49,547 nucleotides of DNA, taken from Methanoregula sp. (GTDB lineage: Archaea > Halobacteriota > Methanomicrobia > Methanomicrobiales > Methanospirillaceae). The stretch is from NCBI RefSeq assembly GCF_003170075.1, contig NZ_PMZU01000067.1, positions 1-49,547 of the forward strand, read 5' to 3'. This document shows, one piece after another, positions 1-49,547 of the stretch (the first letter of the stretch is position 1; each line of letters opens with the position of its first letter). Both the position numbers and the translations under genes were made by a program. A model generated the notes under the pieces. The model searched no databases, was not told the origin of the DNA, and saw only the letters and a program-made list of their open reading frames with translations.

Positions 1-47
1 TTCTGCTTGCTCTTCGGTGGATATATCATAAATTTGGATTGAAAATT

Positions 48-173
48 TTAAGTTGACTCAATTTTATAGAGAAATTTTCTTGCCCTATCTCTCATTGCCA
101 TGCGTGTTCTAATACTTCCAACCGCTAGAATCGCGCTATAGCCTTCCCAAACAAAAGTCAAAGAGTATAACAT
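48..173 (-). CDS. Small unknown protein, 41 aa
   Basis: A 41-codon frame starts at an ATG 13 nt after the stop of the upstream gene (187-933) and ends in TAA. The product begins MLYSLTFVWEGYSAILAV, a fairly hydrophobic stretch, and then turns basic (RTRMAMRDRARKFLYK). This suggests a small membrane-associated or amphipathic peptide at the end of the same minus-strand operon. No family is recognised. The ribosome-binding signal is weak (GGTG next to the ATG), so translational coupling to the gene above is the main argument for it. The first 47 bases of the window show nothing else. Confidence 0.35.
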   Translation of the reverse strand: MLYSLTFVWEGYSAILAVGSIRTRMAMRDRARKFLYKIEST

Positions 174-186
174 CACCGGCTTTTAA

Positions 187-933
187 TTAGGATATAATGC
201 CAGATGATCCCGCCCGTGCCAGTGGCTTCCTTACGGTCTCGTTAATCCCGTTGACCGGTTCAAGATGGCAGGATAGTATTTTCCATGTTTTCCCATCGCT
301 GTCTCGTACTTCGATTAGTTCCCCGCGTCTAGCTGTAACTTGGCCGACCCCGGAGAACATGCGCCCCGCGTCGGGTCTAAGCTGACGGACTTTCAGGCCG
401 GGCACGATGGTGAACGGGTCGGTCAATAAAGTATGCTTCTTGGCGTTGCTGCCGGTGGTCTTTGCCCCGGCATGAGGTATCGCCGGGTCTGATTGCTTTA
501 CTGCATCAGATTTTGCCGGGGCCTGTGGTGTCGGATCCGTGGGCGGGGCATCCGGTTTTACGATCCCGTTTTCGATGAGTTCAGGATACGTGCATTTGTG
601 CTGTCGGCAAAGGTTGTACGCTTTTCGATACTCCTGATTTTGTGAGCCGTCGGGGTTTTGGTTTTTGTACGGGATACCAAGATGCGGTTGGAATCCCTTT
701 TTTCCCGGAATTGTGGGGGGGGCGCTCTTTTCTCTCTTCGTTTTGGGGGCATTTCCCGGTGCCGGTGCGGCGATCTGTTCCTTCTTACCCACGGCCTGTG
801 ATGTCGTCTTGACCGTGGCTTTCTCTGCCGGCACGGTCGGGATCTCTGGTGTTGGTGCGTCGCAATGCGGGCCAAACAACCCGACGATAATTTTTAAATC
901 GCTCTCCGTAACATTTGAAAAAGTAATATCCAT
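187..933 (-). CDS. Unknown element protein, Pro/Ala-rich with SH3-like C-terminus
   Basis: The 248-residue protein is not recognised. Residues about 1-20 are a short ordered segment. About 25-75 are low-complexity Pro/Ala/Lys, probably a flexible linker. About 80-125 contain a basic segment with CRQHKC (two Cys, one His). About 125-165 are again Pro/Ala-rich. The last 80 residues (PGLKVRQLRPDAGRMFSG, then GQVTARRGELIEVRDSDG) look like a small SH3/KOW-like beta-barrel. This modular, linker-rich make-up would suit a nucleic-acid or scaffold protein of the element, which is inference only. It sits 6 nt downstream of the 940-1182 gene and is probably cotranscribed with it. Confidence 0.6.
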   Translation of the reverse strand: MDITFSNVTESDLKIIVGLFGPHCDAPTPEIPTVPAEKATVKTTSQAVGKKEQIAAPAPGNAPKTKREKSAPPTIPGKKGFQPHLGIPYKNQNPDGSQNQEYRKAYNLCRQHKCTYPELIENGIVKPDAPPTDPTPQAPAKSDAVKQSDPAIPHAGAKTTGSNAKKHTLLTDPFTIVPGLKVRQLRPDAGRMFSGVGQVTARRGELIEVRDSDGKTWKILSCHLEPVNGINETVRKPLARAGSSGIIS

Positions 934-939
934 GCCCGA

Positions 940-1182
940 TCAACCCGCAAAACTATTTTCGCTCTCTGCTTTTTCGAGGTTTATTTTCATCCATTGATGG
1001 GCCCCAATTTTTCTGGTGGAGGGGTGTCGTGAAATATGCGTGCTAATCTCTACAGAGGTCGGTAATAATTTTCGGCATTTTGAGAAAATTGATATGGCAA
1101 TATCTTCGTCGGAGAATACTGTGCCCGTTGGTAACTGCGAGATATAGCCAGCTATACGTTCACTGTCAGACAACCGGGTCAT
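940..1182 (-). CDS. Small unknown protein, 80 aa, possibly winged-helix
   Basis: The 80-residue protein has alternating helical segments (MTRLSDSERIAGYISQL; DEDIAISIFSKCRKL; SVEISTHISRHPSTRKIG) ending in a short strand-like QWMKINLEK. The pattern is compatible with a winged-helix DNA-binding fold, but no family is certain. Its ATG overlaps the TGA of the 52-codon gene upstream (ATGA, 1179-1182), so the two are translationally coupled. With 187-933 they form a minus-strand operon. Confidence 0.55.
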   Translation of the reverse strand: MTRLSDSERIAGYISQLPTGTVFSDEDIAISIFSKCRKLLPTSVEISTHISRHPSTRKIGAHQWMKINLEKAESENSFAG

Positions 1183-1337
1183 GCGGGCGCACCCTCCAAC
1201 CGTTGCCTCATACGTTCAAGATACTGAGAAAAGCCCTGGACCCTGCCGAGAGAATCAATGACAACTTCGTTCCTGGCTACCAACTGTTGAATCCATGAGC
1301 GGGATACGCGGACAATTACTTTTTGCTGCTCTGACAT
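1179..1337 (-). CDS. Small unknown protein, 52 aa
   Basis: A 52-codon frame begins MSEQQKVIVRVSRSWIQQLV and ends at a TGA overlapping the ATG of the next gene. A beta-strand followed by two helices with many Arg and Gln resembles small ribbon-helix-helix-type regulators: strand VIVRVS, helix SWIQQLVARN, helix GFSQYLERMRQRL. That assignment is weak. It heads the leftmost minus-strand operon and faces the 1427-1582 gene across a 90-bp divergent promoter region. Confidence 0.5.
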   Translation of the reverse strand: MSEQQKVIVRVSRSWIQQLVARNEVVIDSLGRVQGFSQYLERMRQRLEGAPA

Positions 1338-1426
1338 GTGCGAGCGTGGGACATGTCTATCTTAAAATTTTGCATACGAAAGTTTAAAACACCGAGTTAA
1401 AATAGGATAGTCGGAGGTGAGAAAGC
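1338..1426. promoter_or_regulatory. Divergent promoter region with repeated GACATGT
   Basis: This AT-rich stretch lies between two diverging small genes. The heptamer GACATGT occurs twice, at 1333-1339 (overlapping the start of the minus gene) and 1350-1356. The second copy lies in the perfect palindrome GACATGTC (1350-1357). The stretch TTAAAATTTTGCATACG and the later GAGTTAAAATAGG are AT-rich candidates for TATA elements. The paired heptamers could be a site for a small repressor, perhaps the 52-aa product. A Shine-Dalgarno GGAGGTGA at 1413-1420 serves the plus-strand gene. Confidence 0.35.
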
Positions 1427-1582
1427 ATGCCATACGACAAAATCGTTCCCCTCGTAGGCGTTCCGGCAGTGGCCCTCATTGAGAACAGCCATTTCGAGCA
1501 CGACCCGATCGGGACCGCGACGCTCGGCCGTGTATCGACCGCTATGATCAGGCAGCATAACCGAAGCCAGCGCGGCCAGTAA
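1427..1582 (+). CDS. Small unknown protein, 51 aa
   Basis: A 51-codon frame is preceded by a perfect Shine-Dalgarno (GGAGGTGA) 6 nt before the ATG, the strongest ribosome-binding site in this part of the element. The product starts MPYDKIVPLVGVPAVALIEN and ends in a basic, Arg/Gln-rich tail (MIRQHNRSQRGQ). No family is recognised. It is monocistronic and faces the minus-strand genes below 1337. Confidence 0.5.
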   Translation: MPYDKIVPLVGVPAVALIENSHFEHDPIGTATLGRVSTAMIRQHNRSQRGQ

Positions 1583-1602
1583 AATCCCTCAAACCTTTTT
1601 TT

Positions 1603-1944
1603 TCAATGCCTCTTTCGAGGCGTGCCTGAGTTACAGCGTCGTGCTTTTTTCTGATTCGTGATGCCCCCGCACAAGAGTACTTGTGCTGTCTGAACGGTGT
1701 TATACGCCTGCCGTATTTCAGACGGAGGCGGGGGCGGGATATTTTCTCGGAAAACAACTTGCTGAGGTTGGGGGGGTTGGGCTTGCTGAGCTTGTCTGGC
1801 TTGGTTCTCTTGGAGGCAATGGATCTGGTGGAGTACTGGCGGATCTGGAATTGTTGCTATCTCGTGGGATTGTTGGTGCCGTGATTGCTCTAGTTGGTAT
1901 TCGAATTGCGCTTGCATCTCCCGCAAACTCGGTCTTTGCTGCAT
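1603..1944 (-). CDS. Unknown Gln/Pro-rich protein, 113 aa
   Basis: The predicted 113-residue product has a Gln-rich helical N-terminus (EMQAQFEYQLEQSRHQQS), a Gln/Ala/Pro linker (RQAQQAQPPQPQQ), a run of five prolines and a basic tail with two cysteines (CGGITNQKKARRC). Only composition can be described. The opposite strand has a longer open frame (1683-2312) with a less protein-like composition that runs into the ATPase gene, so this strand is preferred. There is no clear Shine-Dalgarno, which lowers confidence. Confidence 0.4.
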   Translation of the reverse strand: MQQRPSLREMQAQFEYQLEQSRHQQSHEIATIPDPPVLHQIHCLQENQARQAQQAQPPQPQQVVFRENIPPPPPSEIRQAYNTVQTAQVLLCGGITNQKKARRCNSGTPRKRH

Positions 1945-2111
1945 GCTATCTGAAACGTTGTTTGAGAATTGAATGTTTGCAAACTGATTGCTGTTGTGGT
2001 ATATTCAAGTTCAAATCTTGTATGCAGCCGAAAACCTGGACGTCCCTGCCTCCCGCACTACCAAAATTTCGCGTGTTCTTTGGATGGAGGGGGGGGAGGG
2101 AAAAATACAAA

Positions 2112-2121
2112 ATTTTAAAAC
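2112..2121 (+). promoter_or_regulatory. TATA-like element before the ATPase gene
   Basis: ATTTTAAAAC within an AT-rich stretch ends about 21 nt before the ATG at 2143. There is no Shine-Dalgarno before that ATG. This is the usual layout of a leaderless archaeal transcript. Confidence 0.4.
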
Positions 2122-2142
2122 ACGCTTCCCTCACATTCGGAT

Positions 2143-3381
2143 ATGTCGGAGTACACAGACAACAACATCAGCCCATTGATCGGATCAAAAGCGTTTTTCC
2201 AAACCTTTATTATGGACGATGCCACCTCATCCACGGGGTCGGGGGGAGTACAAACTGCAATTTTGGGGAGTTTTGGGCAGGGAAAATCAACCTTGATGGC
2301 CTGGATGGCTGAATATTCTCGGTATATGCGGGTCGGCTCAAAAGAAAGTTACATTTCTCGTCTGGTTCACCACGGGAATATTTTGAAATACGAGACAAGC
2401 CCAACAACCGTGCTCTGGCGATGCCGAGACTTAGATCTATGGCCGGTGCTGATCCCTGCAAACTGGAATGAACGAATCCCTGACATGCCGGCAAAAGAGC
2501 TGGCGTTGTTTGTCAACGAAAATGATATCGATGACATTTGCTTTTTCTGCTACGACCGAGACCACAAGCCGATCCCTGTACCCAATCTGCCGGCGATCCA
2601 GACGTACACGACGGCCGACGACCTCATCGGAAAGATACACGAGGGTAGCATCAATATTGTTTTGGAACCTCAGAAGTACCGTCTGTCACCTCGGCTTTGC
2701 GGGTTACTCGCCGAAGCGAGAAACGAATTTGATGCTGGGGTCAAACCAGACGAGCGGAAAGACGATTTAGTAGATATCCCAAAACGAGGGCGGGGGCGAC
2801 CTCTCAAAATCAAAGAGCCGAAAGATTATAGCCAGCATGCAATCAAATCGGGGTGCTTCTGGTTCGATGTGACCGCCGCAACGATGGCAATTTTTGGAAA
2901 CAAACCGATAATGATGATCTGGGACGAGGCAGACGATTTTCTCTCGGCTGCAAGTTCCGACGCTCATTGGTGGTTAATCAACATCAATTCGGAATTACAG
3001 CGGGATTTCAGAAAAGCCAATATATCGACGGTGGTTTCCTCTCATGGTTTTGCACTGCTGCATGATTCTGCATACAAAAGGGCAACGCATCGAATTTTGT
3101 TGCCCGGCGTGAAAGCCAGTAAAAACACTATGGTCAGGTACACCCAAATTATCAGCCGATTGCCAAAAGGTCATTTTATCATTGAGATTCAGAACAAGGA
3201 ATTTGGGGTTTGCAAGTTTGGACGGATTCCCTATGTAATCCAATCGAAAATCGACGGTATGAAAAATAGTTTCAGGGCGTTGGATGGAGATCAGAAAGCC
3301 CGAATATACGCGGAATACGAAAAACAATGGAACGGGGAACAGGCCACGGTTAGCAAGTTACCGACGGTGATTGAGGTTTGA
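2143..3381 (+). CDS. P-loop ATPase with AT-hook
   Basis: The 412-residue protein carries a Walker A motif GSFGQGKST at residues 42-50 and a Walker B-like PIMMIWDEADD at about 255-265, so it is a P-loop ATPase. Between them, residues 215-222 (RGRGRPLK) match an AT-hook, a minor-groove DNA-binding motif, flanked by other basic residues. The long insert between the motifs and the WDEAD ending recall packaging- or HerA/FtsK-like element ATPases, but I cannot place it in a named family. It is followed 6 nt later by a 58-codon gene. It diverges from the helicase operon across the origin-like region. A role in DNA segregation, packaging or transfer is inferred. Confidence 0.75.
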   Translation: MSEYTDNNISPLIGSKAFFQTFIMDDATSSTGSGGVQTAILGSFGQGKSTLMAWMAEYSRYMRVGSKESYISRLVHHGNILKYETSPTTVLWRCRDLDLWPVLIPANWNERIPDMPAKELALFVNENDIDDICFFCYDRDHKPIPVPNLPAIQTYTTADDLIGKIHEGSINIVLEPQKYRLSPRLCGLLAEARNEFDAGVKPDERKDDLVDIPKRGRGRPLKIKEPKDYSQHAIKSGCFWFDVTAATMAIFGNKPIMMIWDEADDFLSAASSDAHWWLININSELQRDFRKANISTVVSSHGFALLHDSAYKRATHRILLPGVKASKNTMVRYTQIISRLPKGHFIIEIQNKEFGVCKFGRIPYVIQSKIDGMKNSFRALDGDQKARIYAEYEKQWNGEQATVSKLPTVIEV

Positions 3382-3387
3382 GGGAAC

Positions 3388-3564
3388 ATGAACGATGATG
3401 TCTTAATCGAGCAGGAAGAAATCCTGGTTGATTTTGTAGATATGAGGGAAATCGAAGATCATAAAATTATTTTCATGTTTGTTGGTGGAATGGCAACCGC
3501 TGATGATTTTTTTGCATTTGATACCGCCCGGGCAGAATTGATCAAAAGTGGAAAATATCGGTGA
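3388..3564 (+). CDS. Small acidic unknown protein, 58 aa
   Basis: A 58-codon frame starts 6 nt after the ATPase stop, with an AGGG Shine-Dalgarno. The product begins MNDDVLIEQEEILVDFVDM and continues REIEDHKIIFMFVGGMATAD. It is acidic in its first half with a hydrophobic middle. No family is recognised. It is probably cotranscribed with the ATPase and may partner it. Confidence 0.5.
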   Translation: MNDDVLIEQEEILVDFVDMREIEDHKIIFMFVGGMATADDFFAFDTARAELIKSGKYR

Positions 3565-3636
3565 AATAGAATAGGATACCCACATAGGATACATACCACT
3601 CACATACCCCACTATGTTACCTCTCTCTCCTCTATA

Positions 3637-3766
3637 CTCACATACTCACATACCTATGTGGAGGTATGCAAGGGTCTCTTTTACAAAAGTGTTTAACTTT
3701 TTGTAAAAGTGTTTAACTTTTTTTGTTTGCTTGCATTTTTCCAAAAAAGGTATGTGAGTATGTGAG
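3637..3766. repeat. Origin-like region: perfect inverted repeat enclosing tandem iterons
   Basis: In a 360-bp gap without a gene (3565-3924), an 18-bp sequence CTCACATACTCACATACC (3637-3654) is repeated as its exact reverse complement at 3749-3766. One more base pair (3655 with 3748) extends it to 19. The loop contains two tandem 18-bp copies of AAAAGTGTTTAACTTTTT with a 20-bp period, each itself a small dyad, followed by T-rich DNA. Iterons, AT-rich DNA and a dyad close to a replicative helicase gene are the hallmarks of a plasmid or virus origin. The rest of the gap is rich in CACATA and TATG tracts and shows no convincing coding frame. Confidence 0.5.
3685..3722 (+). repeat. Two tandem 18-bp iterons
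   Basis: AAAAGTGTTTAACTTTTT is present at 3685-3702 and again at 3705-3722, identical, with a period of 20 bp (two helical turns). Each unit is an imperfect dyad (AAAAGT and ACTTTT arms). They are candidate initiator-binding sites. Confidence 0.6.
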
Positions 3767-3780
3767 CACGTCGGAGAATG
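3767..3780 (+). repeat. 14-bp repeat CACGTCGGAGAATG, copy 1
   Basis: CACGTCGGAGAATG directly follows the right arm of the origin-region inverted repeat. An identical copy lies at 4408-4421. Confidence 0.55.
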
Positions 3781-3924
3781 GTATGTTATGCCCTATGTAA
3801 AGAGTATGCGGGTATGTTAGCCGGTCATTTTCCCGTCCCCACGTAGGTATTAAACGTGCGTTCATTCTGATTGACCCCCCCCACCGGAAAATCAAAATTG
3901 TTTTGGGAGGTGTAAATGGTTGAC

Positions 3925-4293
3925 TCAAATGATCAGGCGCGGACTTGTTGGGGCAAGCACCCGGTACGTCAAGGAAACGTGCCACCCCGACTCGTCCCGA
4001 ACTAATTGTGTATTAGTCAAGAGTATATTTTTCGATGGCCACGGTTCTCCTTTTTCGATCCTCATGGGAATTTTACCGATGCACTCCAAAAAAAGAAAGT
4101 TTTCCCCGGCGTGGGTTTGCTTTCCCTGCGGGATAAGCTCGTGTCTAAAATTTGAATCCGCCAATACAGAGCGCGCTTCCCACAAGCGATCAAGGGCGGC
4201 AAGTTGTTCCGCTGACGGCATCAAAGTGGCGCTAACGGATATGTGCGAATCTGTTTGATACCCCGGTACGTGGCTTGTTTTGAAACCGGGCAT
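3925..4293 (-). CDS. Unknown element protein, 122 aa
   Basis: The 122-residue product is not recognised. It starts at an ATG with a strong Shine-Dalgarno (GAGGAGGGG about 7 nt upstream). It contains a helical segment (AEQLAALDRLWEARSVLAD) followed by a beta-rich stretch with WHVSLTYRV near the C-terminus. It lies directly after the stop of the 77-codon frame above. It would be the last gene of the helicase operon, reading toward the origin-like region. Confidence 0.55.
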   Translation of the reverse strand: MPGFKTSHVPGYQTDSHISVSATLMPSAEQLAALDRLWEARSVLADSNFRHELIPQGKQTHAGENFLFLECIGKIPMRIEKGEPWPSKNILLTNTQLVRDESGWHVSLTYRVLAPTSPRLII

Positions 4294-4527
4294 CTATATC
4301 CCCTCCTCACTTTGGCATCCATCCGGCTCCATGCAGATATCGAAACTATATGGGACGATCTGGTGGTATCCCGGGCGAGTTTTGAAAATTCCCCTAAAAA
4401 CAGTGCTCACGTCGGAGAATGTATAGTCATGTAGGGTCTCCGGGAAACTAACCCTACGCGCGTGTGTGTGGAAAAGTTTACCGGGAACTATACATAACCC
4501 TACATTCTGGATCATGGTCGGGCTCAT
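4294..4527 (-). CDS. Possible small protein, 77 aa, in helicase operon
   Basis: The ATG overlaps the TGA of the helicase gene (ATGA at 4524-4527) with AGGTG 7 nt upstream. The stop lies immediately before the ATG of the 122-aa gene. These junctions argue for a real coupled gene. Against it, the composition is unremarkable and the frame is crossed by the 14-bp repeat copy at 4408-4421, so the stretch could instead be regulatory DNA. No family is recognised. Confidence 0.35.
   Translation of the reverse strand: MSPTMIQNVGLCIVPGKLFHTHARRVSFPETLHDYTFSDVSTVFRGIFKTRPGYHQIVPYSFDICMEPDGCQSEEGI
4408..4421 (+). repeat. 14-bp repeat CACGTCGGAGAATG, copy 2
   Basis: Identical to 3767-3780, same orientation, 641 bp away. 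It is preceded by GTGCT, which with the following CAC gives a small GTGCTCAC-type dyad. It may be a protein-binding site shared by the origin region and the operon. Confidence 0.55.
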
Positions 4528-6314
4528 GATGGCACCTGCATTTGCCCGGCTCTGAGCTGGATGTCGCGGTACACGATCCCGGAGGTTTTCCGCTTCTTGG
4601 AGAAACGAGAACTCATATCCCGTCCAAACGTGGTGCTGTTTTTGACCGTCCCGTACCGGGATTTTGTATATGACACGTACTCATCGTATAGTGCAGTTCC
4701 GAGTACCTCGGCGCCTTTCCGCTCTTCTATACAGTCGTGTACAAACCCGGCATACTCATCATCGGCACACCGGTATTCATTCAGGACGATCTTTGCCGTC
4801 TCGCAGAGATCTATGGTGTCCTTCTTTCGGTAATTCTCCCACCCCTGAATGAACCAATTCAGGATCCCGGCTAAGACCGCATCGAACTTATCTTCGATAT
4901 GCGAATCGCGTTCCTCTGGCCGGAAATAGTAATCGAACGGGAGCAACACCAGCCGGTCCCAGAATGCCACGGAATGATCGTTCACGGTGGGAAGTGGGTT
5001 GGTTGATAGCGTCACGACTCCGGAAACGGCGAACTCCTCAATATTGTTTGAATACAGGTTGCGGGCCGATATAAGATCCTTTCCCGATGCAGCCTTCAGG
5101 AAACCGCTATCCAGAACAGTTGTGTCTTTCTGGTGCTGGTCGGAAGGCTTGTTCGGCTCCTGTGCAATAATGAGCCGGGTATTTCGCATTTTAAGCCGTT
5201 CGGGGCTTGTTGTTTTGTTCCCGGTCTCCATGAGCGTGAGCGGGTTGACGTTGACGGAATACCCTCCAAGAATGCGGGAAAAGGTGCGGAATGTGACGGA
5301 CTTGCCGTTCCTGCCGGCACCGTATGCGATAACGATCTTTTCTAGTGGGTTCCCCCCGTCAAGGCAATACCCTAAAACGGTCTGAATGGTCTTTGACAGA
5401 TCCGGATCTTCAGAGGCGATCTTGTGTGCATGATTGATCCAGATTTCCGGTACCGGCTCATCGGGGCGATATTCACATCCGCCTATAAAGGAGCACAAAT
5501 CTTCTTTCCGGTGCTCCCGGAAGGTGATCCCATTTGGGGTAAACTCGATCGTACCGTTCTGTAAATTCAGGATGTGCGGGTTGCTATCAAAATCTTCCGA
5601 TCGTTTTGTGAGCTGGATCGCTGCAAGTGCGACGATGTTATCGATCCCCCGCCGGGTATTGAGTTTTTCAACGTCACCAAGGTATTCAGCGCGATCGCTT
5701 TTCCGTTCGATGTCTCCAAGATCAGCATACAGGGATTTAACAAAGGTCCGGCACCGGTTCTTTATGAGGCTTCTGTCGTCGATTTTCCACACCCTACCGT
5801 TCCAGTAGTGCCACCGGTTTGTACTAGCGTTAAAAACGCACTCCCCGGAGATCTTTTCAACAAAACGATCAGAGGCTGCCAGTTCCGTTAAGCCGACACC
5901 GGGCAGGGCCGCCTGTTCTGCCGCTGCGCGTTCCTGCCGCTTTTTCTTGTCCTGCTGCATTGCATCATACAGTTGATGCACGGCAGGATCCCGGACGGCC
6001 CGTATGAGTGCTTCACGGACAAGGTTCTCGCCCATCAGGTCGAATCCTTTGGGTAGACGTTGGAGTTTATCGAGTGCGGCACATATCTCAATGTGATTCA
6101 TGGAGGCGATCTTTGCGTCAGGATAATCCGGGTGCTGCCATGCATCCGGAGTACCTGTTGGTGTTGGGGGGACCGGGAGAACTGGAGGTCCTGCAGGTAC
6201 CGGCGCCTCCATCATCTCTCGCCGTTTTAGAATCCTGTCAAATTCCGGATCGCATGTTTTCCCGTCGGTCTTTGGATCTGCGAGAGTTGCCCCGGTCGGT
6301 ATGATTTCGCTCAT
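4524..6314 (-). CDS. SF3/P4-type replicative helicase (D5-like)
   Basis: The 596-residue protein matches the C-terminal part of phage/plasmid P4-family primase-helicases. It has Walker A GAGRNGKS at residues 332-339, a Walker B-like RLIIAQE ending at E386, and motif C STNPLPTVNDHSVAFWDR at about 437-454. A C-terminal segment (about 500-596) likely forms the usual winged helix. The N-terminal 130 residues are Pro-rich and charged (APVPAGPPVLPVPPTPTG), and no archaeo-eukaryotic primase active site is visible. It is therefore probably a helicase-only initiator. Its ATG overlaps the stop of the 63-codon gene upstream. It is the main replication protein of the element and points at the origin-like repeats. 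Confidence 0.85.
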   Translation of the reverse strand: MSEIIPTGATLADPKTDGKTCDPEFDRILKRREMMEAPVPAGPPVLPVPPTPTGTPDAWQHPDYPDAKIASMNHIEICAALDKLQRLPKGFDLMGENLVREALIRAVRDPAVHQLYDAMQQDKKKRQERAAAEQAALPGVGLTELAASDRFVEKISGECVFNASTNRWHYWNGRVWKIDDRSLIKNRCRTFVKSLYADLGDIERKSDRAEYLGDVEKLNTRRGIDNIVALAAIQLTKRSEDFDSNPHILNLQNGTIEFTPNGITFREHRKEDLCSFIGGCEYRPDEPVPEIWINHAHKIASEDPDLSKTIQTVLGYCLDGGNPLEKIVIAYGAGRNGKSVTFRTFSRILGGYSVNVNPLTLMETGNKTTSPERLKMRNTRLIIAQEPNKPSDQHQKDTTVLDSGFLKAASGKDLISARNLYSNNIEEFAVSGVVTLSTNPLPTVNDHSVAFWDRLVLLPFDYYFRPEERDSHIEDKFDAVLAGILNWFIQGWENYRKKDTIDLCETAKIVLNEYRCADDEYAGFVHDCIEERKGAEVLGTALYDEYVSYTKSRYGTVKNSTTFGRDMSSRFSKKRKTSGIVYRDIQLRAGQMQVPS

Positions 6315-6502
6315 ACCCGCTGACCTCCAGATGCTAGTTTATTAAGGAGATACTGCCTTGCCTGGACTGCATTATCGATCCGGGTTTGAGCTTCCGATAA
6401 ATTCCCGCTATCAAAAAAAACGGTAATCTCCCCTCCTTTTGACGGCGTGCCTATGCAAATATGATCGGGGAAAAGGGTCCGGGTTGTGATTATTTCCGGC
6501 AT
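6311..6502 (-). CDS. Small unknown protein, 63 aa
   Basis: A 63-residue product begins MPEIITTRTLFPDHICIGTP and has an amphipathic helix at the C-terminus (AQTRIDNAVQARQYLLNKL). It is joined to the helicase gene by an ATGA overlap and to the gene above by a one-base TAATG overlap. No family is recognised. Its position suggests a helicase accessory protein. Confidence 0.55.
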   Translation of the reverse strand: MPEIITTRTLFPDHICIGTPSKGGEITVFFDSGNLSEAQTRIDNAVQARQYLLNKLASGGQRV

Positions 6503-6645
6503 TAGTCCGCCTCCGGGGAGTATTCTCGAATGATATTTTCCGTAACCCCGCCGTAACCCTTGATTATTTCGAGAATTTCAGGGAGCGCGCTGTTCATATC
6601 CGCGTCCGGACCGGCAAAGACCAGGGATACTGTCAAATTATGCAT
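6502..6645 (-). CDS. Small unknown protein, 47 aa
   Basis: I chose the ATG at 6645 over the more distal one at 6693. It overlaps the end of the preceding gene by 8 nt, as is usual in this operon, and the product then starts with a compact strand MHNLTVSLVFAGPD. A helix PEILEIIKGYGG follows. It ends in a one-base overlap with the next gene. No family is recognised. Confidence 0.5.
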   Translation of the reverse strand: MHNLTVSLVFAGPDADMNSALPEILEIIKGYGGVTENIIREYSPEAD

Positions 6646-6835
6646 TTGTAACCCCCGGCACCACCTGCGAAAGAACACCGGAACATTCGGCATAGAGCCG
6701 GCGCTGTTGATCGTGGCTCATCCTCTCAATTTCGTGAGAAAGGTATTTGAGTTGCCCCGGGGTTTTCGGTAGGCCATGTACCCGGATGTGCTTAATTATC
6801 CTCCAGCACCGGGCCCAGCTCATTGGGGCGATCAT
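6638..6835 (-). CDS. Small unknown protein, 65 aa
   Basis: A 65-residue, Arg/His-rich, mostly helical product (MIAPMSWARCWRIIKHIRV; then GQLKYLSHEIERMSHDQQ). It has a GGAGG Shine-Dalgarno 8 nt upstream and an ATGA overlap with the previous gene. It could be a small DNA-binding or structural protein. No family is recognised. Confidence 0.55.
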   Translation of the reverse strand: MIAPMSWARCWRIIKHIRVHGLPKTPGQLKYLSHEIERMSHDQQRRLYAECSGVLSQVVPGVTNA

Positions 6836-7059
6836 GGATCATTCCTCCGTGACGGCTGTCTTTTTCCCGGTTTTTTCCCTTTTTCTAGTTCGATATATTT
6901 CAATCGATAATATTCAGACTCGTGACGGCAGTATTCATACTCGGAACAGATGGCTCCGAGGCACGATGGATGATCACCGGAAAGTCCGGGGATTTGTGAG
7001 AGCAAAGCCCGGATGCATACTCTGCCGGGACCAAACGGGATAGTTTTCTCGGCGGTCAT
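6832..7059 (-). CDS. Small unknown protein, 75 aa
   Basis: The frame is open to 7086, but the ATG at 7059 overlaps the upstream TGA (ATGA), the pattern seen throughout this operon. The product begins MTAEKTIPFGPGRVCIRALL and contains three cysteines and a charged helical tail (HESEYYRLKYIELEKGKK). No family is recognised. Confidence 0.5.
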   Translation of the reverse strand: MTAEKTIPFGPGRVCIRALLSQIPGLSGDHPSCLGAICSEYEYCRHESEYYRLKYIELEKGKKPGKRQPSRRNDP

Positions 7060-7418
7060 AATGACACCGCCGGAACGAGGCACCAAAGCCCGGCGCGAAG
7101 CGTCATACGAGCATTGCTGGGATACAGTCGCGCAACCTGCCGCAACGCCTTCACTGGATTGGCTCGATATCTTCGATTGCCCAAAAGATCTCTGACGTCG
7201 AGTTCTGATATCACAGTTCTGTCCTCATCTGCTGCGAGTTTGAGAACGACATCAATCGCAACCCCAATGTCGGTGAATCGCAGAGATCGAAGATTCCGGC
7301 CGGGCATCGGAAATTTTAAAACTGGATAGCCAGAAATGCTTTTGCCAACTTCGTGCGGCAATGCGTTTTGGCAGTTCGCTTCCCGGCTGGCAACCGGGGG
7401 CAATTTTTTCTCAAGCAT
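7056..7418 (-). CDS. Unknown element protein, 120 aa
   Basis: I chose the start at 7418 (MLEKKLPPVASREANC) because it overlaps the end of the previous gene by 8 nt, as at other junctions here. The more upstream ATG at 7433 is also possible. The C-terminal half (FTDIGVAIDVVLKL, then ELDVRDLLGNRRYRANPVKA) looks helical and basic and might be a helix-turn-helix. No named family is recognised. Confidence 0.5.
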   Translation of the reverse strand: MLEKKLPPVASREANCQNALPHEVGKSISGYPVLKFPMPGRNLRSLRFTDIGVAIDVVLKLAADEDRTVISELDVRDLLGNRRYRANPVKALRQVARLYPSNARMTLRAGLWCLVPAVSL

Positions 7419-7695
7419 TGACGATACCCCCACTCCCGAACCTTGTGCTCACCGTCGTAATCTTAGCCGATCCAGTCCACCCGGCTGATGGGATCCGATC
7501 CATTCGGACAAACTCCGTCGGTTCTTCGTCGCCGTCGTCACCGAATAAAATCCTCAATAAACAATCGACCGCGACAATGATCCCGATTGCACCCTGCATA
7601 GCGGAGTCGTCCGTCTCGGCAATCTTTTTGAATTTGCGGAACCCATCTGGGAAAACGGACAATCTACAGTTTCGATCCCGGAAGCCCCCATTCAT
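7411..7695 (-). CDS. Unknown element protein, 94 aa
   Basis: The 94-residue product begins MNGGFRDRNCRLSVFPDGFR. It has a hydrophobic segment (AMQGAIGIIVAVDCLLRILF) followed by an acidic stretch (GDDGDEEPTEF). A GAGGTG Shine-Dalgarno sits 6 nt before an ATG that overlaps the stop of the zinc-ribbon gene. No family is recognised. Confidence 0.55.
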   Translation of the reverse strand: MNGGFRDRNCRLSVFPDGFRKFKKIAETDDSAMQGAIGIIVAVDCLLRILFGDDGDEEPTEFVRMDRIPSAGWTGSAKITTVSTRFGSGGIVNA

Positions 7696-7859
7696 GATGG
7701 CACCTCATCGGCTTTTCGTTCAACAACTTCACTCAGTTTGTAGTTGTGCCATTTCCGGCACTTGCAGGAAGGACACAATTTTGGCATCCCCTCTATTCGA
7801 GGTATCCACTCAAATCCACATTTTTTACAGCGATATTTTTGAATCATGATCTGTTTCAT
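7692..7859 (-). CDS. Small zinc-ribbon protein, 55 aa
   Basis: The 55-residue product has two Cys pairs, C11-x2-C14 (CKKC) and C29-x2-C32 (CPSC), plus C34. This is the knuckle pattern of a small zinc ribbon and is usually found in nucleic-acid-binding or transcription-related element proteins. A strong Shine-Dalgarno (AGAGGTGA) precedes the ATG. It is the first gene of the long coupled operon 7859-3925, so the operon promoter should lie in the 160 bp above it, where an AT-rich GCATATTTGCATTG (minus strand) is the best candidate. Confidence 0.7.
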   Translation of the reverse strand: MKQIMIQKYRCKKCGFEWIPRIEGMPKLCPSCKCRKWHNYKLSEVVERKADEVPS

Positions 7860-8017
7860 ATATTCACCTCTGTGAAAGTTTCATATTGCAATGCAAATAT
7901 GCCAAAAGAACGATCAAACGGTCTTTCAAAGGCTTGTAGAAAAAAAGATATGAGAAATTCGGGCCGGCTCTTCAGGAACCGTAAAAGGCGATATTTAAAT
8001 GTCCTCTGGCGAAGGAT

Positions 8018-8095
8018 TTAGTTGCCAGAATCATCATGCTCGTGCCCAGTCATCTCCACTATTTCTAACTGTGGTTTATCATAAGATATAAGCAT
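8018..8095 (-). CDS. Candidate 25-aa peptide with Y-x-x-P-x-L motif
   Basis: A 25-codon frame (ATG to TAA) starts MLISYDKPQLEIVEM and ends in an acidic/His tail (TGHEHDDSGN). A strong TATA box (8120-8131) lies 25 nt upstream of the ATG, as expected for a leaderless archaeal message. YDKPQL fits the Tyr-x-x-Pro-x-Leu leader motif known from lasso-peptide and some other ribosomal peptide precursors. No maturation enzyme is visible nearby, so the match may be chance. It lies between the integrase and the helicase operon. A modified peptide, a signal or a toxin are all only possibilities. The frame continues upstream to 8209 without a good start. Confidence 0.4.
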   Translation of the reverse strand: MLISYDKPQLEIVEMTGHEHDDSGN

Positions 8096-8119
8096 TTCTG
8101 TTCCTAAAACCTCAAATAT

Positions 8120-8131
8120 AGTTATATAACT
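8120..8131 (-). promoter_or_regulatory. TATA box / palindrome AGTTATATAACT
   Basis: A perfect 12-bp palindrome whose centre matches the archaeal TATA box, 25 nt before the ATG of the 25-aa peptide frame. Confidence 0.5.
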
Positions 8132-8170
8132 CAATCGGGACTTGATTCTTGCCCCGTTCCAAAAAAAGTT

Positions 8171-8182
8171 AGTTATATAAGT
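8171..8182. promoter_or_regulatory. Second TATA-like near-palindrome AGTTATATAAGT
   Basis: It differs by one base from the 8120-8131 palindrome and is centred 51 bp away. It lies in the gap between the integrase stop and the peptide frame. It could be a second promoter or the second half of a paired operator. Confidence 0.35.
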
Positions 8183-8217
8183 GGTATTAAAGGATATCTC
8201 GCGCACCAAAAAGAGAA

Positions 8218-9444
8218 CTATTTTTGACCCCCCGCATTTTCAAGGATCACATCGGCGACGAGGGATTTGAGCGCCTCCCTAGTAAGACCCGCCCGGATAA
8301 TACCCATCGCACCGTCGCTGCCCTCAGATGAATCCAAGAGGTTCCGCCCCTGTTCGACCGCTGCCAATCTCTCCTGAAGTTCCTGGATGGTCTGTTCCTG
8401 TTTGGAGATTAGATCGGCCTGTACTCGGATATCGTGCTTAACCCTACCAGAGTCCTTGATCGTCAAAGCCTGCTGGCATAGTTGGTACTTTTCGGCGAGT
8501 GCTCTTTCTGTTGTATTCTTATACGTATTGCCATATTGATCGACGTGGCCTAGGAATAGTTCTGCATAGTCTGGCCCGATAACCGATGCCACACGATCAC
8601 GGTTCCAAGCCCGGAGCCGATGTACTGTCAATTCATTGCGTCCCGTGCTACTATCCCTCCCGAACAACCCGGCCTTTTTCAATCCCCGATGCCACGCCCG
8701 ATAAATTACCGTCAGCGCAAACGGAAAGATCCTGTCGTCTTTTCCCTCCTTTCTTTTTATCTTCATTGAGTTACCGCGTTCCCCGGCCTGCCGTATGTAT
8801 TCCTCCCGGACTTTGAACCAAGCCCGAAGGCTCTCATACGCTTCGTCTGTGATAAAAACGGTTCTGGGTTCTGCCGTCTTTGTTTTCCTGATAAAAATGC
8901 TGACTGGTCGCGTATCATCATGGATATCTGATATATTGGTGGTAAGTATTTCCCCGACCCGCGCACCGGATGACGCCAAGACTAATGTCAATGCCTGCAA
9001 CCTGATATCAAGAAACGGCAATAGAGCCTGTAGTTTCTCATAATCGAAAAACTCGAACCTCGTTTGTGGCCGTACCTTCCGGGGCATTACGCGGCGGATA
9101 TTCCCCTTTTCCTTTTCCGATAGGGACACGTCGTTTTGTTTGAGCCATTCCCGAGCGCCGGCCACACGAAGCGAGATACTTTTTGGGGGCATCTCCGCAT
9201 CTTGCATCGCCTTGATATAAACGATAATATCCTTTGATGGGTTCCGCTTCTCGGATAAGTACCGCCGGGATAATTCGTCATATTCCTCAAATTCCTGTTC
9301 TGTGCATTTCCTCCCGGCCCGGTGTTTCCCATAGACCGCCGAGAGTAACCCGATAATCCCAACCCGGTACGCGTTGCCGGTCCCTCTGGTTCTACAGCCG
9401 GCCACGAACTCTTTAAGAGAAACAACGTCCTGATCTTCTACCAT
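8218..9444 (-). CDS. Tyrosine recombinase / integrase
   Basis: The 408-residue protein has the catalytic set of tyrosine recombinases: R162 in SSGARVGE, K189 in RKTKT, H275-x-x-R278 (HRLR), H300 in LGH and a Tyr at 308 (or 304) in QYGNTYKN. The N-terminal 120 residues form a SAM-like core-binding domain. A C-terminal coiled coil (about 335-370, KQEQTIQELQERLAAVEQ) could mediate multimer contacts. It would integrate and excise the element. Its N-terminal 75 residues are clearly related to the stub at 38024-38269. It lies at the right edge of the element, next to the host gene at 9507. Confidence 0.92.
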   Translation of the reverse strand: MVEDQDVVSLKEFVAGCRTRGTGNAYRVGIIGLLSAVYGKHRAGRKCTEQEFEEYDELSRRYLSEKRNPSKDIIVYIKAMQDAEMPPKSISLRVAGAREWLKQNDVSLSEKEKGNIRRVMPRKVRPQTRFEFFDYEKLQALLPFLDIRLQALTLVLASSGARVGEILTTNISDIHDDTRPVSIFIRKTKTAEPRTVFITDEAYESLRAWFKVREEYIRQAGERGNSMKIKRKEGKDDRIFPFALTVIYRAWHRGLKKAGLFGRDSSTGRNELTVHRLRAWNRDRVASVIGPDYAELFLGHVDQYGNTYKNTTERALAEKYQLCQQALTIKDSGRVKHDIRVQADLISKQEQTIQELQERLAAVEQGRNLLDSSEGSDGAMGIIRAGLTREALKSLVADVILENAGGQK

Positions 9445-9506
9445 GATTTCACCCGTGATTGATGATAGTTATAGAGGGGGTGCTATTTATTCTTAACCCT
9501 GATAAT

Positions 9507-11030
9507 GTGCCAATTCAGATTAAGAAATTTGGTTTTATCGCACATATGCCGGACGAACCCGGTTCCCTCGAACGAGCTGCCGGTATCATCAAAAAATATG
9601 AGGGCAATATCAACCGTATCCAGTACGATCGCAGGATCGATCCCTGCACGGTCTTTTATGAAGTGACGGCATCAGAAGACGCCTATTTGAGAATCACGGG
9701 CGATCTCGCGGCAATCGGATACCTCCAGACTTCACTAAAGCCACTGAGTTTCCTTAAGTTCTCCGTGCACCTCCCCCATACAGCCGGTTCCCTCTCCCAG
9801 TTCCTGAAATATACGACAGATTCCGGTGCAAATATAGGGTTTGTTGATTTCGACGATGCCGGAAGGCACCTGGATCGAGTGACGATCAGCCTGAACCTTG
9901 AAAACCCGGCTGCCGTCGACAGGCTGCTCGACCAGCTGAAATCACGTTACCAGCTTGAGATCCTCGAATACGACACCACAGGAAAACATCTTGACGATAC
10001 GATCTTCTATGTACGGTTTGCCCAGGAGATCCGGGAACTGATCGGCGAATCCGAGAATTCATTTTTGCTCTCGTTTTTGGCCGATACCAACCACATTGCA
10101 CAGGAACTGATGAACCGGGGGAACAATCCCCGCCAGGTCTTTGACAGCGTGCTTTTGACCGGCCGAACCCTGCGTGCCACAACAGGCAGAAATTTCTACG
10201 CCGACGTCCAGAAGATCCACGTAACCCCCCGGGTCGATCTTTTCTGTTTCCAGATGCCCTGCGGCGGCAGCATCTATATCCTCGCCACCCCGGATGAGGC
10301 CCTGATGATCGATACCGGCTATGGCATCTATCACAACGATGTGATGGCGATGTTTTCGCACTACGGGCTTGGCGACGAGCGCCGGTTCAGTCAGCTGATC
10401 ATCTCCCATGCGGATGCGGATCACTGCGGCGCCGGGGGATTTTTCCCGGCGGGAGCGCTCATGCATGCGGGAACCCGGGATATCATTAAAACGAACAACC
10501 GGGCATACGGTTCGCGAAGCGAGCATTCCGTCCTTGAAGCGTTCTACACGAAGATGATCAACCTCTTTTCGCAGTTCAATCCTTCAAAGGAGATTACCTG
10601 TCTTCCGCGGGCCGGTGCGGCAACCCGCAGTATATTTCCGGTTCTTGGGAACGTCAAAATTGGCGATCTTGAACTCGAAGTGCTTGAAGGACTGGGCGGC
10701 CATACCTATGGGCAGATCTACCTGTATTCAGCGTCGGAAGGGCTGCTTTTTACTGCAGATGCAGTCATTAATTTTTCCAGCCTCACACCGGAACGAGCCA
10801 CCTATAACTCGCTTGCTGATTTTCTTGTTACTTCAGTAAACGTCGACAGCGAACTCGCACGCAAAGAGCGCAAGGCACTTCTCGGACTTGCGGCAGAAAC
10901 AGATCAAAACCTTGCCCCGCAGCAGAAACGCTGCCGTTGCTGCGGCGGACATGGTGCAGTCTCTGTGCTGGAGAACAGAAAACTGGTGCCATATGGCGAG
11001 ATCATGCGGTACAGCATGTCAGACGCTTAA
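9507..11030 (+). CDS. Metallo-beta-lactamase-fold protein with two ACT-like domains
   Basis: The product has three parts. Two ACT-like ligand-binding domains span about residues 5-80 and 82-155 (FGFIAHMPDEPGSLERAAGI; KFSVHLPHTAGSLSQFLKY). An MBL hydrolase domain follows, with the metal motif SHADADHCG and later GGHTYGQIYLY and FTADAVI. A cysteine cluster (CRCCGG) lies near the C-terminus. I use the GTG at 9507, since the conserved ACT fold begins right after it; an ATG at 9459 is also in frame. The 5' end lies very close to the inserted element, so the original promoter or start may have been changed. An amino-acid-responsive hydrolase is inferred and the substrate is unknown. Confidence 0.75.
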   Translation: MPIQIKKFGFIAHMPDEPGSLERAAGIIKKYEGNINRIQYDRRIDPCTVFYEVTASEDAYLRITGDLAAIGYLQTSLKPLSFLKFSVHLPHTAGSLSQFLKYTTDSGANIGFVDFDDAGRHLDRVTISLNLENPAAVDRLLDQLKSRYQLEILEYDTTGKHLDDTIFYVRFAQEIRELIGESENSFLLSFLADTNHIAQELMNRGNNPRQVFDSVLLTGRTLRATTGRNFYADVQKIHVTPRVDLFCFQMPCGGSIYILATPDEALMIDTGYGIYHNDVMAMFSHYGLGDERRFSQLIISHADADHCGAGGFFPAGALMHAGTRDIIKTNNRAYGSRSEHSVLEAFYTKMINLFSQFNPSKEITCLPRAGAATRSIFPVLGNVKIGDLELEVLEGLGGHTYGQIYLYSASEGLLFTADAVINFSSLTPERATYNSLADFLVTSVNVDSELARKERKALLGLAAETDQNLAPQQKRCRCCGGHGAVSVLENRKLVPYGEIMRYSMSDA

Positions 11031-11159
11031 AAACAAAAATACTCCTTTTGAAGGTATTATTCACTGGTATCATTACCCATTTTTACCCATCCGCTCATGG
11101 CAACCTGACAGGTACGAAATTCTCATCTACTATGGGATAACATCATTCTTACGAGTAGG

Positions 11160-11759
11160 ATGGAAAATCACAGGGTTCAGGAAATGATGCAGTTGATGGC
11201 ATCAAAGATCCGGGCGATCGCGACTTCAATCTCGGACAAGGATGTCGATGCATTCATTGACGAGATCCTGCATGCCCGGCGCATTTATGTGATGGGTGCA
11301 GGACGATCAGGGCTTGTCGCAAAAGGGTTTGCCATGCGTCTGATGCATCTCGGCCTCCAGTCGTACGTTGTTGGCGAGACGATCACGCCGGCGCTCCAGA
11401 AAGGTGATCTTATTGTGATCTTTTCGGGATCCGGCAGGACCAAGACCGTTGCCGATATTGCCGAGACCGGTAAGGATATCGGGGCGCATATCGGTCTGAT
11501 CACCGCCAACGCGGACTCGCGGATTGGGAAAATCGCCGATTGCAAAGTGATTATAGAGCACCAGCGCGACAATGTCGATGACGATGCGGCAGAGTTCGAG
11601 ATCCGGCAGGTCCTTGGCGATCATAAGTCGTTTGCTCCACTCGGAACGCTCTTTGAAACGACCTCGATGATCTTCGCCGATGCCGTGATTTCACGGCTTA
11701 TGGAGATCACCAAGACCGATGAGTCCGCGCTCAAGAACCGGCATGCAAATATTGAGTGA
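11160..11759 (+). CDS. hxlB: 6-phospho-3-hexuloisomerase (SIS domain)
   Basis: The 199-residue protein is a single SIS domain with the sugar-phosphate binding segment YVMGAGRSGLVAKGFAMRLM and the later FSGSGRTKTVADIAE. Length and motifs match 6-phospho-3-hexuloisomerase, which interconverts D-arabino-hex-3-ulose 6-phosphate and fructose 6-phosphate. In archaea this enzyme of the reverse ribulose-monophosphate route supplies ribulose 5-phosphate. The partner hexulose-phosphate synthase is not in the window. The next gene follows after 22 nt and may be cotranscribed. Confidence 0.88.
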   Translation: MENHRVQEMMQLMASKIRAIATSISDKDVDAFIDEILHARRIYVMGAGRSGLVAKGFAMRLMHLGLQSYVVGETITPALQKGDLIVIFSGSGRTKTVADIAETGKDIGAHIGLITANADSRIGKIADCKVIIEHQRDNVDDDAAEFEIRQVLGDHKSFAPLGTLFETTSMIFADAVISRLMEITKTDESALKNRHANIE

Positions 11760-11781
11760 AATCTGAAGAGGTGGGACACAA

Positions 11782-12888
11782 TTGACAGAACGGTTCTCGC
11801 CCCGGGTCAGGGAAATCGAGATCTCGGGGATACGAAAGATTTTTGAAGCTGCAGGTCCGGATTCGATAAACCTGGGCCTTGGCCAGCCGGATTTTGACAC
11901 GCCGCAGCACATCAAGGACGCGGCCATAGCGGCCATCCGTGCGGGAAAGACGGGGTATACTGCAAACACGGGGATTCCCGAACTCCGGAATGCAATCAGT
12001 GTCAAATTCAAAAAAGAGAACGAGGTGACGTATACTCCCGACCAGATAGTCGTCACTGCCGGTGCGAGCGAGGCGCTCCATATTGTGATGCAGGCGCTCG
12101 TGAGTGAAGGCGATCGCGTTCTCTGTGCTGACCCGGGTTTTGTCTCCTATGCAGCACTTGCAACGCTTGCCGGGGGCCGGCCGGTCGGTGTCCCGCTGGA
12201 TGAGACCCTTCATATCAATCTTGATAAGGCACAGGAACTCATGAAGGGAGCCCGTCTCTTTGTCCTCAACTCCCCGGCAAATCCGACCGGTGCTGTGGAG
12301 AGCAGGGAATCTATCAGGGCGCTGGTCGAATATGCCAATGACGCAGGTGTCACCATTGTCAGCGATGAAGTGTACGAGCATTTCATCTACGGCAAGAAGC
12401 ATTGGAGTGCTGCCCGGTTTGGCGATAACGTGATCACGGTGAACGCGGCAAGCAAGACCTATGCAATGACCGGCTGGAGACTCGGGTACCTTGCGACATC
12501 TCCTGAGATTGTGGGCCAGTGCCTCAAGGTGCACCAGTACTGTCAGGCCTGCGCGACATCGATATCGCAGTATGCGGCTCTTGCCGCATACACCGGTGAC
12601 CAGTCGCCGGTTGCGCAGATGCGTACCGAATACCAGGCACGGCGGGACCTGCTGGTTAAGGGACTTTCCGATCTGGGGTTTTCGCTTCCGGTTCCCGAGG
12701 GTGCATTTTACGCATTTGTCCCGATGAAGCCGGCGCTTGTCCAGAAGATCATCGATAGGGGAGTAATTCTCACGCCGGGTTCGGCGTTCGGGGCAAACGC
12801 GCCGGACTACGCCCGTCTGAGTTATGCATCGTCCCGGGATAATCTCAAGCGAGCTCTTGATAGGATCAAAAAAGCAAAATGTGAATAA
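11782..12888 (+). CDS. PLP-dependent aminotransferase, class I/II (AspAT-like)
   Basis: This 368-residue fold-type I aminotransferase has the PLP lysine K225 in ASKTYAMTGWRLGY, N167 in NPTG and D195 in SDEVY. It resembles archaeal aspartate/aromatic aminotransferases; the amino-acid substrate cannot be read from the sequence. It starts at a TTG with an AGAGGTGG Shine-Dalgarno about 10 nt upstream, and no ATG fits the conserved N-terminus. It ends one base before the ATG of the M42 peptidase gene, so the two are very likely cotranscribed. Confidence 0.9.
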   Translation: MTERFSPRVREIEISGIRKIFEAAGPDSINLGLGQPDFDTPQHIKDAAIAAIRAGKTGYTANTGIPELRNAISVKFKKENEVTYTPDQIVVTAGASEALHIVMQALVSEGDRVLCADPGFVSYAALATLAGGRPVGVPLDETLHINLDKAQELMKGARLFVLNSPANPTGAVESRESIRALVEYANDAGVTIVSDEVYEHFIYGKKHWSAARFGDNVITVNAASKTYAMTGWRLGYLATSPEIVGQCLKVHQYCQACATSISQYAALAAYTGDQSPVAQMRTEYQARRDLLVKGLSDLGFSLPVPEGAFYAFVPMKPALVQKIIDRGVILTPGSAFGANAPDYARLSYASSRDNLKRALDRIKKAKCE

Positions 12889-12889
12889 T

Positions 12890-13927
12890 ATGGTCAAGGA
12901 ACTTTTACGGAAATTGTCCAATGCTCATGGGGTATCGGGCAGCGAAGGCAGCGTATTTGCGGTAATAAAAAAGGAACTCAAAGGATATGTCGATGAGATC
13001 ACCGAGGATTCCATGGGAAACCTCATTGCTGTCAAGCACGGGAACAAGTTAAAAGTGATGCTTGCGGCCCACATGGACGAGATTGGGCTCATGGTAAAGT
13101 ACATCGATGACAAGGGTTTTCTCCGGTTTATCACGCTTGGCGGCTGGTATGCGCCGACCCTCTATAACCAGCGCGTCATCGTCCACGGGACAAAAGGCGA
13201 CCGGATCGGTGTTATCGGCGGCAAACCCCCGCACATGATGGACGACGAGGAGCGCAAAAAAGGCGTTAAGGTCGATGAGATGTTCATCGATGTCGGGGCA
13301 CAAAACCGGGATGAGGTAGCGGAACTCGGTATCGAGATCGGAACGCCCATCACGATCGACCGGGAGTTCGCCGAGCTTTCCAACAACCGGGTAACCGGCA
13401 AGGCCTTCGATAACCGCGCCGGTGTTGCAATGCTGATAAAGACCATGCAGAAGATGAAGTCCCCCTTCACGGTCTACGCGGTCTTTACGGTACAGGAAGA
13501 AGTCGGCCTCAAGGGGGCAAAGACCAGCGCATTTACCATCAATCCTGACTGGGCTGTCGCTACCGATGTCACGATCCCCGGTGATCACCCGGGCATTGAG
13601 ATGCGCGATGCGGCAATCGAGATGGGAAAAGGACCGGTCATTACGATTGTCGACAGCAGCGGGAGAGGCCTGATTGCAAACCGCAAGGTTGTCCAGTGGC
13701 TGAAAAATGCTGCCGAGTCTCATGACATCCCTGTGCAGTTTGAGGTTGGTACCGGAGGAACGACCGATGCAACTTCCATTCACCTCACCCGGGGCGGTAT
13801 CCCGAGCACCACGATCAGCCCGCCAGCCCGGTATATCCATTCACCGGTCGAGGTGCTGGACATCCGGGATATTGAAGGCGGCGTGAACCTGCTGGTTGCT
13901 GCGCTTAAGGTAAAACCGGCAGTGTAA
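12890..13927 (+). CDS. M42-family metallo-aminopeptidase
   Basis: The 345-residue protein carries the metal and catalytic motifs of M42 aminopeptidases (TET-type, FrvX/YsdC): AAHMDEIGLM, GKAFDNRAG, VQEEVGLKGA, ATDVTIPGDHPG and a late His in ARYIHSPVEVLD. These enzymes form large tetrahedral particles and trim peptides released by the proteasome. I chose ATG 12890; a GTG at 12881 is also in frame and would overlap the previous gene. An IS element was inserted 15 bp after the stop and does not break the gene. Confidence 0.92.
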   Translation: MVKELLRKLSNAHGVSGSEGSVFAVIKKELKGYVDEITEDSMGNLIAVKHGNKLKVMLAAHMDEIGLMVKYIDDKGFLRFITLGGWYAPTLYNQRVIVHGTKGDRIGVIGGKPPHMMDDEERKKGVKVDEMFIDVGAQNRDEVAELGIEIGTPITIDREFAELSNNRVTGKAFDNRAGVAMLIKTMQKMKSPFTVYAVFTVQEEVGLKGAKTSAFTINPDWAVATDVTIPGDHPGIEMRDAAIEMGKGPVITIVDSSGRGLIANRKVVQWLKNAAESHDIPVQFEVGTGGTTDATSIHLTRGGIPSTTISPPARYIHSPVEVLDIRDIEGGVNLLVAALKVKPAV

Positions 13928-13941
13928 ATGTTTTGGATTTT

Positions 13942-13960
13942 TTGGCTCTGTTGAAACCCT
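13942..13960 (+). repeat. Left terminal inverted repeat of IS
   Basis: TTGGCTCTGTTGAAACCCT. It matches the reverse complement of 14920-14938 at 18 of 19 positions. Confidence 0.85.
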
Positions 13961-14004
13961 AAGCTACCGGTAGAGCTAAGAACAAGGAGCTCCCGGTAAA
14001 AGTT

Positions 14005-14920
14005 ATGGGAAACCCAAACAAGGAGCAGCACTTCTTCTCAGATCAGAAGTATATTTGTTTTCTGACCTCGTGCCAGAATGCGGTCAGGCTGACCGGAGTA
14101 CCGGAATATTCCTCACGCTATTCGAGAAGGGATTTCACTCAGCATCAATTACTCACGTTACTTTTATTCAAAGGATATCTCGGAGCCCGGTATTGGGATT
14201 TTGTGAACCTTCTTGAAGATAATGAACATTGTCCAGGAACAATTGCAACTCAAGGAGATCCTTCATTATTCTACTCTCTGTACATTTTCAAAACGAGTTC
14301 CTGCAAACGGTTTAAACCAGTTATTCCGACAAGCGTGTTCATTCATGACGGAATGGAAGAACGTTACGTCGGTTGTTGCAATTGATTCGTCAGGTTTCAC
14401 GCCAGATTCTGCCAGTACCTGGTACTCGTTCAGAACCGGGAAGACCCGTCACGATTATCTCAAAACAACAATCTCCGTCAATACAACCGATAAATCCCTG
14501 CTATCGTTTCATGTCACACATAGTCGATGCCACGATTCACAAATCGCTCACATCGTACTTCGTGCATCGTATCGGGTGAAAAAATCAACCTGCTACGTCA
14601 TGGATAAAGCATACGATTCTGACCGTACTCATCAGTTGATCCATGAGGATCTGGAATTTCAATCAATGACCCCTGTCCGTGACTGGCATGCCTCATGTGT
14701 TTCTGGCAAATACCGATAAATCATGGCCAGCTCATTCGATGTAAAAACCTGCAGCCATAGGACTATGGCCGAAACTGTTTTTTTGATCCTGACAAGGTTG
14801 TTTGGAGAGACCATCTGTTCTCGATCTTACCGACAGCAGGTTGAGAAAATCACATTGAAATGTATCATTTTTTTCATCGATCGTTTCCTCAAAAACCAAC
14901 GGGTGTTCAATGTTTTATGA
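14005..14920 (+). pseudogene. Broken DDE transposase (IS4/IS5 type)
   Basis: The reading frame starts with MGNPNKEQHFFSDQK. It shifts by one base near 14209-14214, continues in the next frame (VQEQLQLKEILHYSTLCTFS), and meets an in-frame TAA at 14717-14719 inside KYR-stop-IMASSFD. That stop is one C-to-T change from a Gln codon. Translation then continues to about 14920. Catalytic Asp residues appear in VVAIDSSGF and YVMDKAYDSD. Repairing both lesions gives a transposase of normal size, about 300 residues, so decay is recent. Confidence 0.85.
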
Positions 14921-14938
14921 GGATTTCAACAGAGCCAA
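14920..14938 (-). repeat. Right terminal inverted repeat of IS
   Basis: Reverse complement TTGGCTCTGTTGAAATCCT, one mismatch to the left end. Confidence 0.85.
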
Positions 14939-14975
14939 GAAAACTAAAATTTTCTATAACACTAAAAAGAAAAAT

Positions 14976-15875
14976 TCAGGTTTTACCGGAGTCGTTTTGA
15001 TCATTTGATCCTGTGTATCCCGGTTCGGTGCACTGATGTTTCCAATTGTCGACCGGTAGATCCCGTCTCATTTTTGGCCAGAGCCGGGCAAAGGAGGCTG
15101 TCAGGACAAAGAACCCGATGGTGACAAGCACGATCGCTCCCCCAGATGCGAGGTTGTAGGAGAACGAGAGCTGAAGACCGATGATGACCGAGGCAATCGC
15201 AATGGCCAGTGCCGCAAAAATCGTACGCCTGAATGGCAGCCTGAGCTGGATTGCCGCAATTGCAGGGATAACCATGAGACTTGAGACTAAAAGGACGCCG
15301 ACCAGCCGGGTGGCAACAACAACAGTGAGGCCGACGAGAACCGTAAAAAGGATCTCAAGTGCACTCACCGGCATCCCGGCGACCCGTGCAAAATCCGGGT
15401 CAAGGGTGATTCCCACCCATTCCTTCCAGAGCAGGCAAAGCACCACAAGGACAATCACGCCGAGCCCGGCGGCAAGGTACACATCGTTGTCGTTAATTCC
15501 GAGAATTGTCCCGAAAAGGTAGGAAAGAAGGTCTGCCGGGGCTGACTGCGCCATGCTGATAAGGACAATGCCGATGGCAAGCCCTCCTGAGAACAGGATT
15601 GCAATCGCCGCATCGGATGCAACCCGGAGCCGGCCCAGTGCGTGAATCCCGAGAGCCCCTGCAATAACCGAGGCCACAGCAGTATAGAGCGGATAGATGC
15701 CGGTCCAGAACCCGAGCGCAATGCCGCCAAAGGCCACGTGGCCAAGGCCATCGGAGATAAGCGACAACCTGCGCAGGACAATAAAAACACCAAGGCTCGC
15801 GCAGGTCACCGCGACAATCAGCCCGCCGATAAACGCTCGCATGCCGAATTTAAACATCAAAAATTCAAGCACCAT
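14976..15875 (-). CDS. Metal ABC transporter permease (ZnuB-like, ABC-3 family)
   Basis: The 299-residue integral membrane protein has about eight hydrophobic helices. It begins MVLEFLMFKFGMRAFIGG and carries the ABC-3 signature SDGLGHVAFGGIALG. It forms the channel of a high-affinity zinc or manganese importer with the ATPase and binding protein encoded just upstream. It is the last gene of the three-gene minus-strand operon, 12 nt after the ATPase. The hydrophilic C-terminal tail is short. Confidence 0.92.
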   Translation of the reverse strand: MVLEFLMFKFGMRAFIGGLIVAVTCASLGVFIVLRRLSLISDGLGHVAFGGIALGFWTGIYPLYTAVASVIAGALGIHALGRLRVASDAAIAILFSGGLAIGIVLISMAQSAPADLLSYLFGTILGINDNDVYLAAGLGVIVLVVLCLLWKEWVGITLDPDFARVAGMPVSALEILFTVLVGLTVVVATRLVGVLLVSSLMVIPAIAAIQLRLPFRRTIFAALAIAIASVIIGLQLSFSYNLASGGAIVLVTIGFFVLTASFARLWPKMRRDLPVDNWKHQCTEPGYTGSNDQNDSGKT

Positions 15876-15887
15876 TCACGTCACCCC

Positions 15888-16649
15888 TTACTGGTTTCCG
15901 GCCTGAACCATCAGGTTCCAGAGTCCTTGTGAACCAAGAGCCTGTGCCGGGCCGTCATACAGGACCCTGTGGTGCAAAAAGACAATGCGTTCCATCATCC
16001 GGCTTAACTCGGTCAGATCGTGGAGGATGATAAGAACGGTGATCTTATGCGTGTCGTGCAGGTGGGAGAGCAGCGCGTAGAATTCCTGCTTGCTCTTCGC
16101 ATCGACACCGTTTGTCGGCTCATCAAGGGCAAGGATGTGGGGATTTCCGACCAGGGCGCGTGCAATCAGCACCCGCTGTTGCTGACCCGCCGACAAATCC
16201 GAGAAAAGTTCTCCGGCGATGCGGCCAAGCCCTGCTTCTGCAATAGCCTTATCAACTGCCGTTAAATTCTCAACGGTTGGTCTCCTGAAAAGGCCGATTT
16301 GCCCGTATATGCCCATCTCGATGACTTCCCGCACGGTCACCGGGAACTGCTGCTGGCGCAGCACCGGCTGCTGGGGAACATACCCGATGCAGGGCCGGCA
16401 CGGTGACATGCCCTCGCAGTCGTCCATATGGCAGGTAAATTCAACGGTACCTGTTTGGGGTTCAAGCAGGCCGACCAGTATCTTGAGCAGGGTTGTCTTG
16501 CCCGCACCATTCGGGCCGGCAATACCGATAAACTCCTCCTGCCGGACAACGAGCGTGATATCTTCGAGCACCTGTTCTGCGCCGTACGCAAAACTGACAT
16601 TGTTGACAGTCAGGCATACCGGCCGGTCCGGGGGAGCATCTACTGGCAT
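15888..16649 (-). CDS. Metal ABC transporter ATPase (ZnuC-like)
   Basis: The 253-residue ABC ATPase has Walker A GPNGAGKTT, signature LSAGQQQRV and Walker B ILALDEPT followed by H-loop ILHDL. An insert with several Cys and His (CHMDDCEGMSPCRPC, about residues 80-95) is seen in some zinc/manganese transporter ATPases and could sense metal. Its start overlaps the end of the binding-protein gene by 10 nt, so translation is coupled. Confidence 0.92.
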   Translation of the reverse strand: MPVDAPPDRPVCLTVNNVSFAYGAEQVLEDITLVVRQEEFIGIAGPNGAGKTTLLKILVGLLEPQTGTVEFTCHMDDCEGMSPCRPCIGYVPQQPVLRQQQFPVTVREVIEMGIYGQIGLFRRPTVENLTAVDKAIAEAGLGRIAGELFSDLSAGQQQRVLIARALVGNPHILALDEPTNGVDAKSKQEFYALLSHLHDTHKITVLIILHDLTELSRMMERIVFLHHRVLYDGPAQALGSQGLWNLMVQAGNQ

Positions 16650-17626
16650 TTCAGGGCCTGCCTCATCTGCTGGAGATTATTTTCCATGATGGTTACATAA
16701 TCGTTATCCCCGGCGTTAAGCGGGCCGGTCGGCAGTATCTCCATGGTGGTGTAAGGGTAGAGGGGCAGGTCAAGTTCGGAAGCAATGGACTGGCTCAGTG
16801 CCTGGACTTCACCGGTCTCTGCAATCACACCCTGGACGTTTGCTGCCTTTGATTCATCGAGAATCGCCGCCATCTGCTGTACAGAAGGCTCTGCATCCGG
16901 GCTTAAGCCGGTGATCGAGAGGGCGGTCAGGTTGTATGCGGCTGCCTGGTAATTCAGGAATGAGTGGGATGTAAGGAATGTCCGGGTCGTGCAGTTTGAA
17001 AGTCCGTTCGTATACTTGGCATCCAGTTTCCGGAGGCGCGCCTCAAATGCATCACCATTCTTCTGGTAAGATGTGGCATTGGCCGGGTCTGCCGCTGCAA
17101 GCTGTTGTGCAATATAGGGAACATAATACTCAGCAAGCTGCGGCGAGAGCCAGAGATGGGGATCCTGATCCGGGTGAGGGAAGTCTGCATGCTCGCTTTT
17201 CATCTGTGCAAGTACTGAAGCCGGAATCGCGTCGATAAAAGGAGCACGGATAATGTCCGGGTTGGTCGAACTGGCGAGTTTTTCAGCCCAGGGTTCCATA
17301 AACGGGCCGTCATAAAACAGTATTTTTCCTTTCGCAAGTGCCATTGCATCGTTTGGCGTTGGTTCGTATTCGTGGGGCTCTGCACCCGGGGGAAGGATCT
17401 GGGTTACTGAAGCATAGTCTCCGGCAACAGGGAGAACGAGCAGGGTGATAGGCCGAAATGAAGTGATGACCTGGAGTTTTCCGTTTGATCCGGCTGAGTG
17501 CGATTGCGCAGAAGGGATGCTGGCATTTTTGATAAGGACCAGGTATCCTCCTACGATAACCAGTATGATTACGATTGCAAAAGCACAGATCAGGATAATT
17601 TTTCTTTTTTCTGGGAATGGGGGCAT
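16640..17626 (-). CDS. Metal-binding ABC transporter substrate-binding protein (ZnuA-like)
   Basis: The 328-residue protein has an N-terminal membrane anchor (ILICAFAIVIILVIVGGYLV) and no obvious lipobox. The cluster A-I metal-binding fold follows. Likely ligands are the His in PPGAEPHEYEP, the His in DPHLWLSP and the His in LTSHSFLNYQ, with an acidic residue later. A short His/Asp-rich loop (SEHADFPHPDQDPH) resembles the zinc-collecting loop of ZnuA. The loop favours zinc, but manganese is not excluded. First gene of the transporter operon, behind the 17708-17730 dyad. Confidence 0.9.
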   Translation of the reverse strand: MPPFPEKRKIILICAFAIVIILVIVGGYLVLIKNASIPSAQSHSAGSNGKLQVITSFRPITLLVLPVAGDYASVTQILPPGAEPHEYEPTPNDAMALAKGKILFYDGPFMEPWAEKLASSTNPDIIRAPFIDAIPASVLAQMKSEHADFPHPDQDPHLWLSPQLAEYYVPYIAQQLAAADPANATSYQKNGDAFEARLRKLDAKYTNGLSNCTTRTFLTSHSFLNYQAAAYNLTALSITGLSPDAEPSVQQMAAILDESKAANVQGVIAETGEVQALSQSIASELDLPLYPYTTMEILPTGPLNAGDNDYVTIMENNLQQMRQALKCQ

Positions 17627-17707
17627 TCTTAACCTTCTTATTGGGAATGGGTTCTGGCGAATCCGGGAGGGAATATCGTCGGGTGATCATATAATAATTA
17701 TGAAAAA

Positions 17708-17730
17708 TTTGGATAAGCCCCAATATTTTT
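17708..17730 (-). promoter_or_regulatory. Putative DtxR-family operator before the metal transporter operon
   Basis: TTTGGATAAGCCCCAATATT is followed by a T-run. It contains a TTGG/CCAA dyad and matches 18310-18331 closely: both share TTTGG, a six-base spacer, then CCCCAATATTTT. On the minus strand it lies just upstream of a TATA-like ATTATTATATG (17688-17698), where a bound repressor could block TFB/TBP. Zinc- or manganese-loaded regulator from the next gene is the likely ligand (inference). Confidence 0.55.
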
Positions 17731-17838
17731 CGCGTGCCTTTTTCCCTGGAGTTCTGGCATACCATGTCGTGCGTTATACAGCGTCTCTCCTCTCACGTTG
17801 TGCTGAAATCATCAGGATCCTGGTGAACGGCAAATGCA

Positions 17839-18276
17839 TTACTGCGTCGGTTTCTGATTCAGGCAACCATCATTATGCGTGATCTCGCCGCAGATCCCCT
17901 GGCCGGGATGTCCCATCGCGGCACAGATCCGGTCGATGGCCTCCTTTGACACCATGCTCTCGAAGCGTGAGGCCTCCGCACATGCCTGCTCGTGCGAGAA
18001 CCCGTAATGGGTAAGCATCAGGCTCAGGATCCGGTGACGCTTGATGAGGTACTCTGCGTACCGATTTCCCGTGACCGTGAGGCTGATTCCGCGGTACGGC
18101 TCGTGTGTGACAAAGCCCGTTTCGGAGAGTTCCTGGATCGTCTTTGTGATCGTAGAGGGGTCAACAGAAAACTCACGTGCGATATCGGTCGTCCGCACCC
18201 TCCCGCCTTTCCCCCACAGGTATTTCAGGTACTCTGCCTTACGCGGGGATATCTCATAGCCATTGCCGATCTCCAT
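17839..18276 (-). CDS. DtxR/MntR-family metal-dependent repressor
   Basis: The 145-residue protein has an N-terminal winged helix (residues about 5-65; YLKYLWGKGGRVRTTDIARE, recognition helix VDPSTITKTIQEL). The DtxR dimerisation and metal domain follows (RHRILSLMLTHYGFSHEQAC, then ASRFESMVSKEAIDRICAAMG). A short Cys/His tail (HPGQGICGEITHNDGC) may add metal ligands. It lacks the SH3-like third domain, like MntR. It lies upstream of the ZnuABC-like operon on the same strand. The same dyad motif precedes both, which points to control of the importer and of itself. Confidence 0.88.
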   Translation of the reverse strand: MEIGNGYEISPRKAEYLKYLWGKGGRVRTTDIAREFSVDPSTITKTIQELSETGFVTHEPYRGISLTVTGNRYAEYLIKRHRILSLMLTHYGFSHEQACAEASRFESMVSKEAIDRICAAMGHPGQGICGEITHNDGCLNQKPTQ

Positions 18277-18309
18277 GATAATTGGTTTAATGCGTTTTTA
18301 AAAATAAAG

Positions 18310-18331
18310 TTTGGGTTGTCCCCAATATTTT
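18310..18331 (-). promoter_or_regulatory. Putative DtxR-family operator before the regulator gene
   Basis: TTTGGGTTGTCCCCAATATT (18310-18329), with TTGGG/CCCAA arms around a 5-base centre. It sits 34 nt before the repressor ATG, next to a TATA-like TTTATTTTTAAAAA on the minus strand. Near-copy of 17708-17730, in the same orientation relative to its gene. Confidence 0.55.
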
Positions 18332-18497
18332 GATCCGGATATTTGTTCGCGTGCGCATGAAAAACGCTGACAGGTTAAAGAATCCCTTTGAGAGATCGCT
18401 TGAACAGGCCGGCAGAATCTGCACGGCTCACTTTGGAACGCGAATTGTATCTGTCCTACTGTGGGGCGATCGCAGGGACTATAAAAACGAGGATTGG

Positions 18498-18788
18498 TTA
18501 TGGTTTTTTCTCGACCAGCTCGACTTCGATGCCGCCGATCTTGCATGCAAAGATGTTATAAAGGAAGGCCATGATCGCACCGCAAATGAAGGCCATGATC
18601 CCAAAGATAATGGGAAAGACGATAATGGAAAGCAACCCGAGGGTCGTGGCGCCTGGCATACTGAATGTGGCCCCGATGGCGGTACCCAGGATGGCAAACA
18701 GCACGCCATAGATAAGGCCGAACACAATACCGAACAGTGCATGAATCTTCGCCCATGAAATAATTTCAACGCTCTTAATGACGGTCAT
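18498..18788 (-). CDS. Small membrane protein (DUF3566-like), 96 aa
   Basis: I take the ATG at 18788, which has AAGGTG 7 nt upstream, rather than the longer open frame to 18908. The 96-residue product begins MTVIKSVEIISWAKIHALFG, has two or three hydrophobic helices (FGLIYGVLFAILGTAIGATF; LLSIIVFPIIFGIMAFICG), and ends in a strand-like GGIEVELVEKKP. This layout resembles the DUF3566-type proteins found widely in archaea and actinobacteria. Function unknown. It stands alone in its own transcription unit. Confidence 0.7.
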   Translation of the reverse strand: MTVIKSVEIISWAKIHALFGIVFGLIYGVLFAILGTAIGATFSMPGATTLGLLSIIVFPIIFGIMAFICGAIMAFLYNIFACKIGGIEVELVEKKP

Positions 18789-19209
18789 ATAAACACCTTG
18801 TGAACCGGTGTGCGGGTATGGGTAAAAAGTCTTTTGAAGTGTAATCTGTGCGAAGTCTCCGGCTTTGGTGTGCCGGGGCTGGCCGCGGTTACGAAAACCA
18901 GGAAACAACTACTATTCATGTTTTACTATTCATGGTTTTAAAGCCGCTTTTTCAATGTATACAAATTGATTTTTAGAAACGGAACGGGATTTTATGGCCG
19001 GACAACAGGAACCCATGCAGAACCAAGTGAATATACCCTGGTGGAGTAACAGGAATACATCATCAAGAAAGGGCCTATAAAAATAGTATTCATAAATAGT
19101 GATGTACAAATATATACCAGAAAGGGTATATGCCGCCGTTTCACACGCGTATATATCGTCATGCGGCGCCAAAAATAATGAAGGATCAACGAGGGAGCGA
19201 CAACAATCC
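18789..19209. other. Intergenic region upstream of giant TPR gene
   Basis: The 420-bp gap contains a direct repeat of TACTATTCATG (at about 18909 and 18925). It also has a 28-codon plus-strand frame at 18994-19080 without a good start signal, and the TATA region of the giant gene. No RNA gene is recognised. Confidence 0.4.
19107..19132 (+). promoter_or_regulatory. TATA region with overlapping dyad, giant TPR gene
   Basis: CAAATATATACC (19107-19118) is a good archaeal TATA box. Together with GGTATATG (19125-19132) it forms an inverted repeat with a 6-bp spacer, 7 of 8 positions pairing, so a regulator could bind over it. Transcription would start near 19140. This puts the ATG at 19099 outside the message and supports the ATG at 19210. 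Confidence 0.5.
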
Positions 19210-22200
19210 ATGAGCAGGAGAGATGCTGAAGCACTGATGCGGCAGGGCATTGAACTCTATGATCTTGGCAGATTCCAGGAAGCTGTGGTCATGTTTGACC
19301 GGGCGCTCACCCTCTTCCCGAAATTACCCAAAGCCCATTACTTCAAAGGTATCGCACTGTATGACCTCGGTAAATACGATGCAGCGGTCGAATCCTACGA
19401 CAATGCGCTGACGCTTGACCCATCCGATATTAATGCGTGGTACAACAAGGCCGCGACTCTTGCACAGGTCGGCAGGAACCGGGAGGCACTCGCTACCTGC
19501 GAACGGCTGATCGCTCTCAAGTACGACAACTCCGAGGCTTGGATCCTCAAGGGAATCGCCCTCTATGAACTTGGGCAGTATCAGGACGCCATATCGGCAT
19601 ACGATCATGCGCTTACCATCGATCCCAGCCATGCAAAGGTCTATTATAACAAAGGCATCGCACTTGCCGATCTCAGCCGGCATGAGGAAGCCATTGTCGC
19701 GTACGGGATGGCGATCGAGATTGTCCCCGAATATTCAAAGGCTTTTTACAATATGGGGATCTCCCTCTACGAGATCGGAAGATATGACGAAGCCCTCGGC
19801 GCCTTTGAAAAGGCACACACTCTTGATCCCTCCGATGCGTGGGTCTGGTATTATCGTTCATTTATTCTCGCAAAACAGGAACGGTATGCCGAAGCGGCCG
19901 AAGCGGCCGGGACATTTCTTAATACCGAACCCGACCACGCGGACATCTGGGTGATAAAGGGGATCGCCCAGTACAAGGAAGGAAAATTTGCCGATGCTGT
20001 AGTATCGCTGGACAACGCAATTTCGCAGAACCCCCTCGTTGCGGATGCCTGGCTCTATAAGGGTTTCTCCCAGTTTGAGCTGGCACGGTACGAGGATGCC
20101 ACGTATGCTCTGGACAAAGCAGCGGAGATGAACCCGACAAATACAAGGATCTTCTTTTTCCGGGGCAAGGCATATCAGCACCTGAGCCGGTTCCGCGAGG
20201 CCGTGGCGGATTTTGACCGGGCAATCGCTGCCGAGCCGGATACTATTGATGCGGTGTACAGTCGGGGTGTCTCCTGCATCTACCTGAGCCGGTACGAGGA
20301 GGCACTTGAGGCATTTACCCGTATTCTCGCCACACAGGGGAATCATGCCGGTGCCTCCTACTTTAAGGGAATTGTCCTTTCACGGCTCGGGAGGCAGACA
20401 GAGGCGATCGAGTCCTTTGAGCATACCCTCTCTGTCGATCCCGGGTGTGCCTCGGCCGCATACCAGATCGGCATATCTTATGCAAGCCTCGGACGCTTCA
20501 GCGAAGCCGTCTCTGCCTATGACCGGGCGCTTAAGATCCGGCCAGATTATTCGGACGCCGTATACCACAAGGGTTTTGCCCTGGCCAAACTGGGAAACAG
20601 CGAGGATGCCATCCGGGAATTTGACAAGGCCTTAAAGGATAATCCGGGCAATGCACAGGCATACCACCAGAAAGGCCAGCTTCTGGCAAAGACCGGCAGA
20701 TATGAGGAAGCCCTGGACTCGCTCAACAAGAGTATCGCCCTCAAGCCAGACAATGCTCAGGCTTGGTACGACAAAGGTAGTGCCCTTTTAAAAGCTGAAC
20801 AGTTACAGCCCGCGATCGAGGCGTTTGATCAGGCAATCGGGATCTACCCCAACTACGTCAAAGCATATTTCAACAAGGGCCTGGCCCTCGTAAAAGAGGG
20901 GGAACTGGACGAGGCACTCCGTGCATTTGACCAGGCCGTAGCGATCGATCCCACCCATACACTTGCATTTTATCACCGGGGTGCAACGCTCTTCAAAAAA
21001 GAGCGGTATGCCGATGCCGTTGCTGCCTACGATGCCGTGCTCGCCCTCGCCCCGAAGAATACGACCGCCCTCTATGAAAAAGGGATCGCTCTCACGCATC
21101 TTGGGCGGTTCAAGGATGCTGTCACCGCATTTGAAGCGGCAGTCGAGCAGAATCCAGGTCTTGCCGATGCCTGGCTCTATAAGGGGATCTGCCATGTCCA
21201 CCTTGGTGCCTCTGATGATGCGATTTCGTCGTTTGACAAGGTAATTGGCCTTAATCCAAAGAATACGGAGGCCATGGTCCGCAAGGGGATGGTACTGGTC
21301 ACCCTGGGCCGGTACGACGAGGCGATCACCATCTTTAACCGCGCCCTTGAGGGCACCCCACGGGATGTCTGGGCTTGGTACTACAAAGGCATCTCTCTAG
21401 CCGAACTTTCCCGGTTTGAAGAGGCAATCAGGTCGTACGAGCGGGTGCTTGAGATCAACCACCGGTGCACCCGTGCATTCTACGAGAAGGGCAATGCCCT
21501 TGCCCGCCTCGGCAAACCGCTAGAAGCGATTATCTCGTACGATCAGGCACTGGAGATCGAGCCCGATAATCAAAAAACCCTTTACCAGAAGGGGATCGCC
21601 CTTGCGCAGCGCGAACGGTACGATGACGCGATCAGGACCTTTGAGCGGATGCTGGTGCTTGAACCGGATAACCCGCACGCGCTCTATTATCTCGGTATCG
21701 CATATGCCGGCCGGGAACGGTACGATGAGGCAATAGGGGCGTTTGAACGATCCCTCAAACATGACCCGGCCAATGCCCTTACCCATCATTATTTGGGGAT
21801 CTCGCTTGGCCAGTGCGAGAGGTACGACGATGCAATCCGGGCATTTTCCGATGCACTAGCTCTTGACGCCTCCAATGCTTCGACATACTATTACCAGGGT
21901 ATCGCGTATCTTCAGTCCCGGAAGTATGAGGAGGCCCTCGCGGCACTCACCACATCAGTGTCGATGAATCCCTCACTTGTCGGGGCGTTCACGTACCAGG
22001 GCATCGCTCTTGCCCGGCTCGGACGACACGACGAAGCAATTTTGGCGCTGAACCGCAGCCTCGCTGCGAATCCATCTCATATGGAGGCGCTGGTCTGCCG
22101 CGGCGAATCGCTCATGGTGCTCCAGCGATATGCGGAAGCGGTGGAAACCTTTGATCGCATCCTTTCCTTAAACCCGAATCTTGTCGATATCTGGATGCAG

Positions 22201-25200
22201 AAAGGAGCCGCACTCGACAAGCTCGTAAAAAAGCAGGATGCACTTGCCGCGTATACCAAGGTGCTGGAGATAGATCCGAACAATGCAGATGGCTGGGTGA
22301 AAAAAGGCATTCTGCTTTCGGATCTGGGCAAGATTTCCGAAGCGGTTACGGCATTCAATAAAGCCCTTGACCTCAATCCCGCGCTTGTCGATATCTGGAT
22401 GCGGAAAGGAGACGCCCTCAATGTCCTCGGGCGGACAGAGGATGCAGCGGATGCATATGTACAGGCTCTCAACCTGAATCCCGATCAGGAAGATGGCTGG
22501 ATCAAAGATGGCAGGGCTCTCTTTGACCTGGGGAGGTATCAGGATGCCATCGATGCCTTCGACAACGCGATCGCCTTAAACCAGCGGAGTACCGGGGCTT
22601 TCCTTTACAAGGGACTCGCCCTTGAAAAGATCAATCGGATAAAAGAAGCGATCCAGGTCTTTGAGGTTCTTCTGGAGATCGACCCCCACAACAGCGACGC
22701 CCAGTACCATATGGGTCTTGCCCTTGCAAACTCCGGCCGGCAAAAAGAGGCATTAGTCTCCTTTGAAGCAGCGATCAAAGAACGGGAATCCTTTGCCCCT
22801 GCGTGGTACAATAAAGGAAAGAGTCTCCTCGGTCTCGGACAGTACCAGGAAGCTATTACTGCGTTTGACCGGGCGCTTGAGATAGAACCCGGTTACACCG
22901 AGGCCTTTTACTACCGGGGATTTGCGCTCTCAAAACTCGGGCGATATAAGGAGGCCATCGACGCACTCGACAGAAATCTTGTAAAGGACACCACAAATTC
23001 TCCCGGATATTACTTCAAAGGTATTGCCCTTTCAAAGTTGGGGAGGTACCAGGAAGCGCTTGACGCGTTTGACCGGGCTTTGATCTATGACCCGGAAAAT
23101 GCACTGGTCTATTACCAGAAAGGACGGGCGTTAGATGGCCTAGACCGGCACCAGGATGCCGTTACCGCGTTTGAGAAAACTCTTGCGCTCAAACCAAAAT
23201 ACACTGAGGCACGGATGCGTAAGGGCATCTCACTCTATAATCTTGGCAGGTTTGCCGAAGCGCTCAGGGATTTCGACCGGACCATTACAGAGAACCCCCA
23301 CAACTTCCATGCATGGTACCAGAAGGGCCGTGCGCTCTTTGACTTAAGCAACTACAACGAAGCCATCGACGCTTACGACCACGCGCTGGATGTGGAGTCC
23401 AACTACCCGGACGCCCATTACCACAAGGGACTCGCTCTCTACGAACTGGGGAGATATGAGGAAGCAATTCTCTCCTTTGACCAGGCACTTGAGAACGATC
23501 CTCATCTTGACAGTGCCCTTTTCCATCGTGGTGCCTCGCTCCTGAAACTTGAACGCTACCGCGAGGCAACACAGGCTTTCAATCAGACACTCGTCCTCCT
23601 CCCCAAGTACGCTCCCGCTCATCATTTCAGGGGTGTCGCACTCGCCGCACAGGGCCTGTACCAGGATTCCATAGATGCGTATGACCGTGCACTTGAATGC
23701 GATCCAAAAAGCGCAGAATCTGCGCTCAACAAGGCTATGTCACTGCACAATCTGGGGCAGGAGGAGGATGCGCTTGCTGCCGCAGGCAAGGCTATAGAGA
23801 TCCGGTCAGATTTTGCCGAAGCATGGAGATATAAGGGACTTATCCTGTTCCATATGGGAAGGTACCCGGAGGTTCTTGAAGCGCTGGACCAGGCTCTTGC
23901 CTGCGATCCGGGAAATGCGCAGCTCTATTACCAGAAAGGCCGGGCCTTCGATGGCCTTGCCCGACATGAGGAAGCGATCCTTGCGTATGATACTGCGCTC
24001 TCCACCCAGCCCGACTGCATTCAGGCGCGGATGCACAAAGGAGAGGCGCTCTCAACGCTGGGCAGGTTCCGCGATGCAGTCGGGGAATTCAAAAAAGTCC
24101 TTGGGACACATCCCGATAATGCCGATGCGTGGTTCCAGAGAGGCCGTGCACTCTTTGACCTTGGAGATTATACTGAAGTTATCGATGCCTGTGACCATGC
24201 GCTCAAACTAAAAGCATCCTATACCGAAGCACACCAGTATAAAGGTCTCGCGCTGTATGAACTGGGCCGGTATGAGGATGCAATCAAGTCCTTTGATAAG
24301 GCAATAAGCATCGATTCACGTCTCGACCGAGCCTTGTACCATCGTGGGGCAGCGCTTTTAAAACTCGAACGTTACCGCGATGCGATTGAGGCGTTTGACC
24401 GGGCATTAGTTCTCGTACCAAACTATGCCACCGCTCATCATCTCAAGGGTGTCGCACTTGCAGCACAGGGATTGTACCAGGAATCTATTCTCTCTTTTGA
24501 GAGAGCACTCCAGTTCGATCCAAAGAGTGCAGAATCTGCGCTTAACAAGGCCATATCGCTGCATAATCTGGGTCAGGAGGAGGATGCCATCCAGGCTTCG
24601 GAAATAGCCATAGAGATCCGGCCGGATTTTGCCGAGGCATGGTATTACAAAGGTGTTGCCCTCTCAACTCTTGGGCGATATGCAGATGCAGTGCCGGCCT
24701 TCTCCCGGTCACTTGAAATTGACAGTACCGATACACATGCCTGGTTCGACATGGGGCTTGACCTGATCCAGCTCTCGCGTAACGAGGAGGCCGTAGCAGC
24801 CTTTGACCATGTTCTTGGCCTGCTTGCAGATTATCCTCAAGCACACTATCATAAAGGGCGGGCCCTTGCTGCGATGGGTAAAAACGAAGATGCTGTTGTC
24901 GCATTTGATCACGCACTGGAGATCACCCCCAAGGATGCGCCCCTTCTTTCAGCTAAAGGTCTGGCCCTTGAAGCATTAAAACACTTCAAGGAGGCTGCCG
25001 CCGTTTTTGAATCTGCTTGTGCGGAAGATCCCGGGTCTGCAGATAATTTCTATCACCTTGGCCTTGCATATGTCGAACTGCAACGGGATGAAAAAGCGGT
25101 CAGTGCCTTTGCAAAAACCCTCAAGATCAGCCCGGACAATACCGATGCGCTGGAGCAGGCGGGACTTGCGCTCGCCCGACTGGAAAAATACGAGGATGCG

Positions 25201-28200
25201 ATCGATGTCTTTGACCGGTGCATCAGGCAGGGCCGGGAAAGCGCCCGTATCCAGTACGAGAAAGGCTGCGCGTATTACGCCCTCAAAAAATATGAGGAAG
25301 CGATCCCTTCCTTTGACCGTGCGATCGAACTGGACAGCAACCATATCGGTGCACTGGTCAAAAAAGGGCAGGCGCTCTCTGAACTTCACCGCTACGATGA
25401 TGCCCTTACCTTCTTTGACCGGGTAATAGCGCTCGATCCTGAAAATGCAATTGCCCATTTTGCCATGGGGACTGCGTTCACGCGGCTTTCCCGGTACGAG
25501 GATGCCGTGATCGCGCTCGATCGCGCCCTTGAATATGACGGCGGCAATGCCCGGATACATGCGTGCAAGGGATACGCCCTCTACCGACTCAACCGTTTCA
25601 AGGAAGCCGCCGAATCATTTGCAAAGGCGCAAAAACGCCAGTCTAAAGATGCCTTTACCCTGCTTTACCGGGGAAAATCCCTCCTGCACAACGAGCAGTG
25701 GGAGGAGGGCATTGCAGCGTTTGACAAGCTGCTGGCCCTTGACGGGAAGAACGCGGCTGCCTGGTACTATAAAGGCATCGCGTACTCCCACCTTGCGCTT
25801 CACGATGAAGCGCAGGATGCATTCGAACAGGCGCTTGCAATCGACGAAAATTGTGCGGCAGGATGGTACCAGAAAGGACTGGTGCTCTTTGAACGGGAAC
25901 GCTTTGACGAGTCGCTGCCGGCGTTCGAGCGCGCACTGGTGATCGCCCCCGGTGTTCAGGACTACGCATTCAGGAAGGCGCTTGCCCTCTTTATGCTGGA
26001 GCGGTACCAGGAGTCCTCCAATATCTTTGATCTGGCACTAACGCTGGGCCCGGAGACGTCCGTCATCCAGTATTACCGGGGCCGGGCACTCATGGAGATC
26101 AAAGATTTTCCAAAGGCACTCGATGCGCTCAACCAGGCGCTCGCCCTCGACCCGGAGAACTCATTTATCTGGCTTGCAAAAGGTGAAGTCCTGTTCCACG
26201 AAAATGATGGCGCTGCAGCGGTATCTGCCTTTGACCAGGCTCTTTTGCTTGACCCGAAATCCGTTGAGGCCGCATTCTATAAAGGTGAATCCCTCGCGTT
26301 GCAGGGCAATGACGAAGAGGCAGTCCATGCGTACGATCTCGCCCTTGGCCTCGATCCATCATACCCCGAAGCCGCTTACAGGAAAGGGCTGGTGTTGTTC
26401 CGGCTGAAGAATTATGCCGGGGCTGTTGAGGCCTGCGATCAGGCAATCCAGTTTGTGCCCGAACACGCACACGCGCACTACGAGAGGGGACTGGCTCTTT
26501 TTGCTCTCGGGAAATATGAAAAAGCGATACGATCCTTTAAGCATGCCCTTGAACATGACCCCTCATTAAAGGATGCGCTTTTCCAGTCCGGGCTGGCGTA
26601 TGCCGCTATGAGCAGGTACACGCAGGCAGTCACCTCATTTGACAAACTGCTGGAACTTGAACCGCAGAACGCGGAGGCGCTGTACCACAAGGGGCGCATG
26701 CTCGCAAAACTCAGGAAAACCGATGAGTCACTGAGCGTGCTCGATGCATCCCTCAACATCGAGAACAACGTTGCCGATGTCTGGCTTCTCAAGGGGAGTG
26801 TGCTTCTTGATCTGGAGAAACTGGAGAGTGCACTGGAAGCCTTCGATCGTGCCCTTGCCCTGACCCCGGATAACATTACTGCCTGTTACCGTAAGGGAAA
26901 GACCTTTGTCGGGCTTCGCAATTATCCGGATGCGATTCGCTGCTTTGACCGGGTCATTGCTGCCGATCCCGGCTGCGCACCGGCCTGGTTCCGGAAAGGC
27001 AGTTCTCTCTTATCAGGTGGTGATCTCAAAGGCGCAATAGAGGCACTTACAAAAGCCCTCGAACTTAAACCCGATAATGCAAACGGGTGGTATGACCGGG
27101 CCGTTGCACTCGCAGGTCTTGAGAGGTTCGAAGAGGCAATCCCCTCCTATGACCGGGCGCTTGCCCTGAATCCGAAGTACGCCAGCGCTTATTACGATAA
27201 GGGTACTGCGCTTGCCCGTCTCGGCCGTGACCGGCAGGCAATCGACGCCTTCGAAATGGCCTCTTCGATCGATCCGAACTTCTCTTTTGCTTATTTCGAA
27301 AAGGGGCTGGCACTTGCTCGGCTCTCAAAAAACAAGGATGCGATAGCTGCCTTTGATGCAGCGATCGCCATCAATGCATCCAGTGCGCCGGCATTCCTGA
27401 ACAAGGGGCACGCCCTTGTAAATCTCAAAAAATTCGGCGAAGCCGTTGTTGCATTTGATTCTGCCATCAAATTGGATCCGTCAGACTACAATGCATGGTT
27501 TGCAAAGGGCTGTGCTCATTCCCAACTCAGGCAGTACGATGACGCGGTTGCTGCCTTTGATCGTGCACTTAGCATCGACAAAAACCAGTACCTGGCATAT
27601 CACGAAAAAGGTGTGGCGCTTGCGCGACTCGGCCAGTACGAGGATGCAGTCACAGCACTCTCTGAGGCCATCTCTCTTGATGACAAGAAACCGGAGACCC
27701 ATTATGAGAAAGGCTGTGCGCTGTTCGAGTTGGGGCACGACAAGGAGGCTGTCACCGCGTTTGGCCGGGTTCTTGAGCTGGACGCCACGTTTGCTGATGC
27801 TGCCTATATTTTGGGTCTTGCTCTGGAACACCTCGGCCGATACGCTGACGCGATAACGGCATTTGATGGTATGCTCTCCCATGCACCGGATCATTTCGGG
27901 ACCTGGTACCACCGTGGCCTTGCGTCGGCGCAGATCGGAAAAGACGATGATGCAGTACAGGCCTTTGAGAAAGCCCGCCAGATCGAGCCTCACGACATTC
28001 CTCTGCTATTCTCTGAAGGAAAGGCATGGTACCGTCTGGAACAGTATGAGGATGCGCTCCATCTCTTTGACATTGCACTTGGGAAGGAACCGGGCAATGG
28101 CGAGATCCTTTTTGAGAAAGGAAAGACCCTTGCCATTCTGGATCGGCATGACGAAGCACAGGAAATCTTCCGTCTTGCCTTTACCCAGCTCGCTGACAAC

Positions 28201-31200
28201 TACGAACCTGCTTATCTCCGGGCCCAGTCGCTGGTCGTGCTCGAACGGTACGAGGAAGCCGACATGGCCTTTGACGCTGCGCTGTCGCTTAACCCCGATA
28301 ACCCTGATATCTTGTTCAAAAAAGGCGGAGCGCTTATGCATACCGGCCATTACGAGGCGGCAATCGCGGCGTATGACCGGGCAATTGCACTCCGGCCTGA
28401 TGATCCCGGGGTGCATCTGGAGCGGGGCCGGGCTTTTGCTGCCCTCAAGAAGTACGAAGACGCCATCGGTTCGTTTGACCGGGTGCTTGAGATTAAGCCA
28501 TCGGATCCAACTGCCAGTTTCGAACGTGGGAGAGCGCTCTTTTATATCGAAAAATACGAAGAAGCGCTTGCGGCGGTTGATGTTGGTCTTGATGGCGATC
28601 CGAAAAACACTGATGCCCTGTATTTCCGTGCAGCTTCACTTGCTGCTCTGGAACACTACACAGAGGCCGCAGAATCGTTCGAGCGCCTGCTGGTGTACAC
28701 CCCGGAGGATGCCGAAACCTGGTACGAGCAGGGTTGCGTTCTTGCCCGGCTCCGGCACTTCGAGGACGCCATCGCAGCATTCGACCGTGCCCTCAACTTA
28801 AATCCGGAGCATTTCGAAGCACAGTTCCAGAAAGCCCGCTCGTTTGACCTGCTGGGACAGTACAGCGAGGCAATTGAGAGTTATTCAGAGGCCCTCGCCA
28901 TCCGGCCTTTGGATACAAAGACGCTCTGTTACAAGGGGGTCGCGCTTTCACGGAGCGGGCGTTCTGAAGATGCAGTAAAAGCATTTGACGCCGCGCTGGA
29001 GATTGATCCGGTCTTTGCCGATGCACTCTTTGAGAAAGGCAGGGCACTTGTTACGCTGGGTATGTTCCGCGAGGCGGTCAAGACCTTTGACAAGACACTG
29101 CTTATCGACAAGAATTATACCGGGGTCTATTTCTATAAAGGACTTGCTCTTGCAGATCTGGGAAGGCATGACGATGCGATCCTCGCGTTTAACAAGGCCA
29201 TTGATCTCGATGCCGGTAACACTGATGCATTCTATCACAAAGGAATCTCCCTTGCTGCAACCGGTAAACTCGATGACGCGATTGAGGCATTTGATCATGT
29301 GATCCAGTCCACTCCGGATTCAGTCCCCGGATGGCTCCACCGGGGGATGGTGCTCTACGATCTCGGGAAATACAACGACGCCATCGAATCATATGGAAAA
29401 ACGCTGGAAATTGATCCGGCCAATGCAGATGCGTGGTACCTGAAGGGCCGTGCAATCCAGGCTCTCAACAACTTTGGTGATGCGGTTGAGGCATTCAACA
29501 GGGCGCTCGAAACAAAGCCCGATTTCACGGACGCGCATTACTACAAGGGCCGGACGCTCTTTGAACTGGGCAAGTACAACGAGGCTGTTCTCTCATATGA
29601 CAACGCCATTGCCCTTCGCCCTAAGCACGATGAAGCGCTGTACTACAAAGGAATGGCGCTCCTGCGACTCCTGAGGCCCGAGGATGCGGCCACCACCTTC
29701 GATCTTGCGCTCCGGCTCCGCCCGAACTACGCGTATATCTGGACCGGTAAAGGGATGGCCCTTGCTGCCCTTGACCGTCACGAGGACGCGATCACCTGTT
29801 ATTCCAAAGCCATCGGCCTTGACAAGAAGGATGCCCGTGCGTATTACCAGTCCGGGCTCTCGCTTTCAGCCTTGAGCCGGTACCAGGATGCGATAAAAAA
29901 CTTCGATGCGGCGCTTGTACAGCACCCGAAATATGCCCCGGCATTCTATGCAAAAGGGCGGGCCTTGTGCGGAGTCGCCATGTACCAGGAAGCGATCAAC
30001 GCATTCGACCGGGCCCTCTCCGAACATGCCGACTATCCCGAAGCGTGGCTCCACCGGGGGATCGCAGAGGCAAACCTGGACCGGTACGAGGATGCACTGG
30101 ACTGCTATAACCACGCCCTTGCAATCAACGCCTCATACGCTCCGGCGCTTCTCAATCTGGGCCGGGCATTTATTCACCTGGGCAGGACCGGCGAAGCTCT
30201 GGATGCGTTTGAAAAAGTCCTTGCCCTCCAGCCGGAATCAGCGGAGGCGTATTATTACAAGGGGCTTGCCCACGTAAAGAAAGAGCAGGACGATGAGGCG
30301 GTTGATGCGTTCAACCATGCGATCGCCATCAACCGGCAGTATGCAGAAGCGTACCATTACAAAGGTGTTGTGCTTGCCCGCCACGAGCAGTATGAGGAAG
30401 CGGTAGCCTCGTTTGATGCAGCATTGCGGATCAAAAGTGATTATCCTGATGCCCTGTACGAGAAGGGTAGATCCCTGTTCCATCTGGGGAAATACAAGGA
30501 TGCTATTGCGGTCTTTGACCAGGCATTGTCTGCCAACCCGGGATATGCCGACGCAATCTTCCAGAAAGGGCGGGCCTATATTGAACTCCGGAATACCGAC
30601 GGGGCAATCAGGGCATTCGACCGGGCGCTGGAGATAAATCCGTCCTGCTATCAGGCACACTACTGGAAAGCCCGTACCTTAAATGACGAGGGCAGTTATG
30701 ATGAAGCCATCACGGAGTACGACCGTGCCATTGCCATAAAACCGGATTCTGCCGAACTTTACCGGGATCGCGGCCTTGCCTATGCAGCGATTGAACAGTA
30801 CCGCGATGCCATCAAGTCATACGACCGGGCACTGGAACTCGATCCCCATGGCGCCGACTCTTTCTCCCACAAGGGAGCATCCTTGGCCGAGCTTGGCATG
30901 TACCGTGATGCGCTCGAATCGTTTGAGAAAGCACTGGAAAAGAACCCAGAACTTGCAACCGCCTGGTTTGGCAAAGGAAACGCTCTCTACGATATCGGGA
31001 AGTTTTCTGAAGCAAGAGATGCGTATGACGAAGGTCTCAAACTGGACCCGGAGAATGCAGTCGGCTGGACCCGGAGGGGAATGTCCTTTGCCGGCCTGAA
31101 GAACCATAAGGCCGCGATTGAATCCTATGACCGGGCCATTGCAATCGATCCCTCGTTCTCGATTGCATACTTTACCAAGGGGAGTGCCTTTGAGGCGCTC

Positions 31201-31449
31201 GGGCAGTTTGAGGATGCAGCAGAGTCATACCGTGCGATGATCTCTCTCCAGCCGGATTTTGTCGATGCATGGATCCATCAGGGTCGTGCCCTGAAGGAAC
31301 TTGAGAAATTTCAGGAAGCCCTGACCTCGTTCAAACGTGCACTGGAGATCGATCCCTCTCGTAAAGAGGTCTGGAATGATATCGGGGCGACGCTGGACAA
31401 ACTGGGCAAGCATGAGGAAGCAAAGATCTGCTACGATAAGGCGCAGTAA
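19210..31449 (+). CDS. Giant all-TPR protein, 4079 aa, about 120 repeats
   Basis: The protein is 6 residues, then 119 complete 34-residue TPR units, then a final 27-residue unit (6 + 119 x 34 + 27 = 4079), with no net insertion. The unit start predicted from this register for unit 45 (base 23716) and unit 55-like positions agrees with the sequence. A typical unit is KGIALYDLGKYDAAVESY plus DNALTLDPSDI. There is no signal peptide, membrane helix or other domain, so a cytosolic super-helical scaffold for protein partners is likely; the partners are unknown. I start at ATG 19210 (MSRRDAEALMRQGIELYDLG), downstream of the TATA region. The open frame begins at 19099, and the extra 37 residues are unlike TPR. 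It is monocistronic and no neighbour suggests a partner. Confidence 0.95.
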   Translation: MSRRDAEALMRQGIELYDLGRFQEAVVMFDRALTLFPKLPKAHYFKGIALYDLGKYDAAVESYDNALTLDPSDINAWYNKAATLAQVGRNREALATCERLIALKYDNSEAWILKGIALYELGQYQDAISAYDHALTIDPSHAKVYYNKGIALADLSRHEEAIVAYGMAIEIVPEYSKAFYNMGISLYEIGRYDEALGAFEKAHTLDPSDAWVWYYRSFILAKQERYAEAAEAAGTFLNTEPDHADIWVIKGIAQYKEGKFADAVVSLDNAISQNPLVADAWLYKGFSQFELARYEDATYALDKAAEMNPTNTRIFFFRGKAYQHLSRFREAVADFDRAIAAEPDTIDAVYSRGVSCIYLSRYEEALEAFTRILATQGNHAGASYFKGIVLSRLGRQTEAIESFEHTLSVDPGCASAAYQIGISYASLGRFSEAVSAYDRALKIRPDYSDAVYHKGFALAKLGNSEDAIREFDKALKDNPGNAQAYHQKGQLLAKTGRYEEALDSLNKSIALKPDNAQAWYDKGSALLKAEQLQPAIEAFDQAIGIYPNYVKAYFNKGLALVKEGELDEALRAFDQAVAIDPTHTLAFYHRGATLFKKERYADAVAAYDAVLALAPKNTTALYEKGIALTHLGRFKDAVTAFEAAVEQNPGLADAWLYKGICHVHLGASDDAISSFDKVIGLNPKNTEAMVRKGMVLVTLGRYDEAITIFNRALEGTPRDVWAWYYKGISLAELSRFEEAIRSYERVLEINHRCTRAFYEKGNALARLGKPLEAIISYDQALEIEPDNQKTLYQKGIALAQRERYDDAIRTFERMLVLEPDNPHALYYLGIAYAGRERYDEAIGAFERSLKHDPANALTHHYLGISLGQCERYDDAIRAFSDALALDASNASTYYYQGIAYLQSRKYEEALAALTTSVSMNPSLVGAFTYQGIALARLGRHDEAILALNRSLAANPSHMEALVCRGESLMVLQRYAEAVETFDRILSLNPNLVDIWMQKGAALDKLVKKQDALAAYTKVLEIDPNNADGWVKKGILLSDLGKISEAVTAFNKALDLNPALVDIWMRKGDALNVLGRTEDAADAYVQALNLNPDQEDGWIKDGRALFDLGRYQDAIDAFDNAIALNQRSTGAFLYKGLALEKINRIKEAIQVFEVLLEIDPHNSDAQYHMGLALANSGRQKEALVSFEAAIKERESFAPAWYNKGKSLLGLGQYQEAITAFDRALEIEPGYTEAFYYRGFALSKLGRYKEAIDALDRNLVKDTTNSPGYYFKGIALSKLGRYQEALDAFDRALIYDPENALVYYQKGRALDGLDRHQDAVTAFEKTLALKPKYTEARMRKGISLYNLGRFAEALRDFDRTITENPHNFHAWYQKGRALFDLSNYNEAIDAYDHALDVESNYPDAHYHKGLALYELGRYEEAILSFDQALENDPHLDSALFHRGASLLKLERYREATQAFNQTLVLLPKYAPAHHFRGVALAAQGLYQDSIDAYDRALECDPKSAESALNKAMSLHNLGQEEDALAAAGKAIEIRSDFAEAWRYKGLILFHMGRYPEVLEALDQALACDPGNAQLYYQKGRAFDGLARHEEAILAYDTALSTQPDCIQARMHKGEALSTLGRFRDAVGEFKKVLGTHPDNADAWFQRGRALFDLGDYTEVIDACDHALKLKASYTEAHQYKGLALYELGRYEDAIKSFDKAISIDSRLDRALYHRGAALLKLERYRDAIEAFDRALVLVPNYATAHHLKGVALAAQGLYQESILSFERALQFDPKSAESALNKAISLHNLGQEEDAIQASEIAIEIRPDFAEAWYYKGVALSTLGRYADAVPAFSRSLEIDSTDTHAWFDMGLDLIQLSRNEEAVAAFDHVLGLLADYPQAHYHKGRALAAMGKNEDAVVAFDHALEITPKDAPLLSAKGLALEALKHFKEAAAVFESACAEDPGSADNFYHLGLAYVELQRDEKAVSAFAKTLKISPDNTDALEQAGLALARLEKYEDAIDVFDRCIRQGRESARIQYEKGCAYYALKKYEEAIPSFDRAIELDSNHIGALVKKGQALSELHRYDDALTFFDRVIALDPENAIAHFAMGTAFTRLSRYEDAVIALDRALEYDGGNARIHACKGYALYRLNRFKEAAESFAKAQKRQSKDAFTLLYRGKSLLHNEQWEEGIAAFDKLLALDGKNAAAWYYKGIAYSHLALHDEAQDAFEQALAIDENCAAGWYQKGLVLFERERFDESLPAFERALVIAPGVQDYAFRKALALFMLERYQESSNIFDLALTLGPETSVIQYYRGRALMEIKDFPKALDALNQALALDPENSFIWLAKGEVLFHENDGAAAVSAFDQALLLDPKSVEAAFYKGESLALQGNDEEAVHAYDLALGLDPSYPEAAYRKGLVLFRLKNYAGAVEACDQAIQFVPEHAHAHYERGLALFALGKYEKAIRSFKHALEHDPSLKDALFQSGLAYAAMSRYTQAVTSFDKLLELEPQNAEALYHKGRMLAKLRKTDESLSVLDASLNIENNVADVWLLKGSVLLDLEKLESALEAFDRALALTPDNITACYRKGKTFVGLRNYPDAIRCFDRVIAADPGCAPAWFRKGSSLLSGGDLKGAIEALTKALELKPDNANGWYDRAVALAGLERFEEAIPSYDRALALNPKYASAYYDKGTALARLGRDRQAIDAFEMASSIDPNFSFAYFEKGLALARLSKNKDAIAAFDAAIAINASSAPAFLNKGHALVNLKKFGEAVVAFDSAIKLDPSDYNAWFAKGCAHSQLRQYDDAVAAFDRALSIDKNQYLAYHEKGVALARLGQYEDAVTALSEAISLDDKKPETHYEKGCALFELGHDKEAVTAFGRVLELDATFADAAYILGLALEHLGRYADAITAFDGMLSHAPDHFGTWYHRGLASAQIGKDDDAVQAFEKARQIEPHDIPLLFSEGKAWYRLEQYEDALHLFDIALGKEPGNGEILFEKGKTLAILDRHDEAQEIFRLAFTQLADNYEPAYLRAQSLVVLERYEEADMAFDAALSLNPDNPDILFKKGGALMHTGHYEAAIAAYDRAIALRPDDPGVHLERGRAFAALKKYEDAIGSFDRVLEIKPSDPTASFERGRALFYIEKYEEALAAVDVGLDGDPKNTDALYFRAASLAALEHYTEAAESFERLLVYTPEDAETWYEQGCVLARLRHFEDAIAAFDRALNLNPEHFEAQFQKARSFDLLGQYSEAIESYSEALAIRPLDTKTLCYKGVALSRSGRSEDAVKAFDAALEIDPVFADALFEKGRALVTLGMFREAVKTFDKTLLIDKNYTGVYFYKGLALADLGRHDDAILAFNKAIDLDAGNTDAFYHKGISLAATGKLDDAIEAFDHVIQSTPDSVPGWLHRGMVLYDLGKYNDAIESYGKTLEIDPANADAWYLKGRAIQALNNFGDAVEAFNRALETKPDFTDAHYYKGRTLFELGKYNEAVLSYDNAIALRPKHDEALYYKGMALLRLLRPEDAATTFDLALRLRPNYAYIWTGKGMALAALDRHEDAITCYSKAIGLDKKDARAYYQSGLSLSALSRYQDAIKNFDAALVQHPKYAPAFYAKGRALCGVAMYQEAINAFDRALSEHADYPEAWLHRGIAEANLDRYEDALDCYNHALAINASYAPALLNLGRAFIHLGRTGEALDAFEKVLALQPESAEAYYYKGLAHVKKEQDDEAVDAFNHAIAINRQYAEAYHYKGVVLARHEQYEEAVASFDAALRIKSDYPDALYEKGRSLFHLGKYKDAIAVFDQALSANPGYADAIFQKGRAYIELRNTDGAIRAFDRALEINPSCYQAHYWKARTLNDEGSYDEAITEYDRAIAIKPDSAELYRDRGLAYAAIEQYRDAIKSYDRALELDPHGADSFSHKGASLAELGMYRDALESFEKALEKNPELATAWFGKGNALYDIGKFSEARDAYDEGLKLDPENAVGWTRRGMSFAGLKNHKAAIESYDRAIAIDPSFSIAYFTKGSAFEALGQFEDAAESYRAMISLQPDFVDAWIHQGRALKELEKFQEALTSFKRALEIDPSRKEVWNDIGATLDKLGKHEEAKICYDKAQ
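23104..24735 (+). repeat. Tandem duplication of 8 TPR units (2 x 816 bp)
   Basis: Units 39-46 (23104-23919) and 47-54 (23920-24735) align unit by unit. Examples are KSAESALNKAMSLHNLGQEE versus KSAESALNKAISLHNLGQEE, and RGASLLKLERYREA versus RGAALLKLERYRDA. The offset is exactly 816 bp = 8 x 102. Identity is far above that of other unit pairs. This shows how the array grew. Confidence 0.85.
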
Positions 31450-31861
31450 GGATTTGAGCTGTTAGTCACTTCTTATACTGTCTGGAAAAGCCCGTAAAAA
31501 CGTCCGATTGATATCCCTGAAATTTTAGGACTGTATGTCCATCAATTTGCCAAAATATGCCCAAATTGAACCCCATATACTGCCCCTCACAGCCTCATAT
31601 CCACGTTCTGGCGCCTCTTTTTCCCGGATCGTGTTGTAGGCAATTTGACCTGCGATCTGCCAAAAGAATCGCATTATAGGGTCCGTTTTAATTTGTCCGT
31701 TTCCCGAAAGAAACCCAATTTGGGAGTGTTTGGAATCGGAGCCCGATTCGGGCTTCTTTTGAGATATGAAAAGGGGAATCGGGGCGCGGATTGGGCCCGG
31801 ATTTGATGGATTGGTCGGGTTACATTTCGCCCGAAGTTAACATCCCCACCGTGGAACGAGG

Positions 31862-31870
31862 ATTTAAATT
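31862..31870 (+). promoter_or_regulatory. TATA-like element before RNA candidate A
   Basis: ATTTAAATT, about 30 nt before the first base of the hairpin candidate at 31897. The distance fits an archaeal promoter for a short RNA. Confidence 0.35.
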
Positions 31871-31896
31871 CGGGAATCTGAAGTACTAAAAACATC

Positions 31897-31945
31897 ATGC
31901 CCCGCTGTGCCTCGGAGAGGCCCTGATGCGGGGAACCCTCCCACA
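31897..31945 (+). ncRNA. Candidate structured RNA, copy A
   Basis: Outer stem CCCCGC (31900-31905) pairs with GCGGGG (31928-31933). Inner stem GCCTC (31909-31913) pairs with GAGGC (31917-31921), with loop GGA. The internal loop is TGT on one side and CCTGAT on the other. Copy B at 34668-34701 (minus strand) keeps the loops and changes stems in a pairing-preserving way. No coding frame fits it. It may be a small RNA, or in the other orientation a 3' element of the gene at 32071. Strand assignment rests on the TATA-like element and is uncertain. Confidence 0.5.
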
Positions 31946-32070
31946 GTTGGTTTTATTGATTTTCATGGTATGGTTCGGGGTTAATGGGGATGTTTTGTTT
32001 CTCCAGCGCCCTGTTTTTATTTCGATCCTTGTGCGGGACTTTGCGAAAAAATAAGAAAATTTTTGGCTTA

Positions 32071-32784
32071 TCAGTATTTCTTCCTGACCGCGACAACCCA
32101 GAGCGCAGCACAGATAAGTGCAATTGCAGCCAGAACGATCTCCACATCATATTTTATATAAAACGGTGTCTCGGTTGCCGCCAGTTTTTCTGCAATGTCA
32201 AGGTTGGCCTGGAGATTAGGATAGTTGGGGTCCAGTTCCTCTACCTTCTGGAATGCGACGACGCCCTCGTTGCACCTGCCCATACCGCAAAGAGCGTACG
32301 CCTTGTTAAACCATGCATCCGCATTGTCCGGTTCGACACTGATGGCTTTTTCAAAGGAATCCAGTTGTTCGTTATAATACAGACTTGCGTTGGTCTTGTC
32401 ATTGAGCTGGTTCTGATAATAAGCACCGATCGTATAGAGGATCTGCCCGTGGTTTATCCATTCGTTTGCAGACGATGCATTCAGCGCCAGCGCCTGGTTC
32501 GAATTAGCAAGGGCCATGTTCAGGGTGGCGAGGGGATCGGCGGTGTACTGGTTTGCACGGTTGAGAGCATCCGCCTTGCCGTCCCAGGCCGCGGCATAGT
32601 TGGGATCGAGGGCGATTGCCTGATCATAAGCCTGGAAGGCTTCTGTGTAATTTTTCTGGTCTGTCAGGTTACGCCCGAGTGCGGTCCATCCTGCAGCATC
32701 GGTTGGAGCCGCTGCTGCGGCTGGTGTAAGGACAAAGATGCTCAGCACAAGGAGGAGCATCACGAAAATGATGGCACTGGATCT
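32071..32784 (-). CDS. Exported membrane-anchored TPR protein
   Basis: The ATG at 32784 (MRSSAIIFVMLLLVLSIFVL) gives a normal signal peptide; an ATG 8 codons upstream is also in frame. After an Ala-rich cleavage region come about four TPR units (GWTALGRNLTDQKNYTEAF; ADAWFNKAYALCGMGRCNEG) to about residue 200. A C-terminal membrane helix (VEIVLAAIALICAALWVVAV) and RKKY follow. The repeats should face outside the cell, held by the C-terminal anchor. Same family architecture as 45476-46474. Probable role in surface protein assembly (inference). Confidence 0.8.
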   Translation of the reverse strand, partial: RSSAIIFVMLLLVLSIFVLTPAAAAAPTDAAGWTALGRNLTDQKNYTEAFQAYDQAIALDPNYAAAWDGKADALNRANQYTADPLATLNMALANSNQALALNASSANEWINHGQILYTIGAYYQNQLNDKTNASLYYNEQLDSFEKAISVEPDNADAWFNKAYALCGMGRCNEGVVAFQKVEELDPNYPNLQANLDIAEKLAATETPFYIKYDVEIVLAAIALICAALWVVAVRKKY

Positions 32785-32846
32785 CATATCACGCAATATA
32801 TGAAGCACGGTTCCCTCATAAGAATTACTCCATCAACACGGAAAAA

Positions 32847-33821
32847 TTATCCCTGTTTCCGGAGTACAAGGATATGACGTGTGAGGCTCTTGTGCACCCT
32901 CTGGGTATGGTGCTGGAGCACGGTCATGTGTTGTGCTGCAATACTGGAGATATCCTGGTGAGTGACCACGATTGCACGGCGACCGATCATCAGGACACGG
33001 TTGATCTCGTCGAGAGCATCGTGATATAGGTGCTCCATGGTGTCGGCTTTTTTTATGCAGACCGACTGACCGTAGGGAAAATCTGTCACGACCTCATCCA
33101 CGGTCTGGTCTTTTATCGGAAGCCGGGTCGTGTCGCCAAGGAGGAGCACACTTTGCTTCACATTCTCTTTACTTCCCCGGATCATCATCGGATCAAAGTC
33201 AATTCCCACCGCATGGAGCCCGAGCATCTCCGCCTCGATCAGGATCCCCCCGGTCCCACAGAACGGGTCAAGCAAGGTAGTCCCGGCCTCCGCAAGAGAG
33301 AGATTGACAAGAGTCCGTGCCATCCGTGGCATCATGACCCCGGGATGAAAAAATTCGCGTTTGCCCGGGTTACGCTCGTTATATGCCCCACGATCGATCC
33401 TGAACAGAACTTTCCCGAAATAACACCGGTCCTTTGAAAGGATCGCCCGGTACTCCTCGATTGGGTTGATGAGCTGGACCGGCCCGGTGATCATGGTTCC
33501 GATCAATCGTTCAAACTCCCGCTGGGAGCAGGGGTTTTTCTCCTGGCAGCCATCATGGACCAGTTTGGCCCGGCCGGAGAATGGCTGATTGGTGGTTATG
33601 GAGAGATCTGTAAGTAGGTGCCGGAACGAGGTAATTTCCGGGGCGCATTCACCCAGGTACTCAAGCACTACATGGGTCATTGCGAGACGCAGGGCCGCGG
33701 CCGGTACCGGGCATTCCGCGACGGCAACCTGCGGCCGCGTATCAATCACTGATGCAACGCATTCAATCTCCGCACACGGCAGGGTCGGGTTCTCACCGGA
33801 CAGCTCAAAAAGGAGCTTCAT
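32847..33821 (-). CDS. Trm11/TrmG10-type RNA N2-guanosine methyltransferase
   Basis: The 324-residue protein has a C-terminal Rossmann methylase with motif I DPFCGTGGILIEAEMLGLHA and motif IV DFPYG, a variant of the DPPY motif of N2-guanosine methylases. Together with a non-catalytic N-terminal half it matches archaeal proteins that methylate G10 in tRNA. The THUMP domain is short or divergent, so the tRNA target is inferred. Phe in place of the first Pro of DPPY may alter the active site slightly. It stands alone, convergent with no close partner. Confidence 0.75.
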   Translation of the reverse strand: MKLLFELSGENPTLPCAEIECVASVIDTRPQVAVAECPVPAAALRLAMTHVVLEYLGECAPEITSFRHLLTDLSITTNQPFSGRAKLVHDGCQEKNPCSQREFERLIGTMITGPVQLINPIEEYRAILSKDRCYFGKVLFRIDRGAYNERNPGKREFFHPGVMMPRMARTLVNLSLAEAGTTLLDPFCGTGGILIEAEMLGLHAVGIDFDPMMIRGSKENVKQSVLLLGDTTRLPIKDQTVDEVVTDFPYGQSVCIKKADTMEHLYHDALDEINRVLMIGRRAIVVTHQDISSIAAQHMTVLQHHTQRVHKSLTRHILVLRKQG

Positions 33822-33900
33822 CTTTTATATATGGGACACATCCCCACAAATACCTGCGCGAATTACCAGACAAAAATTATACCTCACGTGGGATCTGATT

Positions 33901-34460
33901 GTGAAAAAATTATTCTTTTTAACTCTCTTTGCGGCATTGTAATTGTCGGATGCGTGTCAGCAGCAACTCCCGCAGATAACCAGACTGTGAACGAGACAGC
34001 CACCACCGCCCCACAGCTTATCGGCGGGGATATGGGAACCTACCTTGTCAAGGCAAATGCCGATGGGGCAAATGTTACCTTTGATTCGGATTTCAAGGGT
34101 ATCACGAAGGAGGGTCAGCTGAAAGTCGAAGTCTGTACGACCGGAATGCCGTACCGTGTCATCACCGTTGAAAAGTCCGGGTATGCTGTCTACACGGCAA
34201 ACATAACATCAGTCCCGGCGAAAAACGAGACAGTTGAGATCCCGGTGACCCTCATCCCGCTCGCAGCGGCAAACACGACGGCCCAGCAGGCAAATGCGAC
34301 CGCCACGGAAGCAGCAGGTTCCCCGGCCAATGTTACTGCCGACGTAACAACTACCGTGGCAACCGCAACTGCAACCTCACCGGCGCCGACCCAGTCAGGC
34401 AGTCTGCCGTTTGCCGCCTTTGACATCATCGGTACCCTTGCGATCCGGTCAAGGCGCTAA
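33901..34460 (+). pseudogene. Secreted PEGA-like protein with frameshifted signal peptide
   Basis: A signal peptide starts at GTG 33901 (VKKLFFLTLFAAL) but hits TAA after 13 codons. The rest of the gene is in the +1 frame, where the upstream part reads IILFNSLCGIVIVGCVSAAT, also signal-like. Adding one A to the A6 run after GTG, or a shift near GCATTG, restores one frame. The body (about 70 residues, VTFDSDFKGITKEGQLKVEV) resembles a PEGA surface domain, followed by a Thr/Ala-rich stalk. The usual C-terminal anchor is cut to FDIIGTLAIRSRR, lacking a full helix. It is probably inactive, or expressed only after slippage. Confidence 0.55.
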
Positions 34461-34470
34461 AAAGTAATAT

Positions 34471-34481
34471 TTCTTTTTTTT
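34471..34481 (+). terminator. Oligo-T tract after PEGA-like gene
   Basis: TTCTTTTTTTT begins 10 nt after the stop codon. Archaeal transcription ends at such U-runs without a hairpin. Confidence 0.4.
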
Positions 34482-34593
34482 GCAGCGGATCCGTTTGCTG
34501 TTTTTGAGGATTGGATAGGATATCCGGATCCTATACGGCGTTGACGGTTACGGACTCTTTTCTAAAAAATATGTGCATGAAAAAAGTAAAAAT

Positions 34594-34638
34594 GGCTCTG
34601 TAGAATCTGGTATAAATCTAGACGTTCACAACAGAACC
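34594..34638 (+). repeat. Small IS-end-like relic, 45 bp
   Basis: GGCTCTGTAGAAT at the left and its imperfect inverse (GGTTCTGTTGTGA on the minus strand) at the right resemble the GGCTCTGTTGAAA ends of the IS at 13942-14938. It may be a miniature or deleted copy. Confidence 0.35.
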
Positions 34639-34652
34639 ATGAATACAGAGAA

Positions 34653-34709
34653 AAATGAGTGAGTGTTCCCCGCATCAGGGCCCCTCCGGGGCACGGCAGA
34701 GCAATAAGT
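34653..34709 (-). ncRNA. Candidate structured RNA, copy B
   Basis: On the minus strand, outer stem CTCTGC (34701-34696) pairs with GCGGGG (34673-34668) using two G-U pairs. Inner stem GCCCC (34692-34688) pairs with GGGGC (34684-34680) around GGA. The 18-base 3' part GGCCCTGATGCGGGGAAC is identical to copy A. Relative to copy A one U-A pair becomes C-G and two C-G pairs become U-G, all keeping the helix. It lies in a 390-bp gap (34461-34851) with no gene. No clear TATA box precedes it. If the opposite strand is transcribed it would be a 3' element of the PEGA-like gene. Confidence 0.5.
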
Positions 34710-34851
34710 TAGTTTTGCATTTTTTCAGTTATCGATCCACCGCGGGGGCGTCTCTTCGGGGGGCGGCACTTATCGTGTTTAAGGGAGTGGCAACTCTCCA
34801 GAGCGTAAAATAAAAAGTTTGGATGCATCCAGAGAAATAAAAACAGGGGGC

Positions 34852-35709
34852 TTACACCCTGCGCCGGACTACCATGCCGCACCCGGCTAGCGCGAGAACG
34901 GCGATCACCGCTCCCGCATCCGGTGCGTCTGCTTTCTTTGTTGGTGGTGCAGCGAAGTCCAGATCCTCAGAAAGCATTGTGGTCTCACCGGATTTTACCG
35001 TGATGTTCTTTGTGAGGGTAAGATATCCGTCTGCCTCCAGCATGACCTCATGCTGGCCCGGTGTTATTCCGGGAAACGTTCCGGGGCTCTCCCCGGCATA
35101 GATCGTATCGATATACACATGTACGTGTTCTGGGGATGAATTGACCTCAATTGCGCCAAGCGGTGACACAGTTGTAGTCTGTGCAACCTGTGCTTTTGCC
35201 GGATCGATCACTGTGTGCTTCAGGCTGGGAAGTACTGAAGAATCTGTGAGCTGGCATGAATATCCATCAGGGAAGGTAACTGTTGTGACTTTCGGAGAGA
35301 AATCAGCGGAGATCACTGAGCTTACGGCAGAGTTCTCAAGGGCGATCTGAGCTTTCTTGAAGTCCATAGATGTGGTCTGGTACTCCGTCCCGGTCGGTAC
35401 ATCGTTCATCACGGCAAAATTTTTCAGGTAGAGATCTGCACCAGACTTGTCAAACGAGAGGATCTCAGGAGGATCCGAGCTTGTTGTCAGTCCTTTTACC
35501 AGCTGTTCCCGGAGTGTGGATTCGGGGATGACATTCTCAATCACACCCTCAAGGGTATATTTGAACGTGGCAGTGGCATCGCCGTTTTTTGCGACCGTGA
35601 TACTGAGGGAATCTGCCGTGAATGCCTGGACCGGGGCAACAAGGAGAAGCACGAGGCAGATGATACCACACAGGGAGGCCAGATGCAGAGTTTTTTCGGG
35701 AAACATCAT
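34852..35709 (-). CDS. Secreted PEGA-domain surface protein
   Basis: I start at the ATGATG at 35709, giving a signal peptide (LHLASLCGIICLVLLLVAPV) ending near AFTADS. Residues about 25-175 are an unassigned beta-rich region. About 195-265 form a PEGA domain (GAIEVNSSPEHVHVYIDTIY; ESPGTFPGITPGQHEVMLEA). The C-terminus is a typical archaeal surface-protein anchor: a short linker (KKADAPDAG), a helix (AVIAVLALAGCGMVV) and RRRV, a PGF-CTERM-like layout. It should be displayed on the cell surface. Ligand unknown. Confidence 0.8.
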   Translation of the reverse strand: MMFPEKTLHLASLCGIICLVLLLVAPVQAFTADSLSITVAKNGDATATFKYTLEGVIENVIPESTLREQLVKGLTTSSDPPEILSFDKSGADLYLKNFAVMNDVPTGTEYQTTSMDFKKAQIALENSAVSSVISADFSPKVTTVTFPDGYSCQLTDSSVLPSLKHTVIDPAKAQVAQTTTVSPLGAIEVNSSPEHVHVYIDTIYAGESPGTFPGITPGQHEVMLEADGYLTLTKNITVKSGETTMLSEDLDFAAPPTKKADAPDAGAVIAVLALAGCGMVVRRRV

Positions 35710-35864
35710 GGTGATCACGTAGCACACATACTGTTGTCAGTATACCAGATTAGGACTTTTTTTGACGATATAGGTTGACATCCTTCGCTCCTATTATCGG
35801 GCAGGAACAAAAGAGGCGGTGCCTCATGTTGATATAGGCAGTTTGCGCAATATCTGTACCATTC

Positions 35865-36524
35865 ATGATAGAAACGATCATTGGTCTTATTTTTCATCTT
35901 GACCAGAACCTGTCCGCCGTCGTCCAGAGTTACGGCATATGGACCTACCTCATACTGTTCTGTATCATCTTTTTTGAGACCGGCTTTGTCATAATGCCGT
36001 TTTTACCCGGGGATTCGCTGCTCTTTGTCTCCGGGGCGGCAGCGGCAAGCGGGATTATGAACCTTGAGATCCTGATCGCAGCAGTTATCCTAGGAGCAGT
36101 GACCGGTGACACGGTCAATTACTGGCTGGGAAACTACCTCGGGTTGCATATCTTCCAGAAGCGGTTCCCGAACTTCATAAAAAAAGTATATATCGACAAG
36201 ACCAACGGTTTCTACGATAAGTACGGCGGTGCGACCATCTTTGTTGCCCGGTTCGTGCCCCTCGTGCGGACGTTCGCACCGTTCCTTGCCGGCGTCGGGG
36301 CGATGAAGTATCGCAGATTCCTCTTGTATAATGTACTCGGGGCCGTCTCGTGGACGCTTGTGGTGGTTCTTAGCGGGTATTATCTTGGCACGTTTTCTAT
36401 TGTCAAAGAGAACATGAGCCTGCTGATCCTCCTTGTCCTTGCGGTGACGGCGGGAACGATCCTCCTTATCCTTGCCGGGCTCATTCAGGCCTACCGGCAG
36501 AAGAAGAGACCGGAAGGGCAGTAA
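35865..36524 (+). CDS. DedA/VTT-family membrane protein
   Basis: The 219-residue protein has the DedA signature pieces in order: FMPFLPGDSLLFVSGA-like region (VIMPFLPGDSLLFVSG), GDTVNYWLGNYLGL, then FVARFVPLVRTFAPFLAG with the conserved Arg pair, and a C-terminal helix with a basic tail (QKKRPEGQ). DedA/VTT proteins are lipid transporters or scramblases, and some bacterial members recycle polyprenyl phosphate. The role in archaeal isoprenoid membranes is not known. Monocistronic. Confidence 0.88.
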   Translation: MIETIIGLIFHLDQNLSAVVQSYGIWTYLILFCIIFFETGFVIMPFLPGDSLLFVSGAAAASGIMNLEILIAAVILGAVTGDTVNYWLGNYLGLHIFQKRFPNFIKKVYIDKTNGFYDKYGGATIFVARFVPLVRTFAPFLAGVGAMKYRRFLLYNVLGAVSWTLVVVLSGYYLGTFSIVKENMSLLILLVLAVTAGTILLILAGLIQAYRQKKRPEGQ

Positions 36525-36555
36525 TTTTTTAGGCAGACATTTTCCCGCTCCTGAA

Positions 36556-36566
36556 AATATAAAATT
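36556..36566 (+). promoter_or_regulatory. TATA-like element before structured intergenic region
   Basis: AAAATATAAAATT in the 315-bp gap (36525-36840). It could drive the structured RNA candidate at 36666-36797 or a longer transcript. Confidence 0.3.
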
Positions 36567-36665
36567 GTGAGAGTGCTAATGCCCATAAAGAGATACCTCC
36601 GCAACGCTTGTTCATACATGAATTTTGGATGGAATTTCCCCCTTATTTTACCGGGATCAACCGCA

Positions 36666-36797
36666 CTCGCCCAGCGAGGGCCCGGAGGCGCCCGAGCGGC
36701 CCATCGGGGGTGGCTTCTCGTTATGAGGTGGAATAAACGTATTGAAATAAGTAAAGAGTGTTTCTCCCTCTGGGCCACTTGAGAAGCCCGACAGGGC
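36666..36797 (+). ncRNA. Candidate structured intergenic RNA
   Basis: Several perfect pairings follow each other. CTCGC/GCGAG lies at 36666-36678 with a 3-base loop. GGGCC/GGCCC joins 36678-36682 with 36698-36702 and encloses CGG/CCG. GGCTTCTC (36712-36719) pairs with GAGAAGCC (36781-36788). GCCC-GACA-GGGC is a small hairpin at 36786-36797. The GC-rich core stands out from AT-rich surroundings. The 71-codon frame across it (36567-36782) looks unlike a protein. No known RNA family is recognised. Confidence 0.35.
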
Positions 36798-36840
36798 AAG
36801 GAAATTATTTTAGGACGTTACATAAAAGAATTTTCTGACC

Positions 36841-37920
36841 TTATTTCTTACACGTAACCGTCATGCCCTTATTATCAACTTTTGTTGCGATGGCAATCTC
36901 TAATCCAATTGGCTTGAGGATCTTCTGGATCTCCTTACGGTCCTTTTCCGTCACAATCGAAATTGACGGCCCGACGGAGCTCATACCGACAAATTCAAGA
37001 CCGGCCTCCCGGAGCATACTCATGTACTGGTAGATCCGGTAGCTGTGGTGTTCGATCTCTGCCCGTTTCGATCCCCTGAACTCGATCTCCCAGACAACAT
37101 TCCCGATCTTTTTCAAGTCCCCGCGTTCGAGCGCCGGGATAAAATCCATCATGAAGAGGTACGCCTTGAGTTCCCGGTCCCGGTAGTCGAGGGTCCGTGC
37201 CCGGTTCATGAGCAGGTCGAACTCTTTTGTGCCGGCTGATGAGATGTCTGTCGGCGGGACAACGATAAAGACGTTTTTGCCTTCCGCAAACGGGTGGTGG
37301 TACACGAGCACGAGTTCGTCGCCCATCACTGCCATGCCCCCATGGGTGCTTGCCGCCGGACCGACACCGGTCTCGAAACCAAAGGCGATTGTTCCGTCTG
37401 CAGTCTCCTCGACATAATTGTGGCCGATAAGCTGGCGCAGCTGTTCATTCGTGAGCGGGGAGCCGACCGCCTCGTTTAAGGCAGTCGCCACGGCGATCAT
37501 CACTGTACTCGTCGACCCGAGGCCGATGTGCTTGTGCTCGTGATCGGTCGCTTTAATTTTAAATCCGCCGGTGTAGCCGATCGCCTTGTTGAAGACGGCG
37601 ACAAAATTCTCAATAATATCCGCCCGGCTGTAATCGATCACGAGGCCCTGCCGGGTGCATTCGACTTCCGCGGTACAGTAGCACTGGATGGCAAAACCGA
37701 TCCCACCGCCGCCCGCGTGATTCGGGGCAAACCGGTTCATGTCGAGGACCGAGAGATGGATCCGGGCCGGTGCTTTCACGAAGACTTTACCTTTCTTCGG
37801 ATGCAGCCGATAAGCGTTCTTTTCAAAACCGAGCGTCTTTGTGATCTCACCGGGAAGGAATGATTTGAACTCGTATTCGACGAGGTCGAGATCGCCGCCG
37901 CGTATCATCATAATTGGCAT
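36841..37920 (-). CDS. GHMP-family protein, beta-RFAP synthase-like
   Basis: The 359-residue protein has the GHMP fold motifs ARIHLSVLDMNRFAPNHAGG near the N-terminus and HIGLGSTSTVMIAVATAL as phosphate-binding loop, and a late GMSSVGPSISIV. These match beta-ribofuranosylaminobenzene 5'-phosphate synthase, which joins 4-hydroxybenzoate or 4-aminobenzoate to phosphoribosyl pyrophosphate in methanopterin synthesis. An extra N-terminal segment of about 45 residues (LVEYEFKSFLPGEITKTLGF) precedes the usual start of the fold. It may instead be a paralogous GHMP kinase. It is alone on its strand, with an integrase stub upstream. Confidence 0.65.
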   Translation of the reverse strand: MPIMMIRGGDLDLVEYEFKSFLPGEITKTLGFEKNAYRLHPKKGKVFVKAPARIHLSVLDMNRFAPNHAGGGGIGFAIQCYCTAEVECTRQGLVIDYSRADIIENFVAVFNKAIGYTGGFKIKATDHEHKHIGLGSTSTVMIAVATALNEAVGSPLTNEQLRQLIGHNYVEETADGTIAFGFETGVGPAASTHGGMAVMGDELVLVYHHPFAEGKNVFIVVPPTDISSAGTKEFDLLMNRARTLDYRDRELKAYLFMMDFIPALERGDLKKIGNVVWEIEFRGSKRAEIEHHSYRIYQYMSMLREAGLEFVGMSSVGPSISIVTEKDRKEIQKILKPIGLEIAIATKVDNKGMTVTCKK

Positions 37921-38023
37921 AGCGCTTCACCGTTTATGGTATTCCGTCGAAGAAAATACTCAAAATTCACGTTGCGAAACTTTTTAGTTAAGGAAATATT
38001 ATGAAAACATTCAACACTTATAC

Positions 38024-38269
38024 ATGGTAACTGCCAAGCAACCAATTCAAACATTCCTATTATCCTGCCGCACTAACGGCACAGGGTATGCTTATCGGAT
38101 TGGCATATTAAGGTTTCTGGATTTCATCTATGGGCCTCATATGACCGGGAGAACCGCAACGAAAAAAGAGTTTGCCACGTATGAGAAACTGGCAAGCCGT
38201 TATCTTTCAGAGAAACAAGATCACGCTGCTGATCTTATTGACAAACGAATTTGCATTTCATGTTCTTAA
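38024..38269 (+). pseudogene. N-terminal stub of a second integrase
   Basis: The first 70 of 81 residues align with the start of the 8218-9444 integrase: CRTNGTGYAYRIGILRFLDF versus CRTRGTGNAYRVGIIGLLSA, and YEKLASRYLSEK versus YDELSRRYLSEK. It ends there, with no catalytic domain downstream. It is a remnant of another element that once sat here, probably of the same family but not a recent copy. Confidence 0.8.
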
Positions 38270-38356
38270 TCACTCGCGTATCATCTGTCCGCAGTCTGGG
38301 CACATCCACGCACAAGGTATAAATCTCCCGTCCTCTCGCTTGTATAACCTTTGCAT
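38270..38356 (-). CDS. Tiny zinc-ribbon protein, 28 aa
   Basis: A 28-codon frame, MQRLYKRED then GRFIPCAWMCPDCGQMIRE. The pattern of Lys/Arg-Leu-Tyr-Lys-Arg followed by CPDCG is of a kind I associate with tiny conserved archaeal proteins, often near element genes. Cys15, Cys19 and Cys22 could bind zinc, probably as a multimer or as half a ribbon. It converges on the integrase stub and abuts its stop. The 18-bp palindrome lies 52 nt upstream and may control it. Confidence 0.5.
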   Translation of the reverse strand: MQRLYKREDGRFIPCAWMCPDCGQMIRE

Positions 38357-38407
38357 TTTGACCGCGCGGTCTTTGTGATTACAAATCTTATGTTTGATAT
38401 CTGCCAC

Positions 38408-38425
38408 AAAGATGTATACATCTTT
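38408..38425. promoter_or_regulatory. Perfect 18-bp palindrome
   Basis: AAAGATGTATACATCTTT is its own reverse complement, upstream of the 28-aa zinc-ribbon gene. The centre GTATAC could double as a TATA element. Operator of a dimeric regulator is the likely meaning. Confidence 0.5.
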
Positions 38426-38527
38426 TGAACATAAAAAGGTAATTGCACAAAGAATTGGGCGTATTTTTTCAAATAGTCAAAGCCTTAAAAAAGTGTTATA
38501 TCCGCTATCAGCGTTAATTAACTAACG

Positions 38528-38719
38528 TTATGCGTGTCTTTTTGTATTAATTTTTCTTGTTATGTAGCCGGCAACACGGTTCCTGACGCGCTTGCTGTCG
38601 ATCGATGCAGATGCCGAGAGCTGCTGCTTGTTCGCATCGAAATTGTTCGAAAAGTTCTCTCTCTGCTTGGCCAGGAGTGCGGTACCGATGGTCTTGATAT
38701 ACGATGGCTTTATTCCCAT
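38528..38719 (-). CDS. rps17e: 30S ribosomal protein S17e
   Basis: The 63-residue protein begins MGIKPSYIKTIGTALLAKQR and contains SKRVRNRVAGYITRKINTK, the conserved features of archaeal and eukaryotic S17e, a small-subunit protein near the head. The length is typical for archaea. It follows the ThiN gene by 10 nt on the same strand and is probably cotranscribed. A TTAATTAA-containing dyad lies just past the stop (38511-38526). Confidence 0.95.
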   Translation of the reverse strand: MGIKPSYIKTIGTALLAKQRENFSNNFDANKQQLSASASIDSKRVRNRVAGYITRKINTKRHA

Positions 38720-38729
38720 GGAGTTTTCC

Positions 38730-39290
38730 TCAAAGTTCTATACGTATAATGCGGTTCGACAACATAATAATATTGCCCGCGACAACCGCAGGATTCTCAC
38801 CAAACAGGTGGATGACCGCGGTCTCTTTTGAGACGCCCGGATTCACGATCACTTCCGGGACACCCTCCCTGCAGCAGGAGGCCACTCCCCAGTCCATCGT
38901 GCTGACTCCGGGGGGCTGCCCGCTGCGGTCAATAGTGCAGCATTCAAGGAACATATCCCCAAGCACGCGGCGGACCGCATCAGTATACCGGATCGTTATC
39001 GCACAGCGCATCTCCGGGTCGAATTTCGAAGCAGTAAGAAGAATTTTGGCAATCTCTGCGTCGGCGCCAAACCCGCAGGTTCCCGCTGCCCGAACGGTAT
39101 TGTTCTGCACCACGAGCCCCCCGGCGACAGCAGCAACACCCGCACTATCGCGGGCGCCGGTGATGGCATAACCGATGTTTGAGCCGACGCCGGCAGCAAC
39201 CAGCCGTGAATCCATCGATTCTTCGAGAAGGACCACGGCACGTGAGAGCCGGGTAAGCACATCGTTTCTCTGCTGCTCGGGACTGATCAT
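38730..39290 (-). CDS. ThiN-domain protein (thiamine-phosphate synthase family)
   Basis: The 186-residue protein matches the stand-alone ThiN domain: GVGSNIGYAITGARDSAGVA, then GTCGFGADAEIAKILLTA and FDPEMRCAITIRY. ThiN joins the pyrimidine and thiazole halves to make thiamine phosphate. It is usually fused to ThiD or, with an HTH, serves as the thiamine regulator ThiR. Neither fusion is present here. The short helical N-terminus (about 30 residues) is too small for an HTH domain. Enzyme or thiamine-phosphate sensor are both possible. Confidence 0.75.
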   Translation of the reverse strand: MISPEQQRNDVLTRLSRAVVLLEESMDSRLVAAGVGSNIGYAITGARDSAGVAAVAGGLVVQNNTVRAAGTCGFGADAEIAKILLTASKFDPEMRCAITIRYTDAVRRVLGDMFLECCTIDRSGQPPGVSTMDWGVASCCREGVPEVIVNPGVSKETAVIHLFGENPAVVAGNIIMLSNRIIRIEL

Positions 39291-39349
39291 AGTATCCGCT
39301 CATTCTGTTGATCCGGGATGCTCTTATGCTCTTCCCCGGCCCTCAACAG

Positions 39350-39928
39350 TCAGGTTAGATCCAGTTCCTTGCGTATCCCCATCAGCCCGCCGATTGCAAC
39401 GGCATAGAAATCCGGCAGCGCAAGGATCGGTGCAACGAGCGCGATGCGGGACCGGTCGCACCCTGCAGCAAACGACTTTTCTTTTGCCTTTTTTGTCACG
39501 GTCTTTACGGTCACGTCAGAGAGCCTGCCGCCTTTAACAAGCGCACACGCGATCACGAGACCTGACACACTGTCTGCTGCCTGCAGCGCAATTTCGACCG
39601 GCCTGTCATAGGTTCCCGAAAAGAGAGAGTGATTGTGCCGTTGGACGATCCCGGCCAGATCGGGATCGATGCCATGCTCCCTGAGGATCTCTGCACCCTT
39701 CGCACCGTGCTGCTGCATATCCCCGTGAATGAGTTCGAAATCGATATCGTGCAGGATACCGATTGTTTCCCAGAGTTCTGCATCCTCACCGAGGCGCGCA
39801 GCAAGCGCTCTCATTACGGCACCGGTCGCAAGGCAGTGTTTTTGAAGCCCGTCATCATGGACGTACTGGCAAAGCAGGGCAATCGCAGCGAAACGTTCCA
39901 TGGATTGTGATAGGAAGACCGGGTTCAT
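39350..39928 (-). CDS. HD-domain phosphohydrolase
   Basis: I chose the ATG at 39928 (MNPVFLSQSMERFAAIALL). The TATA element at 39956-39966 puts the transcript start near 39935, leaving out the ATG at 40000. The 192-residue product has the HD metal site (HCLATGAVM, LHDIDFELIHGD, QRHNHS), as in small HDIG hydrolases acting on nucleotides or phosphate esters. Substrate unknown. It diverges from the small membrane protein gene. Confidence 0.75.
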   Translation of the reverse strand: MNPVFLSQSMERFAAIALLCQYVHDDGLQKHCLATGAVMRALAARLGEDAELWETIGILHDIDFELIHGDMQQHGAKGAEILREHGIDPDLAGIVQRHNHSLFSGTYDRPVEIALQAADSVSGLVIACALVKGGRLSDVTVKTVTKKAKEKSFAAGCDRSRIALVAPILALPDFYAVAIGGLMGIRKELDLT

Positions 39929-39955
39929 CAGCCTGACGGCCGGACACTGCAAAGA

Positions 39956-39966
39956 TATGCATATAA
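39956..39966. promoter_or_regulatory. Shared TATA element between divergent genes
   Basis: ATGCATATAAC / GTTATATGCAT reads as a TATA box on both strands. It lies about 28 nt from the HD gene ATG at 39928 and about 16-25 nt from the plus-strand starts at 39982 and 39991. Confidence 0.4.
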
Positions 39967-39981
39967 CCGTAAAACGCCAAT

Positions 39982-40167
39982 ATGCCTTGGATGGACGCAC
40001 GTCTGCTTGATGTACTTATTGGCGTGGCCGGTTTTATTCTTCTGATCGTTCTTCTTTCAGTACTTCCGCTGGTTATGAGCGCCGGGCCGGCCTACCTAAT
40101 CGCAATTATTGTCTTTATTCTCTTTCTGGCTTTTGCAGGATACCGGGTTAACGAGAAGATTACATAA
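39982..40167 (+). CDS. Small two-helix membrane protein, 61 aa
   Basis: The product (MPWMDARLLDVLIGVAGFIL) has two hydrophobic helices (VLIGVAGFILLIVLLSVLPL; YLIAIIVFILFLAFAGY) and a short polar C-terminus RVNEKIT. The ATG at 39991 is an alternative start that better fits the TATA distance. No domain. It converges on priL with a T-rich tract between. Confidence 0.6.
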   Translation: MPWMDARLLDVLIGVAGFILLIVLLSVLPLVMSAGPAYLIAIIVFILFLAFAGYRVNEKIT

Positions 40168-40192
40168 AATACGAAAAACTGTTTTCCTTTTT

Positions 40193-41278
40193 TTAGGATT
40201 TTTTCGGATTTTTATCAGCAACCTGCGGTTTAGCAGGTGCAGGCAAACGTGGTCGTGATTTTTTTACCTTGTAGTAACTGAGCGGGTGACTGACCTTTTC
40301 GCAGAGAGGATCACGGTGGACGCACAGGCCGGTCGTCAGCATCGCCGCGCAGGCCGGGGTCGTGTACTCAGTGCTGGACCCCCCGCGCCCCGTGATATGC
40401 TCAACCTGGTACATGGTCTTCTCGATATCGAAATCCGGTGACCGTGCATAGAGTTCTGCGATACCTGCCGTGTTCATGCCGATATTGTGGAGGAATGCTG
40501 TGAGGGAGAACCGCCCCGCATGCGTGAGGTTGGTACCTGCCGCAAGCGCGGTAATGAGCGCCTGCATGCAGGGGGGAAATGCGTTTTCCTCCACCGTTCC
40601 GAATTGTCGCAGCATCTGCTCCTGGTACACCTTCTTGATCTCCGCTGCTCTCGGCGCGAGCCGCTCGCAGATCTCCTTTGGCACCCGGTGAGGGAGGTCG
40701 CGGCGCAGGAGCACGCGGATCCGCTCCCGCAGGAGTTCGTAGCGCTCGTCCTTGTTGATCGCGACAAATCCCCGTATCACATGCCGGTTAATGAGCCGGT
40801 ACCGGTCATCATGCAAGGGCGCGACGAGTTCCACGTAATCAGGAACCGGCATCCGGTTCTCGGTGATCCTGATACCCAGTTCGTCAGAGATCGCGGTCCA
40901 GAGCCGGGAATACTCGCCTTCATCCTGCACGTACCTGCTGTTCCACTCCTCTTCATTCACGAGAAAATAGTAGGCACGTTCGGCCTCGTACCGGGTGAGC
41001 CGGTCGATAAGTTGTTTGTCATTGACGCAGGACGCGATGATCCGTGCGAGCGCATACGCGGCGATCTCGTCCTCGGGACTGTCACATACTTCAGGGACCC
41101 GGGTCTTTTTCGGCGTTACTGCTTCCTGTATCCGGGCAACTGCTTGCGAAACCAGGGCTTCACCTTTAGGTGTGCCAAGAAGAGTACCAAGCGAAGCGAA
41201 ACGGGACCTGATGGGATCCTGAGCTTTTTTTAAAAACGGAAAATGGGAAAGTTCCTTGCCGGAAGGCACAAACTCCAT
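40193..41278 (-). CDS. priL: DNA primase large subunit PriL
   Basis: The 361-residue protein has the PriL C-terminal iron-sulfur domain with four cysteines, C237 (FPPCMQA), C310 (TPACAAM), C319 (GLCVHRD) and C326 (PLCEKVS), which hold a 4Fe-4S cluster. The helical N-terminal half contacts the catalytic subunit PriS. The C-terminal 30 residues are a Lys/Pro tail. It starts directly after the PCNA stop with no gap, so clamp and primase subunits are co-expressed. PriS is not in the window. Confidence 0.92.
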   Translation of the reverse strand: MEFVPSGKELSHFPFLKKAQDPIRSRFASLGTLLGTPKGEALVSQAVARIQEAVTPKKTRVPEVCDSPEDEIAAYALARIIASCVNDKQLIDRLTRYEAERAYYFLVNEEEWNSRYVQDEGEYSRLWTAISDELGIRITENRMPVPDYVELVAPLHDDRYRLINRHVIRGFVAINKDERYELLRERIRVLLRRDLPHRVPKEICERLAPRAAEIKKVYQEQMLRQFGTVEENAFPPCMQALITALAAGTNLTHAGRFSLTAFLHNIGMNTAGIAELYARSPDFDIEKTMYQVEHITGRGGSSTEYTTPACAAMLTTGLCVHRDPLCEKVSHPLSYYKVKKSRPRLPAPAKPQVADKNPKKS

Positions 41279-42022
41279 TCAGTCAGCCTCAATACGGGGC
41301 GCAAGCAGGTACTCCACGTGACCGTTGCCACCAGCAATATCAAAGGAGAACCGGACCGGGTGATCCACACCAAGGCAGACCTCGACCTCGGGAGCTCGTG
41401 ACATGACTTTTCCCATGTCCCTGAGATAGTCAAGGGAGAAGAGCGAGCGGGTCTCGACCGGGGTAAGCGACTTGAGCTCGTCTTTTCCGAACTCCCGCAG
41501 GATATGATCGGTATCGCCTTCTGCGACCATATAAAAGGTCTGGTCTTTGGGGTTGATTCCCAGGGCGATCTTGTCCGAGATTACCGCAGCTGCCTTGATC
41601 GCATTGTTGAGATCTTCACCGGAGATAACAACCTTTCCCGGGAGGTTGATGGTCGGCGAGTTGGGATCTTTTCTGATCGTGTTCGTGTCCAGGAGGGTGA
41701 TCGAGTAGTGGTAGCCGTGGACACTGACTGCCATCTTCTGGGCATTGTCCGCGAGTTCAAGGCTGATGAGGTCGCCTTTCCCGCCCATGTTGAAGATGTT
41801 CTTCATCTTGGAAATATCGACCCCCAGCTCGCTTTTTGTGGCCTTGAAGGTATCAAACGCCTCTTTTTTGAGCGTGAAGGCGATCATGGCGACATTGGCG
41901 GTATCCACTGCCCGGGTGGAGATGCTGTCTTCCGCCGTATGCAGCCGGCACTCAGGAATGAGTGCCGAGATCGCGTCAATGGCCTCCCGGAATATCTCTG
42001 CGTCAATGGTTGCTTTTAACAT
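41279..42022 (-). CDS. pcn: DNA polymerase sliding clamp PCNA
   Basis: The 247-residue clamp subunit starts MLKATIDAEIFREAIDAISA and carries the usual PCNA features: ISTRAVDTANVAMIAFTLKK, an interdomain loop, and a C-terminal LLAPRIEAD ending. It forms a homotrimer that tethers replication and repair proteins to DNA. It diverges from rlmE, with AT-rich promoter DNA (42023-42102) between, and is first in an operon with priL. Confidence 0.96.
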   Translation of the reverse strand: MLKATIDAEIFREAIDAISALIPECRLHTAEDSISTRAVDTANVAMIAFTLKKEAFDTFKATKSELGVDISKMKNIFNMGGKGDLISLELADNAQKMAVSVHGYHYSITLLDTNTIRKDPNSPTINLPGKVVISGEDLNNAIKAAAVISDKIALGINPKDQTFYMVAEGDTDHILREFGKDELKSLTPVETRSLFSLDYLRDMGKVMSRAPEVEVCLGVDHPVRFSFDIAGGNGHVEYLLAPRIEAD

Positions 42023-42116
42023 CGCTTTCCCCTTAACAATTGTCTTATACAGTATATCGTCATACTTTAATTATAGCGTTTTGGGTTCGTTTCGCCGATT
42101 TTGGAGGTGAATGGGT

Positions 42117-42698
42117 ATGGGTTCACAATGGTCACGGGACAAGGTATATTTTCGGGCAAAACAGGAAGGCTTCCGGTCCCGGGCATCCTACAAGCTCATC
42201 GAGATCCAGAACAAGTTTGCCATTATCCGCCAGAACGATAACATCATCGATCTCGGGGCGGCACCAGGCAGCTGGCTCCAGGTGCTGCGCACGCTCACAA
42301 GCGGGAAAGTACTGGGGATCGACTTAAACCCGATTGCTGCTCTTGAAGGGATAGATACTATCGAAGGCGATCTCACCAACCCGGCCATCCAGGAGCAGGC
42401 ACAGGCACAGCTCGGCACGGTCAGCGTGGTGGTCTGCGATGCCGCCCCGAAACTCTCGGGCCACAAGAGTTACGACCAGGCACGGGCCATCGCCCTTGGC
42501 GAAGAAGCACTGCTCTTTGCCTGCCACGTATTAAAGCCCGGCGGCAACTTTGTGATAAAATCATTTCAGGGTGTTGATTTTCCCGAACTGCTGGCCCAGA
42601 TTAAAGAACACTTTTTCGTGGTAAAGACCTACTCGACCAAGGCTACCCGCAAGGGAAGCACGGAAATTTATATTATAAGCAAGAATTTTAAGGGATAA
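42117..42698 (+). CDS. rlmE: 23S rRNA (uridine-2'-O)-methyltransferase RlmE
   Basis: The 193-residue protein (start MGSQWSRDKVYFRAKQEGFR) has the FtsJ/RlmE fold. It shows the SAM motif DLGAAPGSWLQVL and the K-D-K-E tetrad: K in SYKL, D in VCDAAPKLSG, K in FVIKSF and E in STEIYII. It methylates a uridine of the large rRNA peptidyl-transferase centre. I take ATG 42117, since GGAGGTGA ends 6 nt before it; the ATG at 42111 abuts the Shine-Dalgarno and is unlikely. moaA follows 9 nt later. Confidence 0.92.
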   Translation: MGSQWSRDKVYFRAKQEGFRSRASYKLIEIQNKFAIIRQNDNIIDLGAAPGSWLQVLRTLTSGKVLGIDLNPIAALEGIDTIEGDLTNPAIQEQAQAQLGTVSVVVCDAAPKLSGHKSYDQARAIALGEEALLFACHVLKPGGNFVIKSFQGVDFPELLAQIKEHFFVVKTYSTKATRKGSTEIYIISKNFKG

Positions 42699-42707
42699 CC
42701 ATCCTCC

Positions 42708-43592
42708 ATGACACAAGCGCTCAGGGATTCTTACGGACGACCGGTAACAAACCTCCGCATCAGTCTCACCTCGCGGTGCAACCTTTCCTGTATCTACTGC
42801 CATGCCGAGGGTGAGAAGAATCCCGAGTCCGAGATGAGCGCGGACGAGATCATCGCCATCATGGAGATCGCGGCAAAGTTCGGGATTAAAAGCATAAAAT
42901 TTACCGGCGGGGAACCCCTGATCCGGCTGGATATCCTGAAGATCATCCGGGCAGTCCCGAAAGGTATCGAATGTTCGATAACCACAAACGGCATCCTGCT
43001 TGCAGAAATGGCAGCGGATTTAAAAGCCGCCGGGCTCCGCAGGGTCAATGTCAGCCTCGACAGCCTAAATCCAAAAACCTACAAACAGATCACCGGGAGC
43101 GACCGGCTCAGCGAGGTTCTTGCCGGCATTGATGCGGCACTTAACGTCGGGCTCACACCCGTCAAACTCAACATGGTGGTTCTTCTTGGTATCAACGATC
43201 AGGAGTTGAATGATTTCCTTGCATTTGTCCGGGGGAACCGCAATCTCGTCCTCCAGCTCATCGAATTAATGCACTTCAACAACTGCGAGTACCACGGGGA
43301 CTTAACTAGGGTCGAATGCGACCTTGCCGCACGATCGGAACAGATCCTCACCCGCAGGATGCACCACCGCAAAAAGTACTGTCTTGATGGTGCCGAGGTG
43401 GAGGTCGTGCGTCCGTTGCACAACACCGAGTTCTGTGCGTTCTGCAACCGGCTCCGGGTAACCTCGGATGGCAAACTCAAGCCATGCCTGCTGCGGACGG
43501 ACAACCATGTCACTGTCAGGGGCAAAAAAGGTGCTGAACTCGAAGCACTTTTCCGGGAAGCTGTTGCGAGACGGGAACCATTTTTTAAATAG
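42708..43592 (+). CDS. moaA: GTP 3',8-cyclase MoaA
   Basis: The 294-residue radical SAM enzyme has C24-x3-C28-x2-C31 (CNLSCIYC) for the SAM cluster. A second C-terminal cluster site has CAFCNRLRVTSDGKLKPC. The enzyme makes 3',8-cyclo-GTP, the first step to molybdopterin, needed for formate and formylmethanofuran dehydrogenases of methanogens. It is a little shorter than bacterial MoaA, and no GG C-terminal peptide is present. It probably shares a transcript with rlmE. Confidence 0.93.
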   Translation: MTQALRDSYGRPVTNLRISLTSRCNLSCIYCHAEGEKNPESEMSADEIIAIMEIAAKFGIKSIKFTGGEPLIRLDILKIIRAVPKGIECSITTNGILLAEMAADLKAAGLRRVNVSLDSLNPKTYKQITGSDRLSEVLAGIDAALNVGLTPVKLNMVVLLGINDQELNDFLAFVRGNRNLVLQLIELMHFNNCEYHGDLTRVECDLAARSEQILTRRMHHRKKYCLDGAEVEVVRPLHNTEFCAFCNRLRVTSDGKLKPCLLRTDNHVTVRGKKGAELEALFREAVARREPFFK

Positions 43593-43645
43593 ATTCTTCC
43601 CGCAAAAACAGTGCATCCTTAACGGTGAGAAGGATACAGGAGTAC

Positions 43646-43657
43646 GGGAATATATTT
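43646..43657 (+). promoter_or_regulatory. TATA box for 43684 gene
   Basis: GAATATATTTAC lies 26 nt before the ATG with no Shine-Dalgarno, so the message is probably leaderless. Confidence 0.5.
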
Positions 43658-43683
43658 ACAATTCCGGCGTACACTAGAACCGT

Positions 43684-44193
43684 ATGAACGCTGACAACGA
43701 ATACATCAATGCCCTTACCCATCTCTATGAAAAATCCCTGATCCTGCACGACACCTCGCTCTTCAACAAGACCCTTTATTTTTATTTTATCGATGCTATT
43801 GCACATATTGACTATACCTGCAGCATTTACGCATTCAATTATCAGTCACCGAAAAATATTATGGGTGCCGAGTACCTGCGCTGGCGAATCGATGAGGAAA
43901 AAAAGGGGGACCGGCCACAGTTCCCGGCGTTTATCGCATGGCTCAAGACCGCCCGGCCGGAGAAATTTGCCACCCTGCCCTCACTTTGGCAGATGCTCTA
44001 CGACTTAGAAGATCCCGCAGGGTACCGGAGCTTTCGTATCGTCCTTGATCCGGATAGCCGACAGGAGATCCCGGCAAATTTCTTTATTGCGGTTATCGAT
44101 GAGTTTTTCGAGCAGGATTTCTTAAAAAGCCTGTATGAGGATGCATCCCTCTCCACGCTTTTTACGGCATTTATCGCAGAACAGAAGACCTGA
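43684..44193 (+). CDS. Unknown protein, 169 aa
   Basis: The 169-residue protein begins MNADNEYINALTHLYEKSLI. It is helical and rich in aromatic residues (FNKTLYFYFIDAIAHIDYTC; FPAFIAWLKTARPEKFATL), soluble, with no motif I can assign. It is 6 nt upstream of the M20 peptidase gene and probably cotranscribed, behind a leaderless-type promoter. Confidence 0.75.
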   Translation: MNADNEYINALTHLYEKSLILHDTSLFNKTLYFYFIDAIAHIDYTCSIYAFNYQSPKNIMGAEYLRWRIDEEKKGDRPQFPAFIAWLKTARPEKFATLPSLWQMLYDLEDPAGYRSFRIVLDPDSRQEIPANFFIAVIDEFFEQDFLKSLYEDASLSTLFTAFIAEQKT

Positions 44194-44199
44194 TCCAGA

Positions 44200-45384
44200 A
44201 TGGACGTAAGCCGAATCTGTGCAACACTCGTGGCGATAAAAAGCGAGAATCCTCCGGGAGATACATCTGGGGTTATCGAGTACATCCGGGATTTCCTTGA
44301 TGCCCGGGGCATCATATCCACGGTCACGGATACCGGGGGCGGTCGGTGTAACCTGGTTACCCGGGGGCCAAAAAAACCGCTCCTGCTCTGCGGACATGTG
44401 GATGTCGTACCGGCTCTTGACGAAGGGTGGACGCATCCGCCGTACTCCGGTACCCTGGAAGATGGATATGTCTGGGGCCGGGGCGCGACCGATATGAAAG
44501 GTGGGTGTGCGGCGATGCTGGCCGCCAGTGACATGCTTGTACAGGAAGATCACGAACTACCCGCGACTCTGGCGTTTGTCTGCGATGAAGAGACAGGTGG
44601 TGACCTTGGGATTCAGTACCTGATCGCACACAATCTGATCGCGCCCTGTGACTGCCTGATCGCAGAACCATCACCGGCCCGCCATCCCTGCATCGGTCAG
44701 AAAGGGCTCTGCCGGCTTGACCTGAAATTTGCCGGGACGCCCGGTCATGGCTCCCTGTACCCGACCATCGGTGTGAGCGCGATCATGGAAGCGATGGAAC
44801 TGCTCGAATACATTAAAAGCCTCCATAATCGTGAATTTCCGATGGATGAAAAACTCCGGGAGATTATACGGCACTCCTCTGAGGTCTTTTCCGAAGAGTT
44901 CCAGATACAGGAGGGAAGCGATATCCTTGAACGGGTAACGTTTAACCCGGGCATTATCTCGGGCGGCGAGAAGATCAACATCATCGCCCAGCACTGTTCG
45001 GTCAATCTGGAACTGCGGATTCCCTGGGGATGCAGTATCCCGGATCTGGTCACAGATATTCGTGCGCACGCCCAAAACGGGACGATCGTCGAGAGGATAG
45101 TGCACGACCCTTCACTCACAGATCCGGATTGCGAGTTTGCCGCAGTCGTGTGCCGCGAAGTAGAGAAGGTATGGGGCGGGGATGTATTTCCCATCCTCCA
45201 GTGGGCGGCAAGCGACGCGCGTCACCTCCGTTGTGCAGGATTTCAGGTGATCGAGTACGGTCCTGGAGAACTCGCGACGCTTCACGGAATCAACGAACGG
45301 ATCTCCGTTGTATCACTTGAGAATGCGGTAAAAATTTACCGGGGCATCCTGGACACGTACAGCAAAAAAACAGAAACGTCATGA
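44200..45384 (+). CDS. M20-family peptidase / DapE-ArgE-type deacylase
   Basis: The 394-residue zinc enzyme has the M20 motifs in order: LCGHVDVVPA, GRGATDMKGG, VCDEETGGDLG (catalytic Glu) and IAEPS, with a dimerisation domain between about residues 175 and 290, and a late His in TLHGINERIS. This is the ArgE/DapE group, which removes acyl groups from amino acids such as succinyl-diaminopimelate or N-acetylornithine. Specificity cannot be read here. Methanogens usually make lysine without succinylation, so a different substrate is likely. Confidence 0.85.
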   Translation: MDVSRICATLVAIKSENPPGDTSGVIEYIRDFLDARGIISTVTDTGGGRCNLVTRGPKKPLLLCGHVDVVPALDEGWTHPPYSGTLEDGYVWGRGATDMKGGCAAMLAASDMLVQEDHELPATLAFVCDEETGGDLGIQYLIAHNLIAPCDCLIAEPSPARHPCIGQKGLCRLDLKFAGTPGHGSLYPTIGVSAIMEAMELLEYIKSLHNREFPMDEKLREIIRHSSEVFSEEFQIQEGSDILERVTFNPGIISGGEKINIIAQHCSVNLELRIPWGCSIPDLVTDIRAHAQNGTIVERIVHDPSLTDPDCEFAAVVCREVEKVWGGDVFPILQWAASDARHLRCAGFQVIEYGPGELATLHGINERISVVSLENAVKIYRGILDTYSKKTETS

Positions 45385-45475
45385 GATGAGACATGAGGAA
45401 ATTCGGGTGCGGGCCGATAGGCCGGAATCAGTTTTGTCTGACTCCATAACTAACCCCCCATTTGTTTAAAAGGGA

Positions 45476-46474
45476 TCAATTCTTCCGACGCTTTGCGCCA
45501 GCAAATACAATTCCGGCCACCACAATTGCCGTAAGAGCACCGATGGATGAGAGCGGAGTATACGTCGTCTTCGTTGCAACCTGTGTTTCCGTCGCGGTCA
45601 CGGCAATGGTGCCGGCAGGCAACGATTCTGTTACATTCACAGCAGTCTGCGCCGCTGCGGTGGTGGGAACCGTTGCAGGGGAGGTCCCCCCACCCAAAAC
45701 CCACGGTGCCTTTGTCGGGGTCGGCGAGCCGGTTACCTGATAGACCTGGGACTTACCCATCACAGATTCCTTGTTCTTTTCCGCATCGGCATACACAGGG
45801 CTGATTGTCAGCGCCGCATTGAAGCAGTCCAGCGCATCCTGGTAACGTCCCAGTGCAGCAAGCGCGAGACCCTTGTTGTTCCAGATCTCGGCACTCTTGG
45901 TTGTTTCTTGGGTTGCATGATTGAACGCATCGAGCGCTTCAGTGTACTTGTCCTGCGACATGTACACAAGTCCAATCTGGTTCCAGGTATCCGCATTATG
46001 AGGGTCGAGATTCGCACACTGGGCATACGCTTTGAGCGCGGCATCCGGGTTTCCTGTCTGGACATACGAGGATGCAAGGTTACAGTATGCATCCGCATGG
46101 TTGGTCACCGTGGCAGTAAAATTCACATACGCGGCAACGGCTTCATCGTACCTGCCAAGTTTAAAGAGCGCATAGGCCATGGCATCCTGCGCATCGGTGC
46201 TTGTCCTTATCGCAAGGGCCTGATTTGCTGCATCGAGCGCCTCAGAGTACTGTCCCAGCGCATTGAGGGCCACGGCTTTTCCCGCGAAGGCAGACGCATA
46301 CGAGGGATCCAGCGAGAGCGCATTGTTATAGTACGTCACAGCATCTGCGTAATTCCCGACAGTTGCAGCATTCTGTCCTCTCGTATACCACTCAAGGGAG
46401 TCTTCCGCTGCTACAGCAGGGACCAGAATAAGAATAATTACAAGCAGTATGCCTGCCTTTGCGCTCATCTGCAT
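45476..46474 (-). CDS. Exported membrane-anchored TPR protein
   Basis: The 332-residue protein has a signal peptide (AKAGILLVIILILVPAVAAE). About six TPR units follow (WYTRGQNAATVGNYADAVTY; AWNQIGLVY-type units) to about residue 235, then a Thr/Ala/Pro linker, a C-terminal helix (IGALTAIVVAGIVFAGA) and KRRKN. Same plan as 32071-32784: an extracellular TPR module on a C-terminal anchor. It could hold surface proteins together. About 90 bp of AT-rich DNA separate it from the M20 gene, convergent. Confidence 0.85.
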   Translation of the reverse strand: MQMSAKAGILLVIILILVPAVAAEDSLEWYTRGQNAATVGNYADAVTYYNNALSLDPSYASAFAGKAVALNALGQYSEALDAANQALAIRTSTDAQDAMAYALFKLGRYDEAVAAYVNFTATVTNHADAYCNLASSYVQTGNPDAALKAYAQCANLDPHNADTWNQIGLVYMSQDKYTEALDAFNHATQETTKSAEIWNNKGLALAALGRYQDALDCFNAALTISPVYADAEKNKESVMGKSQVYQVTGSPTPTKAPWVLGGGTSPATVPTTAAAQTAVNVTESLPAGTIAVTATETQVATKTTYTPLSSIGALTAIVVAGIVFAGAKRRKN

Positions 46475-46531
46475 ATCCGAAAATTCTCTTTTATCGCAGA
46501 TGAATGTATTGTTTTTTTGGCATCCCGTGAA

Positions 46532-47629
46532 TTATTCTGCAGGGTGGGGAGGCTGGCGCCCGCACCAGCCTGTGGTGACAACGACTGTTCCCCCCAAGAT
46601 TGCGGTGACGACAAATGCTGCCAAAAATCCGCCCATATCCGCAATGACCCCGGCCACGAACGGGAGGATGGCCATCCCAAGGTAACTTGCCGTCGAGAAC
46701 AATCCCATAAGAAGTCCCTGGTGATCCGGCACTCCGGCAAGAAACACCATCTGGGCGATCATCACGACACCGGCAAGAGCGCCAAGCACAATAAAACCCA
46801 GCGGGGATACATATGCGAGAAGGACACCCCCCGCCATGAAGATGGCAGACCATCGGATGATCGGCACCGGGTGGAGCGGGATACGGGAGACCACAAGAAC
46901 GGCGACGATGGTGGCAATACTCATGCCCGCAATCCAGAGCCCGAGTGTGTCCGGTGCCTCACCGGAAAACTTCGGGTACAGCGATGAGACAACTCCCGTG
47001 ATGCCGACGAGAACAACGGCCGAATACCACAACCAGAGGTTGTCGCGGACGAACGCTGAAACGATGGCGGTATCCCTCATCCTCACCGTAGAAACCAGGC
47101 TGTTACCGGTAACAGCGCTTCCTGCAAACGCAACGAGGGCAAAAAGAGTGAAGATGCCAATCCCGAGGACCGGCTCTGCAAAACGCACCGCAAACCAGCC
47201 GGCGACGATTAGCCCGAGGACAAGCCCGAGGTTGAGCATCGCCATGTAATACCCGCTCATGCGGGTATGATCGCTCCGTGAATTGATATACGACAGTGCG
47301 GCAGCGACAAAGAGCCCGGCCCCGATCCCTTCGCAACCACGCAGGACGATCACCACTACAGGAGAGGTAGCAAAAAAAAGCAGGACACCAGTTGCAACTG
47401 TTATCAGAAGACCGGCCCGTATGACCGGGGCAGTACCGTGGCGATCGGCAAGCATTCCTCCCGGCAGGGTGGAGACAGAGGCGCCGAAGAAATATGCGGC
47501 ATAGATGGCCCCCTGCCATGCAGACTGTCCGGCAAATGCCGGCAGCACCGGGACGATCGCATTCGAGAGCGCCATGACGGCAAAGATGCCGAGGCAGACG
47601 ATAACAAGGGAGGCCTTTGATGCCGCCAT
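46532..47629 (-). CDS. MFS transporter
   Basis: The 365-residue protein has about twelve short hydrophobic helices and the MFS loop motif GGMLADRHGTAPV between helices 2 and 3. It belongs to the multidrug/sugar-efflux type, but the cargo cannot be predicted. It starts 4 nt after the aCPSF1 stop on the same strand and probably shares its transcript. The hydrophilic central loop is short. Confidence 0.85.
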   Translation of the reverse strand: MAASKASLVIVCLGIFAVMALSNAIVPVLPAFAGQSAWQGAIYAAYFFGASVSTLPGGMLADRHGTAPVIRAGLLITVATGVLLFFATSPVVVIVLRGCEGIGAGLFVAAALSYINSRSDHTRMSGYYMAMLNLGLVLGLIVAGWFAVRFAEPVLGIGIFTLFALVAFAGSAVTGNSLVSTVRMRDTAIVSAFVRDNLWLWYSAVVLVGITGVVSSLYPKFSGEAPDTLGLWIAGMSIATIVAVLVVSRIPLHPVPIIRWSAIFMAGGVLLAYVSPLGFIVLGALAGVVMIAQMVFLAGVPDHQGLLMGLFSTASYLGMAILPFVAGVIADMGGFLAAFVVTAILGGTVVVTTGWCGRQPPHPAE

Positions 47630-47633
47630 GCGA

Positions 47634-49547
47634 TCAGATCATGCGGTACGTCTCAAGGTTCATCGGGGAATGAGTCTGGATGTGGTAACGCTTGTAGATA
47701 GAACTGGCAAGATCGATCGTGTTGTTCTCGTCCCCATGGATACAGAAGATCTTCTCGGGCCTCGGCTGGATCTGGCCGATATAATTCATCAGCTGCCGCC
47801 GGTCAGAATGCCCCGAGAACCCATCGATAGTAGCGATCTCAAGGTTGATGGTGATCGTGCCTTTCCGGCCCATGGGCACTTCGCGCCACCCTTTCTGGAT
47901 GCGTCGCCCCTGAGTACCCTCAGCCTGGTACCCGACAAAGACGAGCGCATTCTTCTCGTCCTCTGCGAGGTTAAGGAGGTACTCCATGACCGGACCGCCG
48001 TTAAGCATACCACTTGTGGTAATGATTACACACGGATCGCCGTTGATCACTTTCTCGCGGAGATCGGAAGAGTCCACCTGCTGGAAACAGTCAGCAAGGA
48101 AGGGGTTCATCCCTTCACGGAAGATCAGGTTCCTAAGATCATTGTTAAGGTACTCCGGGTAGGTAGTGTGGATCGCTGTAGCCTCGCGGATCATGCCATC
48201 AAGATAGATCTTGACGTGCGGGATCTTGCCAAGACGCATCCCTTCTTCAAGGGCGAGCATGACTTCCTGCGACCTGCCGACTGCAAACGCGGGGATGATC
48301 ACCTTACCGCCCCGCGAGAGCACCGTGTTAATGATCTCATAAAGCTTGCACTCCGCATCCGAACGTGCCGGCTGGAAATCATTCGAGCCGCCGTACGTGC
48401 TCTCCATGAACAGGGTCTCGAGCCGGGGGAACTGGTTGACAGCCGGGTTAAAAAGCCGGCTCTTGCTGTAGTTGAAGTCACCGGTAAAGGCAATGTTATA
48501 CAGGCCGTCGCCAATATGAAAATGGGCGATCGCGGAGCCAAGGATGTGGCCGGCATTGTGGAAGGTGAGCTTGATGTCCGGGGCAATATCGGTCACGCTA
48601 CCATAATTCAGGGTGATCGAATGCTGGATATACGTCTTGACCTCGTTTGAGCTGTATGGGATCTTCCGGCCTTCCTTGTTAAGGACATCGAGGTAATCCA
48701 GCTGGAGCATCGCAGAAAGATCCCGGGTCGGAGGAGTCGAATAAACCGGGCCCTCATATCCGTACTTGTAGAGAAGGGGGACGAGCGCACAGTGATCGAG
48801 GTGAGCATGGGTGAGGACAACAGCGTCGAGCTGAGCCAGGGGGTGGATCTCGGGAACATAAAGATACGGGGCGCCATTGGAGTTGTCGGGTTTCTCCCCG
48901 CAATCGATAAGCACGCGGCTGTCTGGGGTAGTGAGTAAAAAAGCGGCACGGCCGACTTCGCGACAGCAGCCAAGTGTGGTGACCCGTACCCACTGATCTT
49001 TCTTGGTCGAATCCTTATTTGTGTCATCACGGCCCGGAATATCTCGGTGGATCCGCCGCCCGATAGTACGCAGGAACTGCTTACGCTCCTCATTGACCGA
49101 GCGCAGGTACTGGCGGACCTGCTTTACGGTACTGCTCTCGATGGGGGGAGTGCGGACAACTTTGGGCGTCCAGCCAATGTGCCGGGTAATATCACGGAGC
49201 GTGATCCCGTTCTTCCCGATTACAACGCCGGGTTTCTCCGCTTCGATCAGGACTTCCCCGGTATCGGGGTCAAAAAAGATATCGGTGATACCGGAGGACT
49301 CCGGGACGACTGCCCGGATCTCGGTTGCCGCCTTCTCCGGATCTTCAAGGATGGTCGGACGGACTACGATCCGCTTCCGGAGATCCCGGGCAAGGACCCG
49401 GATCAGGTCGGCCTCATCGGCAAATCGTTTGGGATCATCGGTGTAGATGACCAGTTCCGGGCCTTCGAATTCGACCTCTTTTACCGTAATGCCGGCAGGT
49501 ACTTTCTCGTTGATCTTGTCTTTGAGCTCTTTGAGCCGTTCTTCAAT
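47634..49547 (-). CDS. aCPSF1/FttA beta-CASP ribonuclease (5' end outside window)
   Basis: The frame stays open to the window end; the visible 637 residues begin IEERLKELKDKINEKVP, so only the first few residues are missing. N-terminal KH domains come first (VIGKNGITLRDITRHIG). The MBL domain follows (LTHAHLDHCALVP) and then the beta-CASP domain (MESTYGGSNDF; FSGHSDRRQL). This is the archaeal CPSF73 homologue that cleaves nascent RNA and terminates transcription. Active-site His and Asp residues are all present. The internal GTG at 48914 is not the start, since the conserved KH part precedes it in frame. Confidence 0.95.
   Translation of the reverse strand: MEERLKELKDKINEKVPAGITVKEVEFEGPELVIYTDDPKRFADEADLIRVLARDLRKRIVVRPTILEDPEKAATEIRAVVPESSGITDIFFDPDTGEVLIEAEKPGVVIGKNGITLRDITRHIGWTPKVVRTPPIESSTVKQVRQYLRSVNEERKQFLRTIGRRIHRDIPGRDDTNKDSTKKDQWVRVTTLGCCREVGRAAFLLTTPDSRVLIDCGEKPDNSNGAPYLYVPEIHPLAQLDAVVLTHAHLDHCALVPLLYKYGYEGPVYSTPPTRDLSAMLQLDYLDVLNKEGRKIPYSSNEVKTYIQHSITLNYGSVTDIAPDIKLTFHNAGHILGSAIAHFHIGDGLYNIAFTGDFNYSKSRLFNPAVNQFPRLETLFMESTYGGSNDFQPARSDAECKLYEIINTVLSRGGKVIIPAFAVGRSQEVMLALEEGMRLGKIPHVKIYLDGMIREATAIHTTYPEYLNNDLRNLIFREGMNPFLADCFQQVDSSDLREKVINGDPCVIITTSGMLNGGPVMEYLLNLAEDEKNALVFVGYQAEGTQGRRIQKGWREVPMGRKGTITINLEIATIDGFSGHSDRRQLMNYIGQIQPRPEKIFCIHGDENNTIDLASSIYKRYHIQTHSPMNLETYRMI

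What the first reader, a model, noticed from the sequence alone, without database searches (positions are those of the whole stretch)
3565..3924. Likely replication origin of the element
An exact 18-bp inverted repeat (3637-3654 / 3749-3766) encloses two identical 18-bp iterons with 20-bp period, followed by T-rich DNA. It lies at the point where the helicase operon and the ATPase operon end facing one another. This combination is typical of plasmid and viral origins and not explained by any gene.
Basis: partly seen in the sequence, partly recalled or inferred. Interest (0 to 1): 0.5.

Follow-up and report, generated by a model that had tools for sequence, protein, structure and literature searches.

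The report
Archaeal mobile-element replication origin, paired dyads
A short stretch of non-coding DNA in a methane-making archaeon looks like a place where an integrated virus- or plasmid-like element starts copying itself, using paired docking sites for a DNA-unwinding enzyme, in a design seen in other mobile elements.

Summary
It is the longest close inverted repeat in the window; 60 shuffles reached at most 14 bp. Origin-type function is the best reading, but the iteron-like words are those in the arms; the 20-bp repeats look like the core. A second, weaker dyad (B, 4416-4508) sits 16 bp past the D5/SF3 helicase stop, where relatives keep theirs; two relatives share B's iterons, core and flank. 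Of 68 helicase loci (window included), 42 have a dyad of score 12 or more at the helicase 3' end, against 0 of 68 coding and 3 of 61 downstream controls; 27 of 68, the window's B among them, do not exceed all their shuffles. In relatives, iterons covary with the helicase's C-terminal domain more than with its motor domain. The required pRN1 'stem-loop' region passes the same doublet test. So this looks like a P4/PICI/pRN1-type helicase-origin module in a methanogen, with a second, displaced, near-perfect dyad (A) of other iterons. Whether A fires, helps B, or serves another initiator is open. No replication was tested.

The parts
3565..3924 (.). Region A: non-coding DNA between the ends of the ATPase operon and the helicase operon
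3637..3655 (-). Dyad A left arm: two tandem 8-bp repeats (TATGTGAG read on the minus strand)
3748..3766 (+). Dyad A right arm: two tandem 8-bp repeats (TATGTGAG)
3599..3607 (-). Outlying exact GTATGTGAG copy, same polarity as the left arm
3812..3820 (+). Outlying copy with one mismatch (GTATGTTAG), same polarity as the right arm
3685..3722 (.). A/T-rich core: 18-bp unit repeated at 20-bp period; melting region by inference
3767..3780 (+). 14-bp word CACGTCGGAGAATG beside dyad A; identical copy at B
4408..4421 (+). Second copy of the 14-bp word, at the outer edge of dyad B; holds CTCCGACG (minus strand), which of 69 loci is found within 300 bp past the helicase stop only in the window, L098 and L099
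4416..4508 (-). Dyad B, starting 16 bp past the helicase stop: arms with two 9-bp words at 10-bp period (ATGTAGGGT, ATGTATAGT); position of the origin dyad in relatives; its score alone is not above shuffles
4472..4480 (-). TAAACTTTT core of dyad B, shared only with L098 and L099 among 69 loci
4524..6314 (-). D5-type SF3 helicase, 596 aa; presumed initiator. A C-terminal winged helix is inferred from the family profile, not seen in this protein's own Pfam hits
   Evidence: Pfam D5_N 3.2e-17; family profile matches RFX winged-helix chains, RFX in 2 of 13 members
2143..3381 (+). P-loop ATPase, 412 aa, phrog_22963, weak HerA-like signal in the family profile
3388..3564 (+). 58-aa ORF after the ATPase; codon pattern unlike the other genes tested, reality uncertain
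3925..4293 (-). 122-aa ORF between dyads A and B; no relative found in the other 231 genomes searched
4294..4527 (-). 77-aa ORF overlapping the helicase stop (ATGA) and running through dyad B; an ORF is placed alike in L099's element
8218..9444 (-). Tyrosine integrase, last element gene before the chromosomal part

Best explanation
The element carries a helicase-origin module of the kind used by P4-like elements, PICIs and pRN plasmids. In the model, the C-terminal winged-helix domain of the D5/SF3 helicase binds tandem 8-10 bp iterons placed in inverted orientation around an A/T-rich core, so that two helicase rings load facing each other, melt the core and start replication. Dyad B, just past the helicase gene, is the helicase's own origin by homology. 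Dyad A, the reported feature, has the same architecture in more perfect form 758 bp past the helicase stop and shares an origin-flank word with B, so it is most likely a second initiator-binding or origin site of the same element. Shown by sequence: both dyads, their form, recurrence in relatives, and covariation of iterons with the helicase C-terminus in relatives. Inferred: binding, ring loading, melting, firing, and A's exact role.
For: A: exact 19-bp dyad beyond any of 60 shuffles; the only four-copy doublet dyad in the window. Relatives: of 68 loci (window included) 42 helicase 3' zones hold a dyad of score 12 or more, 0 of 68 same-length coding stretches and 3 of 61 downstream stretches do; strict doublet dyads in 33 of 71 zones (39.7 kb) against 4 hits in 370 kb elsewhere, A being one of those 4. 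31 of the 42 have a tandem doublet in the arm, against 8.3 expected from shuffled arms. Iteron similarity follows the C-terminal domain with the motor domain held constant (partial r 0.68, 16 loci; 0.51, 34 loci); with near-identical loci collapsed 0.49 (11 loci) and 0.34 (28 loci); with the loop also held constant 0.66 (16 loci), while the loop follows the motor domain (0.74). B: canonical distance; nearest arms are L099 and L098; TAAACTTTT, and CTCCGACG 106-111 bp past the stop, occur only in these three of 69. The C-terminal part of the family profile matches RFX winged-helix chains. pRN1: a 100-bp region 3' of its SF3 helicase gene is required, and alone restores replication when moved (passages of PMC4234260); its arms pass the doublet test. 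A shares a 14-bp word with B.
Against: B's dyad alone is not above shuffles (score 10, shuffle maximum 11). 27 of 68 loci, the window's B among them, do not exceed all shuffles. A is not at the canonical place, no other locus has a doublet dyad there in the flanks held, and A's iterons match no relative's arm well (best 0.39, L032), so A need not be bound by this helicase. B's two relatives are only 23-24% identical to the window in the C-terminal domain, so the B assignment rests on DNA motifs. The covariation has exceptions: L040 and L042 are 73% alike in the C-terminal domain but 0.37 in iterons, L037 and L082 share iterons (0.84) at 51%. Permutation values ignore shared ancestry. The C-terminal domain of the window protein itself gave no Pfam hit and no usable model. 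Nothing was tested experimentally.
Confidence: 0.66

Rival explanations
1. A is the origin, or the relic of the origin, of a different initiator: either one encoded on the missing left part of the element, or a former helicase replaced when the present helicase-B cassette came in.
For: A's iterons match neither B nor the relatives of this helicase well. Iterons change together with the helicase C-terminus among close relatives. The element is cut off at contig position 1.
Against: A carries the 14-bp word found at B. No other D5 helicase was scored in this genome at E up to 1e-20, though only 5 of 11 first-look candidates were scored, and A's arm occurs nowhere else in it at up to 3 mismatches.
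Confidence: 0.2
2. A is a site of the neighbouring ATPase: a packaging or partition site at the end of the ATPase operon.
For: A lies directly after the ATPase operon; the ATPase family has a weak HerA-like signal. In L029 a degenerate 9-bp A/T-rich array (4.2 copies, 75% match) overlaps the 3' end of the ATPase gene.
Against: ATPase relatives were found in two other genomes of 232 searched, the own one included; in both, repeats of the origin type lie at the helicase 3' end (L030; L028), and in L030 no doublet dyad lies near the ATPase. L029 was not put through the doublet test.
Confidence: 0.08
3. A is a transcriptional structure: a terminator between converging operons or a repressor operator.
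For: It sits between converging genes and its core is T-rich. The strand could fold strongly (z -10).
Against: A terminator needs neither tandem doublets nor inverted iterons. No promoter-like excess lies nearby, though that scan covers bacterial promoters only. Dyads at helicase 3' ends recur across the order.
Confidence: 0.04
4. A is a miniature transposon bounded by terminal inverted repeats.
For: 130 bp with exact terminal repeats.
Against: Single copy in its genome by DNA similarity and by arm pattern. In 232 genomes, the own one included, the arm pattern with one mismatch recurs once elsewhere, as a single arm. I saw no target-site duplication by eye.
Confidence: 0.02

Closest known systems
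pRN1/pRN2 plasmid origin (Sulfolobus), 100-bp 'stem-loop' 3' of the orf904 prim-pol/SF3 helicase gene
   Same: Position past the SF3 helicase gene; about 100-bp dyad with A/T-rich middle; arms of about 20 bp. By sequence the pRN1 arms are two tandem 9-bp repeats that pass the doublet test; the pRN2 arms read that way but do not pass it.
   Different: One dyad, 54-61 bp past the gene; here the clearest dyad is 758 bp away and a second one lies at the canonical place. The authors treat it as a stem-loop without iterons, and report a stem change that was tolerated only when the symmetry was restored (passages of PMC4234260), which speaks for pairing between the arms.
PICI/SaPI rep-ori
   Same: Two sets of iterons flank an A/T-rich region immediately 3' of the initiator gene (passages of PMC6092414); [quoted passage not shown]
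   Different: Bacterial phage satellites; no helper dependence or PICI gene set was looked for here; two dyads here.
SCCmec Cch2 helicase and its putative origin
   Same: Helicase with a Primase_Cterm domain, often annotated D5_N, whose C-terminal domain binds a site with iterons downstream of its gene (passages of PMC7581432).
   Different: Three iterons (AAGTG) in one binding site; bacterial cassette.
Phage P4 alpha protein with ori and crr
   Same: Helicase with a winged helix binding repeats at the origin (passage of PMC4234260); P4 needs two separate DNA sites (recalled), which A plus B might mirror.
   Different: Alpha has a bacterial-type primase fused; none was recognised in the window helicase. 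The layout of ori and crr was not compared by sequence.

Membership tests
SF3/D5-helicase origin module (P4/PICI/pRN1 kind) | D5-type SF3 helicase encoded beside the site | tested here: met
   Pfam D5_N 3.2e-17; PHROG primase/helicase profiles to 8.9e-69
SF3/D5-helicase origin module (P4/PICI/pRN1 kind) | Oppositely oriented iteron sets around an A/T-rich core | tested here: met
   Met for A. For B visible, but its dyad is not above shuffles
SF3/D5-helicase origin module (P4/PICI/pRN1 kind) | Site immediately 3' of the helicase gene | tested here: inconclusive
   Met for B (16 bp), not met for A (758 bp)
SF3/D5-helicase origin module (P4/PICI/pRN1 kind) | C-terminal winged-helix domain that recognises the iterons | tested here: inconclusive
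   Family profile matches RFX winged helix, E 2.9e-4; RFX in 2 of 13 members, not in the window protein; iteron/C-terminus covariation in relatives, with exceptions; single-sequence model of the window domain too poor to use, pLDDT 50; binding not tested
SF3/D5-helicase origin module (P4/PICI/pRN1 kind) | Site required in cis for replication | not testable with these tools
   Needs a replication assay
PICI (phage-inducible chromosomal island) | Helper-phage induction, Stl/AlpA-type control, phage interference genes | not tested
   Left part of the element is missing from the contig
Orc1/Cdc6-type archaeal chromosomal origin | ORB motifs beside an orc1/cdc6 gene | not tested
   No ORB scan was made; no orc1/cdc6 family was hit by the ten ORFs scanned

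The most novel reading that the evidence does not exclude
Origins of SF3/D5-helicase elements in archaea, and perhaps of their bacterial relatives, are one class: tandem 8-10 bp iteron pairs, mirror-placed around an A/T core, read by the helicase's own C-terminal winged helix and exchanged with it as a cassette that resets replication specificity while motor domain and core stay. The pRN1 'stem-loop' belongs to this class and works as iterons rather than as a folded hairpin. The present element is a two-origin case carrying two specificities at once. (Lowered from 0.35 in my draft, because a published compensatory change in the pRN1 stem, speaks for pairing between arms and my draft had left it out.)
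Probability: 0.3. Interest if true: 0.72.

Novelty: new variant of a known kind. Interest (0 to 1): 0.52.

Why it matters
It gives a concrete, testable origin for a methanogen mobile element and a simple search rule (doublet dyad at the 3' end of a D5 helicase) that found candidate origins in many relatives. It suggests that a disputed archaeal origin, pRN1 (stem-loop or rolling-circle origin), may be an iteron origin of the PICI kind. The pairing of iteron words with helicase C-terminal domains gives natural pairs for reading a recognition code. Compact self-specified origins could also serve as vectors for methanogens.

Tried and rejected
Miniature transposon: single copy. Close relatives of the helicase or ATPase in viral contigs, and of the helicase in genome contigs: none confirmed. 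Exact arm-and-flank pattern in viral contigs: none. ATPase in the phage collection: none. Distant helicase matches in phages (890 records) and plasmids (365 records) were sampled only six times. GC skew: uninformative for a truncated element. Relatives of the 122-aa ORF: none beyond the own genome in 232. A second dyad in the nearest relatives: L141 has a 16-bp inverted repeat 1.1 kb past the helicase, but it lies inside an ORF (2406-3230) and is no doublet; rejected. Structure prediction of the window's C-terminal part alone was too poor to use. A motif ACACGCG at first seemed a shared core; it is in only 6 of the loci and was dropped.

Rows dropped before counts: the loci are the matches that were returned as loci or that I fetched, not every match listed (for example G096 and G218 were not fetched), and the lists themselves were capped. 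16 loci had no D5 domain at E 1e-10 and were dropped. 95 hits, window included, were reduced to 71 by identical 200-base ends; 3 of 71 were too short. The correlation used 34 of 71 loci: the 33 doublet loci plus L044, added by hand; choosing loci by doublets conditions that result. The far-downstream control was possible for 61 of 68. Outside the order I scanned 12 loci that one search returned from a longer list of matches: 6 of 12 exceeded 40 shuffles, one of them 640 bp inside the open frame; of 6 bacterial records 1 did (Lactobacillus phage CL2); pRN1 and pRN2 both did.

Full report
What is there. The window is positions 1-49547 of an 84,663-base contig of a methanogen genome (MCR alpha is present; contig length). 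Roughly the first 9.4 kb are an integrated element cut off at contig position 1: a P-loop ATPase (2143-3381, +), a D5/SF3 helicase (4524-6314, -) and a tyrosine integrase (8218-9444, -); its exact ends were not mapped. The finding lies between the converging ATPase and helicase operons.

The exact inverted repeat is 19 bp, 3637-3655 and 3748-3766, and is the longest within 300 bp in the whole window; 60 shuffles gave at most 14 bp. Each arm is two tandem 8-bp repeats. The word GTATGTGAG occurs five times exactly, always minus-strand on the left and plus-strand on the right; with one mismatch the window total of 12 is not unusual (6 of 100 shuffles reach it). All six TATGTNAG words of the window are here. 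Between the arms is a 20-bp tandem repeat, with 22-26% G+C over 3676-3750.

Relatives show where such dyads sit. I collected D5 helicase loci from the same order, oriented them with a profile and kept 71 non-identical 3' ends, the window's included. In 42 of 68 evaluable loci the zone at the helicase 3' end has an inverted repeat of score 12 or more; none of 68 same-length stretches inside the coding region and 3 of 61 further downstream do. 41 of 68 exceed all of 50 shuffles; 27 do not, among them the window's B. For the 42, the median span is 104.5 bp and the median distance of the first arm from the stop is 14.5 bp. In several relatives the dyad lies inside a 3' extension of the helicase reading frame, for example L030, L032, L114, L122 and L126. 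A strict test, four copies of a 7-base word as two tandem pairs in opposite orientation with at most two mismatches, is met in 33 of 71 helicase 3' zones (39.7 kb) and four times in 370 kb elsewhere; dyad A is one of these four and the only hit in the window. Of the 42 dyads, 31 have a tandem doublet in the arm, against 8.3 expected from shuffled arms. A hairpin would need no doublet; a protein-binding array would.

Iterons covary with the helicase's C-terminal domain. In 16 close relatives the motor domain is nearly constant in many pairs, but the last hundred residues and the iterons differ. L040 and L041 are 99% identical in the motor domain and 46% in the C-terminal domain, with different iterons (0.26); L041 and L043 share C-terminal domain (80%) and iteron words (0.79). 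Partial correlation of iteron with C-terminal similarity, motor domain held constant, is 0.68 (16 loci) and 0.51 (34 loci), each at the smallest p that 5,000 permutations allow, 0.0002. With near-identical loci collapsed it is 0.49 (11 loci, p 0.0024) and 0.34 (28 loci, p 0.0002). It is not only neighbourhood: the loop after the left arm follows the motor domain (partial 0.74), and iteron against C-terminus stays at 0.66 with the loop held constant; but the loop also has a weaker link to the C-terminus (0.38, p 0.005). There are exceptions: L040 and L042 are 73% alike in the C-terminal domain but only 0.37 in iterons, and L037 and L082 share iterons (0.84) at 51%. The permutations ignore ancestry, so the p values are optimistic. 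The C-terminal part of the family profile matches the RFX winged-helix domain (1dp7, E 2.9e-4; 8zjr, E 4.6e-4), and the whole profile matches a 'DNA primase' of known structure, 7ola, which I recall, untested, to be from SaPI5. Pfam's RFX model hits 2 of 13 family members, not the window protein.

The window has a second dyad at the expected place. Dyad B, 4416-4508, begins 16 bp past the helicase stop, spans 93 bp and has arms built of ATGTAGGGT and ATGTATAGT at 10-bp period. Its score alone is not above shuffles (10 against a maximum of 11). But its closest arms among relatives are those of L099 (0.60) and L098 (0.48), and of 69 loci only these two share with it TAAACTTTT in the 3' zone and CTCCGACG, 106-111 bp past the stop. 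Their C-terminal domains are also among the closest to the window's, at only 23-24% identity. B is therefore the likely cognate origin of this helicase.

What A is. A has the family architecture in near-perfect form but lies 758 bp past the stop, where no other locus has a doublet dyad in the flanks held (63 of 69 loci, window included, hold 900 bp or more). Its iterons match no relative's arm well. It shares with B the 14-base word CACGTCGGAGAATG, two exact copies in the window, which contains the CTCCGACG flank of the B subfamily; loose matches to that word (three mismatches) are no commoner than chance. I read A as a second initiator or origin site of the same element, as a helper of B or a second origin; P4 with ori and crr is a recalled precedent for two sites. 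The main rival is a site for another or a former initiator.

Link to a tested origin. In pRN1 a 100-bp region 3' of the SF3 helicase gene is required and, alone, restores replication when moved elsewhere; the authors add that they have no direct evidence that replication starts there (passages of PMC4234260; deletions also in passages of PMC3869888). Both papers treat it as a stem-loop. The first states that pRN1 lacks the iteron structure, and reports one stem change that was tolerated only when a second change restored the symmetry, which speaks for pairing between the arms, though symmetric protein sites would also be restored by it. The second does not use the word 'iteron'. By sequence the pRN1 arms are ATGTCCATA-GTGTCCAAC and the mirror image, that is two 9-bp repeats, and a slightly wider form of the strict test run over the whole record picks out only this place; pRN2's arms read GGACCGATA-GGACAGGAA but do not pass the test. 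PICI origins are described as two iteron sets around an A/T-rich region 3' of the initiator gene (passages of PMC6092414), and the C-terminal domain of a D5-related helicase has been shown to bind such a site in SCCmec (passages of PMC7581432). Outside the order the picture is mixed: 6 of 12 loci and 1 of 6 bacterial records exceed shuffles.

What is known and what is new. The kind is known: an SF3 helicase with an adjacent origin of inverted iterons. New here, as far as my searches show (open-licence papers only), are its spread in methanogen elements, the iteron/C-terminus covariation there, the reading of pRN1 as doublet iterons, and an element with two dyads of different iterons. I saw listings from these searches and passages of five papers.

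Noticed in passing
window 19099-31449 (+): A single 4,116-aa ORF made largely of tetratricopeptide repeats, in the chromosomal part.
   Followed up: partly
window 3767-3780 and 4408-4421: A 14-bp direct repeat, 641 bp apart, links dyads A and B, but lies differently relative to the arms in the two; how it arose is unexplained.
   Followed up: partly
window 4294-4527 (-); L141 1449-1634: A small ORF overlaps the helicase stop by ATGA and runs through the origin dyad in the window and in L099's element; an ATGA at the helicase stop occurs in 26 loci, the window included, of the 69 with a stop in view.
   Followed up: partly
G000 contigs C22, C39, C60, C64: Four further stretches of the same genome match the N-terminal part of the L011 helicase protein, suggesting several other mobile elements.
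   Followed up: no
L028 13093-13449 (G053:C2, 37.5-kb contig): A variant origin past a D5 helicase: five tandem 21-bp units plus four further copies in both orientations, next to a 20-bp A/T-rich tandem repeat.
   Followed up: partly

What the first reader, a model, noticed from the sequence alone, without database searches (positions are those of the whole stretch)
19210..31449. A 4079-residue protein made of 120 TPR units in perfect 34-residue register
The length fits 6 + 119 x 34 + 27 residues exactly, and unit boundaries hold at the interior points I checked (for example base 23716 = 19228 + 44 x 102). TPR proteins normally have 3-16 units with caps or extra domains. Here no cap, linker, signal peptide, membrane helix or other domain is visible. 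An uninterrupted array would be a super-helix of about 15-17 turns, assuming the usual 7-8 units per turn. Selection against any indel suggests that its length or pitch matters, as in a ruler or scaffold.
Basis: partly seen in the sequence, partly recalled or inferred. Interest (0 to 1): 0.8.

Follow-up and report, generated by a model that had tools for sequence, protein, structure and literature searches.

The report
Giant TPR rod grows by whole turns
A methane-producing archaeon makes one very long, uninterrupted coil-shaped (TPR) protein, and in its relatives this protein grows and shrinks almost only by steps of 8 repeats, which is one full turn of the coil, suggesting that the direction in which its two ends face is under selection.

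Summary
The ORF at 19210-31449 encodes 4079 aa: 6 residues, 119 full 34-aa TPR units and a 27-aa last unit. Every spacing is 34, with no other domain. It is a real, old gene: 33 of the 39 genomes held for its genus (Methanoregula by record titles) carry it, as does a sister genus, with dN/dS about 0.08.

The main new result comes from comparing orthologues unit by unit. Array lengths in the genus are 112, 120, 128, 136 and 144 units, plus 135, 151 and 159 in one clade. Insertions and deletions are 8 units or multiples of 8, at several separate sites; the only other size is 7, in one clade here and once in the sister genus. Insertions whose source can be traced are tandem copies of the neighbouring 8 units. 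Eight TPRs make one turn of the TPR superhelix. Outside recent duplications the DNA shows no lag-8 similarity, and a paralogous TPR array in the same genus has a lag-1-dominated pattern instead.

I read this as selection for whole turns, so that two conserved ends keep a fixed rotational phase on a cytoplasmic rod about 100-145 nm long. Quantised length is shown; phase selection and the scaffold role are inferred. The partner is unknown.

The parts
19210..31449 (+). gene for the 4079-aa, 120-unit TPR superhelix protein
   Evidence: the N-terminal start at ATG 19210 (M..DAE..LL/M-RQG) is conserved in orthologues, so the longer GTG start at 19099 is unlikely
19228..31446 (+). 119 full 34-aa TPR units plus a final 27-aa unit, all in register
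19228..19941 (+). units 1-7, the most conserved end (66-81% per unit across clades)
   Evidence: dN/dS about 0.05 in the first 40 units of the L053/L054 pair
21370..21471 (+). unit 22, after which many orthologues carry 8 (or 15) extra units
23002..23817 (+). units 38-45, first copy of an 8-unit (816 bp) tandem duplication
   Evidence: 60% aa identity to units 46-53 at lag 8
23818..24633 (+). units 46-53, second copy of the 8-unit duplication
28918..31446 (+). units 96-120, conserved C-terminal end, colinear in the genus orthologues
   Evidence: modelled within the 30-unit AlphaFold2 job
32071..32808 (-). convergent neighbour: about 245-aa TPR protein with N-terminal signal/TM and C-terminal TM helix; conserved next to the giant gene in many relatives, but not required with it
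   Evidence: the overlapping + ORF 31984-32877 has no family match and is probably spurious
32847..33821 (-). TIGR01177-type methyltransferase, next gene in the conserved neighbourhood

Best explanation
The gene makes a single-domain cytoplasmic TPR superhelix used as a long, stiff scaffold. SHOWN: array length changes almost only by 8 units (7 in two lineages), by tandem duplication or loss of blocks; the ends are more conserved than the middle; inner-groove residues are more conserved than equally variable outer residues. FROM THE LITERATURE: eight TPRs make one superhelical turn of about 7.2 nm, so 120 units are 15 turns, roughly 108 nm, and 112-159 units are roughly 100-145 nm. INFERRED: only whole-turn changes are tolerated because the two conserved ends, and whatever lies along the groove, must keep the same facing. 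The middle then works as a spacer that can be lengthened or shortened by turns without twisting one end against the other. The likely role is a spacer or ruler that holds partners at its ends at a set distance and angle. The partners are unknown.
For: Unit counts: 112 x2, 120 x7, 128 x5, 136 x4, 144 x2, 151, 159 and 135 among 23 genes of the genus; 20 of 23 are multiples of 8. At least 10 length changes on the tree; the counts need only one that is not a multiple of 8, and 9 or more of 10 by chance at 1/8 each is about 7e-8. The first 20 genes suggested the rule; three found later fitted (136, 112, 112). Indels lie at separate sites, near units 22-30, 43-60, 67-74 and 75-112. Traceable inserts match the adjacent block best at lag 8. 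Outside recent duplicates neither protein nor DNA prefers lag 8. A paralogous TPR array in the same genus is lag-1 dominated. One turn of the model fits a 16-repeat consensus TPR at 2.2 A over 266 aa; eight repeats per turn: PMC7885266, PMC12060649. Ends versus middle. Groove versus convex: 0.48 versus 0.38 identity, difference 0.10, 95% CI 0.06-0.14. Intact copies lie in single-contig genomes G010, G033, G017, G020, G068 and G070 (read).
Against: No partner, expression data or phenotype is known. Two lineages changed by 7 units, which would shift phase by about 45 degrees if the turn is exactly 8. An 8-unit periodic stripe in surface conservation, expected if one side docks along its length, is only weak and inconsistent. 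Some genomes of the genus appear to lack the gene (for example G024, 94% complete), so it is not essential. The groove signal is clear at the N end, weaker in the middle and not significant at the C end, and vanishes if semi-buried positions are put in the comparison set.
Confidence: 0.55

Rival explanations
1. The 8-unit step is set by a partner, not by the ends: the groove or outer face binds a periodic or extended partner whose spacing matches one turn, as nebulin matches actin, and added turns add binding sites.
For: Groove positions are conserved unit by unit, most at the N end. Weak period near 8 in some conservation profiles: L053 clade groove p 0.004 in the 7.5-8.5 band, L108/L109 all positions p 0.008.
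Against: No persistent 8-unit super-repeat in sequence, which an identical site on every turn would leave. The periodicity is not seen in most clades or properties tested.
Confidence: 0.25
2. Mutational bias: duplications of about 816 bp arise more often for recombination reasons, for example from a higher-order 8-unit repeat, and no selection for phase is involved.
For: Once an 8-unit tandem copy exists, further lag-8 exchange is easy; this may explain the repeated copies at one site in L056/L057 and L045/L050.
Against: Outside recent copies lag-8 DNA similarity is ordinary (46.2% against 45.3-46.9% for other lags; lag 1 is highest) and long exact matches are no commoner. First copies arose at separate sites. 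The 8-unit difference in L046 near unit 74 goes with a 40-aa unit, so that junction is not an exact in-register exchange. A paralogous array in the same genus shows lag-1 decay.
Confidence: 0.17
3. An ordinary long TPR adaptor whose length drifts neutrally, or an assembly artefact.
For: TPR proteins are common and expand readily in these archaea.
Against: Quantised lengths, intact reading frames in complete single-contig genomes, dN/dS 0.07-0.10 overall, and diverged units that assembly cannot collapse.
Confidence: 0.03

Closest known systems
Consensus-designed TPR superhelices (CTPR8/16; PDB 8chy, 9qhb)
   Same: 34-aa units in unbroken register, right-handed superhelix; one turn of the model superposes at 2.2 A over 266 aa
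   Different: designed, with near-identical units and far fewer repeats; here natural, 112-159 diverged units
TPR superhelix of O-GlcNAc transferase (PDB 1w3b)
   Same: natural TPR superhelix; 388 aa align at 3.0 A, Z 31.1
   Different: about a dozen units leading into a catalytic domain; here no other domain
Nebulin and titin, muscle length rulers
   Same: giant repeat proteins whose length is thought to matter and varies by groups of repeats (own knowledge)
   Different: they keep a sequence super-repeat matched to a filament; here none persists, and the step equals the protein's own superhelical turn; fold unrelated
Recently amplified TPR arrays (PMC5074805)
   Same: TPR arrays amplified separately and to different extents in orthologues
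   Different: those amplify near-identical units; here units are old and diverged and change comes in whole turns

Membership tests
TPR proteins (PF00515/PF07719) | 34-aa two-helix units with the W/L-G-Y/L-A-F-A-P pattern | tested here: met
CTPR-type superhelix | eight units per right-handed turn | tested here: inconclusive
Nebulin/titin-type ruler | persistent sequence super-repeat matching a partner's period | tested here: not met
   no lag-8 similarity outside recent duplications
Nebulin/titin-type ruler | length of the protein sets the length of a cell structure | not testable with these tools
   needs length-variant strains and microscopy
MamA (magnetosome TPR scaffold, NF040959) | scores above the curated cut-off as a MamA equivalog over a MamA-length protein | tested here: inconclusive
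   a 680-aa piece passes the cut-off only by summing 7 generic TPR stretches; magnetosome genes were not looked for

The most novel reading that the evidence does not exclude
A natural solenoid protein whose length evolves in whole superhelical turns because the rotational phase between its ends is under selection: a phase-locked ruler of about 14-20 turns in archaea.
Probability: 0.5. Interest if true: 0.78.

Novelty: new variant of a known kind. Interest (0 to 1): 0.64.

Why it matters
It is rare for sequence comparison alone to reveal a geometric rule in a protein's evolution. Here the quantum of change equals one turn of the coil, at several separate places in the chain, which makes selection on the pitch and phase of a solenoid directly testable. 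It also offers a natural series of rods of 14-20 turns for materials and single-molecule work, and points to an unknown structure about 100-145 nm long in methanogen cells.

Tried and rejected
Higher-order repeat of 8 units as the source of the pattern: not found outside recent duplicates. Conserved neighbour (TPR-TM, 32071-32808) as obligate partner: rejected, because it occurs without a detectable giant gene in G016 and G028 and about 46 kb away in G010. Periodic surface stripe (charge, hydropathy, conservation): only weak signals among many tests, not used. Groove conservation against all variable positions: no difference; it appears only against exposed convex positions of equal paralogue variability. 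Unit alignment with the 196-unit gene of another family (G037): not alignable. Literature on giant TPR proteins in Methanoregula, or on turn-sized expansion: nothing relevant in the open library; subscription papers were not searched. An early unit count with a low threshold gave spurious half-units, replaced.

Full report
CHECK OF THE OBSERVATION. The frame 19210-31449 (+) encodes 4079 residues. A position matrix built from its units gives 119 full units at exact 34-residue spacing and a final 27-residue unit; the worst in-register score is 29.4 bits and the best off-register score is -2.0. Pfam finds TPR-type families only. Units are 31% identical on average at protein and 46% at DNA level, so the array is old, not a recent or artefactual expansion. 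The one strong internal duplication is units 38-45 to 46-53, eight units apart, at 60% identity.

ORTHOLOGUES. The last 8 units find orthologues in 31 of 39 genomes of the genus, the window's included, at 58-88% identity. The N-terminal piece adds G002 and G026, where the C-terminal end is missing or only partial, so 33 genomes carry it. In the whole family 36 genomes of two genera match the N-terminal piece. Record titles name Methanoregula. Two complete genomes have contig lengths (2,542,943 and 2,820,858) that, from memory, are M. boonei 6A8 and M. formicica SMSP. Among the 17 genera of the family only two have it; other families of the order show only generic TPR similarity.

LENGTH RULE. 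I cut every complete orthologue into units and aligned them unit by unit. Unit counts in the genus are 112 (2), 120 (7), 128 (5), 136 (4), 144 (2), 135, 151 and 159. Two of these carry short N gaps and were counted across them: L051 as 7 + 1 + 120, L052 as about 135. Pairwise indels are 8, 16 or 24 units, at separate sites; longer paired 'deletion plus insertion' stretches in the middle are diverged, unalignable zones and were not counted as indels. The one exception in the genus is a 7-unit difference near unit 25 shared by L052, L056 and L057. Three genomes found after the rule was seen had 136, 112 and 112 units. In the sister genus the counts are 128, 112, 121 and 121, plus an array cut by a contig end at 94 units whose missing end is 18 units in the aligned relatives; the two 121s share a 7-unit loss, and the others differ by 8 or 16. 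On the tree of the last 30 units at least 10 length changes are needed in the genus. With a chance of 1/8 each, 9 or more multiples of 8 in 10 has probability about 7e-8. That calculation treats the parsimony minimum as independent events and is only a guide.

SOURCE OF THE BLOCKS. Most inserted blocks match the neighbouring block at lag 8 (0.43-0.85 identity, next-best lag usually 0.31-0.41); two older ones (L053 against L108, and L053 units 67-74 against L046) show no clear source, so they may be losses in the other lineage. Outside such duplicates the arrays show no special similarity at lag 8 in protein or DNA; lag 1 is highest and the others are level. A paralogous TPR array in the same genus ('MED-x-AMQYYNEG' type) has 56% unit identity, with lag 1 highest and a decay with distance, the mark of one-unit expansion. 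Recombination by homology therefore does not explain a preference for 8.

STRUCTURE. AlphaFold2 on the last 30 units (23 orthologues) gives mean pLDDT 94.1, pTM 0.48, and helix pairs throughout. One turn superposes on 16-repeat CTPR 9qhb (2.2 A, 266 aa, Z 29.9) and 388 aa on the OGT superhelix 1w3b (3.0 A, Z 31.1). Published work states that eight CTPR repeats complete a superhelical turn (PMC7885266, PMC12060649, the latter giving 7.2 nm length for CTPR8), or seven to eight with a pitch of about 72 A (PMC4191447). From this, 120 units are 15 turns or about 108 nm; this is an extrapolation, not a measurement. The size 7 in two lineages also fits 'about one turn'.

SELECTION. dN/dS is 0.07-0.10 overall, lowest near the N end in the L053/L054/L055 comparison (about 0.05 in the first 40 units, 0.08-0.13 in the middle). 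Per-unit conservation across clades is 66-81% for units 1-7, and mostly 35-60% for the alignable part of units 41-95. Positions of the concave TPR surface (2, 5, 9, 12, 13, 33, 34 in PMC1261162) are as variable between units as exposed helix-B positions (0.137 and 0.142) but more conserved between orthologues: 0.48 against 0.38, difference 0.10, CI 0.06-0.14; strongest at the N end (0.57 against 0.40), not significant at the C end. So the groove probably binds something, unit by unit, at least in the N-terminal part.

INDEL TOLERANCE. Most orthologues have a 33-aa unit six units before the last, and some have one or two others; in the cases read, the missing residue lies at the end of the unit, in the turn before the next. 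L046 has a 40-aa unit at unit 74, next to the place where it is 8 units shorter than L053. The window and its nearest relatives have none. 'Perfect register' is thus a local property; the family rule is whole turns.

NEIGHBOURHOOD. A convergent TPR protein with a signal/TM N-terminus and a C-terminal TM helix (32071-32808, -) and a TIGR01177-type methyltransferase follow the gene in about 24 loci of both genera. In G010 and G068 the TPR-TM gene is elsewhere, and in G016 and G028 it exists without a detectable giant gene, so it is a stable neighbour rather than a required partner. No functional link to upstream genes (ZnuABC-type transporter, DtxR-type regulator) is evident; of the orthologous loci read, only L039 shares the regulator.

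INTERPRETATION. Shown: a conserved giant TPR array whose length is quantised in steps of about one superhelical turn. Inferred: the relative facing of its ends, or of sites along the rod, is under selection, as expected for a rigid spacer or scaffold. Rivals are a partner with one-turn periodicity, and a mutational bias not visible in the sequence.

Noticed in passing
L075/L076 (G037:C6:153775-173931): A single open frame of 6719 aa with 196 TPR units in another family of the same order; its N-terminus (KIGGKTAEEW..GYHEKDP) recurs in L106 of G057. It does not align with the window gene.
   Followed up: partly
L069, L071, L072, L074: Other long TPR arrays in the same genus (MED..QYYNEG type, up to 88-89 units, 56% unit identity) with lag-1 decay and a half-unit (17 aa) irregularity in two of them.
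   Followed up: partly
L046 unit 74: A 40-aa unit lies next to the place where L046 is 8 units shorter than L053: an uneven junction whose net change is still 8 units.
   Followed up: partly
L065 (G015:C1:1900800-1920700): In a single-contig genome the orthologue is split over at least two frames; sequencing error or decay was not distinguished.
   Followed up: no
window 32071-32808 (-): Small TPR protein with signal/TM and C-terminal TM helix, conserved and convergent with the giant gene; the overlapping + frame 31984-32877 has no family match and is probably spurious.
   Followed up: partly
window 45476-46474 (-): A second TPR protein of 332 aa in the window.
   Followed up: no
window 33831-34460 (+) and 34852-35727 (-): Two proteins with PEGA domains close together.
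   Followed up: no
units of L053-L055 and L108/L109: Weak period near 8 units in some conservation profiles (band p 0.004-0.02), not consistent across clades and one of many tests.
   Followed up: partly
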